DNA of 64,000 nt from Verrucomicrobiota bacterium (lineage in GTDB: Bacteria > Verrucomicrobiota > Verrucomicrobiia > Opitutales > Seribacteraceae). Under the pieces are notes generated by a model that saw only the letters and a list, made by a program, of their open reading frames with translations, had not been told where the DNA came from and did not search any database. The translations under genes were made by a program, and so were the position numbers. Positions within the stretch are counted from its first letter, which is position 1, and the number at the start of each line of letters is the position of its first letter. The stretch spans positions 1-64,000 of the forward strand of contig JAOLZO010000009.1 in NCBI GenBank assembly GCA_028343845.1, in the 5' to 3' direction. Below are positions 1-64,000 of the stretch, piece after piece.

Positions 1-730
1 GCAAGTTCAAGTAATCCCCAAATATTTCCAGGGCGAACTCGTTGCGAAAATGAGTGAAATCCCGAATCTCGTATACGACGTTCCGTTCCGCTTGAGTGAG
101 CACTTCGGTAGCGATATCCGATCCTGCTCCGCGTAGCAAAGGTCGGGTCAAGCTTAGTGTGATCGAAGGGACCTTTGGAGTGCCATCGAAATAGAGCACG
201 AGATCATTCACCAAAGACGCGGAAAAAGAGCCCCCGGCTTTCAGTAGTTTTTCAGCCGTTATATTTGCGCTGGAAACAGTTTCCTCGGAACCGTCCGAGG
301 AACGATTCAAGCCTGCATCCAGTTCGACGCTCTTGAGCCTGAAGGTAAATTGATGTCGTGTATCAGTCAGAGCCAGAGCCTGCAGGTAAAGCTTTTCCCG
401 ATTGAACTGATAGGTTCGGTTGCTCTTTACGGCCAAGTCCAAGGTGTCCGTCAAGGTCAAGGTTCGATTGGCGTCAGTCCGATTGCGGTCATGAATGATC
501 TCGGTACCCAAAATGTCGTCGGGGGTTCGTTCGGAATATGCAGTGTCGATCGAATGTTGCATGCGCTCACCGAGGGCCAGTTCGCTTCGGTCATCAAGGA
601 TTTCGTAGACTTCTTTATCCGATGCTCGACGATACTTGTGGGGCTTGCAACCGAGCAGACCCCAAAGGGCGACAACTAGTGCAACGCCTAGTAGTAAGTG
701 GGTAAGCCTGATGGGGGTTGTTCCGGACAT
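1..730 (-). CDS. TolC-family outer-membrane efflux lipoprotein (3' end outside window)
   Basis: An open frame runs without a stop from the ATG at 728-730 to the window edge, giving the first 243 residues. The N-terminus has a hydrophobic stretch ending in LLGC (Cys28), a lipobox, so the product is probably an outer-membrane lipoprotein. The body contains LTLTDTLDLAVKSN followed by a Gln/Arg-rich helix, the usual start of an outer-membrane efflux (TolC-type) repeat, and later beta-strand-like segments such as SITLSLTRPLLRGAG, typical of this family. It is the last gene of the long minus-strand run and is separated from the sulfatase upstream by 197 bases. The GTAAC-N15-GCTGT promoter element ends only a few bases before the ATG, so the mRNA may be leaderless. 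The family assignment is fairly firm; the substrate is unknown, and no inner-membrane or adaptor partner is visible. Confidence 0.8.
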   Translation of the reverse strand, partial: MSGTTPIRLTHLLLGVALVVALWGLLGCKPHKYRRASDKEVYEILDDRSELALGERMQHSIDTAYSERTPDDILGTEIIHDRNRTDANRTLTLTDTLDLAVKSNRTYQFNREKLYLQALALTDTRHQFTFRLKSVELDAGLNRSSDGSEETVSSANITAEKLLKAGGSFSASLVNDLVLYFDGTPKVPSITLSLTRPLLRGAGSDIATEVLTQAERNVVYEIRDFTHFRNEFALEIFGDYLNL

Positions 731-735
731 GCTAT

Positions 736-767
736 TTTATAAACAGCGTAAAACGATAATGCGTTAC
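736..767 (-). promoter_or_regulatory. Putative ECF-type promoter of the TolC-like gene
   Basis: On the minus strand GTAAC (767-763) is followed after 15 bases by GCTGT (747-743) and TTATAAAATAG. The same arrangement precedes the ECF sigma gene, its pseudogene, the GH2 gene and the esterase gene. The GCTGT start lies only 17 bases before the ATG, so transcription would begin at or next to the start codon. The element is seen; promoter activity is inferred. Confidence 0.5.
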
Positions 768-927
768 AGACATATTTCCCGCAATGCTACAATTCGGGAT
801 ATGAACGGCTATCGGAAGGAGCTCCCGTCGAGTTCAGGAACCTCAAGCTTCTCAAGCTCTCGTAATCATGGGAAGAGGCGATGCGAAAATAGTGTCGCCG
901 TCTGTTGGCGCAAAACCCACGCGGTCT

Positions 928-2289
928 TCAACGAATCCAATGTCCCTGCTTGGGACTTTTCTTGCGAGGGTCTGGCGGTCCTCCAAGAGAAATTGAATTT
1001 TTCTCGATTTCCGAAAGTAGTTTGCTCGCTAGTTCCTTTAGTTCCTTCACTTTTTCGGGGTGCTCGGAAGCCAAGTCCTTTTCTTCCGCCGGATCCGTGG
1101 ACAGATCAATCAGCACGGGCCCCTTATTCGTACCGGGAATCTCCTTGACCTTGTCGAGGTAGAGCTTCCAGTCACCGACCCGTATGGCTTGGGGCATCGC
1201 CCAGCCATGCCAGTAAAGAAGGCTCTTTCGGGGATGAGTCTTGGCCTTGCCTTGCAAACTCTCCCATAGGTTCAAACCATCCAATTTGGGCACGATGCCA
1301 GGCCCCTCCTTCAACTTGATCCCGCAAGCCCCCGCGAGGGTGGGCAAAAGATCAATCGCGGTGGTCAGTTTGTCGGACACCTCTCCTGCAGAGATCAGTC
1401 CAGGGAAACGCAGGATGCAGGGAACCCGCGTCCCGCCCTCAAGGGCGCTCCATTTCAAACCGCGGAAAGGCTCGCCGCTCCCCCATTTCCTCTGTCCGGG
1501 CTCGGTTCCGTTGTCCGACATGAAGACCACGATAGTGTTCTTCTCCAACTCTTCGTCCTTTAGAAACCCCAGAAGATCGCCAATCCGCCCGTCCAGTTCC
1601 TCGACCACGTCCCCATAGTCGGCATTGGCCGATTTGCCCTTCCAATCGGGATGGGATTGGGCGGGAAAATGAGGAGCACTAAAAGGAAGGTACAAGAAGA
1701 AGGGGTTCTTCTTGTTCGATTTGACGAAGGCGACCGCCTCCTTGATGAAATTTTCCGTCAACCTGCGGTTATCGAAGGGATCGGCTTCCAATTCCCTTCC
1801 CCGCCAGAGCTTCTTGGTCTGATTGTTGCTCTTGTCGATGAAATAGGTCAGGTCGAACCCCTGGCCCATGGGGTGCAACTCCGAAGTATCGCCCAGGTGC
1901 CATTTCCCGATCAGGGCGGTCTTGTATCCGGCTCCCTTGAACACCTCGCCCATGGTCCGGGCTTGCGGAGCCAATCCGTTATGGGGCTTCAGCCCGTAAC
2001 CGACCACGCCTCCGTTCCAGCCCAAACGGGGAGGATAAGCTCCCGTCAGCAAGGCCATGCGCGAGGGCGTGCAAACGGTGGCGCCCGCATAAAAACTGGT
2101 CAGTCGCAAACCCTCCTCCGCCAGCTTGTCGAGAATGGGGGTCTTTTGTCTTTTGCTCCCGTAGCAGGACAAATCGTTGTACCCCAAGTCATCCGCCATC
2201 ATGAGGATGACGTTGGGCGGGTTCGCGCCGGACAGTACGAATCCACCAAGAGACAGGCAAAGCAAAGATAGAAGGTAAGTCTTGGACAT
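928..2289 (-). CDS. Exported arylsulfatase (Cys-type, family S1)
   Basis: Hydrolyses sulfate esters, probably on extracellular polysaccharide. An N-terminal signal peptide precedes NVILMMADDLGYND, which holds the paired Asp metal ligands, and the sulfatase signature CTPSR lies at residues 73-77, where Cys73 would be converted to formylglycine. GKWHLGD and VVFMSDNGTEPG are further family active-site blocks. Length is about 453 residues, normal for the family. The start at 2289 is preferred over the ATG six bases upstream because AGGGG sits six bases before it. It follows the small membrane gene at 2384-2635 by about 95 bases. Specificity cannot be read from sequence. A formylglycine-generating maturase must be encoded elsewhere. 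Confidence 0.9.
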   Translation of the reverse strand: MSKTYLLSLLCLSLGGFVLSGANPPNVILMMADDLGYNDLSCYGSKRQKTPILDKLAEEGLRLTSFYAGATVCTPSRMALLTGAYPPRLGWNGGVVGYGLKPHNGLAPQARTMGEVFKGAGYKTALIGKWHLGDTSELHPMGQGFDLTYFIDKSNNQTKKLWRGRELEADPFDNRRLTENFIKEAVAFVKSNKKNPFFLYLPFSAPHFPAQSHPDWKGKSANADYGDVVEELDGRIGDLLGFLKDEELEKNTIVVFMSDNGTEPGQRKWGSGEPFRGLKWSALEGGTRVPCILRFPGLISAGEVSDKLTTAIDLLPTLAGACGIKLKEGPGIVPKLDGLNLWESLQGKAKTHPRKSLLYWHGWAMPQAIRVGDWKLYLDKVKEIPGTNKGPVLIDLSTDPAEEKDLASEHPEKVKELKELASKLLSEIEKNSISLGGPPDPRKKSPKQGHWIR

Positions 2290-2383
2290 ACCCATCCCCT
2301 AACAAACGCTAGGTTTCAATGCAGTAAAGAAAGCGATGCCCACTCAAGAAAAGCAGTTCAACCGCAAACCCCGCCACTCCGGT

Positions 2384-2635
2384 TTACCGGGAGAACTTTG
2401 CGAACCTGAGTACCAAGTACGGGGTCACATTGAAAAGAATCACCGCCAGTTTGTAGTAACCCATCATGGCGTAATTGATTTCGGCAAAACTCTCTTTGGA
2501 TATCTCAACTGCCGAAGTGTGAACCCAAAACACCCAGTCGCGGGCAAAGACAAGAGCGATAATCCAGTAGAGAAGGATTCCCAGGTTAATGACGGTGCAC
2601 CAGCCTAGAAAAGTCTGAAGGTTTTCTTTGGTCAT
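2384..2635 (-). CDS. Small two-helix membrane protein, DUF6868-like
   Basis: An 83-residue protein beginning MTKENLQTFLGWC, with two hydrophobic segments: about residues 14-32 (VINLGILLYWIIALVFA) and about 57-75 (YKLAVILFNVTPYLVLRF). The pattern FLGWC followed by N and WVFWVHT resembles the DUF6868 family of small inner-membrane proteins; this is from memory and is the weak part of the call. The start at 2635 is preferred to an ATG eight codons upstream because it matches the usual length and N-terminal phrase of such proteins. It lies between a PQQ-type propeller gene and a sulfatase gene, with about 50 and 95 bases on either side. No function can be assigned. Confidence 0.6.
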   Translation of the reverse strand: MTKENLQTFLGWCTVINLGILLYWIIALVFARDWVFWVHTSAVEISKESFAEINYAMMGYYKLAVILFNVTPYLVLRFAKFSR

Positions 2636-2685
2636 GCTTATTGTCATCGTTCGTATCATTCCTTACAGCATCCAACGACTCACTC

Positions 2686-4014
2686 CTATTTCCTTCGCAC
2701 GCAATACAGAAAGTTCGTCCCACGCAGAATCAGAGCGCCATTGGCGATGGCGGGCGAGGCCATGAACATTTCGTCCAGTTCGTTCACGTGCAGGACCTTG
2801 AATGTATCCCCCGGCTTCAGCACCCAGGTCTGCCCATATTCATTCGAACAAAAAATCTTTCCGTCATGGGACCAAGGCGATGTCGTAAATTGGCCGGTGC
2901 CTCCCGTCAGGCGGGCCTTGTAAACCTCCTCACCAGTCAGTGCATTGAAGCAACCGAAAATGCCGCGGTCGTAGAGAACGTAGAGGCGTTCACCGAGCAA
3001 CAACGGTGACGGGTTATACGAGCCAATCCGACTTGAGCTCCAAGCCACGAACTCGTTCGAAGTCATGTTTTTCCCCAAGGTGATATCGCCCTTGCCCCCC
3101 GGCTTGATTGCATAGATGGGCTTCACCTTGTCGCCAACATATCCCGAGTTGACGTATAACATTCCATTGCCGGCAGACGGCATGGTGATCACGAACCTCG
3201 ACATTCCCCTCAATTGCCACAATTGCTTCCCCGTTGCAGGATCGTACGAACGCACACCCTCTTTGGCGCAGGTGATCAACTCCGCCCGCTGTTTGTTTAA
3301 CCAGACATATGGCGTTGACCAGGACGACGTACTGGTACGGTCGACGCGCCACTTCTGCTTGCCTGTTACCTTATCCAAGGCCACCAGGAAGGACTGTTCC
3401 TCGTTATCGCACTGCGCATAGACCCTGTCACCATGGATGACAGGCGAACTCGCAGTCCCCCAGGAATGAAGCATCTTGAAAACTCCCAGATCCTTCTGCC
3501 ATTGCGGTCTGCCCTGCATGTCGTAGCAATATAGCCCGGCCGAACCGAAGGAAACGACGATATGCTTCCCGTCCGTAACCGGAGTCTCCGACGCGTAGGT
3601 ATTCTTGAGGTGTATGGGCGATTGCGGCTTGGCCTCACGGGCCAGTTGCTTCCATAGCAGAGTCCCGTCCTTCAAGCTATAGCAACGTACTTCCCAGCGG
3701 TAGACGTGCTTGTGAGGTTCTTTGCGCTCACCGCCAAAATAAAGCCCCCTCTTGGGTGACTCGAGCTGGCCATCGGTCACGGCCGTCGTCAAAATCACGC
3801 GATCCCCCCAGACAATGGGTGACGACCACGCCCGCCCAGGCACCTTGACCTTCCAGGCAACGTTCTGCTCGGCGGACCACTTATCTGGTATGCCATCCTC
3901 AGTCGAAACTCCGACAGCGTCTACCCCACGAAACCCGGGCCAATTGTCAGCCGTGGCGACAAATCCGCTACACACGAGTGCCAAGGTACTTAAAAGGTGT
4001 TTTGTGTGATTCAT
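2686..4014 (-). CDS. Exported PQQ-like beta-propeller protein
   Basis: A 442-residue protein with a signal peptide (MNHTKHLLSTLALVCSGFVATA) followed by repeated propeller blades. Examples are DNWPGFRG near the N-terminus, AWSSPIVWGDRVILTTA, SPVIHGDRVYAQCDN, VTGKQKWRVDRT and LTGEEVYKARLTGG. Such blades are of the PQQ/BamB type, each with a G-x-x-x-W or Y closure. No quinoprotein catalytic set is evident, so it is more likely a binding or scaffold propeller than a dehydrogenase. It is a paralogue of the next upstream gene (4062-5420), sharing the WRGP/FRG entry, the W-K-V/A-P block and a C-terminal LRG-x-x-FLYC motif, which suggests tandem duplication. The gap to that gene is 47 bases. Confidence 0.85.
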   Translation of the reverse strand: MNHTKHLLSTLALVCSGFVATADNWPGFRGVDAVGVSTEDGIPDKWSAEQNVAWKVKVPGRAWSSPIVWGDRVILTTAVTDGQLESPKRGLYFGGERKEPHKHVYRWEVRCYSLKDGTLLWKQLAREAKPQSPIHLKNTYASETPVTDGKHIVVSFGSAGLYCYDMQGRPQWQKDLGVFKMLHSWGTASSPVIHGDRVYAQCDNEEQSFLVALDKVTGKQKWRVDRTSTSSWSTPYVWLNKQRAELITCAKEGVRSYDPATGKQLWQLRGMSRFVITMPSAGNGMLYVNSGYVGDKVKPIYAIKPGGKGDITLGKNMTSNEFVAWSSSRIGSYNPSPLLLGERLYVLYDRGIFGCFNALTGEEVYKARLTGGTGQFTTSPWSHDGKIFCSNEYGQTWVLKPGDTFKVLHVNELDEMFMASPAIANGALILRGTNFLYCVRRK

Positions 4015-4061
4015 ATTTCGTTTATTTCGATCAAGCCAACGCCACTCCTCAGGTTCATTAT

Positions 4062-5420
4062 TCAGTTCAGCTTACCAATACAGTAGAGAAAGCGGTGGCC
4101 ACGCAAGAAAAGTTGATCACCTGCCACAGCGGGCGATGCGTCGAAGCGGTCGGCCAAGGTGTTCGTAGACACCAAGTCGAACTTGCCCGTTCTCTTGATC
4201 ACTGCTGTCTTTCCGTAGCGCCCGAACACGTAGACGTGATTACCCGCCCCGGTGAGCGAGGCATAGACGTTGGACAAACCTTTTATGCGGGTTCGCTCCA
4301 TGAGAACCTTACCGGTTTTTGCATCGACACAGGAAAGGATGGCCTGGTTGGACTGGGTAAAGTAGAGAAGCCCGTCATAAAGCACGGCGGACGGGACGTA
4401 GGGGGTTCCCAAATTACCCTTCCATAGGATATTCTCCGACTGATCCCCTTTTCCCGAAATGGGGACGGCGAGTACGGAAAAGCCTTGGTATCCGGTCATG
4501 CAGTAGGCAATGCCATCCTCAACGATTGGACACGGAATCGCATTATCCGTCAGGCCGGAGCATTCCCAAATGACGTTCCCATTCTCAAGATCATAGCTGA
4601 TCACCTTTCCGGGATTCGAACGAACCCCCTCCTTTTGCCTGGAGGCGGTGGTGATCACCTGAGTTTTGCCTTCATGCTCAACGACTGCAGGCGTGGACCA
4701 TCCGTTTCGGGTGTTCCGGTTTTTCATCCAAATGGTTTCTCCATTTTTGGCATTCAAAACATGGATGGTCGACTGTCCCCGATTGTCTCGAACCACAACC
4801 AGTTTGCCCTTGTGCAAAACCGGTGAGCACCCCTCCCCCAGGCTCGCCCCGATCTTGACCTTGCCCAGGTTGCGCTCCCAAAGTTTCTTGCCCTCCAAGT
4901 CGTAGCAAAACAAGCCCGCCGAACCGAACCAGCAATAGAGGCGCTCGCCATCGGTGGTGGGAGAGGCCGAGGCAAAGTTGTTGTCCCGGTGAGTCCCCTC
5001 GTGCGGAATCATTTTGGTGGCCACCCTCCGCCAAAGGGTTTTCCCGGACTTGCGATCCAAGCAAAGCACGATGAACTCGTAGGTCGTATTCGGGTGCGTA
5101 ATGTCGAAGACGCGCTTGGGCTGATCTTCCGGGCGAGGGAGAGAAGGATCCACCTTGCCCGTATTGATGGCAGTCAGAAGAAATACCTTGTTGCCCCAGA
5201 TGATTGGTGTGGAGGTTCCAAAGCCGTCGATCGGGGCTTTCCATCGAACGTTTTTCTCTTCGCTCCACTTCGTGGGTGGTTTCGCTGTTGGCGCAATGCC
5301 ATTGGCCTCGGGGCCACGCCAATGATGCCAGTTATTGGACTTGGCTTGTGGGAAATCCGTGGCGTGGGCGTTGAAAAGGAAGGCAGCCCAAGCTGAGCAA
5401 AGGAGAAGTATGTTTTTCAT
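4062..5420 (-). CDS. Exported PQQ-like beta-propeller protein
   Basis: A 452-residue protein with a signal peptide (MKNILLLCSAWAAFLFNAHA) and a WHHWRGPEANGIAP entry motif, as in many planctomycete and verrucomicrobial PQQ-type propellers. Blades include STPIIWGNKVFLLTAI, LDRKSGKTLWRRVA, CSPVLHKGKLVVVRDN and YDGLLYFTQSNQAILSC. It ends in LRGHRFLYCIGKLN, matching the end of the paralogue at 2686-4014. It starts 3 bases after the DUF1552 gene stops, so it is likely in the same transcript as the DUF1592/DUF1552 pair. A role in periplasmic redox or polymer binding is possible, but nothing in the sequence identifies a ligand. Confidence 0.85.
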   Translation of the reverse strand: MKNILLLCSAWAAFLFNAHATDFPQAKSNNWHHWRGPEANGIAPTAKPPTKWSEEKNVRWKAPIDGFGTSTPIIWGNKVFLLTAINTGKVDPSLPRPEDQPKRVFDITHPNTTYEFIVLCLDRKSGKTLWRRVATKMIPHEGTHRDNNFASASPTTDGERLYCWFGSAGLFCYDLEGKKLWERNLGKVKIGASLGEGCSPVLHKGKLVVVRDNRGQSTIHVLNAKNGETIWMKNRNTRNGWSTPAVVEHEGKTQVITTASRQKEGVRSNPGKVISYDLENGNVIWECSGLTDNAIPCPIVEDGIAYCMTGYQGFSVLAVPISGKGDQSENILWKGNLGTPYVPSAVLYDGLLYFTQSNQAILSCVDAKTGKVLMERTRIKGLSNVYASLTGAGNHVYVFGRYGKTAVIKRTGKFDLVSTNTLADRFDASPAVAGDQLFLRGHRFLYCIGKLN

Positions 5421-5423
5421 TGT

Positions 5424-6668
5424 TCAAAGTGATAATTCGCCGGTACTGCTGGCGAACTTGTCGGTGTTGAGGTTCATCTGGTTGAGCATATGCACGAAGA
5501 GGTTGCAGAGCGGTGTATTGTTCTTTGCGTCATGCGCTAGGTAACGGCCGTGCTTGAGGCCGCCCCCGGCCAGCAGGATGGGATTATTGCGTGGATCGTG
5601 CGAGCTGGCGTTGCCAAGATTACTGCCCAGTAAGGTAAGTGTGTTATCGAGCAAGGTGCCACCCGCTTCGCGCTTGGTTTTCATGGCAGTGAGGAATTCG
5701 TCGAAACAACCCATGATGGCGCGTTCGATCTTGAGCAACTGCTCAATGCGCTTGGGATCACGACCGTGATGGGAGAGATTATGGTGCTCGGAATCGACGC
5801 CTTCGATCTGTGGCATGCCATGGTTGTGTTGGATGACAATACTGATCACTCGCGAGGAATCGGTCTGCACAATGAGCGGGACAAGGTTAAACAACAGCTT
5901 GATGCGGCCAATGAGGTCGGTCTTGTCGTGGACGTCAAGCGGAGCCTTGGTCTGAACTTTCGGCTTGGGACGGTCAAGCCAGACCTGTTCCTCGGCGAGG
6001 TTCTTCTCAGCGGTGCGCACGGATTCGAAATATTCCTGCAACCGCTCGCGATCGGCTGACGGAGCGTTCTTGAGCACTATCTTGGTTTGGCTGAGCAACT
6101 CGTCCAGCACGCTGCGGCCCTCGGCGAGTTTTTGTTTTTGACGAGCGATCTCCTCCGGTTTTCCGCTCAGGAACATTTTCGCAAACATACGTGATGGGCG
6201 TTGCTCGGCTGGGATCATTACCCCGCTAGTGGTGTATGACTGGCTTTTTGCAGTATCGCTACTAAGTGACACGGAGGGAAAACGCGTGACGTATCCGAGT
6301 TTGTCAGCCGCGTATTGGTCAACTGAGATCGAGTTACGAAAACCGTCCATACCGGGGTTGGGGGCGGCGCTCAGCCAGGTCATCTCGCACTGGTGCTCGC
6401 CGCCTTGTTGCGGATGGGAAAGCCCGGAGAAGAGGGTTAAATCTTTCCGGTGAGCCTTGATGATACTCAGGTAATCGGTCAATTCGTAGTCGGCCCCGAT
6501 CTTTTTCGGGAACAACGCCGGCGCGTGCAGTCCGAGCGTGTTGCAGATCAAGACCATCCGTTTGGGCGGGGCCTGTTCCTTGGCCCAAGCCGGTTGCATC
6601 GATTCCAGCCACGGCAACGCAATTGCCACACCGGTGCTTCGTAAAAAGGTTCTTCGCTTTAGTTTCAT
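5424..6668 (-). CDS. DUF1552 protein, Tat-type exported
   Basis: A 414-residue protein starting MKLKRRTFLRSTGVAIALPW, a twin-arginine-like signal, followed by KRMVLICNTLGLHAPALFP and the conserved DUF1552 body (DLTLFSGLSHP, GEHQCEMTWLSAAP, SSRVISIVIQHNHGMPQIEG, LLGSNLGNASSHDPRNNPI, LLAGGGLKHGRYLAHD). DUF1552 proteins are distant relatives of DUF1501/sulfatase-fold proteins and are nearly always encoded next to DUF1592-type cytochromes, as here: the ATG overlaps the stop of the 811-residue DUF1592 gene by 4 bases (ATGA). The molecular function of the pair is not established. Export through Tat suggests a folded, possibly metal-bound periplasmic protein. Confidence 0.9.
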   Translation of the reverse strand: MKLKRRTFLRSTGVAIALPWLESMQPAWAKEQAPPKRMVLICNTLGLHAPALFPKKIGADYELTDYLSIIKAHRKDLTLFSGLSHPQQGGEHQCEMTWLSAAPNPGMDGFRNSISVDQYAADKLGYVTRFPSVSLSSDTAKSQSYTTSGVMIPAEQRPSRMFAKMFLSGKPEEIARQKQKLAEGRSVLDELLSQTKIVLKNAPSADRERLQEYFESVRTAEKNLAEEQVWLDRPKPKVQTKAPLDVHDKTDLIGRIKLLFNLVPLIVQTDSSRVISIVIQHNHGMPQIEGVDSEHHNLSHHGRDPKRIEQLLKIERAIMGCFDEFLTAMKTKREAGGTLLDNTLTLLGSNLGNASSHDPRNNPILLAGGGLKHGRYLAHDAKNNTPLCNLFVHMLNQMNLNTDKFASSTGELSL

Positions 6669-9100
6669 TTGTTTAAAAATAATCGGCTTTGCACTACGGC
6701 ATGAAGAAGGTCTCTGACAAGGTAGCCATCCGCCTTTGCCGATGCGAGAATTTGTTCAACCTCCGCGCGGTCGGCAAACTGCACTTCCCCACCGGTGGCG
6801 AAAGTGATAAGTTGCGATACAAAATTGCGGGCAACCTGCTCCTCCTGCCTGAGCAGCAGGTCCCGGAAGCGGCGGATACCTCTAAATTTTTCTCCACTGG
6901 CCGTCGAACCGCTGGCGTCCACGTCGAGGCCCCAGCGGTAGAGAGGGTGCCCCAGGTGGTGTGCAGCAAGGTACCGCTCTTTGGTCCAGTCACCCTTACC
7001 GGGTGTGCGATAGCGTTGGCGGAACCCTCCGATGGGATCGAAGCTCTCCAAAGCAAATCCGGGCGGATCGATGTGTTGATGACAACTGGCGCAACTGGCC
7101 ACGTCGCGATGCTTGGCGAGTGTTTCGCGGATGGTCACCGCTCCGCGGATGTCCGGTTCCAGTGCGCTGATGGTGGGCGGTGGCGGTTGGGGTGGTGTAC
7201 CGAGCAGCGAGGCAAGCACCCAGTGCCCACGTTTTACGGGAGAAGTAAGTGTCCCGTTGGCGGTGACCTTCAGTATGCTGGCTTGGGTCATCAGGCCACC
7301 ACGCACACTATCAGGAGGCAATGCTACTCGACGCATTTTTTCGCCTGAGATGTTGGCCATACCGTAATGCCGAGCGAGTCGGCGGTTGACGAAGGAAAAG
7401 TCAGACTTGATAAAATTGCGGGCAGCCAGGTTCTTCGCCAGTAGTTCGCGTAGATAAAGCCGTGTTTCAGCGAGCATGGCTTGGCGCAATTCATTATCGT
7501 ACTCAGGGTATAGGGTTGGGTCCGGCGTGGTGGCGTCGATGTCGCTCAAGTGCAACCAACCATCGAGAAAGTCGTTGATGAATCGGTTCGAGCGCGGATC
7601 ATTCAACATGCGGTCCACCTGCGCGGTGAGTACTTTGGCTTGGGTGAGTTTCTTATCGTTGGCAAGGCGGACTAATTCGGCATCAGGCAAGGTCTTCCAC
7701 AGGAAATACGAAAGTCGGCTGGCCAGCGCGTGATCGTCCAGCAGACCGGGTTGGCCACCATGAAAGAGAAACTGTGGCGAGCTGAACATGGCTCGCAGAG
7801 GGGCGCGAACCATTTTGTGCATCGGTTGGTCCTTGGGGTGATGCGGTTTTGCAAGAGAGACAAAGGATTCGATTTCCGCGTCCGCCACTGGTCTGCGGAA
7901 GGCCTTGGGGGCGAGTCGCTTGACGACGTCACGCAGATGTTCCTTGGGTTCCTTGGTGGGGTGCGTCCAGTAGATGCTATGTTTGGGCAGCCAAATGATC
8001 GGTACGCCGGTGAGCAAATTGCGGGTACGCGTTGGTGGCCACTCTTCCTCCAACGGGCCCTCGATCTTCAGCCACTTGATGGCGAGCCCTTCACCCTTGT
8101 AGCCGCGTGCGCCCTTGACGCGCATCATGTAGATCATTTTCCCGTCCGGAGCCACGTTGAGGTTCAATCCTGCGGGGAAAAAGAATTCACCCGGCTCGAA
8201 ATATTGGGTGAGTTCAATCTTGCGGGATTTGCCGGGCATGATCTCGAAGTTGCCAATCAACTCGGTGTTGCCGTGCTTGTCACTGGCCTTGTATAGACCG
8301 AAGCCGATGGTGCTCTTGGCTTGGTAACCACTCCCTTGGGCAGTGATCCGGTAAAGCCCTGGGTAAGGAAAGTGATACCCCATGTAGTCGGATCGGGCGA
8401 CGAATGGTTCACTGCGGTAGCTGAACATCACGTAGGCGTCATCGGTTCGCATCACGGTCTGTCCACCATTACGCATCGGGCGGTCGAACCACATGCTACT
8501 GTACCTGTTGTTGCGGTAATCCATATCGCGCCCACCGGCACGGGGCTTGGGGCCGAGTGCAATGGCTTCATCCAGCGCGGCATCCACCGCCGTTAGATAG
8601 CTGCGTATGTGCACGGGCGAGATGCCCTGTTTTTCCGCAACGTTGGCAAACTTGGCCGAGGTATTCTCCGGGGGCAAATGTCGCTTTAGGTTTCCACCTA
8701 TGCCAAGGATATCCTGCAGGGTGTATTCAAACTCCAGTCGGGTGAGCCGACGTGCAGCCACACGGCCCTGAGCAGCTTGTTGTTTGAGGTTGGCCGTGCG
8801 TAGGTCTGCTTCCAGCGCCGTCAGCGCCTTGTTCTTCAGTATTGGGTTCGGACGCTTTTTCTTCTTGGGCGGCATTTCACCCTTGTCCACCCGGTCGAAG
8901 ATTTTCACCCATTGGCGAAAGGTGACGGCATCGGACAGGTCATGCCCGATCTTCTCAAAATTCAAAGGGGTGTCCGTATCCGCGTCATGGCAATCAATGC
9001 ACGAGGCTTCCACCAATGGCGCCAATGCATCCTTGAAAGCCTGTCCATGGGCGGGCAGGCCGATAACAAGCAGCAGTATAATGACAATGGATCTATTCAT
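6665..9100 (-). CDS. DUF1592-family multidomain c-type cytochrome protein
   Basis: An 811-residue exported protein. After a short signal peptide there is a haem motif CIDCH at residues 34-38 and GEMPPKKKKRPNP, then the domain series normally called DUF1587, DUF1595, DUF1592, DUF1588 and DUF1585. Examples are AARRLTRLEFEYTLQDILGI, RPVADAEIESFVSLA, ALASRLSYFLWKTLPDAEL, RGHWVLASLLGTPPQPPPP, and CASCHQHIDPPGFALESFD with a second haem-type motif. A central insert of about 150 residues with beta-strands could be a carbohydrate-binding-like domain. It overlaps the upstream sulfatase stop (ATGA) and the downstream DUF1552 start (ATGA), so the three are probably translationally coupled. The redox partner is unknown. 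Confidence 0.9.
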   Translation of the reverse strand: MNRSIVIILLLVIGLPAHGQAFKDALAPLVEASCIDCHDADTDTPLNFEKIGHDLSDAVTFRQWVKIFDRVDKGEMPPKKKKRPNPILKNKALTALEADLRTANLKQQAAQGRVAARRLTRLEFEYTLQDILGIGGNLKRHLPPENTSAKFANVAEKQGISPVHIRSYLTAVDAALDEAIALGPKPRAGGRDMDYRNNRYSSMWFDRPMRNGGQTVMRTDDAYVMFSYRSEPFVARSDYMGYHFPYPGLYRITAQGSGYQAKSTIGFGLYKASDKHGNTELIGNFEIMPGKSRKIELTQYFEPGEFFFPAGLNLNVAPDGKMIYMMRVKGARGYKGEGLAIKWLKIEGPLEEEWPPTRTRNLLTGVPIIWLPKHSIYWTHPTKEPKEHLRDVVKRLAPKAFRRPVADAEIESFVSLAKPHHPKDQPMHKMVRAPLRAMFSSPQFLFHGGQPGLLDDHALASRLSYFLWKTLPDAELVRLANDKKLTQAKVLTAQVDRMLNDPRSNRFINDFLDGWLHLSDIDATTPDPTLYPEYDNELRQAMLAETRLYLRELLAKNLAARNFIKSDFSFVNRRLARHYGMANISGEKMRRVALPPDSVRGGLMTQASILKVTANGTLTSPVKRGHWVLASLLGTPPQPPPPTISALEPDIRGAVTIRETLAKHRDVASCASCHQHIDPPGFALESFDPIGGFRQRYRTPGKGDWTKERYLAAHHLGHPLYRWGLDVDASGSTASGEKFRGIRRFRDLLLRQEEQVARNFVSQLITFATGGEVQFADRAEVEQILASAKADGYLVRDLLHAVVQSRLFLNK

Positions 9101-10941
9101 TTCACCACGTTGTTTATCTTAGCGCCGGCGACGACGTGGGTGAGAATTCTGACGAAAGAGGCTCCCGGGTTGGGCATGTCGGGATTGAGGCGGCGCTTTT
9201 CTTTCCAGAGTTGGCCGACCCGAGCGCGTTGTTCGGGTTTGAGCCCGGCCATGACCTTGTCCACGTAAGGCTGGTGGCGACTTCCGTGATAGCCCTTGGG
9301 GATGGGATTCTTGTCGATGCGGGCAAGGAGCTTCGCGGTATCGGTGTCGGGTGCTCCGGTGGCAGGTCGTTGCGGTTCGTTTGCTCGACCCTTCTTCACT
9401 TCAGCCTGTTCTTCCGGAGTGAGCCATTCCGGAGAATCGGCCATGACGCTCGCATAGATGGCTTGCGCTTTCTTTTTCATTCGGGCAACGAGTTCGGGAT
9501 GGTTTTTTACGATGTTGTTCTGCTGCTTAAGATCCTTCGATAGGTCATACAGTTGTTGAACACGGCCGAGCTCGCTCTTTTTGAGTTCGGGGATCCACGC
9601 TTCGTTGAAGTAGAACAAGTCCCGAAGCTGTCTCTTCAGGCGATCGGCCTCGGGGTTGGCTAATCTCTCGATATTAAACAGGCAGTTGCGAAGATCCTTA
9701 ACATCCCTTCCGTCCAGCACTTTCTCCAGATCATCGCCGAGGACTTGCTTGATTTGCTCGGTAAGTCGATTGGCGGCTTTGAAGTCGATCGGTGATTTCG
9801 CAGTGCCGGAGGCAAAAAGAGTGTGGTCACCCATTCGAAGGACCATGTTCGCGCCTGTCATCCAAAAGAGCGGCTGATGCCTCTTGAATTTGCCAGATTG
9901 GGTAAGCAGAGGTGTGAGGTCAGAGCCGTCAAGATGGACCTTCGCGGGTTTCTCGATTCCGATCAATCCGCAGAGCGTGGGAAGGAGATCGACGACACCG
10001 GAGGGCTCGTCCTCGACCCGCCCTCCGGGGATTCCACCCTTCCAGTAAAAGATGCCGGGGACGCGGTGCCCGCCTTCGAATTGAGATCCTTTCTGTCCGC
10101 GAAGTTCTCCGTTACGCTCCGGCCGGTAGCTGCCGTTGTCGGAGGCGTAGACGATGATGGTGTTCTCTAGCTCGCCGAGTTTTTCCAGTCTTGCGATGAG
10201 TCGTCCAATCGCCCGGTCGGTGTTGTCGATTGTGCCGCTGTAGATTGCGGCTTGATCGTTGAGCGCACCATACTGGGAAACGATCTCGTCGGGTGCCGCG
10301 ATCGGAGCGTGGGGTTCGTTGAACCAGAGATTGAGAAAGAAGGGTTCCTTGGCGTCGCGCTTTTCATTAAGCCAAGTAAGGGCTTCATTAACAACGATTT
10401 GGCAGGAGTAGCCTTTCATCTCTCCCATGCGTTTACCATTGCGCAGAAACTGGGTTGGGTTCTTGTGGCTGGGGCCCGGACCGTTAACGAGGCCGAACCA
10501 GTAGTCGAAGCCATGTTCGGCCGGGGTGGGATTCTTGCGATTGTGCACGGGTATGCCTAGGTGCCACTTCCCAAAGTGAGCGGTGGCGTAGCCGTTTTTC
10601 TTGAGCACTTCGGCGATGGTCGTTTCGCTCTTCAAGAGATGCATCTTGTGAAGGCGTTCGGTGATGACTGAATAGACTCCGGCCCGATAGTGGTGGCGGC
10701 CCGTAAGGAAGGTGGCGCGCGAAGGGGAACAACTCGGCGCGCCCGAGTGGAAATCGGTGAAGCGCACGCCCCCAGCGGCCAACTTGTCGAGAACGGGCGT
10801 CTTGACGGGGCCGCCATAGCAGCCAATGTCGCGGTACCCCAGGTCGTCGACAAGTAGAGCGATGATGTTCGGGCGTTTGTCCTTGGTAAAACCGGTACAA
10901 ACCAGCAGCAGGAAGCAAAAAAAGGTGAGGATGGGTTTCAT
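9097..10941 (-). CDS. Exported sulfatase (Cys-type) with an extra C-terminal module
   Basis: A 614-residue protein from the ATG at 10941 (MKPILTFFCFLLLVC signal peptide); the frame stays open 12 codons further up but without a plausible leader. RPNIIALLVDDLGYRD carries the metal Asp pair and CSPSR lies at residues 71-75, with Cys71 as the formylglycine precursor. YASDNGSYRPERNGELRG and GKWHLGIPV are further family motifs. After the sulfatase domain, the last about 79 residues form a separate module (from AKLLARIDKNPIPKGY through HQPYVDKVMAGL, LWKEKRR, PDMPNPGASFVRI) that also ends the unrelated propeller protein at 20506-22443. It follows the esterase gene after 40 bases and overlaps the DUF1592 gene by 4 bases. 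The first 16 bases of the CDS are identical to the start of the esterase gene. Confidence 0.9.
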   Translation of the reverse strand: MKPILTFFCFLLLVCTGFTKDKRPNIIALLVDDLGYRDIGCYGGPVKTPVLDKLAAGGVRFTDFHSGAPSCSPSRATFLTGRHHYRAGVYSVITERLHKMHLLKSETTIAEVLKKNGYATAHFGKWHLGIPVHNRKNPTPAEHGFDYWFGLVNGPGPSHKNPTQFLRNGKRMGEMKGYSCQIVVNEALTWLNEKRDAKEPFFLNLWFNEPHAPIAAPDEIVSQYGALNDQAAIYSGTIDNTDRAIGRLIARLEKLGELENTIIVYASDNGSYRPERNGELRGQKGSQFEGGHRVPGIFYWKGGIPGGRVEDEPSGVVDLLPTLCGLIGIEKPAKVHLDGSDLTPLLTQSGKFKRHQPLFWMTGANMVLRMGDHTLFASGTAKSPIDFKAANRLTEQIKQVLGDDLEKVLDGRDVKDLRNCLFNIERLANPEADRLKRQLRDLFYFNEAWIPELKKSELGRVQQLYDLSKDLKQQNNIVKNHPELVARMKKKAQAIYASVMADSPEWLTPEEQAEVKKGRANEPQRPATGAPDTDTAKLLARIDKNPIPKGYHGSRHQPYVDKVMAGLKPEQRARVGQLWKEKRRLNPDMPNPGASFVRILTHVVAGAKINNVVK

Positions 10942-10981
10942 GTTTACTAGATCGCTACCCATAAGATGGGTTACCAAAAAT

Positions 10982-13900
10982 TTAGGGCGCGGCTCGAAAT
11001 GAGGATGCCGGCAAGCCTGAACTATTTACTAAGTTTACGGTGGGAATATTGCTCCAGGCAAATTTTACGTACCTAGGGTTACTTATACCTGATAAAATAA
11101 CGGTATGCCCATCAATTCTGGCGTTGGCCTTAACAAACCTTGAGCCATCATTGGATATTTGAAACGAGTGGTTCGAAGAGTTTTTATCACGCCATTTCAA
11201 CTCTCTTCCAGTGTGCTCAAAGATTATTCGAATTGTGTTCCCACTAGTTACGTATTTTTTGAAAATCGGACCGGAAGCAACAATGTCCAGACCATAGTCC
11301 TTCGCTAACGCCAAATAAGCCAAACGCAGTCCGACGTCTTCTTTGTTTTTAGGGTGTATACGCTCAGACCAGTGCTTTCCATGATCCCTCTGTTCATTGA
11401 CGTCAATGGTGTCATTAATGATGGCCATACCGGTATTTTTTAGTGAAAGCGACTTCATCTGATTCTCCCAAAAATCAACTAATTTGGTCCCGCCATACTC
11501 AAATGGGGCAAGTTGAACGTAATAAAAGGGAAAATCACCCTGTCCCCAGAGTTTACGCCATCCGTTGATCAAAGCCTTCATTTTTATAGGGTAAAGCCTA
11601 TCTTCTTCACCTACGTGAGATTCGCCTTGGTACCAAATAACTCCCTTGATGGCACATGGAACAATTGGCTTGATCATCGCATCAAATATAGCTGTTGGCG
11701 AGTGATGTTGGCCTTCATTGACGTTTAGGTTCTTTAGAGCAGGTTCATCTGCAAACCCTTCGGGAGCAGTCCATGGCTCAATCCGAGACCCTCCCCATGC
11801 ACTTTGAATAAGACCAATTGGGACCTTCTTTTCCAGTCTTGTATATAGTTCACGACCGAAGTAATACGCTGTTCCTGAAAAACCTTGCGACTGCTTGGTT
11901 TTTTCGTCCAGATGGGTACCTTCGAGAATGTTTTGTGGGTTGCATACGCGCCACTTGAGGTTCGTTCCGGGCAGCTCTTTCAGGGGCTTGCTAGACAGAG
12001 ATTTTGGAACAACGAACAATCGAATCCCAGGGTGATTGGCAGTGGCAATATCTGCGGGACCTTTTTCAGTATCTTTAATTCCCCATTCCATATTCGACTG
12101 CCCGGAACAGAGCCAGACGTCACCTACGAGAATATTTTCCAGGCGAATGGCGCTACTGCCGGATATGGTCATCGTTTGCCCTGTGTGTGACAGCACCAGT
12201 GGCTTCAAGCTTAGCTTCCATTCACCTCTTGGATTTGCTGCAGTACTGACTTTCTGCCCTGCAATTGAAACAGTGATCGTTTCTCCAGGTCTGGCAAAGC
12301 CCCAAACAGGCAAAGCGGCATCTCGCTGGAGGACCATGTTACTGCTGAAGATTTTGGCGACTTCAAGTTCTGCCGGGGGGCTCTTTCTCACAAAGTTATT
12401 GGAGAGAAGCGGGGCTGTAACTTCGGTTGCCCAAGCATTCCAACGTCTTATGGCTGCCTGTCGGTCCGTTTTATTGTGGCCGGGATTGAATCCGAATTTC
12501 CCGACGTCATTCGTTCCTTTTTTGAGAATAATATGCGCGTAGCCACGAACTCCCCCATCCGGGTCGTCCAGCAGTTTGATCAGTGTCTGGATAATCTTCC
12601 TGTCGTCATGCATGTTGCCAGGTATCATCAATTCATAGGTCCTCGAAATTGCCGTGATCAGTTGGAACCTGATATACCGTGTAAAAGACGTATCGAGCAC
12701 TGCATCGGTTATGATTTTCTGGGCATCGAGTTGGCGCCATTTTGCATACCTGCCGAGGACGTGACAGGCATTGAACCTAAGGTCCTGGTCTTTTTTCGGG
12801 TCTTTGTCCCTGATGATTTCGCCAAGTTTGGCAATAAAGGCAGGACCATAGCTTGTAGAGTAACCACTTGCAACCGCGGCGTGACGAACGTCGGCGTGTC
12901 TGGAATCGAACGCCTTGATGAGCGCCTCACCTGCTTGAGGGCCACCAATGCGGGCAGCTTTCTTAATGAGGGGGATGGCCTGAGAATTTGGCATGGTGGC
13001 GACGTCCCTTTTGATCGTCGCAAGCGTTGCCTTGTCCGTTTCGCCAAGGGGAAGGATCTTGTTGCGCGTCGCATGGATCCATCTGAAGACGTCATCATTG
13101 ACAACCATATTGATAGGATCGCCTTGAAAGACCTTGGAGTGGTTTACCCCATCCAATTCGCGGTAGACGTATCGAAAGCCCTTTTTACCCAATTCCCGCG
13201 TAAAGCATCGTGTAAGATCAACGTCGATAACATAGTCGCTGTCGCCGTGCACGTGGTAGAACTCGGGGAGAAAGTCAGCCAGCTTGCCATTGCTTTGGGG
13301 CAGGTATTCTTTCAGCGATTGATTATGGAAGTCTACGCCGTAATCGATTCTGGTTCCCGTCCACTTCCCATTGACAATGCCATCCTTCCATTTGAGTTTC
13401 ACCCAATCCTGATTGGGGTATCCTCCGAGAGACTTTTTTGTCCAGTCCGGGCTATGAGCCCCGGCGTAGGCAGTCACGGTGGCGAAGTGCTTTAGGTTGT
13501 CCCAGATAAAACGCGTGGCCATGAATCCGCCTCTTGACCATCCAATTAGGTGAACCCTTCGCCTGTCGATGGGGTAAGTTTTCATGGCCCATTGAAAGGT
13601 TTCGTATGATGGCCCGTGATCGGCTTTTTCCCAATCGCCCAAGTGTTCTTTGTACCCGTTCGGGCGTCGCGATTTATGACCGATGATTACGTAATCATCG
13701 ACAGCTCCTTGACGTTCCAAAAAAGTTTTTGATGGCCAATCAACCATGGAGTTTTCATTTCCGCCATGAGGGTGAAAGGCAAGAATCAGGCCGAGTGTCT
13801 TTTCTTTGGGCAGGCTCATTGGCACCCGTGCCTTGAACTTCATGCTCGTGCCGTTACTAAATTTCAGCGTGTCAGTGAAGGTGCCGGTTTGCGGAGTACC

Positions 13901-14014
13901 TTGTCCATAGGACGTGCTTAAGATGCTGGTCAGAAATAAGATTCCGAGCAACAGCGGCAGGGAGCATAAAGACTTGAGGATGGGCTTCATTGTTAACTTG
14001 AGGATGGGTTTCAT
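10982..14014 (-). CDS. Three-part exported esterase: alpha/beta hydrolase, HEAT-like repeats, sialate O-acetylesterase-like SGNH domain
   Basis: A 1010-residue protein. Residues about 45-320 form an alpha/beta hydrolase of the PHB-depolymerase/feruloyl-esterase type: HPHGGNENS oxyanion region, nucleophile elbow GWSRGG (Ser160), VHGDSDYVID acid region and a His in GVNHSK (His292). Residues about 325-530 are alpha-helical and resemble HEAT repeats (DSRHADVRHAAVASGYSTS, DDPDGGVRGYAHIILKKGT). From about 550 to the end is a sialate O-acetylesterase-like domain: SNMVLQRDAALPVWGFA, VWLCSGQSNMEWG (Ser nucleophile), WGGSRIEPW, GVIWYQGESH and WSERIHPKNK. The protein would remove two kinds of ester, plausibly acetyl and feruloyl-like groups, from one substrate. 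A copy of the GTAAC-N15-GCTGT element ends just upstream, inside the previous gene's 3' end. The first 16 codons are a tandem repeat. Confidence 0.85.
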   Translation of the reverse strand: MKPILKLTMKPILKSLCSLPLLLGILFLTSILSTSYGQGTPQTGTFTDTLKFSNGTSMKFKARVPMSLPKEKTLGLILAFHPHGGNENSMVDWPSKTFLERQGAVDDYVIIGHKSRRPNGYKEHLGDWEKADHGPSYETFQWAMKTYPIDRRRVHLIGWSRGGFMATRFIWDNLKHFATVTAYAGAHSPDWTKKSLGGYPNQDWVKLKWKDGIVNGKWTGTRIDYGVDFHNQSLKEYLPQSNGKLADFLPEFYHVHGDSDYVIDVDLTRCFTRELGKKGFRYVYRELDGVNHSKVFQGDPINMVVNDDVFRWIHATRNKILPLGETDKATLATIKRDVATMPNSQAIPLIKKAARIGGPQAGEALIKAFDSRHADVRHAAVASGYSTSYGPAFIAKLGEIIRDKDPKKDQDLRFNACHVLGRYAKWRQLDAQKIITDAVLDTSFTRYIRFQLITAISRTYELMIPGNMHDDRKIIQTLIKLLDDPDGGVRGYAHIILKKGTNDVGKFGFNPGHNKTDRQAAIRRWNAWATEVTAPLLSNNFVRKSPPAELEVAKIFSSNMVLQRDAALPVWGFARPGETITVSIAGQKVSTAANPRGEWKLSLKPLVLSHTGQTMTISGSSAIRLENILVGDVWLCSGQSNMEWGIKDTEKGPADIATANHPGIRLFVVPKSLSSKPLKELPGTNLKWRVCNPQNILEGTHLDEKTKQSQGFSGTAYYFGRELYTRLEKKVPIGLIQSAWGGSRIEPWTAPEGFADEPALKNLNVNEGQHHSPTAIFDAMIKPIVPCAIKGVIWYQGESHVGEEDRLYPIKMKALINGWRKLWGQGDFPFYYVQLAPFEYGGTKLVDFWENQMKSLSLKNTGMAIINDTIDVNEQRDHGKHWSERIHPKNKEDVGLRLAYLALAKDYGLDIVASGPIFKKYVTSGNTIRIIFEHTGRELKWRDKNSSNHSFQISNDGSRFVKANARIDGHTVILSGISNPRYVKFAWSNIPTVNLVNSSGLPASSFRAAP
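13967..14014 (-). repeat. 24-bp tandem duplication at the esterase start
   Basis: Codons 1-8 (MKPILKLT) and 9-16 (MKPILKSL) come from two near-identical 24-base units. Both begin ATGAAxCCCATCCTCAAGT, so translation could start at either ATG and still yield a signal peptide. The sulfatase gene at 10941 begins with the same ATGAAACCCATCCTCA. Confidence 0.85.
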
Positions 14015-14027
14015 GGTTACCGGTTCG

Positions 14028-14062
14028 CTTTCTATATACAGCCCTTAGCTCCCAAAAGTTAC
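14028..14062 (-). promoter_or_regulatory. Putative ECF-type promoter of the esterase gene
   Basis: On the minus strand GTAAC (14062-14058) overlaps the TAA stop of the upstream sulfatase gene. After 15 bases comes GCTGTATATAG (from 14042), and the esterase ATG at 14014 lies 28 bases from the start of GCTGT. Element and spacing match those before the sigma gene. It would let the distal half of the run be transcribed separately from the sigma operon. Confidence 0.5.
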
Positions 14063-15504
14063 GGTTTGACTGCCCGAAAGTGCGGGGCGTTTTTCTTGGG
14101 GAGCCATTTCTTAAGTTTGGCTTTGGCTTGGGCATACTTGGGATCCCCGGCCAGGTTGTTCCACTGGTGGGGGTCTTTGGCCGCCTCGTAGAGTTCTTCG
14201 CCCCCCTTGCCGTAATGAATGTAATGGAAGCGCTCCGAGCGAACGGCATGATTCGGGCCAAGCCAGTGAGGCGAGAGGGTGATCACTGTTGGATAGGGCC
14301 ACTTGGCCTTTGGATTGCGAACCAGAGGGGCGATGCTCCGACCTTCGTTCTTCGGGTTTTCCGGTAGTCCGCATAGATCGAGAAGAGTTGGATAGAGGTC
14401 GAGTAGGCTGACCGGTCGTGTGCAGGTTTTCGCCTGTAAATTTCCTCCCAGCTTCTCGGGCAGGTGGATGATGAGGGGGGTACGCGTGGTTTGTTCCCAA
14501 AGGGCCATCTTGCCGATTTTCTTTTCCCCGACGTCATAACCGTGGTCTCCCCACAAGACGACGATGGTATTGTCCTTGTGCGGACTCTTGCTCAAGGCAT
14601 CGAGCACGTGACCCACGCAAGCATCGGCAAAGGAATCGGCGGCCAGACAGGCTTGCACCGCTTCCTTCCATTTGCCGCTCTCCCGGATGTGCTTTACGTG
14701 ACGTTCGCCCATTCGTTTGCCGGCGGCGGGGACATCGTCGAAGTCATCCGGTTTGTGGGGCGGTAGCACGATATCTTCCAGTGGATGCAGGTCGAAGAAC
14801 TTCTGCGGGGCATACCAGGGGAGATGCGGCAGGTAGATTCCGCAACCGAGGAAAAAAGGTTGGTCGTGATCCCGTTGCAGGAACTGGGCCGCACCGTCTG
14901 CGGTCTTCCAATCGGGATTGGCCTCGATGGGATGATCGGTTGGTCCCCAGTCGATGAGGCGGGCGACGATCGGGTTGGATTCGAACTTGGAACGAAGCCC
15001 GTGCTTATAGCGTTCGCTCTTGGGGGGAAACGTGGCGCCGGTGCGGGTGGAATAGACGTGATCCCAGGCCTCCGCATCGGAGAACTTGCCATGGGCTTGG
15101 TGATAGAGTTTACCGCCGCCCCATGCGAGGTAGCCATGGTTGCGGAAATATTGAGGTAGGGTCACCCAATCCTTGTACTGGGGCATGTCGCGAAACCAGT
15201 TCAGGTTGCCGTAGATCCCGGTCGTCGATGGACGCAAGCCCATCATGACGGAGGTACGCGAAGGACTGCACAGCGGAGCGGCGCAATGGGCCTGTTCGAA
15301 GAGCACGCCTCGTTTGGCGAGGGCATCGATATTGGGTGTCTTGGCCTGTGGATGGCCTCCGAGACAACCGACCCAGTCGTTCAAATCATCAACTGCAATG
15401 AACAAGACGTTGGGTCGTTCACCGGCCTGTAGGAAAAGACATGCGAAGCTTAAGAGAAACAGGCATTTTGCCCTTCGCAGAATGCTCAGAACCGTCGAAA
15501 GCAT
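14059..15504 (-). CDS. Exported sulfatase, iduronate-2-sulfatase-like (Cys-type)
   Basis: A 481-residue protein with an N-terminal hydrophobic signal. RPNVLFIAVDDLNDWVGCLG contains the metal Asp pair and is the form typical of iduronate-2-sulfatase-like members; CSPSR lies at residues 79-83 (Cys79). Other blocks are GIYGNLNWFRDMP, YLPHLPWYAPQKFFD, VVLWGDHGYDVGEK and the C-terminal HWLGPNHAVRSERFHYIHYG. Subfamily similarity does not prove the substrate: in marine Verrucomicrobiota such enzymes often act on sulfated algal polysaccharides. It starts 3 bases after the PD40 propeller gene ends and is followed after 44 bases by the esterase, with which it could act on the same polymer. Confidence 0.9.
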   Translation of the reverse strand: MLSTVLSILRRAKCLFLLSFACLFLQAGERPNVLFIAVDDLNDWVGCLGGHPQAKTPNIDALAKRGVLFEQAHCAAPLCSPSRTSVMMGLRPSTTGIYGNLNWFRDMPQYKDWVTLPQYFRNHGYLAWGGGKLYHQAHGKFSDAEAWDHVYSTRTGATFPPKSERYKHGLRSKFESNPIVARLIDWGPTDHPIEANPDWKTADGAAQFLQRDHDQPFFLGCGIYLPHLPWYAPQKFFDLHPLEDIVLPPHKPDDFDDVPAAGKRMGERHVKHIRESGKWKEAVQACLAADSFADACVGHVLDALSKSPHKDNTIVVLWGDHGYDVGEKKIGKMALWEQTTRTPLIIHLPEKLGGNLQAKTCTRPVSLLDLYPTLLDLCGLPENPKNEGRSIAPLVRNPKAKWPYPTVITLSPHWLGPNHAVRSERFHYIHYGKGGEELYEAAKDPHQWNNLAGDPKYAQAKAKLKKWLPKKNAPHFRAVKP

Positions 15505-15507
15505 TGG

Positions 15508-16491
15508 CTACTTGGGGGTCGCTTCCCCATGGGGATAGCGGTAATCGGCCGAACCGTCCGTGGAGACTTTTTTCGTCTTTTGGGTCTTCAAATCATACAG
15601 GTAGAGAGCTCCGCCCGCCTGATACATGATGGCTGACTGGTCGCGCGTCCAGCGCGGGTAGGCAAACCAGACCTGCCTGCCCTCCTGATTGGCAAAGGGC
15701 TTGGCGTTGGTGATGGCACGGGTCTTAGCATCGAAATCGGCAAGGTACAAGGTACGACCGGGAACCTTGCGCTTGAATCCCTTTTGGTATTCGAAACAGA
15801 TTTTGGTCTGGTCGACCGACAAGCTCAAACGATCCAGGTACCCGCTTTTTGCCAGGTCGCATTTGATCTTCTCAAAAACCGGTTTGCCCTTGGGCTTGGG
15901 AGTCATCAGGAAGTAGCCCCTGCCCTGCTTGGGATGAGCGTGGTTGACCAAAATTCGCCCATCCGTCAGGCAAGTGTAGGCCCAAGTGTGCGTGCCCTTG
16001 CCGGTAAGGGCAATCTCCTCCCCTGGCTTGCCTCCGATCTTACCCGCCATGACGTGGTATCCCCCACCCTTCGGGTTCTTTCGGTTCCAGATGGGAGTGT
16101 TCGTCCCGTCCCGGGTCCAAGTCTGGTTGAAGTTGGTTTGCGTGGCATCGGTGATCTGATGAAAACCCGTGCCGTCTGCATTGATGATGCAGATCGCCGT
16201 TTTCCACATACCGACTTGAGGATGATTTTGGACACGCCGGAAAAAAACCAGCTTGTTTCCCGTCTTGGACCAGGAGGGTTTGAAATCCCAATGTCCCGTG
16301 GTGAGAGGCTTGCCCTCGGGTTCACCGAGCACGTTGACATGGATTTCCCCATCCTTGAAGTAAGCCGATCGGTGCCCCTCGGAAATCGACGGATGCTCGG
16401 ATTGACCTAAAACGGAAAGGCCCGAAATGACTGCCAGCGCCATTGCAACCAAGCTTCGGTTCGGAGATAATTTCGATGGATTGATTTTCAT
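15508..16491 (-). CDS. Exported TolB-like (PD40) beta-propeller protein
   Basis: A 327-residue protein with a long N-terminal signal (MKINPSKLSPNRSLVAMALA and onward). The remainder is a six-bladed propeller of the TolB/PD40 type: HWDFKPSWSKTGNKLVFFRR, ICIINADGTGFHQITD, YPRWTRDQSAIMYQAGGALY and LYDLKTQKTKKVSTDG. D-G-T-G followed by I/L-T is the PD40 hallmark. TolB-like verrucomicrobial proteins of this size often sit beside sulfatases and may bind polymers or oligosaccharides; nothing specific can be read here. The 101-base gap to the ankyrin-cytochrome gene upstream is the longest in this part of the run and could hold a promoter; a degenerate GCGTGTTTGTA-like box is present but the spacing does not match the conserved element. 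Confidence 0.8.
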   Translation of the reverse strand: MKINPSKLSPNRSLVAMALAVISGLSVLGQSEHPSISEGHRSAYFKDGEIHVNVLGEPEGKPLTTGHWDFKPSWSKTGNKLVFFRRVQNHPQVGMWKTAICIINADGTGFHQITDATQTNFNQTWTRDGTNTPIWNRKNPKGGGYHVMAGKIGGKPGEEIALTGKGTHTWAYTCLTDGRILVNHAHPKQGRGYFLMTPKPKGKPVFEKIKCDLAKSGYLDRLSLSVDQTKICFEYQKGFKRKVPGRTLYLADFDAKTRAITNAKPFANQEGRQVWFAYPRWTRDQSAIMYQAGGALYLYDLKTQKTKKVSTDGSADYRYPHGEATPK

Positions 16492-16592
16492 GTTCTTACA
16501 AACACGCTGGAGTAAGATAAGATGGCATCGAAATGGATGGATCAGAGAGAGGATGAAGGCTCAGCGCTTCTTTGGCTTGCTCCCGGATTCTT

Positions 16593-19500
16593 TCATCGGG
16601 GGCGCGTGGCCTTTGATCCGTCCTTCAGGAGCTTGAGCATGCGCGGGCGTGCCTTGCGAATTTCCTGCTGGTCGACCTTGTTCGAAGTAAGGCCGTTGAG
16701 GAAGCGGTACAAGCCGACCATCCCATCGTTCCATTCCCCTGAAACTGTGTCGATGGAGGACTCTCCCTTTTTGTTTCGAACACTTGTCTTTGCCCCCTTG
16801 GAAAGAAGGAGCTTGGCGATTTCAAACCGTCCCATCAAGGCCGCGACGTGCAAGGGGGTTCCGCCATCACGGTTCCTTGCGGTCGCGACGGCTCCCTTTT
16901 GGATAAGAAACCGAACATGCTCAAGCCGGCCGTGAAAGGCGGCCGAACTTAGGGGAAGGTCGGCGTCCTTGGTCAGCGCATTGACGTCGGCACCCAATTC
17001 CACCAAGCGCTTAAGTTCGGCCAGGTTTCCGGTGTAAATAGCTACCTCAATCTTTCCCCGCAACTGCTGTGAGTCTACCTTCTTATTCGAGACGTGAAAA
17101 ATGAAATCATTGGTGAACAAGCCATCGCGGTTCTGCAACTGAACAAAATGCATCCCTTCGGGCGGAAGGCTTGCCAATTCGATCTCGACCCGTTCATTGT
17201 CGCCTAATTTCACCGAACCCCTCGTCTTCCGGCCGTTTACGATGACAGAGGCTCCCTCCTTCAGGTGCCGACCGCTCACCACCATGGTCTTGTTCCGTTT
17301 GGACAGGACGGGGAACTTCTGAGTTCCGCGTTGTTTCTCAATCGGGCCTTCGGCCCAGATGCCGGGCTGCGGGTTGTCGTAATCAGCGTTCTTGCCATGT
17401 CTGCCCGTAAAAGTTCCCACGAACCGATTCGCATTCGCCAGTTCAAAAAGCCGATCCCGTGAAAACGCCTTTCGCTGTCCCGCAGTCTCGACGTAACTCC
17501 CTCCCTTCAGGGTTGAATCGTATTGCAGGATGACGGTCCGAGCCTTCCCTTCTTCGATGATCAGGCCTTCCGCTTGCAGGACGACCGCACCCTCGGAAGA
17601 GGAACGCTCGAGGGCATCAAGCAGATCATTGGACAGGCTGTCCTCCGTGGTCGAGGAATTGATGGTGACTTGACGACCCAAGGAACCGGAGAATCCGGTC
17701 GAGCCTTCCAACACCATGTCCCAAACGGGATCGAACCTCGACCGTCCGCCCCACGAGAACTTCCAGATCTTGCGCTCGGGAATTCCTTCCTCGGCTACCC
17801 GTCGGTAAAAGTCGAAGTCTATGATGTTAAGCCTGCCTTGGGGCAGAATCAGGAAACGATCGTAGGCTCCTCTCCAAGTCGGGGCCTCCATACCCGACCC
17901 CGGGGTGTTGGTACTGACCCAAAAGGGCATGCGGTGGCAATCTCCGCAGACATTGGGCTTTCGCTTGGTCGGGTCGTTATCTCCCTTGATGTGGAAGAGG
18001 TCGAAACCTTCCTCGGCCCTTGCGCTAAGCTCGTTGTCGTAGGCACGGCGCTGGGCCGGTGGGTAAGTCACTCCGAGCAGGAACTTGGAAAGTAATTCCC
18101 GATCCTTTGAACTCATCAAGCCTGCCTTACCTTCGTCGTTGATCGAAGCATCCTCCTCCAGTTTCATCGTCGAAGCCAAGCCGCCGTCGACCAGGTGACG
18201 GGTGGCGCTGACCGGGTCGTTCGGGTCACTGTTTGGCTTGACCGGCTTGTCAAGGCTCGCACTGTTTATACCTCCATAGGGATCACCGGGAATTCCGTCC
18301 CAGTGAAAGGGAGCCGTATCGCGCAGACCGCGAACGGGCATGGTCGAACGGGGCATGATTTGATTACCTCCCGTAACGATCGGAGTCTTCAAGACCCAAA
18401 GCAATTGATCGGAATGCCCGTCCGGGTGGCAACTGGCGCAGGAAAAAGACTTGGTGCTCGAAAAATCGGCTTGATTGAAGGCAATCCGACCAGCCTTGAA
18501 CTCGGGATGGGTGGGATCCTCCAAGGGAATCGTCCGGACCACTCGGAGGCTCCTGGGATTGGAAACGTCGAGCAGGGAAACCGAGTTCTCCACCGCATTC
18601 AAGACCCATGCCCGCTTGGGCTTGCCTCCGTGAGCGGGCGAAAGAGCAATTCCGCGGGGAACGGCCCCGACCTTAACCCGTCCCAGAACTTCGCCGCTCA
18701 CTGCATCCATCGAGAAAACCTTGTCCGAACCCGCTGCCGAAACGAAGAGTGTGGAATCGTCCCCGCTCACCTCTATGGCAAAGGGTGTGGCCAAGGCCAT
18801 CCCATCCGTCGGGTTTTCGGGGGGCAAGGGTTCGAGATCGAGAAACTCGGGCTTGCGGGCTTTCCCGCCCTCAAAGCGAACCCGGGTAACCTGGTTGAGA
18901 AAAGCCCGGTTGCCCAGCTCCTTGAGCCCGTGCTTTTTGGTTCCGGCCAGGCCGTTTACCTCGTTCCTGGCATCGGTCTGGGCGACGAAGACTGTGCCCT
19001 TGGAGTCCAACGTCAGTCCATAGAGCAAGGTACCAAGGGTATCGACGGTCTGAATCAGCTTGTCGGTCTTCACATCGAATACAAACAAGTCCCGGTCGGG
19101 AACGCGGGGATGCTTCACAATATCGGTAACGTGCCCCAAGGACAGAATGTTATTTTTGGCAATGGAATGCTCGTGGGCATTAAAGGTAACGAGTTTGCCA
19201 TCGATCTTATACCCGCCCGAGAGCTGGGTCTTGTTGTTCGACTCGAAGGGGATGACGTAAAGCCTGTCGTTGCGAACCATGATGGCTCGCGGATCCTGAG
19301 CCCGGATCGGCAAGCTCTTGGTCACTTTTCGGGAGACGACATCCACAACAGCGATCTTGTTTTCAGAGGAAAGCGCGACATAAGCCTTCTGGTTGTTGGC
19401 AAAGGCGATTCCCACGGGCTCGTCAAAGCGGGTCGCCTTGGTCTTCGGGTCAATATCTTGAACAGTCGCGACAACGTGCATGAAGGTGGGCTTCGACTGA

Positions 19501-19802
19501 TCCAGATCGATCACGTTGACCGAATCGGAAACATGATTGGACACCCAGAGTTCCCTTCCGTCCGGTCGCAGGGCAAGGCTGACTGGATCAATCCCGACGG
19601 GAATGCGACGAAGTATGCGGTCGGAATTGGCATGCAGAACGTCGATCGTGTCGCAGGGCGTATTGGCCACGAAAACGTAATCCCCGAGCGCAACGATAGG
19701 CCGGGCATGAGGGCTGAGAAAGGACGGATTACCTATTTCCCTCGGTGCGGCGACCAAGGAAACGTTCAGCAACGCAAGCAGTATTAGGCAAAGGGTTCTC
19801 AC
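16593..19802 (-). CDS. YVTN beta-propeller / di-haem cytochrome / IPT-like / ankyrin-repeat fusion protein
   Basis: A 1069-residue exported protein starting with GTG, overlapping the upstream stop as GTGA. Domains in order: a YVTN propeller at about 30-420 (PIVALGDYVFVANTPCDTID, GRELWVSNHVSDSVNVIDL, GIALSPAHGG); a MauG/peroxidase-like region with haem motifs CASCH at 455-459 and CGDCH at 619-623; and a DTAPFHWDG motif near 496 that is typical of propeller-cytochrome proteins. An IPT/TIG-like beta domain (MVVSGRHLKEGASVIVNGRK) follows, and three ankyrin repeats close the protein at about 945-1045 (LAELKRLVELGADVNALTKD, DGGTPLHVAALMGRFEIAKL). Ankyrin repeats on an exported cytochrome are unusual. 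It probably transfers electrons in the periplasm or at the surface; substrate unknown. Confidence 0.8.
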   Translation of the reverse strand: MRTLCLILLALLNVSLVAAPREIGNPSFLSPHARPIVALGDYVFVANTPCDTIDVLHANSDRILRRIPVGIDPVSLALRPDGRELWVSNHVSDSVNVIDLDQSKPTFMHVVATVQDIDPKTKATRFDEPVGIAFANNQKAYVALSSENKIAVVDVVSRKVTKSLPIRAQDPRAIMVRNDRLYVIPFESNNKTQLSGGYKIDGKLVTFNAHEHSIAKNNILSLGHVTDIVKHPRVPDRDLFVFDVKTDKLIQTVDTLGTLLYGLTLDSKGTVFVAQTDARNEVNGLAGTKKHGLKELGNRAFLNQVTRVRFEGGKARKPEFLDLEPLPPENPTDGMALATPFAIEVSGDDSTLFVSAAGSDKVFSMDAVSGEVLGRVKVGAVPRGIALSPAHGGKPKRAWVLNAVENSVSLLDVSNPRSLRVVRTIPLEDPTHPEFKAGRIAFNQADFSSTKSFSCASCHPDGHSDQLLWVLKTPIVTGGNQIMPRSTMPVRGLRDTAPFHWDGIPGDPYGGINSASLDKPVKPNSDPNDPVSATRHLVDGGLASTMKLEEDASINDEGKAGLMSSKDRELLSKFLLGVTYPPAQRRAYDNELSARAEEGFDLFHIKGDNDPTKRKPNVCGDCHRMPFWVSTNTPGSGMEAPTWRGAYDRFLILPQGRLNIIDFDFYRRVAEEGIPERKIWKFSWGGRSRFDPVWDMVLEGSTGFSGSLGRQVTINSSTTEDSLSNDLLDALERSSSEGAVVLQAEGLIIEEGKARTVILQYDSTLKGGSYVETAGQRKAFSRDRLFELANANRFVGTFTGRHGKNADYDNPQPGIWAEGPIEKQRGTQKFPVLSKRNKTMVVSGRHLKEGASVIVNGRKTRGSVKLGDNERVEIELASLPPEGMHFVQLQNRDGLFTNDFIFHVSNKKVDSQQLRGKIEVAIYTGNLAELKRLVELGADVNALTKDADLPLSSAAFHGRLEHVRFLIQKGAVATARNRDGGTPLHVAALMGRFEIAKLLLSKGAKTSVRNKKGESSIDTVSGEWNDGMVGLYRFLNGLTSNKVDQQEIRKARPRMLKLLKDGSKATRPR

Positions 19803-20503
19803 TCGAAATTCAATCCTTTCTTCGGTTTGTAAGTGAAGCTTACGTTCTTTAATCCGTCAACGGTGACTTGGATGGTTTGTTTGTTTTCACCAAAGGACTC
19901 GTGCCAAGTGGCCAAAACGTATTCGCCGGGCGGAAGATTCTTGATGGTAAATCGGCCTTGCTCGTCAGTAACGGCGAAGAAGGGATGCTCCATTACGAAA
20001 ATAAACGCCCGCATCCAGCGGTGGTAGTCACAGCGCAACTCGATTGGGCCTTCCTTCTCACTGAAACGCTTCAAGCGATCAGGCGTACCGGCTGGTTGAG
20101 CGACGTTAAAGGGCCGATTTTCCTGCGAGAGAGAGCGCACGTTATGAATGATGGGATCGCTGTTGCGCATGGCGAATTCCTGGCCGACGAACAAGCCCTG
20201 TACGCGCGGACGGAACATGGATCGTTGCTGGTCGAGCAAGGCCGCCTTTTTAGGCGCCGGGTAGGTTTTGCTAGCGGGCAGTCCTTTTCGGATATAGACA
20301 AAAACGTTCTGGATTTCGCCTTTGGCGCTGACCAGTTCCACCTCGTCTTGCGGATACGGGCGGCCTGCGTAGAGCTTGCGGCTTTCGGGGGTAAGCTGTA
20401 GCGGCGGACGCTTGGGTTGCGGGCCATCGAGCTTGATGATACCGGAGATATCCGCGGCAATCGCAGACGCGGTCGAAAGGAGAAATAAAGCAAGGAGGCG
20501 CAT
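19799..20503 (-). CDS. Exported cupredoxin-like protein with carboxypeptidase-regulatory-like domain
   Basis: A 234-residue protein from the ATG at 20503 (MRLLALFLLSTASAIAA signal peptide), 2 bases after the previous gene's stop. The frame is open further upstream, but without a leader. It opens with ISGIIKLDGPQPKRPPLQLT, then NVFVYIRKGLPASKTYPAPK, and then DPIIHNVRSLSQENRPFNVA and LRCDYHRWMRAFIFVMEHPF. The His, Cys, His and Met in these last two blocks are arranged as in blue-copper (cupredoxin) sites. The end, FTIKNLPPGEYVLATWHESF, is a carboxypeptidase-regulatory-like strand pair. Such proteins are often encoded beside cytochrome genes, as here, and may pass electrons. Its stop overlaps the GTG of the fusion cytochrome gene. 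Confidence 0.8.
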   Translation of the reverse strand: MRLLALFLLSTASAIAADISGIIKLDGPQPKRPPLQLTPESRKLYAGRPYPQDEVELVSAKGEIQNVFVYIRKGLPASKTYPAPKKAALLDQQRSMFRPRVQGLFVGQEFAMRNSDPIIHNVRSLSQENRPFNVAQPAGTPDRLKRFSEKEGPIELRCDYHRWMRAFIFVMEHPFFAVTDEQGRFTIKNLPPGEYVLATWHESFGENKQTIQVTVDGLKNVSFTYKPKKGLNFE

Positions 20504-20505
20504 CG

Positions 20506-22443
20506 TTATTTCCCGTTTTTGGCTACGTATTCCATGATCCGTACAAAAGATTGACCGGCATTGGGCATATCCGGGTCGGCCTTGCGTTTCTCCTGCCATA
20601 AAATATGGATACGGTGTTTTTGTGGGTCGGTCAAATTCTTCATTCGTGCATCGACGTATGGCTGGTGTTTGCCGTTGAGATAGGCCTCGGGCAGATCGGT
20701 CTTATGAATCTTTTGCAACAGCTTGGCATTCGAGCCAGTGTAGGTAACCTTCCGGGGTTGCTCGTAGGTGAGCTTGCTACGGTCAGGCATATAACCCTTG
20801 AGCTTGATACCGCCTGAGTCGCCAAGGTCGTTGGGTTCAATCTTGATGATCGCCCCGTAACCGGTCTCCATGTGGCGCGAGGGGCCGCTGGTGGGTGTCC
20901 ATACGTTGCCATCATCGTCAAACTCGATTTCTCGGGTGTAACTAACACGGTTGGGCAGTGGGTAGGTTACGAGCATCTCGGTCTTTGGATTGAATCGGTG
21001 AATGGTGTCGTTGCCCGTCCCACAGATCCACACGTGCCCATTGGGAGCGACGTTGAGAGCGTAGGGGATTTGGTTGTCCTTGTCAGGCAGATCGTAGACA
21101 AGCCATTCCTCGGTATCGGGATCGAACTTCCCAAATACCCCTGAAGCGAAGCCCGGCACCCAGATGATGCCGTCGGGCGCCACGTGCAATCGCCTTGGTC
21201 CGCGGAAAGGTGGGTTCCATTCCTTGACGTCGCCGTCGGGCTTGCTCGGATCGATACGTCCAATTCGGTTGCCGTTGAGTTTGCTGTACCAAATCATGCC
21301 GTCGATTGGCGAGTAGTCGATGCCGTAGGGCGTGATACCTTTACTCTCTCCTTTACCGGCGGCGACGGCTTGGTTGGCGCTCAAAAGATGGTATTCCTTC
21401 ACTTCCTTGGTTTTGGGATGAATCCAGAAGACGGAGTTCCGACCGGCGTCCGTATACCATATGAGTCCCTCGGGATCCTTTGGGTTGATCCGTAAGGTGT
21501 GCGGATACCCGCCTCTTTTCGCGGGAGCCTCCGCACTGCTGTATATCTCAATCTCTTTATTATGGATGTCGTACTTTGCCATCTGGCCTGAGGCGCACAT
21601 GGTGACCCACATGTGGCCGTCGTTATCCGGCTCAATGGAATGCGCTCCGTAAGAGCCACGCGGGAATTTTTTGTAAACCTGTTTGTCGGTTTTAGTATCC
21701 ACAGTCACAATATAATTCTTAGTTATATTTACGGCATAGATCAATCGACCATCCGGGCTGAGATCGATGTCATGGTACTGCGACTCGTAGCGTTTGCCCA
21801 TCTCCCACCAGGTGATCTTCGCCTTGGTGGCTGCCCCAGTAGGAGGGGATGGTGGCGCATACTTCGGCCACTTGTCGACGGCATCCCCTGTGTAAGTGTC
21901 CATGATGCGCTTTACGATGGTGCGCTTGGTATGCGGGTAGAGGGCGCCAAAGCCGTTCATGCGACGGATCATGGTTTCCCAGTCCACAGGTTCTTCCGGT
22001 GTGCGGAAGCCCACCGTGCCAACCTGGTGGCAGTAGGTGCAGTACATCTTGAAGTTCAGCTTGTCCCGCATGTCATCAAATTTGAGCATGCCGAATGCGC
22101 TATCGGCCGTACGTTGGCGCTCCAGTTTCCAGCCGGTGGCATTCGTCATCTTGATTTCGATGCCTGTTGAGCCGGCGGTGATATCGTAAAGCAAAACGTC
22201 GATCAGGCCCTTTTGCCGGGCGCGTACTCGATAATCCTTTTCGCGCAGGTCGTCGATTACATAGGTACCGTCGGCAGCGGTAAATACGCCCGAGGCCTTG
22301 CGGTTTTCCGTATCGTGAGCGGAAACGAACACGCCGCCAACCCCTATGCCATCTTTTGTGACCTTGCCACGAATTTCGTTAGCCTTCGCCAACGAAACCG
22401 ACAACGCGAAGGCTAAGAGAGAAAGAATTATTTTTTGTTTCAT
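20506..22443 (-). CDS. Streptogramin-lyase-like beta-propeller with haem motif and CarboxypepD_reg domain
   Basis: A 645-residue exported protein from the ATG at 22443 (MKQKIILSLLAFALSVSLAK). Residues about 22-100 are a carboxypeptidase-regulatory-like domain (NEIRGKVTKDGIGVGGVFVS). A haem motif CTYCH lies at 135-139 within FKMYCTYCHQVGTVGFRTP. Residues about 200-560 are a Vgb (virginiamycin B lyase)-type propeller: PYGIDYSPIDGMIWYSKLNG, NRIGRIDPSKPDGDVKEWNP, VAPNGHVWICGTGNDTIHRF. The true Vgb enzyme has no haem and is cytoplasmic, so lyase activity is not implied. The last 73 residues form the module shared with the sulfatase at 9097-10941. One base separates it from the cytochrome gene upstream and two from the cupredoxin gene. 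Confidence 0.8.
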   Translation of the reverse strand: MKQKIILSLLAFALSVSLAKANEIRGKVTKDGIGVGGVFVSAHDTENRKASGVFTAADGTYVIDDLREKDYRVRARQKGLIDVLLYDITAGSTGIEIKMTNATGWKLERQRTADSAFGMLKFDDMRDKLNFKMYCTYCHQVGTVGFRTPEEPVDWETMIRRMNGFGALYPHTKRTIVKRIMDTYTGDAVDKWPKYAPPSPPTGAATKAKITWWEMGKRYESQYHDIDLSPDGRLIYAVNITKNYIVTVDTKTDKQVYKKFPRGSYGAHSIEPDNDGHMWVTMCASGQMAKYDIHNKEIEIYSSAEAPAKRGGYPHTLRINPKDPEGLIWYTDAGRNSVFWIHPKTKEVKEYHLLSANQAVAAGKGESKGITPYGIDYSPIDGMIWYSKLNGNRIGRIDPSKPDGDVKEWNPPFRGPRRLHVAPDGIIWVPGFASGVFGKFDPDTEEWLVYDLPDKDNQIPYALNVAPNGHVWICGTGNDTIHRFNPKTEMLVTYPLPNRVSYTREIEFDDDGNVWTPTSGPSRHMETGYGAIIKIEPNDLGDSGGIKLKGYMPDRSKLTYEQPRKVTYTGSNAKLLQKIHKTDLPEAYLNGKHQPYVDARMKNLTDPQKHRIHILWQEKRKADPDMPNAGQSFVRIMEYVAKNGK

Positions 22444-22444
22444 A

Positions 22445-23140
22445 TTAATTTTGTGAGGTATCCAAAACCTTGGCTTGAATAATGAGATCCCGAAAATTTT
22501 TGTCTTCCACGTCATCAAGCAGCTTGAGGAACGCCTCGAGGTGAGTGAGATCGTCTTTGTCCAATTTGATCGACTGATAATCCTTCGGCGCGCCGGGTTT
22601 CTGAGCTGCGACGAGTTTGGCGCGCAGCGCTTTGGAGATATCCACCTTGCGCTTGTTCATGTTGCGCAGGGAAGGAGTAGGCAGCGCCTTACCGCCCTCG
22701 CTCAACGCGTGATTTTTGAGGTCGGTAAATTTTTCAGGTACGTGACAGACGATGCAGTTGCCGTTTCTCACCTCCGCGTCGGTGCTCAGGAAGGTCTTGT
22801 AACCGAGATACGCTTCGCGGTTCATGCCTTTGGGAAGCTTGATCAGGACCCGCCCCTCTTGATTGGCCAACAGGCTGTAAACGCGAGCCGTAAAATCGAG
22901 TATCTCCTCATCTTCCTCCACTTTATCCGGTATGCGGTTCAAGTATACGAAGGCATCGTAGACCGAGCGATTGGCGCTCGCCAGCCGATGAATCTTGGTC
23001 TTCTCCTCAATACTAGTCGCTTTGGGCTTGGCTTGCCCAAAGCCATCGGGGGACGCGACCGCAACGAAGCTCAGACAGATAGCCAATGAGAAGGCGTTTC
23101 TGCTCACCGTTTTCGGGGAAATGTCCGGACGTCCCTTCAT
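22445..23140 (-). CDS. Small exported c-type cytochrome
   Basis: A 231-residue protein whose ATG overlaps the FecR stop (ATGA at 23137-23140), which decides the start; the frame is open a further 41 codons upstream within the FecR gene. An N-terminal signal (about residues 14-36, AFSLAICLSFVAVASPDGFG) is followed by helices and a single haem motif CIVCH at 129-133 in RNGNCIVCHVPEKFTDLKNH. The region TPSLRNMNKRK and later KLDKDDLTHLEAFLKLLDD resemble the second half of cytochrome-c-peroxidase (MauG-like) domains, with which it shares the TPSLRN phrase. It is the first of three haem-motif genes downstream of the sigma/FecR pair. Confidence 0.8.
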   Translation of the reverse strand: MKGRPDISPKTVSRNAFSLAICLSFVAVASPDGFGQAKPKATSIEEKTKIHRLASANRSVYDAFVYLNRIPDKVEEDEEILDFTARVYSLLANQEGRVLIKLPKGMNREAYLGYKTFLSTDAEVRNGNCIVCHVPEKFTDLKNHALSEGGKALPTPSLRNMNKRKVDISKALRAKLVAAQKPGAPKDYQSIKLDKDDLTHLEAFLKLLDDVEDKNFRDLIIQAKVLDTSQN

Positions 23141-25068
23141 TTGTCGGTTGGGGTCGTCAGCGCGATTTCGGAAACCTGCAAGCCGACCGGATCCCACAGC
23201 GTGTGGCACCAGACGCCCTTGACGATCAACCCGTAGGGAGTCTTGGGCAAAGAGTCCGCCCATTGGGCAAGAGCGGGATCCAGATGATAGTCGCTTAGGT
23301 TCAAGACGACCTCGAAAGGTTCCTTGAGCTCGGCCACTTCGGGTATTTTCTTAAGTTCTTCCAAGCGGTCTTCAAGGTGCTTGGTCTCGCCGGCATGGCC
23401 TGCCATAGCGGCATCATGCCTGGCGACGAGATCTTTGACGTGGATTTCAACTTCTCTCTTGTCGGGATTTTTATTGGCCTCGGCGATCTTGACTTCCAGA
23501 TCGCGCTTGGCCTTAGCTGACCATGCTTTATTGCCTGCAAGCACTTTCTCCAGATTCCTGTGTTTTTCAACCAGATCGTTCTTGGCCTCGGCCAAGCGGC
23601 CTTCAAGATTCTTGGCCTCGCCGGCATGGGCAGTCAGAAAGGCATTATGCTTGTCGATGAGGATTTCGGTCTGCTTTTCAACTTCATCAAAGCCACGTTC
23701 GCCGGGTGAAGGCCCGTTTTTCCTTAACTCCGCGATCTTGACATCCAGATCGCGCTCGGCCTTAGCTGCCTCTGCTTTATGGCCTTCAAGCCATTTCTCG
23801 ACTCTCCTGTATTCCTCAACTGGATCAGGTTTATCAGGTTTTTCAACCTCGGGGCGAGGCTTGCCAGCCGGCTGACCGGCACCCGCTTGAAGACCTCCGC
23901 TCTGGAATTCTTCGGAGGGAAGGATGGTCTGAAAGCGCCCGGCGAAATCACCGTTTTCGCGACTTAGAGTCATACCAAACCAAATACGGTGACTGGAAGC
24001 GATCTTCCCTCGAACGCGAATTTTGGTTTCAGGTTGCAAGATCACCGGGGGATGGTCGCCGCTGGAAACCGGCATGCTCAAGGTGTGAATGGTTCTTTGC
24101 TTTCGGTCGTCCTTGGCGGGCAAGGTATAAGGCACGGTCTTCAGGTGAGCCGGTTCGGATCCGTTGGCCGGCATCCATTCGCCGTGGTTGCGTTTTCTGC
24201 CGTTTTCCAAATGGCTTTGCCAAAGGGTAACGGACTCCGGCATTTTTTCGGGTACGAGTTCGCAATCCAGGGCAGCGACTACCCGGTGCTTGGCGGACAC
24301 TTCGGCGGTGCTGCCGTCACTGAGTCGCGTCGCTTGCACCTTCCCTTCGTTAACCGTGAGCGTGGAGGAGAATAACTCGGCATCCACGCTGAATCGCGTG
24401 CCCATCACCTCGAACAATGCCGTTCGGGTAGAAACCAGCATCGGTTTGCCTTCGGGTTGCGGCACGACGTTGGCGGAAAAGCTCCCCTCCCTCAGACGCA
24501 GTTCCTTTTGTCCGAGATCGGAAATGGTCAGCATCGAGTTGCCAGAGATCACGACTTGCGAACCATCGTTGAACCTCAGTTCAAACCAAGCGTCAGGCGC
24601 CATGCCCTCGATGGTTCCGCCAAATAGTTGGGAACCTGCTTGCAGGTTGCGATTCACTTGACCACCATTGCCCGTCCAAAGCAGAGGACCGCTTAATTTC
24701 GTAATTTGCGCGATTGGCAATTCGGGCTTTGCTTCCGGTTGCTGTCCTGAAAACTGGATGAAGAGTCCGATCACCACCACGGCCGCCACCGCCCATCCCC
24801 AATTTCCGAAAGGAATGGAGACTGGTTTGGATTCCTCCTTGGTGTCGGGATCGATTACGGCGTTGAGCGGGGAGAAGTTCGGGACACACAGACGTTCCTC
24901 CAAGGCCCCATGAAGGTCGAGGTATTCATGGTAGAACTCCCGAGCCCCGGGTTCGGCTTGCAGGATTTCGTTCAGACGGGTCTTGTCTGCAACCGTGAGA
25001 CCATCGTCCACCAGTTTGCCGAGCAGGGCATCCAGTTCATTTTTCCATAATTTTTCTTCTTCTTTCAT
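23137..25068 (-). CDS. FecR-domain membrane protein, probable anti-sigma partner, with coiled-coil repeats
   Basis: A 643-residue protein. The cytoplasmic N-terminus (residues 1-85, MKEEEKLWKNELDALLGKLV) has the acid-rich helical form of an anti-sigma domain. One membrane segment follows at about 90-106 (WGWAVAAVVVIGLFIQF), then a FecR domain at about 120-265 with ITKLSGPLLWTGNGGQVNRN, GSQVVISGNSMLTISDLGQK and TALFEVMGTRFSVDAELFSS. Residues about 285-395 are a beta-rich segment, and about 423-573 are two long helical repeats rich in Lys, Glu and Ala, likely coiled coil. Its ATG overlaps the stop of the chimeric micro-ORF, which in turn overlaps the sigma stop, so the three are coupled. The expected role is to hold the sigma factor until an outside signal arrives; no TonB receptor lies nearby. 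Confidence 0.85.
   Translation of the reverse strand: MKEEEKLWKNELDALLGKLVDDGLTVADKTRLNEILQAEPGAREFYHEYLDLHGALEERLCVPNFSPLNAVIDPDTKEESKPVSIPFGNWGWAVAAVVVIGLFIQFSGQQPEAKPELPIAQITKLSGPLLWTGNGGQVNRNLQAGSQLFGGTIEGMAPDAWFELRFNDGSQVVISGNSMLTISDLGQKELRLREGSFSANVVPQPEGKPMLVSTRTALFEVMGTRFSVDAELFSSTLTVNEGKVQATRLSDGSTAEVSAKHRVVAALDCELVPEKMPESVTLWQSHLENGRKRNHGEWMPANGSEPAHLKTVPYTLPAKDDRKQRTIHTLSMPVSSGDHPPVILQPETKIRVRGKIASSHRIWFGMTLSRENGDFAGRFQTILPSEEFQSGGLQAGAGQPAGKPRPEVEKPDKPDPVEEYRRVEKWLEGHKAEAAKAERDLDVKIAELRKNGPSPGERGFDEVEKQTEILIDKHNAFLTAHAGEAKNLEGRLAEAKNDLVEKHRNLEKVLAGNKAWSAKAKRDLEVKIAEANKNPDKREVEIHVKDLVARHDAAMAGHAGETKHLEDRLEELKKIPEVAELKEPFEVVLNLSDYHLDPALAQWADSLPKTPYGLIVKGVWCHTLWDPVGLQVSEIALTTPTDK
23350..23802 (-). 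repeat. Two in-frame about 70-residue repeats in the FecR protein
   Basis: Residues 423-497 and 505-573 of the FecR protein align. VEKWLEGHKAEAAKAERDLD pairs with LEKVLAGNKAWSAKAKRDLE, and HAGEAKNLEGRLAEAKND pairs with HAGETKHLEDRLEELKKI. The units are diverged, so the duplication is old and retained. Confidence 0.75.
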
Positions 25069-25286
25069 ATTCCGTCCTCTTGCATGCGGTTTTGAATGTA
25101 GCCCATCAATTGTCGGCGCATCACTTCGATGGTGTAAGTTCCCTCCTTCAAGAACTCCCGAGCCCCGGGTTCGGTTTGCAGGATCTCGTTCAACCGCGCC
25201 TCGTCTCCAACCGTGACATCCTCGTCCAGCAGTTTGCCGAGCAAGGCATCCAGTTCATCTTTCCATAACTTTTCTTCTTCTTTCAT
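25065..25286 (-). CDS. Chimeric 73-residue ORF: FecR N-terminus joined to sigma-factor C-terminus
   Basis: Residues 1-46 (MKEEEKLWKDELDALLGKLL, TRLNEILQ-like helix, TEPGAREF) copy the first 45 residues of the FecR protein that follows. Residues about 53-73 (TIEVMRRQLMGYIQNRMQED) copy the end of the sigma factor that precedes it (RRQLLGCIQNRMKEDGI). It therefore arose by tandem duplication of about 220 bases across the sigma/FecR gene junction. Both junctions keep a 4-base ATGA overlap, so the ribosome can pass sigma, micro-ORF and FecR in sequence. The peptide contains most of the presumed anti-sigma domain without the membrane segment, so it could act as a soluble sigma-binding peptide or be a passive coupling relay. 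Function is inferred only. Confidence 0.7.
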   Translation of the reverse strand: MKEEEKLWKDELDALLGKLLDEDVTVGDEARLNEILQTEPGAREFLKEGTYTIEVMRRQLMGYIQNRMQEDGI

Positions 25287-25798
25287 ATTCCGTCCTCTTT
25301 CATGCGGTTTTGAATGCAGCCTAGCAATTGTCGGCGCAGGCGATGCAGTTTCACCTTCATCGCCCCAATCGTGCTACCTACGTCTTCGGCGATTTTCTCC
25401 ATGGTACGTTCTCCTTGGTATCGCCATTCAAGAAGTTCCCGGTTTTTCGAAGACATACCTTTGAGGCAATGACTCAGGTGAGCCACCCGATCCGATTGAG
25501 CGGACGATCTGCCATCCTCATCCGGACCAATCATGGCATCCACTTCGTCGGTGAACACCAAGCGTTCGCGAACCTGCGTTTTTCGATAGGCCATCACTTC
25601 GTAGTTGGCCACGGTCATCGCCCAAGCCTTGAAATTGGTTCCCAGTTCGTAGTTGTCTGCCTTACGGCACAAAACCAAATTGGTTAACTGCAAGACCTCA
25701 CGGGCTTGTTCGCGATCGGCCAATCGCTTGAACAAAAACCCGAAAAGCCGCTGCTGCACCTGGGTCAGCTCAAGAATAAATTCTTCGGAAAGCTCCAT
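25283..25798 (-). CDS. ECF RNA polymerase sigma factor, Rhodopirellula/Verrucomicrobium type
   Basis: A 171-residue ECF sigma factor. Region 2 is at about 10-85 (LTQVQQRLFGFLFKRLADRE, LGTNFKAWAMTVANYEVMAY) and region 4 at about 110-165 (MSSKNRELLEWRYQGERTME, VGSTIGAMKVKLHRLRRQLL). The F-K-A-W-A and N-Y-E-V-M-A-Y phrases are typical of the sigma-70 subfamily named after Rhodopirellula and Verrucomicrobium. The start MELSEEF at 25798 is chosen because the pseudogene copy at 29.5 kb keeps the same ATG; a TTG two codons upstream is possible. It is followed by overlapping micro-ORF and FecR genes. Its own promoter has the GTAAC-N15-GCTGT element also found before four other genes, which suggests autoregulation. 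Confidence 0.92.
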   Translation of the reverse strand: MELSEEFILELTQVQQRLFGFLFKRLADREQAREVLQLTNLVLCRKADNYELGTNFKAWAMTVANYEVMAYRKTQVRERLVFTDEVDAMIGPDEDGRSSAQSDRVAHLSHCLKGMSSKNRELLEWRYQGERTMEKIAEDVGSTIGAMKVKLHRLRRQLLGCIQNRMKEDGI

Positions 25799-25813
25799 AA
25801 GCAATAAAAGTCA

Positions 25814-25848
25814 TACTAAATATACAGCATAAATTAAAGATGGGTTAC
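25814..25848 (-). promoter_or_regulatory. Putative autoregulated ECF promoter of the sigma gene
   Basis: Minus strand: GTAAC (25848-25844), 15 bases, GCTGTATATTTAG (from 25828). The sigma ATG lies 30 bases beyond the start of GCTGT. The upstream half continues as GTAACCCATC, identical to the copy before the GH2 gene. GTAAC fits an ECF -35 box and GCTGTATA the -10 region. Confidence 0.6.
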
Positions 25849-25951
25849 GAAAAACTTTTCTAAAAAAAGCTCAGCCAACAGAAAGGCCGTGGACGAAGCA
25901 TTTTTCATAAAAGATATAATTTGCACTCAAACTTCAATCGCCCGCCTGTTC

Positions 25952-28228
25952 CTACTCATACACCAGCGAGACATCGACATACTGCCCCCCGAGAGTGTTT
26001 TGGCAGTGAATGGCGAGTGTGTTTTTGCCTTTCTTCAATGATGCCTGCGCGGCATCCGAAATTTTCCTTAGTTCGTAGTGCGCGGTATACCCGTCCAGTT
26101 TGGCAGCCACTACACCGTTGACGTAGATGGTGGGGTTTTCATCCCAAAAGACGTTCAGCAGCAATTTTCCTTTGATCGGATCGTAGTCGAATGAGGTCCT
26201 GATCCAGACCCGGGGCGTATTCCATATCGTTTTGATATTGGCGTTTGGTGTGCCGGGCGCCCCCAGGCCCGCAGCGCCCTGTTTCCACTTGTGATCGTCG
26301 AAACCAGGTTTCATCCAGTCGCCCACTGGTTCGGTCGTTGTGTAACGAACCGGAACCTTGTTTTGCGCCGCCACGGGCAAGGCCGGCTTGCCTAACAATT
26401 TTGCCGCGTAGAGTTTTTCATGCAAACGTCTCAATTCTTCGGCCGGGAACTTTTGCACTTCTCGATCGTATGTCATGAGACCGTTCACCTCCGCCTCGAC
26501 ATCGGTTGTCTGGGTGTAAATTCCTCCGGCCAGACCGGCTTGCTTGAGCCGTATCATTCGCTGAATTGATTCCCGGTAGCGACCGAGCAGTTCCTCCTTG
26601 CTCTTGGGCAGACCGCCATATCCCCAATTTTTCGCTCCGGGATTCCACACGTGTTTCTTGTCCACGACGAATCCGTGCCCGCCGAATTCTCCGACGACTT
26701 TGAGGTAATCCTTGAATCGCGAATCGTATACCGGAAAGTGGGGGTGGGGATAACTGTGGTGGTCAACCACGTCGCCAACCGGCCAGAAGTTGCCACCGCT
26801 GGCGACGTTGACGAGTCGTGATGGATCGTAGGCCACGGTCCACTTCCCGACTTCAAGTGTTCGATGCTGTCCCCAAGCTTCGTTGAAGGGAACCCAGCTC
26901 ACAATGCTCGGGGCGTTGTAGAGGTAATCGATCATTTCCTTGAGTTCATACATGAACTGTTCGTGCGCTTCGTCGGGCCAGTCTTTGTCCTTGGGATTGG
27001 GTTGGAGTCGTGTCCATTTCGGGTGCGGAGTTCCGGAAACTTGGTCCTGCCAGATCATCATGCCCACCCGATCGCAGTAAGCATAATACCGCCGCGGTCG
27101 CACTTTGATGTGATTACGAATGCAATTGAACCCCGCGGCTTTCAGGTAATCGATGTCGAAAACCATTGCCTCGTCCGAAGCGGGTGTCAGCAGACCATCC
27201 GGGAACCATCCCTGATCGAGCGGGCCCAGATGAAAGATCTCTTTGCCATTCAGTGTGAACCGCCAGTTTCCGTTGGCATCCAAATGCTTCCCGACACTAC
27301 GGATACCTACGTAGGACTCGACCACGTCGATCGTTTGACCGCGCAGGATCAGTTCGACCTTCAGGTCGTATAGGTTTGGTTTGTCTGGTGACCAGAGTTG
27401 AGGTGCTTTCACCGTCAAGCGGGTGCCTTTGACGGAACCTGTAACCGATCCAACCTCCCGGCCTTCAAATGAAGCACTGATCTTAACGCTCGGCACCATG
27501 TCGGCGTCTCCATCGATCTCCGTCTTTACGTCAATGGTTCCCTTGGTCGCATCCGAATTGATCCGGAGGCTTTTGACATAGGTTCTCGGTACGGATTCCA
27601 GCCACACGGTCTGCCAGATGCCAGAGACACGGGTATAGTAGATTCCGCCAGGTCGGCGCACCTGCTTGCCACGCAATTGATAATCGGCGGTTTCGTCGAT
27701 GACTTTCAGACGGACGGTGTTCTCACCTTCGGTCACTGCCTTGGTGACGTCGAATGAGAATGGTGTGTTTCCGCCCTTGTGCGTGCCCACGCGCTGCCCG
27801 TTGATCCAAACCTCGCACTGGTAATCCACCGCTTCGAAGTGAAGCAGTTTCCGGCTGTTCTTTTTCGAAACGTCAAAGGTCCTTTGGTACCAGAGTTCTT
27901 CGTTCGGTTGAAGAATGCGGCCTACCCCGGACAGACTGGACTCGATGCAATAAGGAACCAGAATTTTCCCAACCCAAGTTTCCGGGGCGGTATTATTTTC
28001 CGGAACGGAGCGTTGCCGCACGGTATAATCCCAAAGACCATTGAGGTTCTGCCAATCCTCACGCACCATCTGCGGTCGGGGGTATTCTCGCCATGCATTA
28101 TCGGGCGTAACCTTTTGGGCCCATCTCGTCTTGATCTTGTCGCCAACTGGTTTCCAGTCGGCCCATGCGAGGCAACTCGCTAAAAGAAAAGCCAACAGAG
28201 AGGCTGCAAAACGGACGGGTGGTTTCAT
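25952..28228 (-). CDS. Exported glycoside hydrolase family 2 (beta-galactosidase/glucuronidase-like)
   Basis: A 758-residue protein from the ATG at 28228 (MKPPVRFAASLLAFLLASCL signal). The frame stays open 22 codons upstream, but those codons come from the duplicated sigma leader. Domains: a GH2 sugar-binding domain (NGLWDYTVRQRS, EELWYQRTFDV, CEVWINGQRVGTHKGG), an immunoglobulin-like middle domain, and a TIM barrel with FNCIRNHIKVRPRRYYAYCD, the acid/base Glu in WVPFNEAWGQH (Glu450) and the nucleophile Glu in VVGEFGGHGF (Glu514). A C-terminal beta domain (VYVNG-like TIYVNGVVAAKLDGYTAHYE) could bind carbohydrate. Specificity is not clear. It is monocistronic, with its own ECF-type promoter element, and fits a role in breaking down the same polymer as the sulfatases and esterase. 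Confidence 0.9.
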   Translation of the reverse strand: MKPPVRFAASLLAFLLASCLAWADWKPVGDKIKTRWAQKVTPDNAWREYPRPQMVREDWQNLNGLWDYTVRQRSVPENNTAPETWVGKILVPYCIESSLSGVGRILQPNEELWYQRTFDVSKKNSRKLLHFEAVDYQCEVWINGQRVGTHKGGNTPFSFDVTKAVTEGENTVRLKVIDETADYQLRGKQVRRPGGIYYTRVSGIWQTVWLESVPRTYVKSLRINSDATKGTIDVKTEIDGDADMVPSVKISASFEGREVGSVTGSVKGTRLTVKAPQLWSPDKPNLYDLKVELILRGQTIDVVESYVGIRSVGKHLDANGNWRFTLNGKEIFHLGPLDQGWFPDGLLTPASDEAMVFDIDYLKAAGFNCIRNHIKVRPRRYYAYCDRVGMMIWQDQVSGTPHPKWTRLQPNPKDKDWPDEAHEQFMYELKEMIDYLYNAPSIVSWVPFNEAWGQHRTLEVGKWTVAYDPSRLVNVASGGNFWPVGDVVDHHSYPHPHFPVYDSRFKDYLKVVGEFGGHGFVVDKKHVWNPGAKNWGYGGLPKSKEELLGRYRESIQRMIRLKQAGLAGGIYTQTTDVEAEVNGLMTYDREVQKFPAEELRRLHEKLYAAKLLGKPALPVAAQNKVPVRYTTTEPVGDWMKPGFDDHKWKQGAAGLGAPGTPNANIKTIWNTPRVWIRTSFDYDPIKGKLLLNVFWDENPTIYVNGVVAAKLDGYTAHYELRKISDAAQASLKKGKNTLAIHCQNTLGGQYVDVSLVYE

Positions 28229-28267
28229 AAGAATTTTCCCAAAGGGAGGGATTCTTCCCAAGGGGGA

Positions 28268-28330
28268 GAAAGCTCCATAAGCAATAAAAGTCATATTAAA
28301 TATACAGCGAAAGTTATAGATGGGTTACGA
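28268..28330 (-). repeat. 63-bp copy of the sigma-gene promoter and first codons
   Basis: Positions 28268-28330 match 25788-25850 with no gaps and 5 mismatches by eye. The copied block includes the GTAAC and GCTGTATATTTA boxes, the leader and the first 11 bases of the sigma CDS (ATGGAGCTTTC). In the copy those codons run straight into the GH2 upstream region and have no sigma gene behind them. Confidence 0.9.
28294..28328 (-). promoter_or_regulatory. Putative ECF-type promoter of the GH2 gene
   Basis: Minus strand: GTAAC (28328-28324), 15 bases, GCTGTATATTTAATATG (from 28308). It lies within the 63-bp copy of the sigma promoter region. The GH2 ATG is about 75 bases downstream. Confidence 0.6.
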
Positions 28331-28339
28331 TAAATCTAG

Positions 28340-28383
28340 GGGCGTAGGGACCAGGGCGCGTTCGATTCCCGCCGCCCGCACCA
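28340..28383 (+). other. tRNA-Leu-like 3' fragment (possible attachment-site remnant)
   Basis: The stretch ends CGCCCGCACCA (28373-28383): a seven-base acceptor strand, discriminator A and encoded CCA, as in bacterial tRNA-Leu with a GCGGGCG 5' end. It is preceded by a T-loop TTCGATT (28361-28367) with a five-base stem that has one mismatch (GCGCG/CCCGC). No matching 5' half exists upstream, since that DNA is the duplicated promoter. It is therefore a fragment, not a working tRNA; such 3' pieces are often left by integration into a tRNA gene. Confidence 0.45.
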
Positions 28384-28402
28384 AAAAAGTCGAGTTAGGG
28401 CA

Positions 28403-28795
28403 TTACGCTTTGGTCTTGGCAGCATGATACGCCTCAATCCCATCCTCGATGGTTTTCTTGAATAGTACGGGAGGGCAGGGTTTCGTGAGAATGCTGAACA
28501 TTTTGCCTGTCTGCAAGGCGGTCGCTCCCCCGAACTCGAAATCGGCATCCACCGTGAGGAGGACCGTGCTGACACAGAGATCCAGTTCCTTTACTTTGGC
28601 CAAAAAGGTCGCCCCATCCATCCCTGGCATTCGCATTTCGGCAGTCACCACGGAGAAAGGACCTTCCTTCTCAAAAACTTCCAACCCCTCCGACCCGCTG
28701 TTGGCTGTGGACATTTCGAATACCTTGCGTAAGTGAAGGTGCAGAGCTTTCAGAATCGCTTCCTCGTCATCCACACAAAGTATTCTTCGGTTCAT
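28403..28795 (-). CDS. Single-domain response regulator with Glu at the phosphoacceptor position
   Basis: A 130-residue receiver domain and nothing else. RRILCVDDEEAILKALHLHL holds the acidic pair (Asp9, Asp10); LLTVD supplies the conserved Thr and LTKPCPP the conserved Lys. The phosphoacceptor site reads VVTAEMRMPGMDG: the residue aligned with the usual Asp, four before MP-G, is Glu53. Glu at this position often mimics the phosphorylated state, so the protein may be constitutively active or regulated otherwise. No DNA-binding or enzymatic output domain is attached and no histidine kinase lies nearby. It sits alone between the GH2 upstream region and a small exported protein gene. Confidence 0.85.
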   Translation of the reverse strand: MNRRILCVDDEEAILKALHLHLRKVFEMSTANSGSEGLEVFEKEGPFSVVTAEMRMPGMDGATFLAKVKELDLCVSTVLLTVDADFEFGGATALQTGKMFSILTKPCPPVLFKKTIEDGIEAYHAAKTKA

Positions 28796-28844
28796 AACCC
28801 AACAAGAAACCTATTCACCCGCGCCCACTTCAGATTGGAATCAG

Positions 28845-29231
28845 CTATTTATTTTTCGCAATCTTTGCGACAATGAGAACAAAGCGCTGCTCGCCTGGAT
28901 CGGTTTCGAAAGCCAGACCGCTTGCCTCTACTTTCTCCGCTTTTGGGTTTTCCTTGGCGAATGTCTTGGCGACCTTTCCCATGAGGAAGTACATGCGGGA
29001 CTCGCCACCCTTAAACTTCTTATGTGTCAGCAGGACGGGGGCGCCTGAAGAGTGATGTTTCAAAGCGCCGACGACAGTGACTTCTTCACCTTTTTCCTTT
29101 TTGTCTTTCTTTGCTTTGTCGGCCTTTTCGGTCTTGGCGGGTTTCGCTGGGTCGGTTTCCTTCTTCTTGTCGGCGTAGGCGCCGAAGGCTAGAATGAATC
29201 CCGCGAGGAGGGTGAGAATGAGTTTTTTCAT
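28845..29231 (-). CDS. Small Lys-rich exported protein of unknown function
   Basis: A 128-residue protein from the ATG at 29231 (MKKLILTLLAGFILAFGAYA signal peptide; a longer open frame upstream lacks a leader). Residues about 21-52 are nearly all Lys, Glu, Asp, Ala and Pro, a flexible linker. The folded part (VTVVGALKHHSSGAPVLLTH, FKGGESRMYFLMGKVAKTFA, LAFETDPGEQRFVLIVAKIA) looks like a small beta-rich domain. I do not recognise a family. It lies directly downstream of the broken sigma copy and may have been under its control before the sigma gene decayed. Confidence 0.65.
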   Translation of the reverse strand: MKKLILTLLAGFILAFGAYADKKKETDPAKPAKTEKADKAKKDKKEKGEEVTVVGALKHHSSGAPVLLTHKKFKGGESRMYFLMGKVAKTFAKENPKAEKVEASGLAFETDPGEQRFVLIVAKIAKNK

Positions 29232-29273
29232 GTTTGGATATGGTTGGTTGTGGTTGTGGTTCTTTGCCAAAGT

Positions 29274-29540
29274 TTAAATAAACGTAAACGACTGCGATCT
29301 TGGCGCGCAAGTGGTCGCGCACCTGATTTTTTCCGATAGGCCATTACCTCGTAGTTGGCCACGGTCATCGCCCAGTCCTTGAAATTTGTTCCGGGCCGAG
29401 GACTTCCTGCAAAGCACGAGATTGGTTCGCTGCAAAACCTCACGGGCTTGTTCACGATCGGCCAATCGCTTGAACAGGAAGCCGAAAAGCCTTTGCTGCA
29501 CCTCAGTCAGCTCAAGAATAAATTCTTCGGAAAGCTCCAT
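29274..29540 (-). pseudogene. Frameshifted, truncated copy of the ECF sigma gene
   Basis: From the ATG at 29540 the frame encodes MELSEEFILELTEVQQRLFG and onward to TNLVLCRK, nearly identical to the sigma factor at 25283-25798. It then shifts: the second frame gives GTNFKDWAMTVANYEVMAYR, and a third gives NQVRDHLRAK, each matching the next part of the intact gene. Region 4 and the C-terminus are absent. At least two indels and the missing 3' half mean it cannot make a working sigma factor. Its promoter element and ATG are intact, so a short N-terminal peptide (region 2) could still be expressed. It records a gene duplication whose promoter diverged from the 63-bp pair. Confidence 0.85.
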
Positions 29541-29551
29541 TTGTTTTCTCA

Positions 29552-29587
29552 CTATGTATACACAGCGGGATGGTATCAATAGGTTAC
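29552..29587 (-). promoter_or_regulatory. Putative ECF-type promoter of the sigma pseudogene
   Basis: Minus strand: GTAAC (29587-29583), 16 bases, GCTGTGTATACATAG (from 29566), with the ATG 26 bases beyond. It is diverged from the sigma-gene promoter in the spacer but keeps both boxes, which supports the boxes as the functional part. Confidence 0.5.
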
Positions 29588-29899
29588 GTAAAAAAGGTTC
29601 TTTTTGGGAAATCTTCGAAATGCATTGTCTTATTTTCTTACCGCAAAGGTTTTACTGATTCCCATTGAATGAAATCAGAGCTCTGAGCTGAGGTTTTATT
29701 TCATTACGAAAAATCAAGGCGGAGGTAATAACAGATCCAATTGTAAGCTTGAGCAAAAGCGAAAGGAATCAATGAAACGCCGTAGTTTCTAAAATAAGAG
29801 GGGGAACCTTTTTGGTTAGATATTCAGAAAAGAAGATGCCTGAACATTTTGAAGTCAAATGATCCCAAACATTCTCCCGCACGATGTATTTGTTAGTAT
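29588..29899. other. AT-rich intergenic region, no gene seen
   Basis: About 310 bases between the pseudogene promoter and the repeat-protein gene. I see no ORF with coding character, no tRNA and no strong terminator. It must contain the promoter for the plus-strand repeat-protein gene, but no copy of the GTAAC/GCTGT element lies on the plus strand. Confidence 0.6.
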
Positions 29900-32824
29900 A
29901 TGAAATTTCTGACTAATTTTCGTAACTTGTTCCTTGTTTTTGCACTTTTTTGCAAGACCCCAGTCCTTCATATCTCATCATTGCTGAAAATGCTCTCCCC
30001 CACGGTTCTGAAGCCTTGGACTTGGAAAGCTATCGTCCCCGCATCGGTAAGCACTTTATCCATGCATTCCTTATCCGGAGCAACCACTTACGTTACTTCC
30101 AATTCCTCAAATTCGGTGCAAGGTTCTTCAGGAGATTCCTTCAGTTTTCCTTTTTGGACCGGCGGAAACTACCGGGCTTACAGCTTTAAAGTTGATGGTT
30201 TGCCAACCGGTTTGTCCTACAATGGCAATGCTAATGCCCCAAACATCAGCGGTACTCTCCCGTCACCCGGCAATTACAACATAGCGATTACAGGCTACAG
30301 ATATTACGGGTTGTCCGGGAATTCCACCCCAGCTTACAATCTTTCTCTAACTGTTACCGGAATCCAAAACCATAACCTATCTGTATCTGCCGGATCAGGG
30401 GGTTCCGTAAGCGGTGGTGGTTCTTACCAGCAAGGTTCCTTTCCTACGATCCTAGCCTCGCCCAACACGGGTTATGCCTTTACTTCTTGGACGGGTAACG
30501 GTGTCACGAGTCCTCTTTCCGCATCTACCACCGTCAATATGTCTCAAGCGAGGACCGTGAGCGCTAACTTTTCACCCCTTTCCTATTCCCTGACGGTCAA
30601 CTCCGGTCTCGGCGGAAGCGCGACAGGCAGTGGTACTTACAACTATGGAAACACTCCTTCCATCACGGCCTCTCCTTCGGTCGGCCACGCTTTTCTTTCG
30701 TGGTCCGGTTCAGGCGTGACCAACCCTTCAAACGCTTCGACGACCGTCAGCATGACTGGAACACGAACTGTGACAGCTAACTTCCAGCCATTGACTTACG
30801 CCCTGAACCTCATTGCAGGCACCGGTGGGAGCGTTACCGGCTCTGGGAACTTCACCCATGGGCAGAGTCCGAGCATTACAGCAACTGCGGGTGCGGGGTA
30901 TGTTTTCTCTTCTTGGTCGGGGGACGGCGTTGTGAATCCCGCCTCTGCTTCCACGACTGTGAACATGACGCAAGCAAGGTCTGTCAGCGCTAGCTTTATA
31001 CCTGCGACTCATACTTTGTCCTTAACAGCCGGCACTGGTGGAAGCGTAGGCGGAGAAGGCGTTTACAGCCATGGTTCGACCCCAACGATAACCGCCACAC
31101 CCAACACAGGTTATTCATTCTCGTCATGGTCGGGCAGCGGCGTCACGAACCCGGGCAATCCAATCACATCAGCGACCATGACTCAACCCCGAGATATCAG
31201 TGCAAGTTTCACTCCTTTATCTTACCCATTAACCTTATCTTCCGGCGCAGGTGGTAGTGTATCCGGGTCTGGTTCCTTTTCTCACGGGGACACGCCAACT
31301 ATCGTGGCTACACCAAACACCGGCTATGTTTTCAATTCGTGGGTCGGTGCGGGTGTCGGTGACGCGAATTCCGCGACAACAACCGTTTCCATGAATTCTT
31401 CCCGTTCCGTTAACGCCTCCTTCTCGGCCATAGATTACACCCTCAGCCTCGTCGCACTAAGTGGAGGGAATGTTTCGGGTGGGGGTGTCGCTTCGTATGG
31501 CGAAAAGATACCCATTAACGCCATACCCGATCTTAATTACACCTTTCTTAGTTGGTCCGGTGCCGGATTGGACGACGCAAATTCTTCCTCCACCTTTGCT
31601 ACCGTAACAGGTGACACGACCATCACTGCAAACTTTGCCGTCAAAACCGCTGACGACCATTCACTCATCCTTACCTCCTCCCCTATTTCCGGCGGAATTG
31701 CTGTTGGTTCAGGGAGCTTTTCGCCGGGTACAACCGTTACCATCAGCGCGACTCCCTCTACAGGTTACGATTTTACTGGTTGGACAGGAAGCGGAATTGC
31801 CGACTCGAATTCTGCCACGACTTCCGTATTGCTTTCTTCCGACAGCAACCTGACCGCTCTTTTTTCGCTGAAAACCTTCTCTTTGACACTGGGCACAATC
31901 GGTGCTGGGACGGTTTCAGGAGGGGGCACCTTCACTTTTGGAGCATCCGTTCCGATTTCCGCCACTCCTTCTGCTGGTTATACCTTTTACCGATGGGAAG
32001 GATCGGGTGTTTCCAACCCTAGCGTTTCCTCGACCACTGCATCCATATCCGAAGACAGGAACCTGACTGCCATTTTCTCACCAAAATCCTACTCGGTCGT
32101 TCTAGTGCATACGGAAGGTGGGGTTGCCAGCGGCTCTGGAACTTTTACTCATGGCAGTGTCATTGATATCAACGCTACTGCCCAAGTGGGTTTTAGATTC
32201 GCGGGTTGGACCGGCGGCACGGTCGCGGACTCAAATTCCTCCTCGACCCAAGTCACCGTCCTTAGTGACCTCAATTTGACCTCCTCCTTCACTCCTATCA
32301 AACATACTCTTCAACTATCTTCGGGCGACGGCGGGTCTGTCTCTGGGGGCGGTACTTTTTCATACGGTGATTCCGTCACCGTAACCGCATCCCCTGATAA
32401 CAATTATGCGTTCAGCGGTTGGACCGGGTCTTCTTTTTCTGGGCAAAGTAACTCGACTACATCTTTTAACCTACTTGCCGACACCACCCTGACGGCCAAC
32501 TTCGTAAAGCTCCCCGCTTCTTCTTTGTCAAATGCAGAGGATTTGGGCGCGAATTGGTTTTCTTCCTGGTTTGGTACCTTTTATGAGTCTGGAAACGAAT
32601 GGTGTTATCATTTTCAACTCGGTTGGATTTACCTTAGCTTCGACACTTCTGGCGGAGCATGGATATGGAAGGATGGTCATGGTTGGCTATGGACTGATCC
32701 AACTAGATACCAAGACTCTTTTTTATGGTCACAGTCCAAGGGTGAATGGGGTTACATTGTCCTTGTCTCCACAAGCTCGCCTCGTATCTATGATTACACA
32801 CTGGATGCTTGGTCAAAATTTTAA
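29900..32824 (+). CDS. Large exported protein with ten InlB-type (GY-x-F-x-x-W) repeats
   Basis: A 974-residue protein. Residues about 1-62 hold a long signal region, followed by a Ser/Thr/Gly-rich domain with a putative-Ig-like strand pattern (about 65-155). From about 155 to 875 there are ten repeats of about 72 residues, each with a GGSVSGSGTF-like strand, then GYxFxxWxGxGV, a Ser/Thr-rich stretch and ANF or similar. These belong to the divergent InlB B-repeat type found in bacterial surface proteins. The last about 95 residues are aromatic (FSSWFGTFYESGNEWCYHFQ, GGAWIWKDGHGWLWTDPTRY), a C-terminal domain also seen in other verrucomicrobial surface proteins. Likely an adhesin or surface-layer component. 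It begins a plus-strand pair with the photolyase gene 33 bases downstream. Confidence 0.85.
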   Translation: MKFLTNFRNLFLVFALFCKTPVLHISSLLKMLSPTVLKPWTWKAIVPASVSTLSMHSLSGATTYVTSNSSNSVQGSSGDSFSFPFWTGGNYRAYSFKVDGLPTGLSYNGNANAPNISGTLPSPGNYNIAITGYRYYGLSGNSTPAYNLSLTVTGIQNHNLSVSAGSGGSVSGGGSYQQGSFPTILASPNTGYAFTSWTGNGVTSPLSASTTVNMSQARTVSANFSPLSYSLTVNSGLGGSATGSGTYNYGNTPSITASPSVGHAFLSWSGSGVTNPSNASTTVSMTGTRTVTANFQPLTYALNLIAGTGGSVTGSGNFTHGQSPSITATAGAGYVFSSWSGDGVVNPASASTTVNMTQARSVSASFIPATHTLSLTAGTGGSVGGEGVYSHGSTPTITATPNTGYSFSSWSGSGVTNPGNPITSATMTQPRDISASFTPLSYPLTLSSGAGGSVSGSGSFSHGDTPTIVATPNTGYVFNSWVGAGVGDANSATTTVSMNSSRSVNASFSAIDYTLSLVALSGGNVSGGGVASYGEKIPINAIPDLNYTFLSWSGAGLDDANSSSTFATVTGDTTITANFAVKTADDHSLILTSSPISGGIAVGSGSFSPGTTVTISATPSTGYDFTGWTGSGIADSNSATTSVLLSSDSNLTALFSLKTFSLTLGTIGAGTVSGGGTFTFGASVPISATPSAGYTFYRWEGSGVSNPSVSSTTASISEDRNLTAIFSPKSYSVVLVHTEGGVASGSGTFTHGSVIDINATAQVGFRFAGWTGGTVADSNSSSTQVTVLSDLNLTSSFTPIKHTLQLSSGDGGSVSGGGTFSYGDSVTVTASPDNNYAFSGWTGSSFSGQSNSTTSFNLLADTTLTANFVKLPASSLSNAEDLGANWFSSWFGTFYESGNEWCYHFQLGWIYLSFDTSGGAWIWKDGHGWLWTDPTRYQDSFLWSQSKGEWGYIVLVSTSSPRIYDYTLDAWSKF

Positions 32825-32857
32825 CCGCAGTAAGCTAGGTTTGGCATAAGTAACGGA

Positions 32858-34369
32858 ATGAAGGGACTCTGGTGGATCAAGAGGGACTTCCGGGTTTCGG
32901 ATAATCAGTGCCTTGCCATCGCAACTCTCGATTGCGAGGAATTATTGCCACTATACTGTCTTGAGAATGCCAAGGTGAGTAGTGGTGATTTCTCAAGCTT
33001 TCACCTCCTTGCCCAGTGGCAAGCGTTACGGTCGCTCGAACAAGCCCTTTCATCCCGCGGAAGTGGCCTGCGCTTTTGCCACGGATCTGTGATCGAACAG
33101 TTGGAAGAACTTCTCAAGTCATACCGGTTCGATGTCCTTTATTCCCACCAGGAAACCGGAAACTTATTAAGTTACGAAACCGACCTCGCGGTTGCCAATT
33201 GGTGTTCTCATCATGGCATAAGGTGGGTCGAGTGCAATGCCTCTTCGGTCCAACGCGGAGGCAATGCCGCATCCAAAAGAAAAAAGAGAGGGACGTGTGA
33301 TCCTCGAATGACCTCTCCGATTGGTGATCCCGTTCTTTTGAAAAGTCCTAAGAACAAAACACTTTTCAAAAGCGTACCAAACCTCGATGAGGTTGGTAAG
33401 TTTGCAAATATCCACGACTGCCATCTCCTTGTGGATCGAGTGCAAAAAGTCGATGAGGAGTCTGCCCTTTCGACCCTAAGAAGTTTTTTGGATCATAGAG
33501 GGTTGGGATATTCGGGAGGGATATCATCGCCAAACACAGCCTGCGACCTTGGATCACGACTCTCCGTTCATTTGGCTTGGGGGACAATAAGTCTGAGGAC
33601 CATTTTCAACGAGTTGAGGATTAAGAGAGCAGCATTGGACCAAGACCCCGAATCAAAAAAATGGAGGCGTAGCCTAAAGGCTTTCGAGTCTAGGTTACAT
33701 TGGCGTGATCATTTCATTCAGCGGCTAGAGGCTTTTCCGAATATGGAAAACCACCCCATTAACAAAGCCTATGCAGCGCTTGAATATGAGGATAACGCAG
33801 ACCTCTTGGAAGCATGGCGTTTGGGGCAAACCGGGGTTCCCATGATAGATGCCTGCATGAGGTGCCTCAATGAAACAGGTTATCTTAACTTTAGAATGAG
33901 GGCCATGCTCGTCAGTTTCGCATGCTTCGGTTTCAAGCTTTCATGGAAATTCATTCATGAGCCGCTGGCCAAAGTTTTTCTCGATTACGAGCCGGGAATT
34001 CATCTCCCGCAGTTGCAGATGCAAGCGGGCGTCGTGGGGTTCAACACGATCAGAGTCTACAACCCCTACAAACAGTTCCGGGATCACGACCCAGAGGGAT
34101 TCTTCGTTAAGAAATGGGTACCCGAATTGGAGGATCTGAGCCCAACAGAAATCTCCCTATTGGAAAATAATCCGACGAACTCTTACCTATCGCTCGATAC
34201 TGATTTCAAGAACAACGCTGCCGAGATGAAACGCAGGGTCTTTGCCATTCGAAAAAGTAATGCAGGGAAGATCGAAACCAAGCAAAACTTAACCGATCAC
34301 GGATCAAAACGGAGCAGATTCAAACGCCGAAGCAATAAGCCAAAAAACGACCAAATGACTCTGTTTTAG
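32858..34369 (+). CDS. Photolyase/cryptochrome-family flavoprotein
   Basis: A 503-residue protein of normal family length. The N-terminal Rossmann-like domain opens [20 protein letters not shown]. The C-terminal FAD-binding domain has [11 protein letters not shown], the [20 protein letters not shown] block (324-342) and [20 protein letters not shown]. In the usual WMHNRxR motif this protein reads YLNFRMR (342-348): the residue that in photolyase is Asn beside flavin N5 is Phe345. This form belongs to a subgroup of bacterial photolyase-like proteins I recall from marine bacteria. Repair versus signalling cannot be settled from sequence. A basic tail ([16 protein letters not shown]) could help DNA binding. 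No carotenoid or chromophore gene is nearby. Confidence 0.85.
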
Positions 34370-34444
34370 GACCTGTGAGACGACTTGGCGACCCAAGCGA
34401 ATGGAAGGTGGCACGATGCTGCGTTGCAATTTTGTACCCTAGCT

Positions 34445-36103
34445 TCACGCCGTTTTGGTCATCTTGCCATTGAGCATCGTTCCGACCGGGGTGTGGCGGA
34501 TCAGATAGCGGTATGAGATAAGGAGCAAGCCAGTAGTTACGAAGCAGACCACGGCGAGTTTGAAAAGGCTCGGAAAAGGCCAATCCGAAACCCAGATCTG
34601 CACTACTTGGATCAGTGGCAGGTGAGCAATGTAGAGCCAGTAGGCGGAATCAGAAACGAAACGAACTTGCGGACTCTCCCCGGAAAAGAATTTACGAAAA
34701 ACCCCGATGAGCCCGAAGATCATAAGCCAGACGAAAAGTGCGGAGCAAAGGGAAATGATTTCGTAGCGAAACTCCAAGTCTGTACGTTCCATAAGGCTCA
34801 GCGCGGCGAGGAAGATCAGCACTGAAACGAGGAGATGAAATGGCCAGTGCCGTCCAACTTTCTGATGAAAGCCCTTGTGCTGAAAGCAGAGTGCCCCATA
34901 CCCGAAGAAGATCCCATAATAGCTCAGTTTGATCCAGTCAGGCTCGAGCCAAACTGCAGTCGAAGGTCCGAACAACCCATCCTCTCCACCGCCGCCCATG
35001 GAATACTGGGCCCAAAAGGTCAAGGGAACCAGCCAAAGCAGGCGAAGGGGAGATTGCGCCAACCACTTGGGAAGACCGGCCAAAGGAAAATACTTGAAAC
35101 TACTTGCCACTAGAACGAAAGCGAGCACCAAGTAAACCAAGTCGTAGAGAAACCAAAGGTGATGGGTAATGAAGCTGCCATCAGGCATATAGTTACGGGC
35201 AAACCAATCGTCTTGTTGCACCAGTTTGTCTTCACCACTTCGGACAGTCTGCAAATCACCACCCCCGAGAAGCTTTCTCACTTCTTTTCTCCCCTCCCGA
35301 ACCTCAGACCAGACCATGGGGACCTTGAGGATATCCGTCGCCACCCATTTCGTAATTTCCCGACCGGCCTTCATCGCTTCGAGAGGACGAGAGCCGTCCT
35401 TGTTCGCAAGTTCCGGATCAGCTCCCTTTTCGAGCAGGATGCGAACGCACTCAGGCCGGCCGAAGAAGGCCGCCAAGAGAATGGGTGTCGACTGGTGGCC
35501 GTCCCTGGAGTTCAAGTCCGCGCCCTTGTCGGCAAGCAAGGCAATGGCCCTGGGTTCCCCCATGGCAGCCGCCCAGTGCAAGGGCGTAAAGTCCATGTCG
35601 TATTTTCCGTCTATATCGGCACCCTCATTCAGGAATTTCACGATCGCATCGAGGTCTCCCTGCCTGGCCGCCCCTCCCAGATCATCCGGGACCGTATACT
35701 TCGGGGCCACGGCTTCTTTCTCCTCACTAGAGCCGGAAACTCTTTCCTCTCGGCCCTCCCCCATCCATTCGGCAAATGCCTTCATGTTGTTGAGCATGGG
35801 AAAAACCAGGAATCCAAATACGAAAAAGGGGAGAACGATGCGTTTGAAGCGGTGGACCAACAACCCCGCCGTGCCTCTTCTTTGCCACATCATCATGGTA
35901 AAGAATCCGCTCACGAAAAAGAACAAGGACATGCGGAATCCATGAATGAACATGAGGGGAAGGAAATAATACTCGGATTGGTTGACGTCCTGGGCAGGCC
36001 AAAAGCCCAAACCTATAAACGAAAGCAAACCGTGCAGAAGGATGCCCAAAAGCATGGCAAAGGCCCGCAGCGCATCCAGGTCGTGGTATCGTTTGGCCGT
36101 CAT
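34445..36103 (-). CDS. Membrane acyltransferase (Acyl_transf_3 type) with ankyrin repeats inserted
   Basis: A 552-residue integral membrane protein. It opens RYHDLDALRAFAMLLGILLH with the family's catalytic-type His (His24), then SLFFFVSGFFTMMMWQRRGT and RFKRIVLPFFVFGFLVFPML, the first three membrane segments of the acyltransferase-3 family. Residues about 140-250 are three ankyrin repeats (DGHQSTPILLAAFFGRPECV, GADIDGKYDMDFTPLHWAAA), and about 260-300 a charged linker. The membrane part then resumes (HHLWFLYDLVYLVLAFVLVA) through seven or more helices. Such enzymes O-acetylate surface polysaccharides. The ankyrin block sits in the loop after helix 3, between membrane segments. The gene is monocistronic, convergent with the photolyase gene. 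Confidence 0.85.
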   Translation of the reverse strand: MTAKRYHDLDALRAFAMLLGILLHGLLSFIGLGFWPAQDVNQSEYYFLPLMFIHGFRMSLFFFVSGFFTMMMWQRRGTAGLLVHRFKRIVLPFFVFGFLVFPMLNNMKAFAEWMGEGREERVSGSSEEKEAVAPKYTVPDDLGGAARQGDLDAIVKFLNEGADIDGKYDMDFTPLHWAAAMGEPRAIALLADKGADLNSRDGHQSTPILLAAFFGRPECVRILLEKGADPELANKDGSRPLEAMKAGREITKWVATDILKVPMVWSEVREGRKEVRKLLGGGDLQTVRSGEDKLVQQDDWFARNYMPDGSFITHHLWFLYDLVYLVLAFVLVASSFKYFPLAGLPKWLAQSPLRLLWLVPLTFWAQYSMGGGGEDGLFGPSTAVWLEPDWIKLSYYGIFFGYGALCFQHKGFHQKVGRHWPFHLLVSVLIFLAALSLMERTDLEFRYEIISLCSALFVWLMIFGLIGVFRKFFSGESPQVRFVSDSAYWLYIAHLPLIQVVQIWVSDWPFPSLFKLAVVCFVTTGLLLISYRYLIRHTPVGTMLNGKMTKTA

Positions 36104-36164
36104 TTTATCCTAAAGTCACAGCCGAAAACCCTATTGGGTTACCTTTGGCCAAACAAATGGGAAA

Positions 36165-37199
36165 TCACTCGGGCTCGTCTTGCTCGAAGGCTTCTTCTTC
36201 GTGATCCCCGTCCTCGCTTCTGAAATCTTCCCAGATCTCACGGGCTTCCTCCTCGTCAAGCTTACCCAACCTGACGGCTGCATCCAGGCCACGCTCGACC
36301 GCCTCCCAAAGTTCGCGTTCCTCTTGTTGGTGACGGTGTTCTCGTCCTTCCCGTTCATCCGAACCTCTCCGAACCTTGGATTCCTCATGCCCCAGCTCCA
36401 CTCCGAACTGCCTGGACAGGCGTTGGCGGACTTCGATCATTTTTTCCTCTGCCTGGCGCTTGCTGATCTCTCCGGATTCAAAAGCCCGCTCGATCCTTCT
36501 CTCATGATCTTCAAGCTCGAGTGCCAAATGCTTGCGCCGGACGACGTGATTCATCTCCTCATGTACCTCGCGTATGGCTTGACGGGCTTCTTCATGAGAA
36601 ATCTCACCGGCTTCCAGTCCCTCATGAATTTCGAGCTCGGCCTTCCTCACTCTTTCGTTGGACTCGCGGGCAATCTTATCCCGACTATGCATGCGGCGCT
36701 CGATCCGTTCATATTCCTCGTTCGCCTGCTCCCGGCTCATTTTGCCTTCACGGACGGCTCCCTCGATCCGCCCCTTGATCATCTCCCACTCGCGATCCCG
36801 GCTTGCCTTTTTTTGAGCCTCATGAAACTCGATCAATTTCTTGCGGGCCTCCTCGTGGGAAATTTCACCCTTCTCGATCGCTTCTTGGATCTTCCCGATA
36901 TCTTCGTGGATCCTGCGCCCAGCTTGGCGAAGATCATGGCCGGAATTCCGCTTCTCTAACTCTCGGTCTTTTTTACCCTCGTCACCCCAAAGTCGGTCTT
37001 TGATTGCGTTTAATTTTTCGCGGGCTTCCTCCCGGGTGATTTTACCATCTCTTACCGCGGCGGACATTTCGAGCTCGGCATGACGGAAGCGCTGAAAACG
37101 GGGATCGATGTCCTTTTGGTGATCCTCACCCAATAGAGAAAAAAGCGGGAAGGCTGCAAAGGTCAATAAAAGGGAAATAAGAAGGGGGTTGTTTTTCAT
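36165..37199 (-). CDS. Exported helical repeat protein (G-K-I-S-x-E-E-A repeats)
   Basis: A 344-residue protein from the ATG at 37199 (MKNNPLLISLLLTFAAFPLF signal); 30 upstream open codons lack a leader. The mature protein is highly charged and repeats a roughly 33- to 45-residue helical unit around AVRDGKITREEAREKLNAIK, AIEKGEISHEEARKKLIEFH, AVREGKMSREQANEEYERIE, GLEAGEISHEEARQAIREVH and LGKLDEEEAREIWEDF. The G-K-x-S/T-x-E-E-A phrase looks like the SHOCT-type two-helix turn. The gene at 40055-41302 has the same phrase (GKLSKEDAMAKWKA), so the two are paralogues. Predicted coiled-coil periplasmic protein; function unknown. Confidence 0.75.
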   Translation of the reverse strand: MKNNPLLISLLLTFAAFPLFSLLGEDHQKDIDPRFQRFRHAELEMSAAVRDGKITREEAREKLNAIKDRLWGDEGKKDRELEKRNSGHDLRQAGRRIHEDIGKIQEAIEKGEISHEEARKKLIEFHEAQKKASRDREWEMIKGRIEGAVREGKMSREQANEEYERIERRMHSRDKIARESNERVRKAELEIHEGLEAGEISHEEARQAIREVHEEMNHVVRRKHLALELEDHERRIERAFESGEISKRQAEEKMIEVRQRLSRQFGVELGHEESKVRRGSDEREGREHRHQQEERELWEAVERGLDAAVRLGKLDEEEAREIWEDFRSEDGDHEEEAFEQDEPE

Positions 37200-37459
37200 T
37201 ATGAATTTACTTGGTTTTGGTAAACTTTTTAGAATGACCTTCAATAAGACAAGAAAAACTCTCCGCAAAGAAAAAATACCTATTATCACATAATTTGTAT
37301 GAGACGTCCGAGTTTCTGTTTCAGGAAAACCGAGTGGCTACTTCTTGGGGAGAGAAAACTCCTTGTTGCCCGCATAATACCAAAATTTCCGCTCGGTCCT
37401 CCGATTGGTCGTAGAGCCAGCTTGAAGTCGAATTCCGGTAAAGGAATGGATAGAGGCAT

Positions 37460-37687
37460 TCAATTGCATCCGCAACCTCCTGCGGAAATGGCTTTCCCTC
37501 CACGGGAAGCCTCCCTGCTGAAGTAAGCATGATCGTACATCATGGAGGCAAGATCGTCACGGTCGGGACGCATAAGATAATCTGCGAGATATGCTCGATC
37601 CATTTGATTGACAGTTACCTTTGGCGAACATCCCGAAAAAATCAGAATCGGGATGATTCCGATGAGAGTAAGTATAGTTTTTTTCAT
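37460..37687 (-). CDS. DUF4266 lipoprotein
   Basis: A 75-residue lipoprotein from the ATG at 37687, which overlaps the ApbE stop (ATGA). MKKTILTLIGIIPILIFSGC has a lipobox ending in Cys20. The mature part MDRAYLADYLMRPDRDDLAS, HAYFSREASRGG and the end GGCGCN are characteristic of DUF4266 proteins, which are routinely encoded with ApbE and DUF3570. The C-terminal Cys-rich tail and short length are normal for the family. It may tether or assist the flavinylated barrel protein; the exact role is not known to me. Confidence 0.85.
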   Translation of the reverse strand: MKKTILTLIGIIPILIFSGCSPKVTVNQMDRAYLADYLMRPDRDDLASMMYDHAYFSREASRGGKAISAGGCGCN

Positions 37688-38655
37688 TGATTCTTGCATA
37701 TGAATTGATCGAAGCCCTTTGACCAGTAAAGCGATTGATCCGTACGGAGACAACCTTCCGCCCCAAAATAGTTCTCAATCAGCCCCAAGCCCTCTTTTCT
37801 TTCGCAAAGTAAGGAGCAGGTGGCTAATGCGCCCGCCTCCAAGCAAGTGGATGAGACCACACTCGCTGAAAAAACGTTACTGGAAACAGGATAACCGGTC
37901 CGGTGGTCAATCAAATGACTGTAGCGTTTCTGCTCCTTCTCAAAAAAACGGGCGTAGGTACCTGATGTGGCCACAGCCATTCCCGACAACTCGAGGGCAA
38001 AAGAAGGGCGGCCGGGTTCTTTGGGGTTTTCGATGCCTATAATCCAGTTGGCCGCGTCTTTTGGTCTGCCTAACGTGTGGATGTCGCCCCCCAAGTTAAC
38101 CATCGCGTTTCCGACCCCAAAAGAATTGATGATTTCGATTACCCGATCAACCGCATACTCTTTGCCAAATCCCCCAAAATCCAAACCCATGCCGGAATGG
38201 GGGAGGAAAACCTCGTCTTGTTTCAAAACGACCCGATTCCATCCGACCCGTTTCATGGCCTCTTTTATTTTGATTTCAGAAGGAACTTCGGGAGATTTCC
38301 TTTTGAAATCCCAAAGAATTGAAAGTGGCAGAGTGGTCGGATCGAAGAGTCCCTTGGTAATGAAGTTGAGACTCTGACAAAGACCAAGCAGTCTCCTGTC
38401 CTCCTCTTCCAAGGCAACCGGCTCGACGCCAGCAAGCGAATTGACCGTGGAAACAAAACTGTCCTTGAGAAACCTGGAATAACGACGCTCGAAGAACCTG
38501 ACCCAGTTTACCGCCTCCAGAGCGACCTCATTTGCCAATCTTTCGTTATCGCAATCGTAAAGTAGTATGCAATGGGTTCCCATCGCATGAAAACTCACCT
38601 CAAAAAACCCGTCGGGTCGTTGAGCGATGGCGTGCGAATCCGATTCGTGCTTCAT
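37684..38655 (-). CDS. apbE: ApbE-family FAD:protein FMN transferase
   Basis: A 323-residue protein. ApbE transfers FMN from FAD to a Ser/Thr in target proteins. Motifs seen: FHAMGTHC near the N-terminus, FFERRYSRFLKDSFVSTVNS, DFGGFGKEYAVDRVIEII (nucleotide/Mg site), NAMVNLGGDIHTLG, and HLIDHRTGYPVSS with the Asp used for metal binding. The start at 38655 (TAATG overlapping the DUF3570 stop, with GGGAG six bases before) is chosen over an ATG four codons further up. No clear signal peptide is present from this start, so export may need re-examination. It lies between its likely target (DUF3570, upstream) and DUF4266. Confidence 0.9.
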   Translation of the reverse strand: MKHESDSHAIAQRPDGFFEVSFHAMGTHCILLYDCDNERLANEVALEAVNWVRFFERRYSRFLKDSFVSTVNSLAGVEPVALEEEDRRLLGLCQSLNFITKGLFDPTTLPLSILWDFKRKSPEVPSEIKIKEAMKRVGWNRVVLKQDEVFLPHSGMGLDFGGFGKEYAVDRVIEIINSFGVGNAMVNLGGDIHTLGRPKDAANWIIGIENPKEPGRPSFALELSGMAVATSGTYARFFEKEQKRYSHLIDHRTGYPVSSNVFSASVVSSTCLEAGALATCSLLCERKEGLGLIENYFGAEGCLRTDQSLYWSKGFDQFICKNQ

Positions 38656-39821
38656 TAGAGCTCCCATTGGAAACCAAGAGTCAGAACATTTGCATCGGGG
38701 TAGACAAGTTGAGAGGTAACTCCGTCGGTGCCCCGCATGTGATACCTGTCAAAAGACAGGTCAAAACTTAAATTTTCTTTATGGAAATAGGTGAGCTTGA
38801 TTCCGAATGAGGACGTTTTGAGAGCGGAAATCCGATAGTCGGCAGAGTAATACGGCCCCGTGCCGTCGGGTTGAACCGAAGGGGCAATCGATGAACCATC
38901 CAGGGTAGTCATGTAAAAATCGGCCGCATCTTGCAAGTATAGCCTTCCAATAGGCTGAATGATGAATTTTTCGCCCATTCTCTTAAGCCAACTGAGCTCG
39001 TAGGTATGACCATTCAAACCCGCATCATCCGTAAAGTAGCGGTAAGAAGCGTCCAGACTTGAATTCGTTTGCTCAAAGAACCTCACTCCTTGTGTGTAAA
39101 AAACAAAAGTCTTTCTTTTGTCGGGACGGTTTTCCGGATATAGGTAAAAGACATCTCTTTCCAGAGCGGGATCTCCGGGAAACAAAGTTTCGGTCAACCC
39201 GACCTGCTTGTACGGATCACTTAGATATCCCTTGGGGCGGGACCATGCAAAATTAACGGCAAGAGTTGTCTTGGGATTCAGAATTCGATAAAGACCTAAG
39301 GAGAATTCAGGTGTGCGTTTGTCCTTGATGCCGAGGCCGGGGCCACCGGGAACGGACGAATCAACACGGTCATCCTGTAGAGACAGGCCCGCTGACACGA
39401 TTAAAGTATCCTCAGCAAAGCCACGGGAGAGCTTGTATCCGAAAGTTCTGGATAGATAATCCGGTTCGTCACTATGCCCAAGATCAAAAGTCTGATCAAA
39501 AACCTCTCCCTTTCTCGAGAGACTCAAAACACCGGCCGTTCGCTCTTCTTCCAAGTAGGCAAGCCAATCGTTCGAGCTTGTAGATGCGGGTTTCCCTGTT
39601 GGCGTGGCACCTGATATCGAGTCATAGATTCCTACGAAACCAAGGGACCAAGTTGAAGAAAGCTCAATCTCTGCTTTGAGGTAAAGAGATTCGACCGAAA
39701 TCCGATTGCTCGATTCATTCCAGCGCTGATACTTCGACTTAAGGCTTTTCAGACCATAAGACTTAAAGACTACAAGGGTGAGTAGGACTGAAAGAAAGAC
39801 GGTTCGAAAAAACTTTTCCAT
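38655..39821 (-). CDS. DUF3570 outer-membrane beta-barrel protein with flavinylation-type motif
   Basis: A 388-residue protein from the ATG at 39821. An N-terminal signal (MEKFFRTVFLSVLLTLVVFK) is followed by alternating strands (SVESLYLKAEIELSSTWSLG, FGYKLSRGFAEDTLIVSAG, TFVFYTQGVRFFEQTNSSLD) and a C-terminal ANVLTLGFQWEL ending in a hydrophobic/aromatic residue, as in outer-membrane barrels. Residues 67-73 read DSISGAT within YDSISGATPTGKP, matching the D-x-x-S/T-G-A-S/T pattern at which ApbE attaches FMN, so Thr73 is the likely acceptor. The gene is first in a three-gene operon (TAATG into apbE, ATGA into DUF4266). A covalent flavin on a surface barrel suggests a role in extracellular electron transfer. 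Confidence 0.85.
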   Translation of the reverse strand: MEKFFRTVFLSVLLTLVVFKSYGLKSLKSKYQRWNESSNRISVESLYLKAEIELSSTWSLGFVGIYDSISGATPTGKPASTSSNDWLAYLEEERTAGVLSLSRKGEVFDQTFDLGHSDEPDYLSRTFGYKLSRGFAEDTLIVSAGLSLQDDRVDSSVPGGPGLGIKDKRTPEFSLGLYRILNPKTTLAVNFAWSRPKGYLSDPYKQVGLTETLFPGDPALERDVFYLYPENRPDKRKTFVFYTQGVRFFEQTNSSLDASYRYFTDDAGLNGHTYELSWLKRMGEKFIIQPIGRLYLQDAADFYMTTLDGSSIAPSVQPDGTGPYYSADYRISALKTSSFGIKLTYFHKENLSFDLSFDRYHMRGTDGVTSQLVYPDANVLTLGFQWEL

Positions 39822-40054
39822 CAATACTTACTATCTTCCGCCTAAGGGATTACAATCCAAGCTTTTTGCTGTTATGCAGACTGAATGGGAAAACAGGTTA
39901 TCGCAGATGAAAAACCCTCGCGATCAGCAGCATAGATTTCCTATTCAGGCTTACGCTTTGAGCGTTTCAATGATCCAAGCCTTGGAAGAATCCTCGGACC
40001 CCCAAGCACGGAACCGGTAGGATCAGCAAAGCGAGATTCCGTTTGACTTGAACT

Positions 40055-41302
40055 TTAGCGTCCGCCCCGGGAACGACCTCGGAATGGCAGATTCTTAGGG
40101 ACGTCTCCTTTGCGCATTCCATTTGGAGGAGGTCCCTTGCGGTCGCGGGAACCCTTACCTTTGATTCCGTGAGGAGGACGAGGCCCTTTGGAAGAACCGC
40201 CTCGGTTCCCCATGTGTGAAGGTCCTTTGCGAGGACCACCGGGCTTCATGCCGTGCGGAGGTCCCTTGCGGTCGCCGGAACCCTTGCCTTTGATTCCGTG
40301 AGGAGGGCATGCTCCTTTGGAAGGACAACCTCGTTTACCCATGTGAGTAGGCCCCTTGCGAGGTCCACCGGAACGATGGGCATCATGCGGAGGACGCGGA
40401 CCATGCGAGCGTTGCTCCATTTCCCGTTGCATCCGCTGGCGGTCATGATCCATACGCATTCTTTCCATATCCCACTTCATGCGCTCACGGTCTTGATCGA
40501 ATTCAATCCGCTCCAACTCAAAGTGAAGCTTTCTGAGCTCAAGCTCCAGGTGCATGCGCTCGATTTCCATGTGCTTATCTTCCAATTCATCGTCTCCATG
40601 ATCGTCATGGTCTTCGTGATGACGATCCCGGTCGTGACGGTCTCCGTGATGACGGCCATCGTCATGTTTATCGTGATGACGATCCCGGTCGTGACGGTCT
40701 CCGTGATGACGGCTATCGTCATGTTTATCGTGATGACGATCTCGGTCATGGTGATCTCCTCCGTGTTCGCCACGGATTGCCATCCACTTGGCCTTGGCTT
40801 CCCTCTCCGAGAGCTTACCTTGTTCAACGGCTCGCTTGATGGCCTCCATCATTTTTGATTTATGGTCTTCATGACCTCCCTTGCCGTGGTGCTCTCCTTT
40901 CATCTTTTGAGCTGCGGCCTTCCACTTGGCCATGGCATCCTCTTTGGAAAGCTTGCCGTCCTCGACCGCATGCTTGAGCTTTTCTCCATACTCTTTTAGA
41001 TCGGAGTGCGAATCATGGCCGTCATGTCGATCCTTTTTATCATGCCCGCGATGCCCCCAATCCTTTTTGCCATGGTCCCCATGGCGATCACCTTTCTCGT
41101 GGTGCTCTCCCTGCATTTTTTGAGCTGCCGCCTTCCACTTGGCCATGGCATCCTCTTTGGAAAGCTTGCCCTCCTGTACCGCTTGCTTGAGCTTGGCCCC
41201 GAAATCACGCAGGTCATCACCCTCGTGATGTTTTGCGGACAAACCGGAAACCAACGCCATGAGTCCGATCAAGGACAGTGAAAAAAACATAACTACTTTC
41301 AT
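40055..41302 (-). CDS. Exported His/Asp/Lys-rich repeat protein, possible metal-binding
   Basis: A 415-residue protein from the ATG at 41302 (MKVVMFFSLSLIGLMALVSG signal). The first half has three copies of a helical phrase (AVQEGKLSKEDAMAKWKAAA, AVEDGKLSKEDAMAKWKAAA, AVEQGKLSEREAKAKWMAIR) separated by His/Asp/Gly-rich linkers. Then comes a 19-residue unit, DRHHDKHDDSRHHGDRHDR, repeated about 2.4 times, a charged coiled-coil stretch rich in Met, Glu and Arg, and a C-terminal half of two 43-residue Gly/Pro/Lys repeats (GGPRKGPTHMGKRG, PPHGIKGKGS). His and Asp density suggests divalent metal binding; the basic C-terminus could bind polyanions such as polysaccharide. Related by its helical phrase to 36165-37199. 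Function unknown. Confidence 0.75.
   Translation of the reverse strand: MKVVMFFSLSLIGLMALVSGLSAKHHEGDDLRDFGAKLKQAVQEGKLSKEDAMAKWKAAAQKMQGEHHEKGDRHGDHGKKDWGHRGHDKKDRHDGHDSHSDLKEYGEKLKHAVEDGKLSKEDAMAKWKAAAQKMKGEHHGKGGHEDHKSKMMEAIKRAVEQGKLSEREAKAKWMAIRGEHGGDHHDRDRHHDKHDDSRHHGDRHDRDRHHDKHDDGRHHGDRHDRDRHHEDHDDHGDDELEDKHMEIERMHLELELRKLHFELERIEFDQDRERMKWDMERMRMDHDRQRMQREMEQRSHGPRPPHDAHRSGGPRKGPTHMGKRGCPSKGACPPHGIKGKGSGDRKGPPHGMKPGGPRKGPSHMGNRGGSSKGPRPPHGIKGKGSRDRKGPPPNGMRKGDVPKNLPFRGRSRGGR
40113..40373 (-). repeat. Two 129-bp in-frame repeats in the Gly/Pro-rich C-terminus
   Basis: Two copies of a 43-codon unit encode GGPRKGPTHMGKRGCPSKGA and GGPRKGPSHMGNRGGSSKGP with following PPHGIKGKGS and DRKGPP blocks. 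The DNA is nearly identical in long stretches, so the duplication is recent. Confidence 0.75.
40618..40750 (-). repeat. 57-bp tandem repeat, about 2.4 copies, in the His/Asp-rich segment
   Basis: Units at 40618-40674 and 40675-40731 differ at about one base, followed by a partial third. Each encodes 19 residues rich in His, Asp and Arg. Length is a multiple of three, so copy number can vary without breaking the frame. Confidence 0.9.
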
Positions 41303-41421
41303 TTTACCGTTGGGTTGGGGATAATAAAAAAACGATAATTTCCATAAAAACATACAAAATAATAAAACAAAAGCTTTTTTCCCTATTGAAAAAGCATCCG
41401 TTGATCATCAGATTCTCCAAG

Positions 41422-42852
41422 ATGAACCCGATCTCAAAAGCATTTTTCTTATCACTTTTTTGCACCCTCACCGGCATGGGAGCAAAGCCAAACGTCATAT
41501 TGGTCTTCATTGACGACATGGGATGGGGAGATTTTTCCTGCTTCGGCAACGAAGCTGCCCAAACGCCTCATATCGACCGCTTGGCCAAGGAAGGCATCCG
41601 CTTCGAACAGTTCTACGTCAATTCCCCCATCTGCTCCCCTTCACGCACCGCAATCTCGACCGGACAGTATCCGCAACGATGGAGGATCACTTCCTACTTG
41701 AGCAACCGTGACCATAACAAGCAACGGGGCATGGCTCAATGGCTCGATCCCAAGGCCCCCATGCTGGCCCGATCATTGCAAAAGGCAGGTTACGCCACCG
41801 GACACTTCGGGAAATGGCACATGGGCGGCCAACGAAACGTAGCCGACGCCCCCGCCATTACCGAATACGGCTTTGACGAATCACTGACCAATTTCGAGGG
41901 AATGGGGCCGAAACTTCTCCCTCTCACCCTCAAGCCGGGTCAGGATCCTAACAAGCCAGGTAAAATTTGGGGGGATGCCGAACGGCTCGGAAAAGGAGTG
42001 CGTTGGATGCAACGGTCCAACATTACCGAAGGTTTTGTGGAGGAAGCCATCCCTTTCATCAAAAAAGCCAAGTCCGCCAATAAACCTTTTTACGTCAACC
42101 TCTGGCCGGACGACGTCCATAGCCCTTTCTGGCCTCCCACGGTCAAGTGGGGGGACGGCTCGAAACGCAGGCTTTACCTTTCCGTCCTCGAGACCATGGA
42201 TGAGCAACTTGGAAAATTGTTCGACTTTATCCGCAACGACCCGAAGCTCGCTGGCAACACCCTGATTCTGGCTTGCTCGGACAACGGAGCTGAAAAAGGG
42301 GCTGGAGTCTCCGGTCCATTCCGGGGATTCAAGACACACCTGTTCGAGGGAGGGATCCGTTCATCGCTTGTGGCCTGGGGGCCCGGCTTGATTCCATCCA
42401 ACAAGAATGAGGATACAGGGAAAGTGAACTTGAAGTCGGTCTTCTCCTCGGTGGATTTGGTTCCCACTTTGCTGGAATTGGCTGAAGTCCCCCACGCCAA
42501 AGGCGTCAAGTACGACGGGGAATCCCTACCCGACGTTTTGCTCGGGAAAAGCGAAGCCTCCCGCAAGCAGCCACTCTTCTTTCGCCGCCCTCCGGATCGC
42601 GACTCCTTTTACGGGGTAAAGGATCTGCCCGACCTGGCGGTTCGCTCAGGGAAATGGAAACTTCTCTGCGAATACGACGGGGCCGATGCCCTTCTTTACG
42701 ACATGCAGAAAGACCGGGGAGAGACCAAGGATTTGTCCAAGCAGCATCCCGAGGTAGTTTCCCGACTGACCAAGGCTGTGACTGCTTGGCACAAGTCCAT
42801 GCCTCCGGACAACGGACCAGCCCTCGCTTTCAAGCCCAAGAAAAAGAAATAA
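41422..42852 (+). CDS. Exported sulfatase (Cys-type)
   Basis: A 476-residue protein from the ATG at 41422 (MNPISKAFFLSLFCTLTGMG signal); a TTG 12 codons upstream is possible but gives a worse leader. NVILVFIDDMGWGDFSCFG carries the metal Asp pair, CSPSR lies at 71-75 (Cys71), followed by GQYPQRWRITSYLSN. LACSDNGAEKGAGVSGPFRG, GHFGKWHMGG and DLAVRSGKWKLLCEYDGADA are further family blocks. It is the only sulfatase of the window on the plus strand, monocistronic, divergent from the His-rich protein gene and convergent with the DUF1501 gene, so it is probably under separate control. Confidence 0.9.
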   Translation: MNPISKAFFLSLFCTLTGMGAKPNVILVFIDDMGWGDFSCFGNEAAQTPHIDRLAKEGIRFEQFYVNSPICSPSRTAISTGQYPQRWRITSYLSNRDHNKQRGMAQWLDPKAPMLARSLQKAGYATGHFGKWHMGGQRNVADAPAITEYGFDESLTNFEGMGPKLLPLTLKPGQDPNKPGKIWGDAERLGKGVRWMQRSNITEGFVEEAIPFIKKAKSANKPFYVNLWPDDVHSPFWPPTVKWGDGSKRRLYLSVLETMDEQLGKLFDFIRNDPKLAGNTLILACSDNGAEKGAGVSGPFRGFKTHLFEGGIRSSLVAWGPGLIPSNKNEDTGKVNLKSVFSSVDLVPTLLELAEVPHAKGVKYDGESLPDVLLGKSEASRKQPLFFRRPPDRDSFYGVKDLPDLAVRSGKWKLLCEYDGADALLYDMQKDRGETKDLSKQHPEVVSRLTKAVTAWHKSMPPDNGPALAFKPKKKK

Positions 42853-42884
42853 AGCTTGGATCTCGCCCCTTGCGCCGGGCCTGA

Positions 42885-44291
42885 TCAGGCGACCACTTCT
42901 CTAACCACGTGGTGTTCCTCGACCCCGGTGAGACGTTGATCGAGACCAAGCGAGCGGTAGGTCAATTTTTCATGATCCAAACCAAGCAGGTGTAGAAGAG
43001 TGGCGTTGAAATCATTGACGTGAACCGGGCGGTCGGCGATTCCGTAACCCAGTTCATCGGTTCGTCCATGGACATGTCCCGGTTTCACTCCGCCTCCTGC
43101 CATCCAAACCGTAAAAGCTTCCTTGTGATGGTCGCGACCGGTTCCCTGAGCCATCGGAGTACGACCAAATTCAGCGCTCCAGACAACCAGAGTCTCGTCA
43201 AGCAGACCCCTTTCCTTAAGATCCTTGATCAGGGCTCCGATCGGTTGATCAACCTGCTTGCACTTGTTGGGCAAACTGCCCTGCAGGCCACTATGGTGAT
43301 CCCAACCCTGGTCGAACAACTGGACGAAACGCACGCCCCGCTCGACCATACGCCTGGCAAGCAGACAGTTGTTGGAAAACCCCGAACCTCCCACCTTCGC
43401 TCCGTATGCTTCCAAGGTCTTCGTTGATTCGGTGGTCAAGTCCTTGAGCTCAGGTACGCTTGACTGCATGCGGTAAGCCATTTCGTACTGACTGATACGG
43501 GTGGCGATCTCAGGATCCCCCACCCCTTGCAACTGTTCCCGGTTTAACTTGTTGACGGCATCGACGACGCGCTTGCGGGCCGCCGAATCGACGCCCTTTG
43601 GATTGGAGAGGAAAAGAACGGGGTCTCCCTTTCCCCGGAACTCGATCCCCTGATAGACGGAGGGAAGAAACCCGCTCCCGAATATACTGTTTCCGGCCCC
43701 GGGGTATTGTCCGGTAACCATGACCACGAAACCGGGCAGATCCTTGTTCATGGAACCAAGTCCGTAGTTGGTCCAAGCCCCGAGACTGGGGCGGCCGAAG
43801 CGCTCGAAACCGGTCTGCATGAACATCTGGGCCGGCGCATGATTGAATTGGTCGGTGTGCAAAGTGCGAATGAAGCACATTTCGTCCGCACAGGTCTGCA
43901 AATTCGGAAGAAGATCGGAAATTCGAATGCCCGATTGACCACAGCGACGGAAATTGAATTTCGGGTCTTTGGAGGTGCCCATCAACTTGGGGCGTGCACG
44001 GATAAAGGCGAGTTGCTTGCCTTCGAACATTTCCTTTGGACAAAGCTCACCGTCTCGCTTCTGAAGCTCGGGTTTGTAATCGAAAAGGTCGAGGTGAGAA
44101 GGGGCTCCGACCAAATGAAAATAGATCACGCTCTTAGCCTTGGGCGCGAAGTGGGCAATCGAAGGCGCGGTTCTGGCGCCAAGATCCTGTCCGAGCATCT
44201 CGGCCAAAGCGAATCCACCCACACCCATGCCAACCCGTTGGAAAAGTTGCCGGCGGGTAAGGGTCTGTTGAAAAGTAGCGAGCGGGTTCAT
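42885..44291 (-). CDS. DUF1501 protein, Tat-type exported
   Basis: A 468-residue protein. [20 protein letters not shown] is a Tat-like signal. The DUF1501 body follows: [123 protein letters not shown]1501 is a sulfatase/alkaline-phosphatase-fold family but lacks the CxPSR nucleophile, so no sulfatase activity is implied. Its start overlaps the stop of the PSD1 gene (ATGA), the standard verrucomicrobial/planctomycete gene pair. Function of the pair is not established; co-occurrence with sulfatases is common. Confidence 0.92.
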
Positions 44292-47200
44292 CCTTTGGTT
44301 ATTGTTTCATCCAAATTGAGCAAGGCATTGGCGACGAAGAACCAAGATGCGAGTTCCACCTCGCTAAGCCCTGGGGAAAGCTTGAGCGCCGCACCGCTAC
44401 GCACGAGATCTTTTACATCCTTTGGGTTCGCTTGCAGTCGCTTTCGTTCCTTTTGCAGGAGCTCCCGAAGAACTGAAACCTCCTTGCCCGTTGGCTTTCT
44501 CGAGAGAGTTCTGCTAAAAGCCATGCGAATCGCATCCCCGTCGCCTGAGCCGCCTTTCTCCTGAATGATGGAAGCGGCGAACCCAAGAGCCATTTCCACA
44601 TATGCTTGGTCATTCAGGAGAGTCAGGGCCTGCAAGGGCGTGTTGGTCCGGCTCCGCTTGGGTAAGCAGGATGAACGGTCGGGACCGTCGAAATTAACGA
44701 AGCTGGCATAGGGAGCGGCACGACGCCAAATGACGTAAACGCCTCGCCGGAAACGATCCTCGTTTTTGGCCGCAACGTATTTTGGTTCATTGCGGCCCGT
44801 CTGCCGCCAAAGCCCGTCCGGTTGCGGAGGGTAGACCGGAGGTCCACCCATCTTTTCGGACAGCAAACCGGAAATGCGCAACCCGTTGTCCCGTATCATT
44901 TCGGCAGACATTCTAAGACGCGGCCCGCGCATGAAAAACAAATTGTTCGGATCTTGCTCGAGCATGGAAGGCGTGACGTTCGAGCTTTGCCCATAGGTTC
45001 CGCTCAATGCGATCAGCTTGTGAATATGTTTCATCGACCATCCGTTCTCCATGAACTCGACAGCCAGCCAATCGAGAAGCTCGGGATGAGTGGGAGGTTC
45101 GCTCTGGGATCCGAAATCCGCCTCCGTCGAGACAATCCCCGCTCCGAAGAACTGTCCCCACCAGCGGTTCACCGTCACCCGGGCTACCAGAGGGTTGTCC
45201 GGGTGGACCAACCACTTGGCCAAGCCCAGCCGGTTGCGCGGCCAATCCTCATTCCAAGCGTGAAGGCTCTCCGGCACGTCCGCATCAACTTTTTGCTTGG
45301 GGCTGAGGTAGTTGCCCCGGGCCATGACATGGGTCTCGCGCGTTTGGTTCATCTCAACCATAACCAAAGTGGTGGCAGGAGAAATTTTCTTGAGGGCCGC
45401 TTCCTTTTCTTTGGATCGCTTACGCAGAACAAGCAAGGTTGGGCGGTCTTGTTCAAAGAGGGCTTTCAATTCGTTCTCTTCCTTACCGGTTCTTTTTTTC
45501 TTCTCCGCCAATTCCAAAAGGCGCCGGGTTGGCCTACCCTGCTCTGCGAGGACGTCCGAAGATAAAGAGAAGCGCGGTCTCCCGACGTTTCGACCACCCC
45601 CGTAGAGGTGCTGCATCTCGACGCGCAAGATGGAAGGCTTGTTCAGCGACAATGGCTCGGCAAACTCTAGTTGAACCCAATGCTCCTTCCCAAATTCGGG
45701 CGAGACAGCCCAGCCGTTTCTCGAAGTCAAGTCCCCATCGATCAATTGAACCGCGCCAAAGCTACTTTGGCTAAAGTCGGCCCTAGCCCGGGAAAACCCA
45801 ATCGGAACTTCTCCTCCTTCGAGAAAAAGCTTTAGTTCGGTAAGGACGAAATTCGGATTGGCATTCACGGTATTCCGACCCGGACCTTGTCGCTTCATAC
45901 TTTTGTGCAGAAGGGTTTCCAACCGGAAGGTTTTCCAGTTTCCCGAATCCGCTTGTAGGGTAATTGAGTAAGTCGATTTATCTCCTGAAGCGCCTTGGGC
46001 AAGCAGGCTTCCATCCTTCATTGTTTCGAAGCTTTCACCACCATCGGAAGTTGCTTCCAAGGGTCTGAGAACCTGCCAGACAGGAACCTTTGTATTCTTG
46101 GTAGAAAGTCTCTGTTTTTGGCTAGTAATCCATTCGGGGAACTCCTTGTTCGACTTCGCCTCGGCTTCTTTCAATTCTTTTTTGACTGAAGCCAATTCCC
46201 TCGCAAGCTCTGCCCTCTTCTCTTCGCTCGCGGGATCAAGTGGAAGCTCCATTTTCGGCCCCCAGAAATCGTAAGACACACCCTTTCCACTTTTGTTTTG
46301 AACTTCCAATGGCGTGTTATTGAAAAAAGCGAAGAATTGAAAATAGTCTTCCTGGGAAATGGGATCGTATTTGTGGCTATGACACTGGGCGCATTCCAAG
46401 GTGGTTCCCAACCAGGTCAACCCCGTGGCGTTCACGCGATCGACGACTTGATTGACCCGGTTTTCTTCGGGGTGCACTCCGGCCTCGACGTTACAAGTTG
46501 GTGTCCGGTGAAAACCGGTGGCAATTTTCTGAGAGACACTGGCCTCTGGCAAAAGGTCACCGGCAAGTTGCTCGATGGTGAACCGGTCGAAGGGCATGTC
46601 CGCATTCATTGCATCGATTACCCAGTCCCGAAACGCCCAGCTGTCCCGCAGTTGATCGGCTTGAAAACCATTGGAATCGGCATAGCGGGCCAAGTCCAGC
46701 CATTGCCTTGCCCAGTGCTCGCCGTAACGGGGGGAGGCAAGCAGGCGGTCGACTACTTTTTCCCGGGCTTCCGGGGATTGATCAGCAAGAAAGTCTTCGA
46801 TTTCCTCGATGGTCGGGGGCAACCCGATCAGCCCCAAGCTGACCCTGCGCAACCAACGGGCCTTGTCCGCAGGGCCGCTCGGTTTCCAACCGCGGGCGTC
46901 AAGCCCTTTCAAGACGAAAGAATCGATCGGATTGCGTATAAAAGGTCTTTCTTTTTCCCGAGCGACTTCCGGACGGACGGGTTTTTCGTATGCCCAGTGC
47001 TTGGCATAACGGGCACCCTCCTTGATCCATTGCCTAAGCAAAGAAACCTGAGCTTCCGACAGGGCCTCGCCTTTGGCAGGCATCCGATCTTCCCCATGCG
47101 CAGTGACCCGAAGGATAACCTCGCTTTGTTCGGGTTTCCCCGGAACAATGGCAGGTCGGCCCGACTTCCCTCGCTTGTAGGCAAACTCGGAGAAGTCAAG

Positions 47201-47359
47201 TCGCAGATCGCTTTTCGGTTCGTCCAAGCCATGGCAAGCAAAACAGCTTTGGGCAAGAATAGGACGGATTTGCCTGTTGAAATCAATTTCTCCATACAGA
47301 AAGGTACACCCCAACAGAAGGGAGCCAAATGGGATTATGAATCTTTCTATTTTCTTCAT
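44288..47359 (-). CDS. PSD1-type cytochrome (planctomycete cytochrome C, DUF1549, DUF1553)
   Basis: A 1023-residue exported protein. After the signal peptide a planctomycete-type cytochrome domain has CFACH at 39-43 and [23 protein letters not shown]1549 follows ([60 protein letters not shown]) with [20 protein letters not shown] as a second haem-type motif. A middle segment (about 410-640) with [20 protein letters not shown] could be a carbohydrate-binding-like insert, and DUF1553 closes the protein ([60 protein letters not shown]). It is first in the pair with DUF1501. A periplasmic electron-transfer role is likely; partner and substrate unknown. Confidence 0.92.
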
Positions 47360-47458
47360 TGGCGAAGACCGGAAATCTCCTCAAATGATCATTGATTCAT
47401 TGCAAAAACGCAAAGGAAAACAAGTTTCCTTACCAAGATTGGTAAAGGGATGAACGCC

Positions 47459-47929
47459 TCAGTTGCTACCCTCGCTATCTTGAGCCATGCGAACCCCTTC
47501 CAACCCATGCTGGCGGAACGAGTTTTCGTAATGTAGCTCAAGTTCGCTTTTGCGCTTCTGCCATTTTTCCTCACCGAAGGCTTCTTCCCCAACCCCGCTC
47601 CAAGACATTTCCTGACGCAAGTCCCGAGCAGCCATCCGAATAATCAATTCTTCCCAAAATGCATCGTCTACGAATTGGTCATAGATACGGACCATCTGAT
47701 GGGAGCTTTTCTCATCCCACTTACGCGCCAGCTCATTGCTTCGTTCGTCCCGCCGGATCAGATCGCCCGAGCCAAAATCATCACAACTGGCGTAGATCTT
47801 CTGCTCCAATTCGTACAACGGTTTCTTTTCCGGAACCTGTCCTCGACCATAAGCATCCAGGACCATCCCGGTTAACGAAAAAACTTCGACCAACGCCCTG
47901 TACTCATCCCTCGAAAACTCGATTTTCAT
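47459..47929 (-). CDS. Conserved-looking cytoplasmic protein of unknown function
   Basis: A 156-residue acidic protein, MKIEFSRDEYRALVEVFSLT at the start, without signal peptide or membrane segment. It is predicted largely helical, with aromatic/acidic motifs such as FVDDAFWEELIIRMAARDLR and a C-terminal stretch rich in Glu and Lys. I recall similar helical proteins of this length in other bacteria but cannot name a family. It is flanked by about 100 bases upstream of the PSD1 gene start and about 75 bases after the WA-x-DP repeat gene, same strand, no coupling visible. Confidence 0.65.
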   Translation of the reverse strand: MKIEFSRDEYRALVEVFSLTGMVLDAYGRGQVPEKKPLYELEQKIYASCDDFGSGDLIRRDERSNELARKWDEKSSHQMVRIYDQFVDDAFWEELIIRMAARDLRQEMSWSGVGEEAFGEEKWQKRKSELELHYENSFRQHGLEGVRMAQDSEGSN

Positions 47930-48003
47930 CCCCCGAGGAAATACAGAAAGGGAAAACTTCGCGAGAGATATATTCTCTCGCAGTGAATAAGCTGAGGAAA
48001 AGA

Positions 48004-49338
48004 TCAGCGCGGTTGCAAGAAAGATGGTCCGCCACGCCCGCCTCCGGGCCCACGCCCACCAGGTCCACGATCTTGCCCTTCCTGCTGGGGCGGAGTCTCG
48101 CCTGATTCCGCTGCCTCGGCTTCTCTAGCCACTCGCTCGGCAACCCGTTTGACGTCCGCAACCGTTCGCTCCTTGCGCTCCTCGTCCACAATGGCCTCGG
48201 CCCAAGTCAACGCGGTCTCAGGATCCTTGCGGACCACTTCCCTGACAAAACGCTGAATCGGCTCGTCCATGAGCTCACCGGCGGGAAATTGGTTGAGCCA
48301 TTCAGCGGTAGCGGTCGGATCCTTGCGGGCCCATTGGCTGACCACCTCCTCCATACTCTCGGAACGCGTTTCTCCTTCTGGCATCCGGGCAACCCATTCC
48401 GCCGCCTTGGCAGGGTCTTCCCTAGCCCAACGTTCAGCAACGTCTTCACCTACTTGGGTCTTGACCTCCGACTCTTCCATGCCATCGACCCATTCAACAG
48501 CCCGACCTAGATCATCTCGGGCGATCTTCTTGCCAATTTCGCCATAGGCATAGTTCTTGAGTGAGCCATCAGGCAAATTCCCTGCCCAGTTCATGGCCAC
48601 GTCCTCCCCTTCCGTCCAGGATCTTTCCAACAGAATGGACGCGGCCCGACCGCGAGATCTGCCATAGGCCATGGAGGTCATCAGCTCGGTCGCTCCGACC
48701 ATGTCGGTCTCGGACATTCCACGGACAATCCCAATAAAGTACGGATTGTCCTCACCTTCGAAATTCTCCTTGGCCCACGCAATGGCGCCCTGCGGATCAC
48801 TTCTCGACCAGGAATCCATGACCGCGCCGGAACCGATATACTTTTCCATGCGCCCCTGTTCCTGGGTCCACTTCATTGCCCCCTCGGGATCGACTTGAGC
48901 CCAACTGAAAGCAAGCATCCTCAACTCACTAAAACGGCTCGGTCCTTCGGGAAGTTTCTTGTAAGCTTCGATCGCGGCTTGAATGGACTCGGCATCCCCC
49001 CCCTGCAAGAGCTCGGCAAAGGCCTGCATCCGGACAACGGGGTTACTCGATTCGATCCTCTCCAAAACACTCATGTCATTGGGGCTCGAATCACGGGAAT
49101 CAAACTTACCGACCGCTAGCTCCTGGCGACTCTCAAAAGAAGAGGCATACGCCTCGTAAGAGGCCACGGAACTCGGCTTGGGCGGCAAGGCGGGAACGAT
49201 TCCGTTCCTTGCCTTCTCCTTGTCGCCCGGTTGAGCAACGCTTGGGTTATTCAATGCCTCGGGTCTCGTTTCCAAGCCCAACCAATATGCGCTCGCTGCG
49301 GTAAGTACCCAGATAAAAATTAAAATGGCCTTGTTCAT
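48004..49338 (-). CDS. Exported or membrane-anchored helical repeat protein (WA-x-x-DP repeats)
   Basis: A 444-residue protein with an N-terminal hydrophobic helix (MNKAILIFIWVLTAASAYWL), possibly an uncleaved anchor. From about 90 to 390 it repeats a 25- to 30-residue helical unit built around AFSWAQVDPEGAMKWTQEQG, VMDSWSRSDPQGAIAWAKEN, AERWAREDPAKAAEWVARMP and VSQWARKDPTATAEWLNQFP. This repeat, W-A-x-x-D-P-x-x-A-x-x-W, is frequent in Verrucomicrobiota proteins. The C-terminus is Gly/Pro/Arg-rich and low in complexity. The fold is probably a TPR/SEL1-like solenoid used for binding; partner unknown. Confidence 0.75.
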   Translation of the reverse strand: MNKAILIFIWVLTAASAYWLGLETRPEALNNPSVAQPGDKEKARNGIVPALPPKPSSVASYEAYASSFESRQELAVGKFDSRDSSPNDMSVLERIESSNPVVRMQAFAELLQGGDAESIQAAIEAYKKLPEGPSRFSELRMLAFSWAQVDPEGAMKWTQEQGRMEKYIGSGAVMDSWSRSDPQGAIAWAKENFEGEDNPYFIGIVRGMSETDMVGATELMTSMAYGRSRGRAASILLERSWTEGEDVAMNWAGNLPDGSLKNYAYGEIGKKIARDDLGRAVEWVDGMEESEVKTQVGEDVAERWAREDPAKAAEWVARMPEGETRSESMEEVVSQWARKDPTATAEWLNQFPAGELMDEPIQRFVREVVRKDPETALTWAEAIVDEERKERTVADVKRVAERVAREAEAAESGETPPQQEGQDRGPGGRGPGGGRGGPSFLQPR

Positions 49339-49566
49339 TATGCTATCCCTTCTTTCGGTTTCCCTATAATTATTGTTTTTTAACCTAAATCAAGGCAAGA
49401 GCCAAGAGATAAAAATCTGCATTCCTTCAATCCGAACAGGTTGGTCTACCCAACGCAATCCCATGGAGCAGAGTGCCGGAAAGTCCCCGAACCGATATGA
49501 AACTCGCTTCCCGGAATTTAATTTTTTCTTGTCGAGCAACGTTGTTTGCCAAACATTCAGTTCCCT

Positions 49567-49920
49567 ATGAACGACGAAAAGAGCTACTTGGTCGCAGATT
49601 TCTCGCAAATCAGTCCGACTCCTTGCCCATGCGGTCAATCGAAGCGCGCCTTCATTCATGATGACAACAAGGTCGCATCCATGCACGTCGTGGAAATCTC
49701 CAAAGACAGTCGACCTCATTTTCACAAGAAGATGACCGAAATTTACTATGTTTTGGAAGGAGAGGGAAAACTCGAGATCGATGGAGACGCCGTTGCCCTC
49801 AAGCCCGGCGTTTCCGTTCTCATACCACCGGGCAAGTTACACCGGGCAGTCGGGGAACTGAAAATATTAAACGTCCCCGTTCCCGCCTTCGACCCGGAGG
49901 ACGAGTGGTTCGAAGAGTAA
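49567..49920 (+). CDS. Cupin-domain protein
   Basis: A 117-residue single-cupin protein from the ATG at 49567 (MNDEKSYLVADFSQISPTPC); a TTG seven codons upstream is also possible. The cupin core has HVVEISKDSRPHFHKKMTEI (motif 1, H-x-H-x3-E-like metal ligands), YYVLEGEGKLEIDGD and the PPGKLHRAVG end (motif 2 His). It would bind one metal ion in a small barrel; substrate unknown, possibly a mannose-6-phosphate-isomerase-like or dioxygenase-type relative. Convergent with the DUF3147 gene, 8 bases apart. The 227-base region before it is the divergent promoter region shared with the WA-x-DP repeat gene. Confidence 0.85.
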   Translation: MNDEKSYLVADFSQISPTPCPCGQSKRAFIHDDNKVASMHVVEISKDSRPHFHKKMTEIYYVLEGEGKLEIDGDAVALKPGVSVLIPPGKLHRAVGELKILNVPVPAFDPEDEWFEE

Positions 49921-49928
49921 GGCTCGGG

Positions 49929-50282
49929 TTATAGGTTCATCCCGAACTTGGCGAGAATTCGGGTCATCAGCAGATAAAGGACTCCCGTCAGGACAACGCC
50001 AATGCCAAGTGCGAGGGGAAACGAAATCCCCCACTTGCGCATAAGCCAAGGCAAGACGAGAAACAAGGGAAGAGAAGGCAAGACGTACCAAAAGGTTCCT
50101 TCCGAATGAGAGGCTATTTTCTCGGAATCGGCTTTTTCTCCATACATCCAAATCATCCCGATCACCGAAATGAGAGGCAAGGATGCGATCAAGCTACCGA
50201 GCAAAGGCAATTTTTTGGAAATCTCCGAAATCAGGACGATCAGGATCGCGGAGAGAACAACCTTGATCAGATACCAGATCAT
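49929..50282 (-). CDS. DUF3147 small membrane protein
   Basis: A 117-residue protein with four hydrophobic segments: MIWYLIKVVLSAILIVLISE, LGSLIASLPLISVIGMIWMY, FWYVLPSLPLFLVLPWLM and FPLALGIGVVLTGVLYLLMT. The phrases VLISEISKKLPLLGSLIASL and LPSLPLF are typical of DUF3147. It may be a transporter-like or stress-related membrane protein; nothing more can be said. The start lies 6 bases after the MscS stop, so it is probably the last gene of the hflK-hflC-mscS transcript. Confidence 0.8.
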   Translation of the reverse strand: MIWYLIKVVLSAILIVLISEISKKLPLLGSLIASLPLISVIGMIWMYGEKADSEKIASHSEGTFWYVLPSLPLFLVLPWLMRKWGISFPLALGIGVVLTGVLYLLMTRILAKFGMNL

Positions 50283-50288
50283 TTCCGG

Positions 50289-51422
50289 TCAATCGTTCCC
50301 TTGCCCGGACTTAGCCAAGTGAATGGTCTGAGTGGGAAAGGCGAACTCGATCCCGGCCTCGTTGAAACGGGTCAGGATTTCCAAATTAACCCGCTCGGTA
50401 AATTCCATGAAATCCCAATAAGCGGCCGGATAATACCAGTAGGTGCATTTCAAATCCATGGATGACGCGGAGAAATCACTGAAGTAAACCCGCGGGAGAC
50501 GTTCGCCCTCGGGATCCAAGCCTTCGTGATCCTTGAGCACGTCCTCAAGGATTTCCTTGGCCTCCTTCACTTTTTCGGGGCTCGTGTCATACGTCACGCC
50601 AATCGTGAAATTGCGCCGGATAAAGGGACGCTCGCTAATGTTATGAATCGTATTGTTGGCCAACCCACCGTTGGGAATCGTGACCACGTGACCATCCGAA
50701 CGGCGAATGCGCGTCGAGCGCAGTCCGACCTCCTCGACCGTTCCGTCATGCCCGTCGTAAGTTATGCGGTCGCCCAGGCCAAAGGGTTTGTCAGTAAAGA
50801 TCACGAGGGATCCGAAAAGGTTCTTGATCGTATCTTGAGCCGCCAAGGCAAAAGCCAAGCCTCCCAACCCAAGCCCGGCTATCAGGGCGCTGACCGGTTT
50901 GTCACTGAGAATCTGCGCAATGCTCACCACGGCAAAGAGAGCGACGGTTACCCGCAAGCTCTTCCGCACAATGGGGACGAGCATATCATCGAACTTCGTT
51001 TCCGTCTTACTGGTTTGCGTACGGAGCCAACGGTCGGGAACGTCCACCAAATAATAAACGAGCAAAGCCACCGAAACGGTAAGCAAAACCTCAAGCGAGG
51101 TCAGAACGATTCCTTCGGCAGCCCCTAGATAAATGAAAATCACCCCGACTCGGAGGCCTCCCCAAATACCGAAAAGGGGCAAAGCTTTGCCGATTGAACG
51201 CAGCAGGACGGCCCGGACCGACTCCTCGCCTCCCGCCTTTGAGGCAAGTTTGCCAAGCCATGCCTTGGCTATCCTTGCGGACAACCAAAGGAGAAGAAGG
51301 GAAAGAAAAAACTGCGTGAGTTGCCAACCGTCATTGCCTGCCACCAATTTCTTGGACAGGGTCTGGGGCAACCAATCAGGCAACCAGTCAGGGAGTTGGT
51401 TTGCCAGGTGAATGATCTTCAT
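50289..51422 (-). CDS. MscS-family mechanosensitive channel
   Basis: A 377-residue protein from the ATG at 51422 (MKIIHLANQLPDWLPDWLPQ). Four or five membrane helices lead to the pore-lining helix ALIAGLGLGGLAFALAAQDT with the Gly/Ala packing pattern of MscS. The beta domain follows: IFTDKPFGLGDRITYDGHDG, VEEVGLRSTRIRRSDGHVVT, IPNGGLANNTIHNISERPFI. It relieves osmotic down-shock. It follows hflC after 7 bases. In length it is between E. coli MscS (286 aa) and the larger MscK-type channels, with the extra length in N-terminal helices. Confidence 0.9.
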   Translation of the reverse strand: MKIIHLANQLPDWLPDWLPQTLSKKLVAGNDGWQLTQFFLSLLLLWLSARIAKAWLGKLASKAGGEESVRAVLLRSIGKALPLFGIWGGLRVGVIFIYLGAAEGIVLTSLEVLLTVSVALLVYYLVDVPDRWLRTQTSKTETKFDDMLVPIVRKSLRVTVALFAVVSIAQILSDKPVSALIAGLGLGGLAFALAAQDTIKNLFGSLVIFTDKPFGLGDRITYDGHDGTVEEVGLRSTRIRRSDGHVVTIPNGGLANNTIHNISERPFIRRNFTIGVTYDTSPEKVKEAKEILEDVLKDHEGLDPEGERLPRVYFSDFSASSMDLKCTYWYYPAAYWDFMEFTERVNLEILTRFNEAGIEFAFPTQTIHLAKSGQGND

Positions 51423-51429
51423 AAATCCT

Positions 51430-52407
51430 TTACTCCGGGTTCTCGGGAACGACTGTGGAATCAAAAGTCTTGAACAACCTGAAGAGCGGTGAATCCGTAG
51501 TCAGAATCAAGGAAACGTCCGAGTTGAGAATCTGCTCATAGGCTTCAAGTGTCTTTTTGAATTCGTAATAGGATGAAGCCTGAGGGCTTCTATTGTAAGC
51601 CTCGGCATATATGCGGGAAGCATTCGCGTCCGCCTCACCTTTGATTTCCTCGGCTTCCTTGTAAGCTTCGGACTCGAGCTCCAAAAGCTTCTTTTTCATT
51701 GACCCCGTGATCTCGCGGGCGTCTCCACGTCCTTTACCCAATTTTTCAGCGGCAATTTTCTGACGTTCGATCCGCATGCGGTTGAAGATTTTCTCTTGAA
51801 CCACTACATCGTAATTGATCCGCTTGAAACGGACGTCTTTCAACTCGATCCCGAACTCGAGGAGTCGGGGAGCCGCATTGGCAAGGATTTTGGCCTCGAT
51901 TTCATTGCGTCCTGTCTTGTTGCTCTCCAACCCGCCTGTGCCTTCAGTCGATTCAGCCAAGCTCCCGTTCGAATCGAGCGGCCTCCCAGGCTCGGATCGA
52001 AAAATCTGTTCTACTCCGTGATTCGCTACCGCGCTTTTGGTCGCAGCTTGAAGTATGTCATCAATACGGGAAATAGCTCTGCGCCGATCTCTCAAGGAGG
52101 TAAAATACTCAATGGGTTTGATTATGCGCCAGCGGGCAAAAGAATCTATAATCAAATACTCCTTATCCTTGTTAAGCATGCGGTCTGGCCTTCCGTCCCA
52201 AGGAAGAAAGCGTTTCTCCATCCGGTTGACTTCGTGAATGAAGGGGATTTTGAAATACAGACCGGGCTTCGTATCAGGAGTACCGACGATTTCTCCGAAT
52301 TTCGTGATAATCACTTGTTCGGTTTCCCTGACCACGTAGGTGGATAGGTAGCCGATAAAAACAATCAGCAAAATGGGTACGAGCACGAGTTGCGATTTGA
52401 TACTCAT
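51430..52407 (-). CDS. hflC: HflC, membrane protease (FtsH) modulator
   Basis: A 325-residue SPFH/prohibitin-family protein. A single N-terminal membrane helix (QLVLVPILLIVFIGYLSTYV) is followed by VRETEQVIITKFGEIVGTPD and KPGLYFKIPFIHEVNRMEKR. The SPFH domain includes FLPWDGRPDRMLNKDKEYLI, and the end is a coiled coil with EGKGRGDAREITG-like and EAEEIKGEADANASRIYAEA blocks. Together with HflK it forms the complex that encloses FtsH. Its ATG overlaps the hflK stop (ATGA). Length is normal (E. coli HflC 334). Confidence 0.92.
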   Translation of the reverse strand: MSIKSQLVLVPILLIVFIGYLSTYVVRETEQVIITKFGEIVGTPDTKPGLYFKIPFIHEVNRMEKRFLPWDGRPDRMLNKDKEYLIIDSFARWRIIKPIEYFTSLRDRRRAISRIDDILQAATKSAVANHGVEQIFRSEPGRPLDSNGSLAESTEGTGGLESNKTGRNEIEAKILANAAPRLLEFGIELKDVRFKRINYDVVVQEKIFNRMRIERQKIAAEKLGKGRGDAREITGSMKKKLLELESEAYKEAEEIKGEADANASRIYAEAYNRSPQASSYYEFKKTLEAYEQILNSDVSLILTTDSPLFRLFKTFDSTVVPENPE

Positions 52408-53390
52408 CTTCCAAACCCTCCCTTCTCTCCGGTTTGCAATTGCAGAAGAGGCAAGATTTGAGAGGCATCCTCATCGATAATGATCTTTCTGCCCAGTTGG
52501 GGAATCACTTTGCTCATCGCCTCAAGATAAAGACGGGTCTTCGTGATTTCGGGAGCCTTTTCGAACTCCCTAAGCTCGGCGTTGAATTTCGCGACATCGC
52601 CCTTGGCCCTGTTCACCCGCTCGGAAGCATACCCTTGGGCTAGCAGGATCTTCTCCTCTTTTTGCCCCTCGGCCAAGGGAACGGCGTCGTTGTATTCTTT
52701 GAGAGCCTGATCTACAAAACCGACTTTCATTTGTTCGGCTGAGTTGACCTCCTCGAAGGCGGCAAAGACTTCCTGGGGAGGAACGACTCTCTTGAACTGA
52801 ATATTCTCGATCTTAATTCCCAAGCCATAGTCCTTCACCAAAACGCTCAACAGTTCCTTGGCTCGGTCTTGGTTCTCACTGAGGCCGACAATGCAGTCGT
52901 CCACGGTACGGTCCCCCACGACCGACCTCATGACTGATTCGGAAAGACTACGGAGGGTTTCCTTGGGGTTGGAATCAGTAAACAAAAATTCGGATTGATC
53001 AATGATTTGATACTGCACGGACCATTCGACTTGGACGGCATTCAAATCGCCAGAGACCATGCTCCTTACACTTCCCCAGGTACGGGGATCGGAAGTTTGA
53101 CTCGGATCGGTAGCTCCTTCGGTACCAAACCCATAATCTTGCTTCAATGTCCTTCCGACTGGCTCGATCAAGACTTCGTCAATACCGAAAGGCAATTTAA
53201 AATGAAGCCCAGGCCCCACGACCTCCGGCTGGGCCTTGCCAAAGCGCAAGATCACGGCCTCGTACTCGGTATCCACCTTGTAGACAGAGGTGACCAAGCC
53301 GAAAAGAAAGGTCGCGATCAAAACCAACCAGACGAAGAATCCTTTGCGGACGTAATCGGGTATGTTTATTTCAAAGGGTTGTTGACTCAT
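52404..53390 (-). CDS. hflK: HflK, membrane protease (FtsH) modulator
   Basis: A 328-residue SPFH-family protein. One membrane helix at about 17-37 (VLIATFLFGLVTSVYKVDTE), then YEAVILRFGKAQPEVVGPGL, HFKLPFGIDEVLIEPVGRTL and the SPFH core (VEWSVQYQIIDQSEFLFTDS, VMRSVVGDRTVDDCIVGLSE). The long helix ends with LLAQGYASERVNRAKGDVAK and TRLYLEAMSKVIPQLGRKII. It is shorter than E. coli HflK (419) because it lacks the Gly-rich N-terminal extension. First gene of the hflK-hflC-mscS-DUF3147 group. Confidence 0.92.
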   Translation of the reverse strand: MSQQPFEINIPDYVRKGFFVWLVLIATFLFGLVTSVYKVDTEYEAVILRFGKAQPEVVGPGLHFKLPFGIDEVLIEPVGRTLKQDYGFGTEGATDPSQTSDPRTWGSVRSMVSGDLNAVQVEWSVQYQIIDQSEFLFTDSNPKETLRSLSESVMRSVVGDRTVDDCIVGLSENQDRAKELLSVLVKDYGLGIKIENIQFKRVVPPQEVFAAFEEVNSAEQMKVGFVDQALKEYNDAVPLAEGQKEEKILLAQGYASERVNRAKGDVAKFNAELREFEKAPEITKTRLYLEAMSKVIPQLGRKIIIDEDASQILPLLQLQTGEKGGFGR

Positions 53391-53442
53391 GGTTTTTATT
53401 TAATCGGTTAATAGCTCTTTCGTCAATGAAGGAGGTGCGTGT

Positions 53443-53874
53443 TCACTTGGCGATTTCATACTTTCTCTTTATGGTTTCCTCGATTTTCCGGGCATCGTAT
53501 GCAAACCCACCCTCGGGCTGGCCGTTTCTCATGCGAATGGTCTTGGTTGCGAAAGGGGTCTCTTCAATGAAAGGCTCGTCCATATGGTAATGCTGATGAA
53601 AGGGGTAAGCGGAAGGTACGTGATGCAAAGAGCTACCGGTTTCCGAATCAACCACCTCGAAGTGAGAAAATCCACCTTCGCGACAAAGCTCGGCGCAACG
53701 GAGCAGGCAAAGTTCGCCCGTAACCGGATGATGAGCACCGCGGAAAGTAACCCTGCTCAGGTTCTCCCCGAGTGTGGTTTCGCCGTAATTGGAAGCGTTG
53801 TAGAGGCTACCCACCCCGCATCCGGAAAAGCAGATGATCGAGAAAAAGATCGATAGCGGAATTAGAAATTTCAT
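53443..53874 (-). CDS. Small lipoprotein, CC0125/CC1285-like
   Basis: A 143-residue protein with signal and lipobox MKFLIPLSIFFSIICFSGCG (Cys19). The mature part opens YNASNYGETTLGENLSRVTF, then RGAHHPVTGELCLLRCAELC, GFSHFEVVDSETGSS and a C-terminal helix ARKIEETIKRKYEIAK. The run R-V-T-F-R-G, L-x-R-C-A-E-L and F-V/E-V-V-D-S is that of the CC0125/CC1285 family of proteobacterial lipoproteins, though this match is from memory. Function unknown. It stands between hflK and typA on the same strand with about 45-50 bases on each side. Confidence 0.7.
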   Translation of the reverse strand: MKFLIPLSIFFSIICFSGCGVGSLYNASNYGETTLGENLSRVTFRGAHHPVTGELCLLRCAELCREGGFSHFEVVDSETGSSLHHVPSAYPFHQHYHMDEPFIEETPFATKTIRMRNGQPEGGFAYDARKIEETIKRKYEIAK

Positions 53875-53917
53875 TTCTTCGTTCTATTAAAAGCCGAGGG
53901 AGCGCTCAAGGACTGGT

Positions 53918-55753
53918 TTACGCAGAAGATGTTTTTTTCGATTCCCTCTTCCGGAGATTGGCATCAAGAATTCGCTTGCGCAGCCTGATGCCCTTGGGCG
54001 TGACCTCAACCAGTTCGTCCGGGGCTATGTACTCGATCGCTCTCTCGAGCGAGAAGCGCAGTGCCGGAGTGAGAGCTTCCGTCTTATCACTTCCCGCTGC
54101 CCTGTGATTGGTCACGTGCTTGGCCTTGGTGGGGTTTACCGGAAGGTCCTCGGTGCGCGGATTTTCACCCACGATCATTCCCTCGTAGACCTCCTCCCCC
54201 GCACCAACGAATAATTTCCCCCGCGTTTCAATGTTTCGCAGGGCATAAGTATTTGACTCACCCTTGTCCATCGACACCAAGGTACCGGTTCTCCTCGTCC
54301 GGATATCTCCGGTATCCGGCCTGTATTCCTTGAACAGGTGAGACATGATGCCTTCTCCGCTGGTCAAATTGAGCAACTCGAATTCAAAGCCGATCAGCCC
54401 GCGGGTGGGGATGGTTGCCTGAATCGAAGTGCGGCCCCGGATTGCCGACATGGACTCGACTTGCCCCTTTCTGTTTGCAAGCGCCTGCATGCATCCGCCC
54501 ACTGCGTCATCCGGAACCTCGACGTAAAGAGTTTCGAAAGGCTCGTGGGAACGCCCGTCGATTTCCTTTTTGATCACGGTGGGCCGACTGACCAAAACTT
54601 CGAACCCTTCCCTTCTCATTTCCTCCACCACGACGGCGACCTGCATGGCGCCACGGGCATTCACCCGGAACTCAGTCGACTCCCCGGTCTCCTCGAACTT
54701 GATCGAAATGTTGGTACGGGCTTCCTTGATCAGGCGGTCACGGATCTCCCGTGAAGTCACGCGATCTCCTTCCCTGCCTGCCATAGGGCCATCGTTAACG
54801 GAAAATGACATCATGACGGTCGGCGGGTCGATCTCTACGAATGGCAAAGCTTCGGCCTCGGCTTCCCCGGCCAAGGTCTCCCCTATATCCACTTCCTCAA
54901 AACCGGAAACGCCGATAATGTTTCCCGCGACGCCCTCGCTGGCATCATTTGTAGCAAGGGCGGAATATTCAAAAACTTTCGTTACCTTCGCTCGCTCGGG
55001 TTTGTCTCCTTTGCGCAAACGCCAAAGGGAATCCCCAATCCGGACGCCTCCAGAAAGAACCTTGCCGATCGCAATGCGTCCGACGTAATCCGACCAATCG
55101 ACGTTCGACACAAGCATCCTGAAGGTCGGGCTCTCCTCAATCTGCGGAGCTGGAACGCTCTCCACAATCGCTTCGAACAAAGGGGTCATGTCATCGCCTT
55201 CGTCATCCAGGGAACGCTTTGCAAAACCATCCTTGGCGCTTCCGAAGAGAAAGGGTGCATTGAATTGATCCTCGCTTGCTTCAAGTTCGAGAAAAAGTTC
55301 CAAAACCAAATCCTGCATTTCTTCGGGACGGGCATTAGGCCGGTCAATCTTGTTGACGAAAACAACCGGATTCAAGCCAGCCGCCAAGGCCTTTTGCAAG
55401 ACGAACCGGGTTTGAGCCTGGGGTCCCTCGTACGCATCCACCACGAGCATCACGCCATCCACCATCTTCATAACCCTCTCGACCTCGCCTCCGAAATCGG
55501 CATGCCCGGGGGTATCGACGATGTTGATCAAATGCTCCCCCCACTTGACGGAGGTATTCTTCGCCTTGATCGTGATTCCACGCTCCCTTTCCTGATCCAT
55601 CGAATCCATAGCCCGTTCCTCCAGAACCTGATTGTCACGGAAGGCTCCGGAGTGCCTGAGCAATTGGTCGACCAAGGTGGTTTTCCCGTGATCGACGTGA
55701 GCGACGATGGCCAAGTTTCTGATCTTGTCCGACTGGATGGTAGGTGAACTCAT
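53918..55753 (-). CDS. typA: Ribosome-associated GTPase TypA/BipA
   Basis: A 611-residue translational GTPase from the ATG at 55753 ([20 protein letters not shown]); 27 open codons upstream have no homology to the family. G1 is [14 protein letters not shown], switch/G2-G3 is [15 protein letters not shown] and [15 protein letters not shown], and G4 is [16 protein letters not shown]. Domain II includes [20 protein letters not shown], and the C-terminal part has [20 protein letters not shown] and [20 protein letters not shown], typical of TypA rather than EF-G or LepA. It binds ribosomes and acts in stress and low-temperature growth. Length matches the family (about 600-615). Confidence 0.95.
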
Positions 55754-55926
55754 GAAGGGCGGAGAGCATGAACTTTTAACGTTCCGGTGGCAAGCGAAGG
55801 TTTTGGAGGGTGAATCAAAAAGCAAATCGCCCAAGCTTATTTAACTTGATCATTTCGTTAACTAGGTTTCGAACTTTATTGAGCTATCGATTCCGCTAGC
55901 CTCCGCACAACTCAAGACATTCGAAG

Positions 55927-57858
55927 ATGAAAAAGACTACTCCTCGCGCTTCATTCCGGCCTTGCCTCGCCACCCTTGCCTACCTGCTGCTCTCATCCGT
56001 CCTACCCGCTCAAGACATCCGATCCGGCCCGCCCAAGGACCTCAACGGATTCTTTCCCTTTGATCCCCCTGCAACCAGTGAGGCTTGGACAAAACGTTCG
56101 GAGGAGCTCAAACTTCGCCTCCTTGTGGCAAACGGCTTGTGGCCGATGCCTGAAAAAACCCCTTTGAATCCGGTCATTCATGGCAAAGTCGAACGCCCGG
56201 GCTTTACCGTTGAGAAAGTTTACTTTGAGAGCGTACCGGGTTTCTTCGTGACCGGCTTGCTCTTTCGCCCGGAAACCGAGACGGCCGAGAAGCGCCCGGC
56301 AGTTCTTTCCCCTCATGGACACGGTGGCCGCCTGCATGACTTGGGCAAGGAAGGAGTACGTCGGCAGATTGTCATCGGAGCGGAACGATTCGAGGAATCA
56401 GGAAGAATGCCCAAGATCGCCCGTTGCGCCACACTCGCCCGACTGGGATGCGTAACCTTCCTCTACGACATGATCGGATATGCCGACAACCAGCAAATTT
56501 CCTATCAATTGGCCCACCGTTTCGCCAAGCAAAGACCTAGCTTCGAAGGATCGGAAAGCTGGGGATTGTTCAGCGCCCAAGCCGAGCTCCGCCTGCAGTC
56601 GATCTTCGGTCTGCAAGCCTGGAACTCGATCCGGGCCCTCGATTTTCTCGCCGGCCTGCCCGACGTCGACCCAAAGCGCATCGGGGTAACGGGAGGCAGC
56701 GGAGGCGGAACGCAAACCATCATTCTGGGCGCTCTCGATCCGCGCCCGATCGTTTCCTTCCCCAACGGCATGGTTTCAAGTTCGATGCAAGGGGGATGCA
56801 CTTGTGAGAATGCAAGCTTGCTCAGGATCGGCACAGGCAACGTCGAGCTTGCCGCCCTTTTTGCCCCCAAGCCTCTTGGAATGACTGCGGCCGATGACTG
56901 GACCAGGGAAATGCTTATGCCAGGCAAAGGATTCTCCGAGATCAAGAAACTATATACCCTTCTTGGAAAACCCAACCACACCATTTGCCCCGACCTGACG
57001 CACTTCAAGCACAACTACAATTACGTCAGCCGGGCGGTCATGTACGCTTGGTTTAACAAGCACATGAAACTCGGGCACAAGGAGCCGATCGTGGAAGAAG
57101 ACTTCAAGCTACTCAGCACGGAGGAGCATGCCGTTTGGGACGATGAACACCCCAAACCCGAAGGGGGTGAAAAGCTGGAGAGGAAATTGACCAAGTGGCT
57201 CGCCGAACAGGACGACTCCCTTCTGCGCAACCTCCCTGCAGCCCAAAAGAAGACCGTATACAGAAAGGCGTGGGAAACGATCATTGGTAGAAAGTACGAC
57301 GAAGACTCCACTTTCGCTTACAAGAAAAAGCAACTGATCAACTTGGACACGAATGAACAAATCCGTCTCGAAGCGATCAACTCATCGAGCGAATCCGATT
57401 CGGCCACCATCTGGTTGGGGTTTGCGGAGGGAAGCCAAGAAATCAAGGGGTTGGAAAAAAGCAAAGACGTCCATTACCTGGTCCGGGTCTTCATGGAAGG
57501 AAAAGACGGGCCCACCCGCACAGTTGCCAACAAACGTGAATTTGCCGGATACACCCACGGGTTCAATCATTCCAGATTCGCCCGTCAAGTGCATGACCTT
57601 CTATCGGTCATTTCCTATCTCAACCAGACTCATGGGACAAAGCTTGTCATTCACAGCGCCGGAGGGATGAGGGCTCAGGCAATGGTCGCAGCCTATCTTG
57701 CTGGGTCTGCCGTTACGGAGCTAAAAGCACAGAAAAGCGACTTCACCTTTGCATCGATCACTGATTACCGGAATCCGAAATTTCTTCCGGGAGCCGTCAA
57801 GTACGGGGACGTAGCTTGGCTGAAGCAAGCCTTGGGCAGAAAGCTTGTCGCCAACTGA
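55927..57858 (+). CDS. Exported alpha/beta hydrolase (dienelactone-hydrolase/acetylxylan-esterase-like)
   Basis: A 643-residue protein with a signal peptide (MKKTTPRASFRPCLATLAYL and onward). The hydrolase core has RPAVLSPHGHGGRLHDLGKE (oxyanion region), CVTFLYDMIGYADNQQ, a nucleophile elbow GVTGGSGGGTQT (Ser258) and a His probably in LTHFKHNYN. The first 100 residues match the entry of carbohydrate-esterase-like proteins (W-x-K-R-x-E-E-L-K, LWPMPEKTPLNP, VYFESVPGFFVTGLLFRP). The C-terminal about 230 residues are mainly beta and lower in similarity. Substrate is unknown; acyl groups on polysaccharide are plausible given the window's other enzymes. Monocistronic and divergent from typA. Confidence 0.8.
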   Translation: MKKTTPRASFRPCLATLAYLLLSSVLPAQDIRSGPPKDLNGFFPFDPPATSEAWTKRSEELKLRLLVANGLWPMPEKTPLNPVIHGKVERPGFTVEKVYFESVPGFFVTGLLFRPETETAEKRPAVLSPHGHGGRLHDLGKEGVRRQIVIGAERFEESGRMPKIARCATLARLGCVTFLYDMIGYADNQQISYQLAHRFAKQRPSFEGSESWGLFSAQAELRLQSIFGLQAWNSIRALDFLAGLPDVDPKRIGVTGGSGGGTQTIILGALDPRPIVSFPNGMVSSSMQGGCTCENASLLRIGTGNVELAALFAPKPLGMTAADDWTREMLMPGKGFSEIKKLYTLLGKPNHTICPDLTHFKHNYNYVSRAVMYAWFNKHMKLGHKEPIVEEDFKLLSTEEHAVWDDEHPKPEGGEKLERKLTKWLAEQDDSLLRNLPAAQKKTVYRKAWETIIGRKYDEDSTFAYKKKQLINLDTNEQIRLEAINSSSESDSATIWLGFAEGSQEIKGLEKSKDVHYLVRVFMEGKDGPTRTVANKREFAGYTHGFNHSRFARQVHDLLSVISYLNQTHGTKLVIHSAGGMRAQAMVAAYLAGSAVTELKAQKSDFTFASITDYRNPKFLPGAVKYGDVAWLKQALGRKLVAN

Positions 57859-57894
57859 CAAAAAACGACCGCAAGCCTAGTTAGGCCAGGAAAT

Positions 57895-58374
57895 TCAGTA
57901 GAAAAACCGGTCGTAAGTATAGGCGCTCCCCATGAGCACCGTAAAATTATAGACTTCATGCACCACTGCCGTGAAAAGCAGGGCGTGAAGAAATGATTTT
58001 TCCCGCATGGCGAGATAGACCATGGTCATCGAAATCATGGTGGGATACAACATCAGGTGTCCCAACAAGTCTCTCTGGGTATGAATGGCTTCGAAAAAAA
58101 ACGCGAAGCACAAGACGACCCATAATGCCCTGAGCTTCAAATGCCTGCAAACTTCCAGAATGGGAACAAAGATAAAAATCGTTTCGAGAATCGGGGCCAG
58201 AAGAATAGCCACCAGTCCCATGCTGTAATCCACCACTCCGTCCCGGTGAATCATACCATGGCTAACCTCGAACCATGAAGGCAGGAGGAAAAAAGCCGCG
58301 GGCAAGAGGGAGCACAACAGGTAGGATTCAAGCAAAACCCGGCTTTCGTTCAACCCCGACCACCTCCCGATCAT
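57895..58374 (-). CDS. CPBP-like membrane protein with incomplete catalytic motif
   Basis: A 159-residue integral membrane protein with about five helices (LLCSLLPAAFFLLPSWF, YSMGLVAILLAPILETIFIF, ALWVVLCFAFFFEAIH). CPBP-family intramembrane proteases carry E-E-x3-R, F-x3-H and H-x3-N. Here the second (FFEAIH) and third (HEVYNF) are present but the first is ILETIFIF, with one Glu and no Arg, so it may be inactive or a non-protease relative. The open frame continues upstream to 58473 with a TTG start that would overlap the enolase-family stop by 32 bases; the ATG at 58374 is preferred, with GGGAGGAG 13 bases before it. Function uncertain. Confidence 0.6.
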   Translation of the reverse strand: MIGRWSGLNESRVLLESYLLCSLLPAAFFLLPSWFEVSHGMIHRDGVVDYSMGLVAILLAPILETIFIFVPILEVCRHLKLRALWVVLCFAFFFEAIHTQRDLLGHLMLYPTMISMTMVYLAMREKSFLHALLFTAVVHEVYNFTVLMGSAYTYDRFFY

Positions 58375-58441
58375 CCGCTCGACAAAACTCCTCCCGACCT
58401 CTTTCACCCTAGATTTCTCGATACAAGAAGAGGCAAACCGA

Positions 58442-59821
58442 TTACTTCTCCATCTCTCCCAAGCGATAACCAAAACCGGGACCGGTCAAGGTACTCAGAT
58501 CAAGCTCGCCCCCACGGCGCCTGTAGATGCCCGGATGCACCACTGCCTCCCTGGCCGAAGCTTCCGGATAGAACTGCATGCCATTGCTCTCGACCCCCAT
58601 GATCGTTCCCGCATGAGCTCCAAGCAGCACGTGAGGAATCTGAGCCAGCGTCGGGTTCGTCAAGTCCTGTACCATCAAGTCCATCCCATGAGCCTTCGCC
58701 CAGCAAAGCGAAAGCAATGCGCCCGTCTGGGTCTTGCAAGTTTTGAGGGCTACCCCGGTCCATCCGAGCTCGCGCCCAAGGCGGACGTGCTCCCAATCAT
58801 GGGCGCTTTCATCCATAAAGAGGGGTTTCCTTTGGGCGACCGAATGAACGTCTATTCGATGGGCTTCCAAGTCGTAAGGAAAGGGTTGCTCTACATAGAG
58901 GATTTTCTCATGAGTAACTGGATCATCAATCTTCAACCGGTCAAGGATCTCATTGACGTATGCAGGCTCGGTCACGGTGCAGTTGAAATCGGTCGTCAGA
59001 TACCCGACGGATTTGGATTGAGCGATCCGCCCGATTGACTTGAGCCGCTCGTAGTCCCAGTCCGCATCATTTCCCCGAAGCTTGATCTTCAGGCAGTTCA
59101 GTCCATCCGCTTCGATCCATTCCTCCAAATGAACGGGATACCCGTCTTCCGGTTCGTCTCCCGTCAATTCACTCACGTCGAGAGGGTCAAGGCCTCCGAC
59201 GAGATGCCAAACAGGGATCTTGTCCGGCCGGTTCGAGACAAGAAAGTCCGCGACGAATTTGCCTCCGAATTCAACTTCAGAATTTTCCGCAGGCTCGAGG
59301 AAAGAGGAGAGATCCCGGTTGCAAAAAACCTCACCGTAGCACTCGTAAACGGGCTGTCCGTTGGCAACCCCATAGGCATCGTGCAAGGCAAGGTCGTAGG
59401 GCGACGCGCAAACCAAGGCGGCAAGCCAGGGAACGGGCTCCAACCCCGTGCGTTCCACGCGGTTATAAGAGTCAAGAATATGCGGCAAACGTTCGAACAA
59501 AAGAGCGTGCCCGAGCTCAAGGGCATGCCCACAGGCTCCATCGTCCGACCATATGTCGGAAAGCTTTGCGCAAAAATCCAACAGGGCGTCGAGACGGTCG
59601 GCATAGGATGTTTCCGATGGCCAGACCCACTGAACGCTCAAGGGGGTCTCTCCCCATCCCACCGACTCCCGACCATCCCTTCCGGCTACGACCAAGCGCA
59701 CCCGGGCGCAAGTGACTGAGTTGAGAACTTCGGTCCCGAACTTCAGGGGCACTCTTGTTTCGATTGGAACGAATTCCAAGCTGGAGGAAAGAATGCGAAC
59801 GTCGAAATCAGATGATGGCAT
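58442..59821 (-). CDS. Enolase-superfamily enzyme, mandelate racemase/muconate cycloisomerase-like
   Basis: A 459-residue protein from the ATG at 59821 (MPSSDFDVRILSSS; 14 open codons further up are less likely). The capping domain covers about 10-200. The barrel holds LNCLKIKLRG with the paired Lys (KxK), the three acidic metal ligands in TTDFN, VEQPFP and MDESAHDW, and the C-terminal Lys in ALKTCKTQTGALL. A conserved Asp in VQDLTNPTLAQI follows. This set of Lys and Asp/Glu ligands belongs to the muconate-cycloisomerase subgroup. The protein is longer than usual, with an extra N-terminal stretch and an extra loop (EDGYPVHLEEWIEAD). Substrate unknown; a sugar-acid or dipeptide-like substrate is possible. 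Confidence 0.8.
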   Translation of the reverse strand: MPSSDFDVRILSSSLEFVPIETRVPLKFGTEVLNSVTCARVRLVVAGRDGRESVGWGETPLSVQWVWPSETSYADRLDALLDFCAKLSDIWSDDGACGHALELGHALLFERLPHILDSYNRVERTGLEPVPWLAALVCASPYDLALHDAYGVANGQPVYECYGEVFCNRDLSSFLEPAENSEVEFGGKFVADFLVSNRPDKIPVWHLVGGLDPLDVSELTGDEPEDGYPVHLEEWIEADGLNCLKIKLRGNDADWDYERLKSIGRIAQSKSVGYLTTDFNCTVTEPAYVNEILDRLKIDDPVTHEKILYVEQPFPYDLEAHRIDVHSVAQRKPLFMDESAHDWEHVRLGRELGWTGVALKTCKTQTGALLSLCWAKAHGMDLMVQDLTNPTLAQIPHVLLGAHAGTIMGVESNGMQFYPEASAREAVVHPGIYRRRGGELDLSTLTGPGFGYRLGEMEK

Positions 59822-59914
59822 GGCAAAGGAGTGAAAGAAAAAATATGTCGGGTCAAACTCCATTACGTTCTCTTTTTCCTTTTCAATCCGCTCGAGGTAT
59901 TGATGATGTAAGGG

Positions 59915-60637
59915 ATGGACGGAGATCTCATCGGTTTATTTGCCTTGTTAGTCGGTCTCGAGCTAATACTCGGGGTCGATAACATTCTCGTCATTGCAAT
60001 CCTGGTTTCCAGGTTGCCCGAGCACAAAAGGAACTCGACCCGGATCATGGGCTTGGCCGTGGCCTTGTTAGCCCGCATAGTTATGGTCATTGCGGGGCTG
60101 AAACTTCTTGAACTGACCGCCCCGGCGTGGCCCGACGGCCCCGAGTGGTTTCAATACTCATGGAAGGACTTGGCTTTGCTCGCGGGCGGATTGTTCCTGA
60201 TTTGGAAAGCGGTCAAGGAAATCCATTCCACCGTGGAACTGGAGGATCACGGCGACGAGCGCAAAGCAAAGAGCAGCTTTTTCGGGGTCGTCCTTCAAAT
60301 CCTCATTCTAGACGTCGTGTTCTCTCTTGACTCGGTCATCACTGCGGTCGGGCTGACGGATAACAAATGGGTGATCATCGTCGCAGTATTGTTCTCCTTT
60401 ATCATCATCATGTTTTTCGCCAAGCCCATAGGAGACTTCATACTCAAGCACGTCGCGCTCAAGGTTCTGGCTCTTTCCTTTCTCATCGTGATCGGAATAA
60501 CGATTTTCATGGAGGGCATGGGCAAGCAAGTGGACAAACAGTTGATCTACGTGCCCATGGGGTTTGCCATGGGCATTCAATTCCTCCTCATGAGACACAA
60601 GTACAACTTGCAAAAAAACAAGCGTGGGAATTCTTGA
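59915..60637 (+). CDS. TerC-family integral membrane protein
   Basis: A 240-residue protein with seven or eight membrane helices. LELILGVDNILVIAILVSRL carries the TerC-defining acidic helix, QILILDVVFSLDSVITAVGL is the second Asp-containing motif, and IMFFAKPIGDFILKHVALKV follows. TerC-type proteins are linked to tellurite resistance and, more recently, to manganese export at the secretion apparatus; the exact role here is not known. Its stop overlaps the KDPG-aldolase GTG start by 14 bases, so both are probably co-transcribed. Confidence 0.88.
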   Translation: MDGDLIGLFALLVGLELILGVDNILVIAILVSRLPEHKRNSTRIMGLAVALLARIVMVIAGLKLLELTAPAWPDGPEWFQYSWKDLALLAGGLFLIWKAVKEIHSTVELEDHGDERKAKSSFFGVVLQILILDVVFSLDSVITAVGLTDNKWVIIVAVLFSFIIIMFFAKPIGDFILKHVALKVLALSFLIVIGITIFMEGMGKQVDKQLIYVPMGFAMGIQFLLMRHKYNLQKNKRGNS

Positions 60638-61262
60638 CCGACTGGACGGGCAACCCGTCCTTCCCATTCTGAACTTTGCCGACAGGGATTCTGCCCTGCG
60701 GGTAACCGAAGCTTTGATCGCCGGAGGAATCAAGGTTTTTGAGATCACCTTGCGAAGCCCGGAAGCCCTGCAAACGTTGCAAGCAGTCCGCAAAGAATTC
60801 CCCGAACTGACCCTCGGGGCCGGAACGATACTTAACAAGGACCAGGTGACGCAAGCCAAGGAGCTAGGGATCGACTTCGGGGTAAGCCCGGGTTGGAGCG
60901 AGGAACTTTGGACCCAATCCCAAGAGGTGGACCTACCCTTTTTCCCCGGAATCCTTACACCGACCGAACTCACTTCGGCCTATCGGGCCGGATGTCGGAC
61001 GCTTAAGGTTTTCCCTATAGAACCGGTCGGCGGAATTTCCTATCTAAAATCATTGATCGCCCCTTTCCGCCCGCTGGGCATCCGGTATCTCCCGACAGGA
61101 GGAATAGGACGGGACAAAGTCGGTCCATACCTTCTTGACGAGGCAGTCCTGACAGTCGGGGGGTCCTGGCTAACCCCCAAGGACTCGATCGAAAATAAAG
61201 ACTTCGAAAAGATTACGGGGCTTGCCATCGAGGCCCTTTCCCTAGGTAATCGTCCCACATGA
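60624..61262 (+). CDS. eda: KDPG/KHG aldolase
   Basis: A 212-residue class I aldolase of the Entner-Doudoroff type, starting GTG (MGILDRLDGQPVLPILNFAD). It cleaves 2-keto-3-deoxy-6-phosphogluconate to pyruvate and glyceraldehyde-3-phosphate. The catalytic Glu is in VFEITLRSP (Glu40), GAGTIL follows at 66-71, and the Schiff-base Lys is Lys128 in RTLKVFPIEP. PGILTPTE and LPTGGI complete the barrel. Length is normal (E. coli Eda 213). It overlaps the TerC end by 14 bases and the SGNH hydrolase start by 4 bases (ATGA). Whether it serves the Entner-Doudoroff pathway or the catabolism of uronic or other sugar acids cannot be told. Confidence 0.93.
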   Translation: MGILDRLDGQPVLPILNFADRDSALRVTEALIAGGIKVFEITLRSPEALQTLQAVRKEFPELTLGAGTILNKDQVTQAKELGIDFGVSPGWSEELWTQSQEVDLPFFPGILTPTELTSAYRAGCRTLKVFPIEPVGGISYLKSLIAPFRPLGIRYLPTGGIGRDKVGPYLLDEAVLTVGGSWLTPKDSIENKDFEKITGLAIEALSLGNRPT

Positions 61263-62425
61263 ACTTCAAACCCGCCCTAGCGACTCTGCTCGCTTTTTCC
61301 TGCGCAAGCGCGCTTCTTGGCTTTGAGTCCGAGAACCTGACTGCTCGGTGTTCCTTTTCCAATTCTCTGGAAGCGTTCGAGAAGAACAAAACCGCACGGG
61401 TAGCCTTTATGGGTGGTTCGATAACCGAAATGAACGGATACCGCCCGATGCTTTCAAAATGGCTTGAGCAAAAATTTCCCAAGACCAAGTTCGAGTTCAT
61501 CAATGCGGGCATTTCCTCCACTTGCTCGACAACCGGCGCCTTCCGCTTGCGCAGAGACGTCCTCGATCACGGCCCCATCGATTTATTCTTCATCGAGTTC
61601 GCGGTCAACGACGATCAGGATGCCGGGCATTCAAAAGAATCTTGCATTCGTGGCATGGAGGGAATTATCCGTCAAATTCGCACGAAGAGTCCAAAGACCG
61701 ATTTGGCAGTCACCTATTTCGTCAACCCGGGCATGCTCGAACAACTTCAGGCAGGAAAGAATCCGGTTTCCATGAACGCTCATGAACGCGTGCTTGAAGA
61801 ATACGGGGTTTCCCGAGTCCACCTCGCCCGTGAACTCGCCCATCAAATCAAGAACGGCTCCTTTTCCTGGAAAAAGTTCGGAGGGACTCACCCTAAGGAA
61901 CCTGGAAACCGGCTGTGCGCCAATATGCATATGGAAATGATCGAGAAGGCATGGAGCGCTAAAAAAATCAAAGCTTCCAAGGATAAAAAGATTCCCGCCC
62001 AACCGATCGCCCCCAACAGCTACTTCAATGGCCGATTCCTTTCTCCCCGAGAAGCAACCCTTACCGATGGGTGGAAGTTTTCCGAACCCGATTGGAAAAA
62101 CATCTCCGGCAAAAAACGCTCAAGATACCTGGGTCGCCCTTTGCTCCACAGCGAAACCCCAGGCAAGCCATTCCGGCTTAAGTTCGAAGGCCGGGCGATC
62201 GGAGCCTTCGTCAGCGCCGGTCCTGATGCCGGAATCCTCGAATTTGTCATTGATGGGAAACGTAAGGGAAGCATCGACCTACACCATCGATACAGCGGAG
62301 GACTTCATTACCCGCGCTCCGTTATGTTTGCCCACGATTTGTCACCTGGTCCTCACGAGATCGTACTCTCCATCAAGACAGGCAAAGGTTCCGCTGCCCG
62401 CATTATGGAATTCTGCATCAATTGA
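61259..62425 (+). CDS. Exported SGNH/GDSL hydrolase with C-terminal beta domain
   Basis: A 388-residue protein with a signal peptide (MNFKPALATLLAFSCASALL). The SGNH hydrolase domain has block I RVAFMGGSITEMNGY (Ser54), the Gly in EFINAGISSTCSTTGAFRLR, the Asn in FAVNDDQDAGH and the catalytic Asp/His block GGTHPKEPGNRL. From about 260 a second domain, beta-rich, starts at GWKFSEPDWKNISGKKRSRY and ends at GSAARIMEFCIN; it may bind carbohydrate. The GDSL motif is GGSIT, as in several polysaccharide acetyl esterases, so deacetylation is plausible. The ATG overlaps the eda stop, which is unusual for an exported esterase and suggests a shared transcript. Confidence 0.88.
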   Translation: MNFKPALATLLAFSCASALLGFESENLTARCSFSNSLEAFEKNKTARVAFMGGSITEMNGYRPMLSKWLEQKFPKTKFEFINAGISSTCSTTGAFRLRRDVLDHGPIDLFFIEFAVNDDQDAGHSKESCIRGMEGIIRQIRTKSPKTDLAVTYFVNPGMLEQLQAGKNPVSMNAHERVLEEYGVSRVHLARELAHQIKNGSFSWKKFGGTHPKEPGNRLCANMHMEMIEKAWSAKKIKASKDKKIPAQPIAPNSYFNGRFLSPREATLTDGWKFSEPDWKNISGKKRSRYLGRPLLHSETPGKPFRLKFEGRAIGAFVSAGPDAGILEFVIDGKRKGSIDLHHRYSGGLHYPRSVMFAHDLSPGPHEIVLSIKTGKGSAARIMEFCIN

Positions 62426-62452
62426 CTTGCCCAAACATCCACCCCAGTTCCC

Positions 62453-64000
62453 ATGAACCCCTTTCTTGACGATTCTTTTCTCATCCCTTGGTCCGAACTC
62501 GAACCCGAAAGGGTCGTGCCTGACCTGACCCTGGCGTTGCAAAGAGCGGAAGCCGAACTGGAGGAAATCCGAAACCTGCCCCCTGAGCAAGTCGACTTCA
62601 AGAACGTTCCCTTGCGCTTCTGCAAAGCGCAGGAGGATTTGTCGGAAATCTGGAACGTCGTATCGCATCTGGACCAAGTCCGAAACTCCGAGGCCTTGCG
62701 TGAGGCATACAACGAGATGCTTCCCAAGGTGACCGCATTCGGCGCCAAGGCGCTGCTTGACCAAGGGCTATGGAATCAAGTCAAGGCATTTGCCGCAACT
62801 GAGGAAGCCCAGGCTCTCGATGCTCAGGAGAAAAGGTTGCTCGACGAATTGGTGGCGGATTTCGTGGAGGCGGGTGCCGATCTTCCCGAAGACAAGCGGT
62901 TACGGCTCGAAAGGCTCTCCTCCGAGCTAGCCCAGACCACTCAGAAATTTTCTGAAAACGTTCTCGATTCAACCAATGACTGGCACAAGAACGTTTTGGA
63001 CGAATCCCTTCTCGCAGGGCTTCCCGAAAGCGCCAGGATGGCAGCGAAGGAAACGGCCAAGCAAAAGGAATTGGAGGGATGGGCATTCACTCTCCATGCC
63101 CCCTCCATTATGCCCATCATGAAATACCTCGATGATGGCGCCATGCGCAAGGAATTCTGGGAGGCTTCTTGCAAGGTGGGCTGGGAAGGCGAGCGCGACA
63201 ACACCGAATTGATTCGAAAAATTCTCGAATTAAGGCAGGAGAAGGCCACGATTCTGGGGAAGCGGGATTATGCGGACGTCGTCCTGGAGCGCAGAATGGC
63301 GGGTTCCGGAGCCCGGGCGGACGAGTTCGTCTCCGGTCTCAAGGACAAAACCATCGATGCTTTCGCTCGTGAGAACGAGCAATTGATCGCCTTCAAGGCT
63401 CAGAAAACAGGGCAACCGGCCGACCCCCTCGAGCCTTGGGAGCAAAGTTATTGGACGGAGAAGCAAATGAAGGAGAAATACGACTTTGACGATGAGGCGA
63501 TGCGACCCTACTTGCCCATCGATTCAGTCCTTTCGGGCATGTTTTCGTTGGTGACTGAAATCTTCCGCCTTCGGATCGAAGAACGATCGACTTCACACGA
63601 CGGAAAAGCTATCCACCGAATCGAAGGAGATAGTCGGGATCCGGTCGAGGTTTGGCATCCCGAAGTTAAATTCTATGAAATCTTTGATTCGGCCGACAAC
63701 CGTCACCTCGGGTCATTCTATGCCGATTGGCATCCCCGCCCGGACAAGCGTTCCGGAGCCTGGATGAACTATTTCAAGATGGGAGTTCCCGGCGAGGACG
63801 ATTCCCCCCGAGGTCCCCATCTCGGGCTGATGTGCGGAAACATGACCGCCCCCGTCGAAGGCAAGCCCGCTCTGCTCACCCACTATGAAGCCAACACCGT
63901 CTTCCACGAGTTCGGGCATCTTCTTCATCACCTCTGCGCGGAGGTCAAATTCAAGAAGCTAAGCATGGGCAACGTCCCCTGGGACTATGTCGAACTTCCC
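62453..64000 (+). CDS. M3-family metallopeptidase, oligopeptidase A-like (3' end outside window)
   Basis: An open frame from the ATG at 62453 reaches the window edge without a stop, covering about 516 residues. Starts MNPFLDDSFLIPWSELEPER and has the M3 helical domain (LEEIRNLPPEQVDF, LSSELAQTTQKFSENVLDST, ARMAAKETAKQKELEGWAFT). The zinc motif is VFHEFGHLLHHL (HEFGH, 63905-63919), preceded by LLTHYEANT. There is no signal peptide, so it is cytoplasmic, degrading oligopeptides such as cleaved signal peptides. It follows the SGNH hydrolase gene after 27 bases. The second zinc-ligand Glu and the C-terminus lie beyond the edge. Confidence 0.93.
   Translation, partial: MNPFLDDSFLIPWSELEPERVVPDLTLALQRAEAELEEIRNLPPEQVDFKNVPLRFCKAQEDLSEIWNVVSHLDQVRNSEALREAYNEMLPKVTAFGAKALLDQGLWNQVKAFAATEEAQALDAQEKRLLDELVADFVEAGADLPEDKRLRLERLSSELAQTTQKFSENVLDSTNDWHKNVLDESLLAGLPESARMAAKETAKQKELEGWAFTLHAPSIMPIMKYLDDGAMRKEFWEASCKVGWEGERDNTELIRKILELRQEKATILGKRDYADVVLERRMAGSGARADEFVSGLKDKTIDAFARENEQLIAFKAQKTGQPADPLEPWEQSYWTEKQMKEKYDFDDEAMRPYLPIDSVLSGMFSLVTEIFRLRIEERSTSHDGKAIHRIEGDSRDPVEVWHPEVKFYEIFDSADNRHLGSFYADWHPRPDKRSGAWMNYFKMGVPGEDDSPRGPHLGLMCGNMTAPVEGKPALLTHYEANTVFHEFGHLLHHLCAEVKFKKLSMGNVPWDYVELP

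Follow-up and report, generated by a model that had tools for sequence, protein, structure and literature searches.

Gene content of the locus

The window, by which we mean the whole 64,000-nucleotide stretch analyzed here (C97:1-64000), comes from an incomplete MAG (63.7% complete, 2.5 Mb assembly). The features that concern us are listed below, with P1 to P5 denoting candidate promoters.

2..730, minus strand: TolC-like outer membrane efflux gene, 5' part, ended by the contig end; behind P1
738..767, minus strand: candidate promoter P1, GTAAC-N15-GCTGTTTATA, 12 nt upstream of the TolC-like gene ATG
2686..14014, minus strand: operon behind P2; esterase (SASA), sulfatase, PSD3/4/5-PSCyt3, DUF1552 and two PQQ-propeller genes
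14033..14062, minus strand: candidate promoter P2, GTAAC-N15-GCTGTATATA, 23 nt upstream of the esterase gene ATG
14059..23263, minus strand: near-overlapping genes continuing from the FecR gene; carboxypeptidase-regulatory/Vgb, cytochrome/ankyrin, PD40 and sulfatase
23137..25066, minus strand: FecR-domain protein gene (PF04773, 5e-13), next downstream of the sigma gene
24933..25338, minus strand: partial tandem duplication of the sigma 3' end and FecR 5' end (188-nt repeat, 90%)
25283..25798, minus strand: ECF sigma gene, 171 aa, TIGR02989 (Rhodopirellula/Verrucomicrobium family)
25819..25848, minus strand: candidate promoter P3, GTAACCCAT-N11-GCTGTATATT, 25 nt upstream of the sigma gene ATG
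25952..28294, minus strand: GH2 glycosidase gene, behind P4
28299..28328, minus strand: candidate promoter P4, a copy of P3 (91% over 67 nt), 9 nt upstream of the GH2 gene ATG
28403..29231, minus strand: P5 unit; small lysine-rich gene (28845-29231) and response regulator receiver gene (28403-28795)
29321..29540, minus strand: truncated sigma copy with a frameshift (pseudogene), matching sigma residues 1-76 at 92% and then 74% identity
29557..29587, minus strand: candidate promoter P5, GTAAC-N16-GCTGTGTATA, 21 nt upstream of the ATG of the truncated sigma copy

The sigma protein belongs to the TIGR02989 family, scoring 134 bits against an NCBIfam cut-off of 124.55, and its two domains (Sigma70_r2 and Sigma70_r4_2) correspond to the ECF layout of regions 2 and 4 only in about 170 residues. 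The FecR-domain protein encoded beside it has about 85 residues followed by a single transmembrane segment predicted from hydropathy (residues ~85-108); this agrees with the adjacent gene, cytoplasmic amino terminus and one membrane segment expected of a membrane anti-sigma pair, and this protein is likely to be the anti-sigma factor. No TonB-dependent receptor with a signalling domain occurs near the pair among the annotated genes of 928-29540. The genome carries further, more distant sigma paralogs, and no description of a promoter or regulon for the TIGR02989 sigma family was found among the papers searched.

Copies of the sigma gene start occur in two places. Positions 29403-29540 duplicate the 5' part of the sigma gene with 87% identity, and the small gene that follows the truncated sigma copy is of a secreted type. 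The first codons of the GH2 protein (MTFIAYGAFS) derive from a copied sigma leader. At the sigma gene itself, a 14-codon out-of-frame reading frame (25814-25770, minus strand) begins at an ATG 16 nt before the sigma start, which it overlaps, and the GH2 gene begins with the copied version of this frame.

The genes behind the candidate promoters bear out the targets named in a preliminary description of this DNA; they form an esterase/sulfatase/cytochrome operon, a GH2 gene and an efflux gene. The genes of the P2 operon are separated by -4 to 47 nt. The gene called TolC-like is 57-66% identical to genes of relatives whose full-length products are OEP-family proteins, encoded there in operons that continue with HlyD, ABC and MacB-like genes; these homologs confirm the TolC assignment of the preliminary description.

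A two-box element upstream of five genes

On the minus strand of the window, GTAAC and GCTGT-N-TAT occur together at 767, 14062, 25848, 28328 and 29587, separated by 15 nt at the first four sites and by 16 nt at the last; the distances to the start codons listed above are counted from GCTGT. The two-box element reported earlier before five genes is thus present at all five, with the strand and spacing as described. Its second box had been given as GCTGT[AGT]TATA throughout, which is exact only at 767, 14062 and 29587; at 25848 and 28328 the region reads GCTGTATATT, without the final A of TATA, so that the box common to all sites is GCTGT-N-TAT. In addition, the second site had been placed at 14062-14042, and its two boxes in fact span 14062-14038.

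Two further candidates were rejected. The half-site noted earlier before the sulfatase gene does contain GTAACCCATC, at position 10974, but this is a -35 half alone, with no -10 box and a matrix score of 13.4 that lies within noise. A sixth two-box match, overlooked when the sites were put at five, lies at 36142-36118 (minus strand) before an acyltransferase/ankyrin gene; it reads GTAAC-N15-GCTGT without TAT, scores 14.7, again at noise level, and is conserved in G020, a genome without the sigma factor. The G020 sequence is near-identical from GTAAC onward and unrelated upstream of it.

The full element is well beyond chance expectation in the window. The exact pattern has three matches against 0.00 expected in shuffles, and a scoring matrix trained solely on sites from other genomes ranks P1-P5 at the top, with scores of 24.6-29.8 against maxima of 9.9-17.6 in simulated sequences, although its training set holds orthologs of P1, P2 and P3 and the comparison is therefore not fully independent. 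Outside the window, pattern searches of the 2.5 Mb assembly gave four matches at a spacing of 15-16, of which three lie within long open frames; this corresponds to about 0.1 matches expected per 64 kb against six in the window. A genome-wide search had been proposed as a check on the preliminary description, and its outcome depends on the pattern: the strict motif, GTAACN{15,16}GCTGTNTAT, has no match in the assembly outside the window, whereas the loose pattern GTAACN{13,18}GCTGT shows no enrichment across the genome, with 18 matches versus 24 in the control, which leaves the extended motif as the informative one.

Real as they are, the five sites are not independent: P4 copies P3, the segments 25788-25854 and 28268-28334 sharing 91% identity across 67 nt, and P5 precedes a sigma duplicate. 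What had been counted as five matches represents about three independent lineages, one for P1, one for P2 and a third, derived from the sigma gene, for P3, P4 and P5.

Conservation and distribution among relatives

Between diverged relatives the boxes are kept, and the spacer and flanks are not. Upstream of orthologous sigma genes, which come from Opitutia/Verrucomicrobia MAGs, the boxes are found in G028, G032 and G036, and G029 has GTACC in place of GTAAC. In particular, the G028 sigma ortholog (86% identical in amino acids) has GTAACCCAT, the 15-nt spacing and an intact GCTGT, while the 60 nt upstream is essentially unrelated to the window. The P1 ortholog in another genus (G029:C67) keeps GTAAC, GCTGTTTATAAAAT, TTTATAAAAT and the spacing, with only 9 of the 15 spacer positions identical. 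P2 has a counterpart in G028 (C39:1448), directly upstream of a sulfatase gene. P5 itself differs from its counterpart in G036, the two sharing mainly GTAACC-AT and GCTGT-N-TAT, although the sequences from the ATG of the truncated sigma copy onward are about 97% identical.

The distribution of the motif also follows that of the sigma gene. Close orthologs of the sigma gene occur in five of the 373 genomes of the order, namely our own genome, three in genus g4 and one in genus g3, all of them incomplete MAGs; none is found in the other 26 genomes of its own genus. The strict motif is present in all five (11 sites) and in 10 of the 368 genomes without an ortholog, at one site each (Fisher p = 5e-8), and within the family in 5/5 genomes with the ortholog versus 1/37 others. 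A control with the motif read backwards gave no match in the five. Sites ahead of sigma genes cannot be separated from mere linkage to the gene; when those beside sigma genes and their copies are excluded, the motif is found in 3/5 versus 10/368 genomes (p = 3e-4).

A sister sigma group in seven other genomes of the same genus is preceded by a distinct element, GTCAT-N15-GGTATAA, located 8-13 nt before the start codon (loci L036, L037, L038, L041, L042, L171, L172, L183 and L184). This group thus has its own pair of boxes with the same 15-nt spacing, which supports the view that such pairs are sigma-specific promoters.

A candidate ECF sigma regulon

We consider it highly probable (roughly 85%) that the five sites are promoters of the TIGR02989-type ECF sigma factor encoded at 25283-25798. 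In this view GTAAC(CCAT) would serve as -35 box and, 15-16 nt further on, GCTGT-N-TAT as -10 box, and the transcripts from P1-P5 would have very short leaders. The FecR-like transmembrane protein would keep the sigma factor membrane-bound, and a signal, for which a sulfated or esterified polysaccharide is the probable candidate, would free it. The free sigma factor would then activate its own operon through P3, the efflux gene through P1, the esterase-sulfatase-cytochrome-PQQ operon through P2, the GH2 gene through P4 and the response-regulator unit through P5. The best reading is a local regulon with self-activation that covers most genes of an island of about 30 kb and that, within the sequence available, appears limited to it.

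ECF promoters typically carry AAC in the -35 and CGT in the -10 box, and ECF genes generally autoregulate next to an anti-sigma gene (PMC3426412). The sigma gene studied here is likewise preceded by a two-box element with AAC in the -35 box (GTACC in G029) and a spacer of about 16 nt. Two of the points against the promoter assignment concern the sequence of the boxes themselves. The -10 box, GCTGTNTAT, has GCTGT/CTGTA where the textbook has CGT, a feature that is typical and not universal, the -10 box being variable among ECF groups and reading TGTT at one tested ECF41 promoter (PMC3426412). Also, GTAAC of P2 overlaps a stop codon, its TAA ending the upstream sulfatase gene. The single-sigma regulon with autoregulation that the preliminary description proposed is supported by the ECF geometry, the site before the sigma gene, the conservation across genera and the co-occurrence; on the other side, the sulfatase half-site drops out as a promoter, the regulon is confined to the island in the sequence available, and the link of the sites to the sigma factor is correlative.

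Housekeeping sigma-70 promoters, with the TATATT/TATAAA that follows GCTG as a standard -10 element and GTAAC as a coincidence, are an improbable explanation. They would account for the TATA-like hexamers immediately after GCTG (TATATT, TATATA, TATACA and TTATAA), but inspection by eye reveals no TTGACA-like -35 at the correct distance, and before the G028 sigma gene it is TAT that is shifted or lost (GCTGTTATTC) while GTAACCCAT and GCTGT are kept. Moreover, housekeeping promoters would not be restricted to genomes that have the sigma factor.

The matches might instead reflect shared descent alone, through local duplication of a sigma-leader segment without regulatory meaning, given the copied pair 25848/28328, the sigma duplicate that follows 29587 and the start regions common to 14062 and 10974; we regard this as very unlikely, since P1 and P2 match P3 in boxes and spacing with no flanks in common, the boxes outlast spacer and flanks in orthologs, and 29587 has both boxes although its surroundings differ from those of its 97%-identical relative in G036. 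Just as little weight falls on one or more different, related ECF sigma factors of overlapping specificity as the readers of these promoters. Such factors would fit the distant paralogs of this genome, the close counterpart of 36142 in sigma-less G020, and G031, where GTAAC-N15-GGGCTGT-type boxes (GTAACTGG..GGGCTGTA) precede an efflux operon in the absence of a close sigma ortholog, so that another sigma factor may read similar boxes there. But GTAAC-N15-GCTGT was not found in the paralog upstream regions listed, and the motif precedes every sigma ortholog (one with GTACC) and is rare elsewhere. The G031 exception, the main difficulty for the reading preferred here, could be explained by MAG incompleteness or by a second sigma factor. 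In genus g3 (L147, L148 and L149), GTAACTGG-N-GGCTGTA-type boxes occur before two efflux operons and a TonB-dependent receptor gene.

Comparison with known systems

The arrangement of a sigma factor with matching promoters is of an already known kind. The autoregulated ECF41 modules (PMC3426412) resemble the one proposed here in their two-box promoters, a spacing of about 15-16 nt and sites before both the sigma gene and neighboring targets. They differ in the boxes (-35 TGTCACA and -10 CGTC, against GTAAC and GCTGTNTAT here), in a partner that is a fused carboxy-terminal domain instead of a FecR-type protein, and in their targets, which here are sulfatase, esterase, GH2, planctomycete-type cytochrome and efflux genes. 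FecI/FecR cell-surface signalling (PMC9249621) is alike in that an ECF sigma gene is followed by one for a FecR-domain membrane protein; that system includes a TonB-dependent receptor, whereas none was found beside the pair here and the targets are degradative. Although the sigma factor scores above the TIGR02989 cut-off, the GTAAC/GCTGT element belongs specifically to a single small group of orthologs. Our analysis thus offers a concrete candidate promoter sequence and target list for one member of this family of Planctomycetes/Verrucomicrobia-type bacteria, with targets tied to the sulfatase/cytochrome clusters of likely marine polysaccharide degraders.

Possible growth of the regulon on a putative mobile island

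Parts of the window between 9.5 and 29.5 kb are 73-97% identical to contigs of genera g3 and g4, and 50-53 kb is closest to the genome's own genus (66-76%). Since the latter match places island and backbone on one contig, we rejected misbinning as the cause of the odd relationships. They are most simply read as an island of about 30 kb that was acquired horizontally.

Comparison of gene orders suggests how the regulon may have gained members. In G036 the order is truncated sigma gene, small gene, response regulator, promoter and sigma gene, with no GH2 gene between the last two; in the window, the GH2 gene lies between promoter and sigma gene and a second copy of the promoter and sigma start is present. 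Another promoter copy in G036, with a remnant of the sigma start, precedes a PSCyt2/PSD1 and DUF1501 operon. Similarly, P2 adjoins the sulfatase gene in G028, and in the window an esterase gene lies between them, leaving the broken half-site at 10974, which begins like P3 (GTAACCCATCTT). Because both the GH2 gene here and the operon in G036 lie behind a duplicated promoter and sigma start, the regulon seems to grow in part by promoter copying, with the direction of the events suggested by few genomes.

Tentatively, at somewhat less than even odds, the locus may be a mobile degradation island with its own ECF sigma factor, its regulon enlarged as the sigma promoter and first sigma codons were copied before inserted genes (the GH2 gene here, the PSD1/DUF1501 operon in G036 and the response-regulator unit). 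If so, promoter copying would put new genes under sigma control on arrival, and intermediate steps of a regulon gaining members through promoter duplication would be visible. Horizontal regulatory transfer, or promoter capture (PMC9944727), is alike in that regulatory segments swap gene partners by recombination; in contrast, what would be copied here is the sigma factor's own promoter and gene start, before neighbors within one island. This visible copying before added genes is what stands out.

The window contains no full tRNA gene. A tRNA-Gly-like 3' fragment (T-arm and acceptor strand, plus strand) lies at 28360-28379 between the response regulator gene and P4, and also at the matching place in G036:C404; it is possibly an integration scar. 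Further along, tandem and dispersed repeats of 57-115 nt occur at 40128-41194, within and around a 432-aa reading frame.
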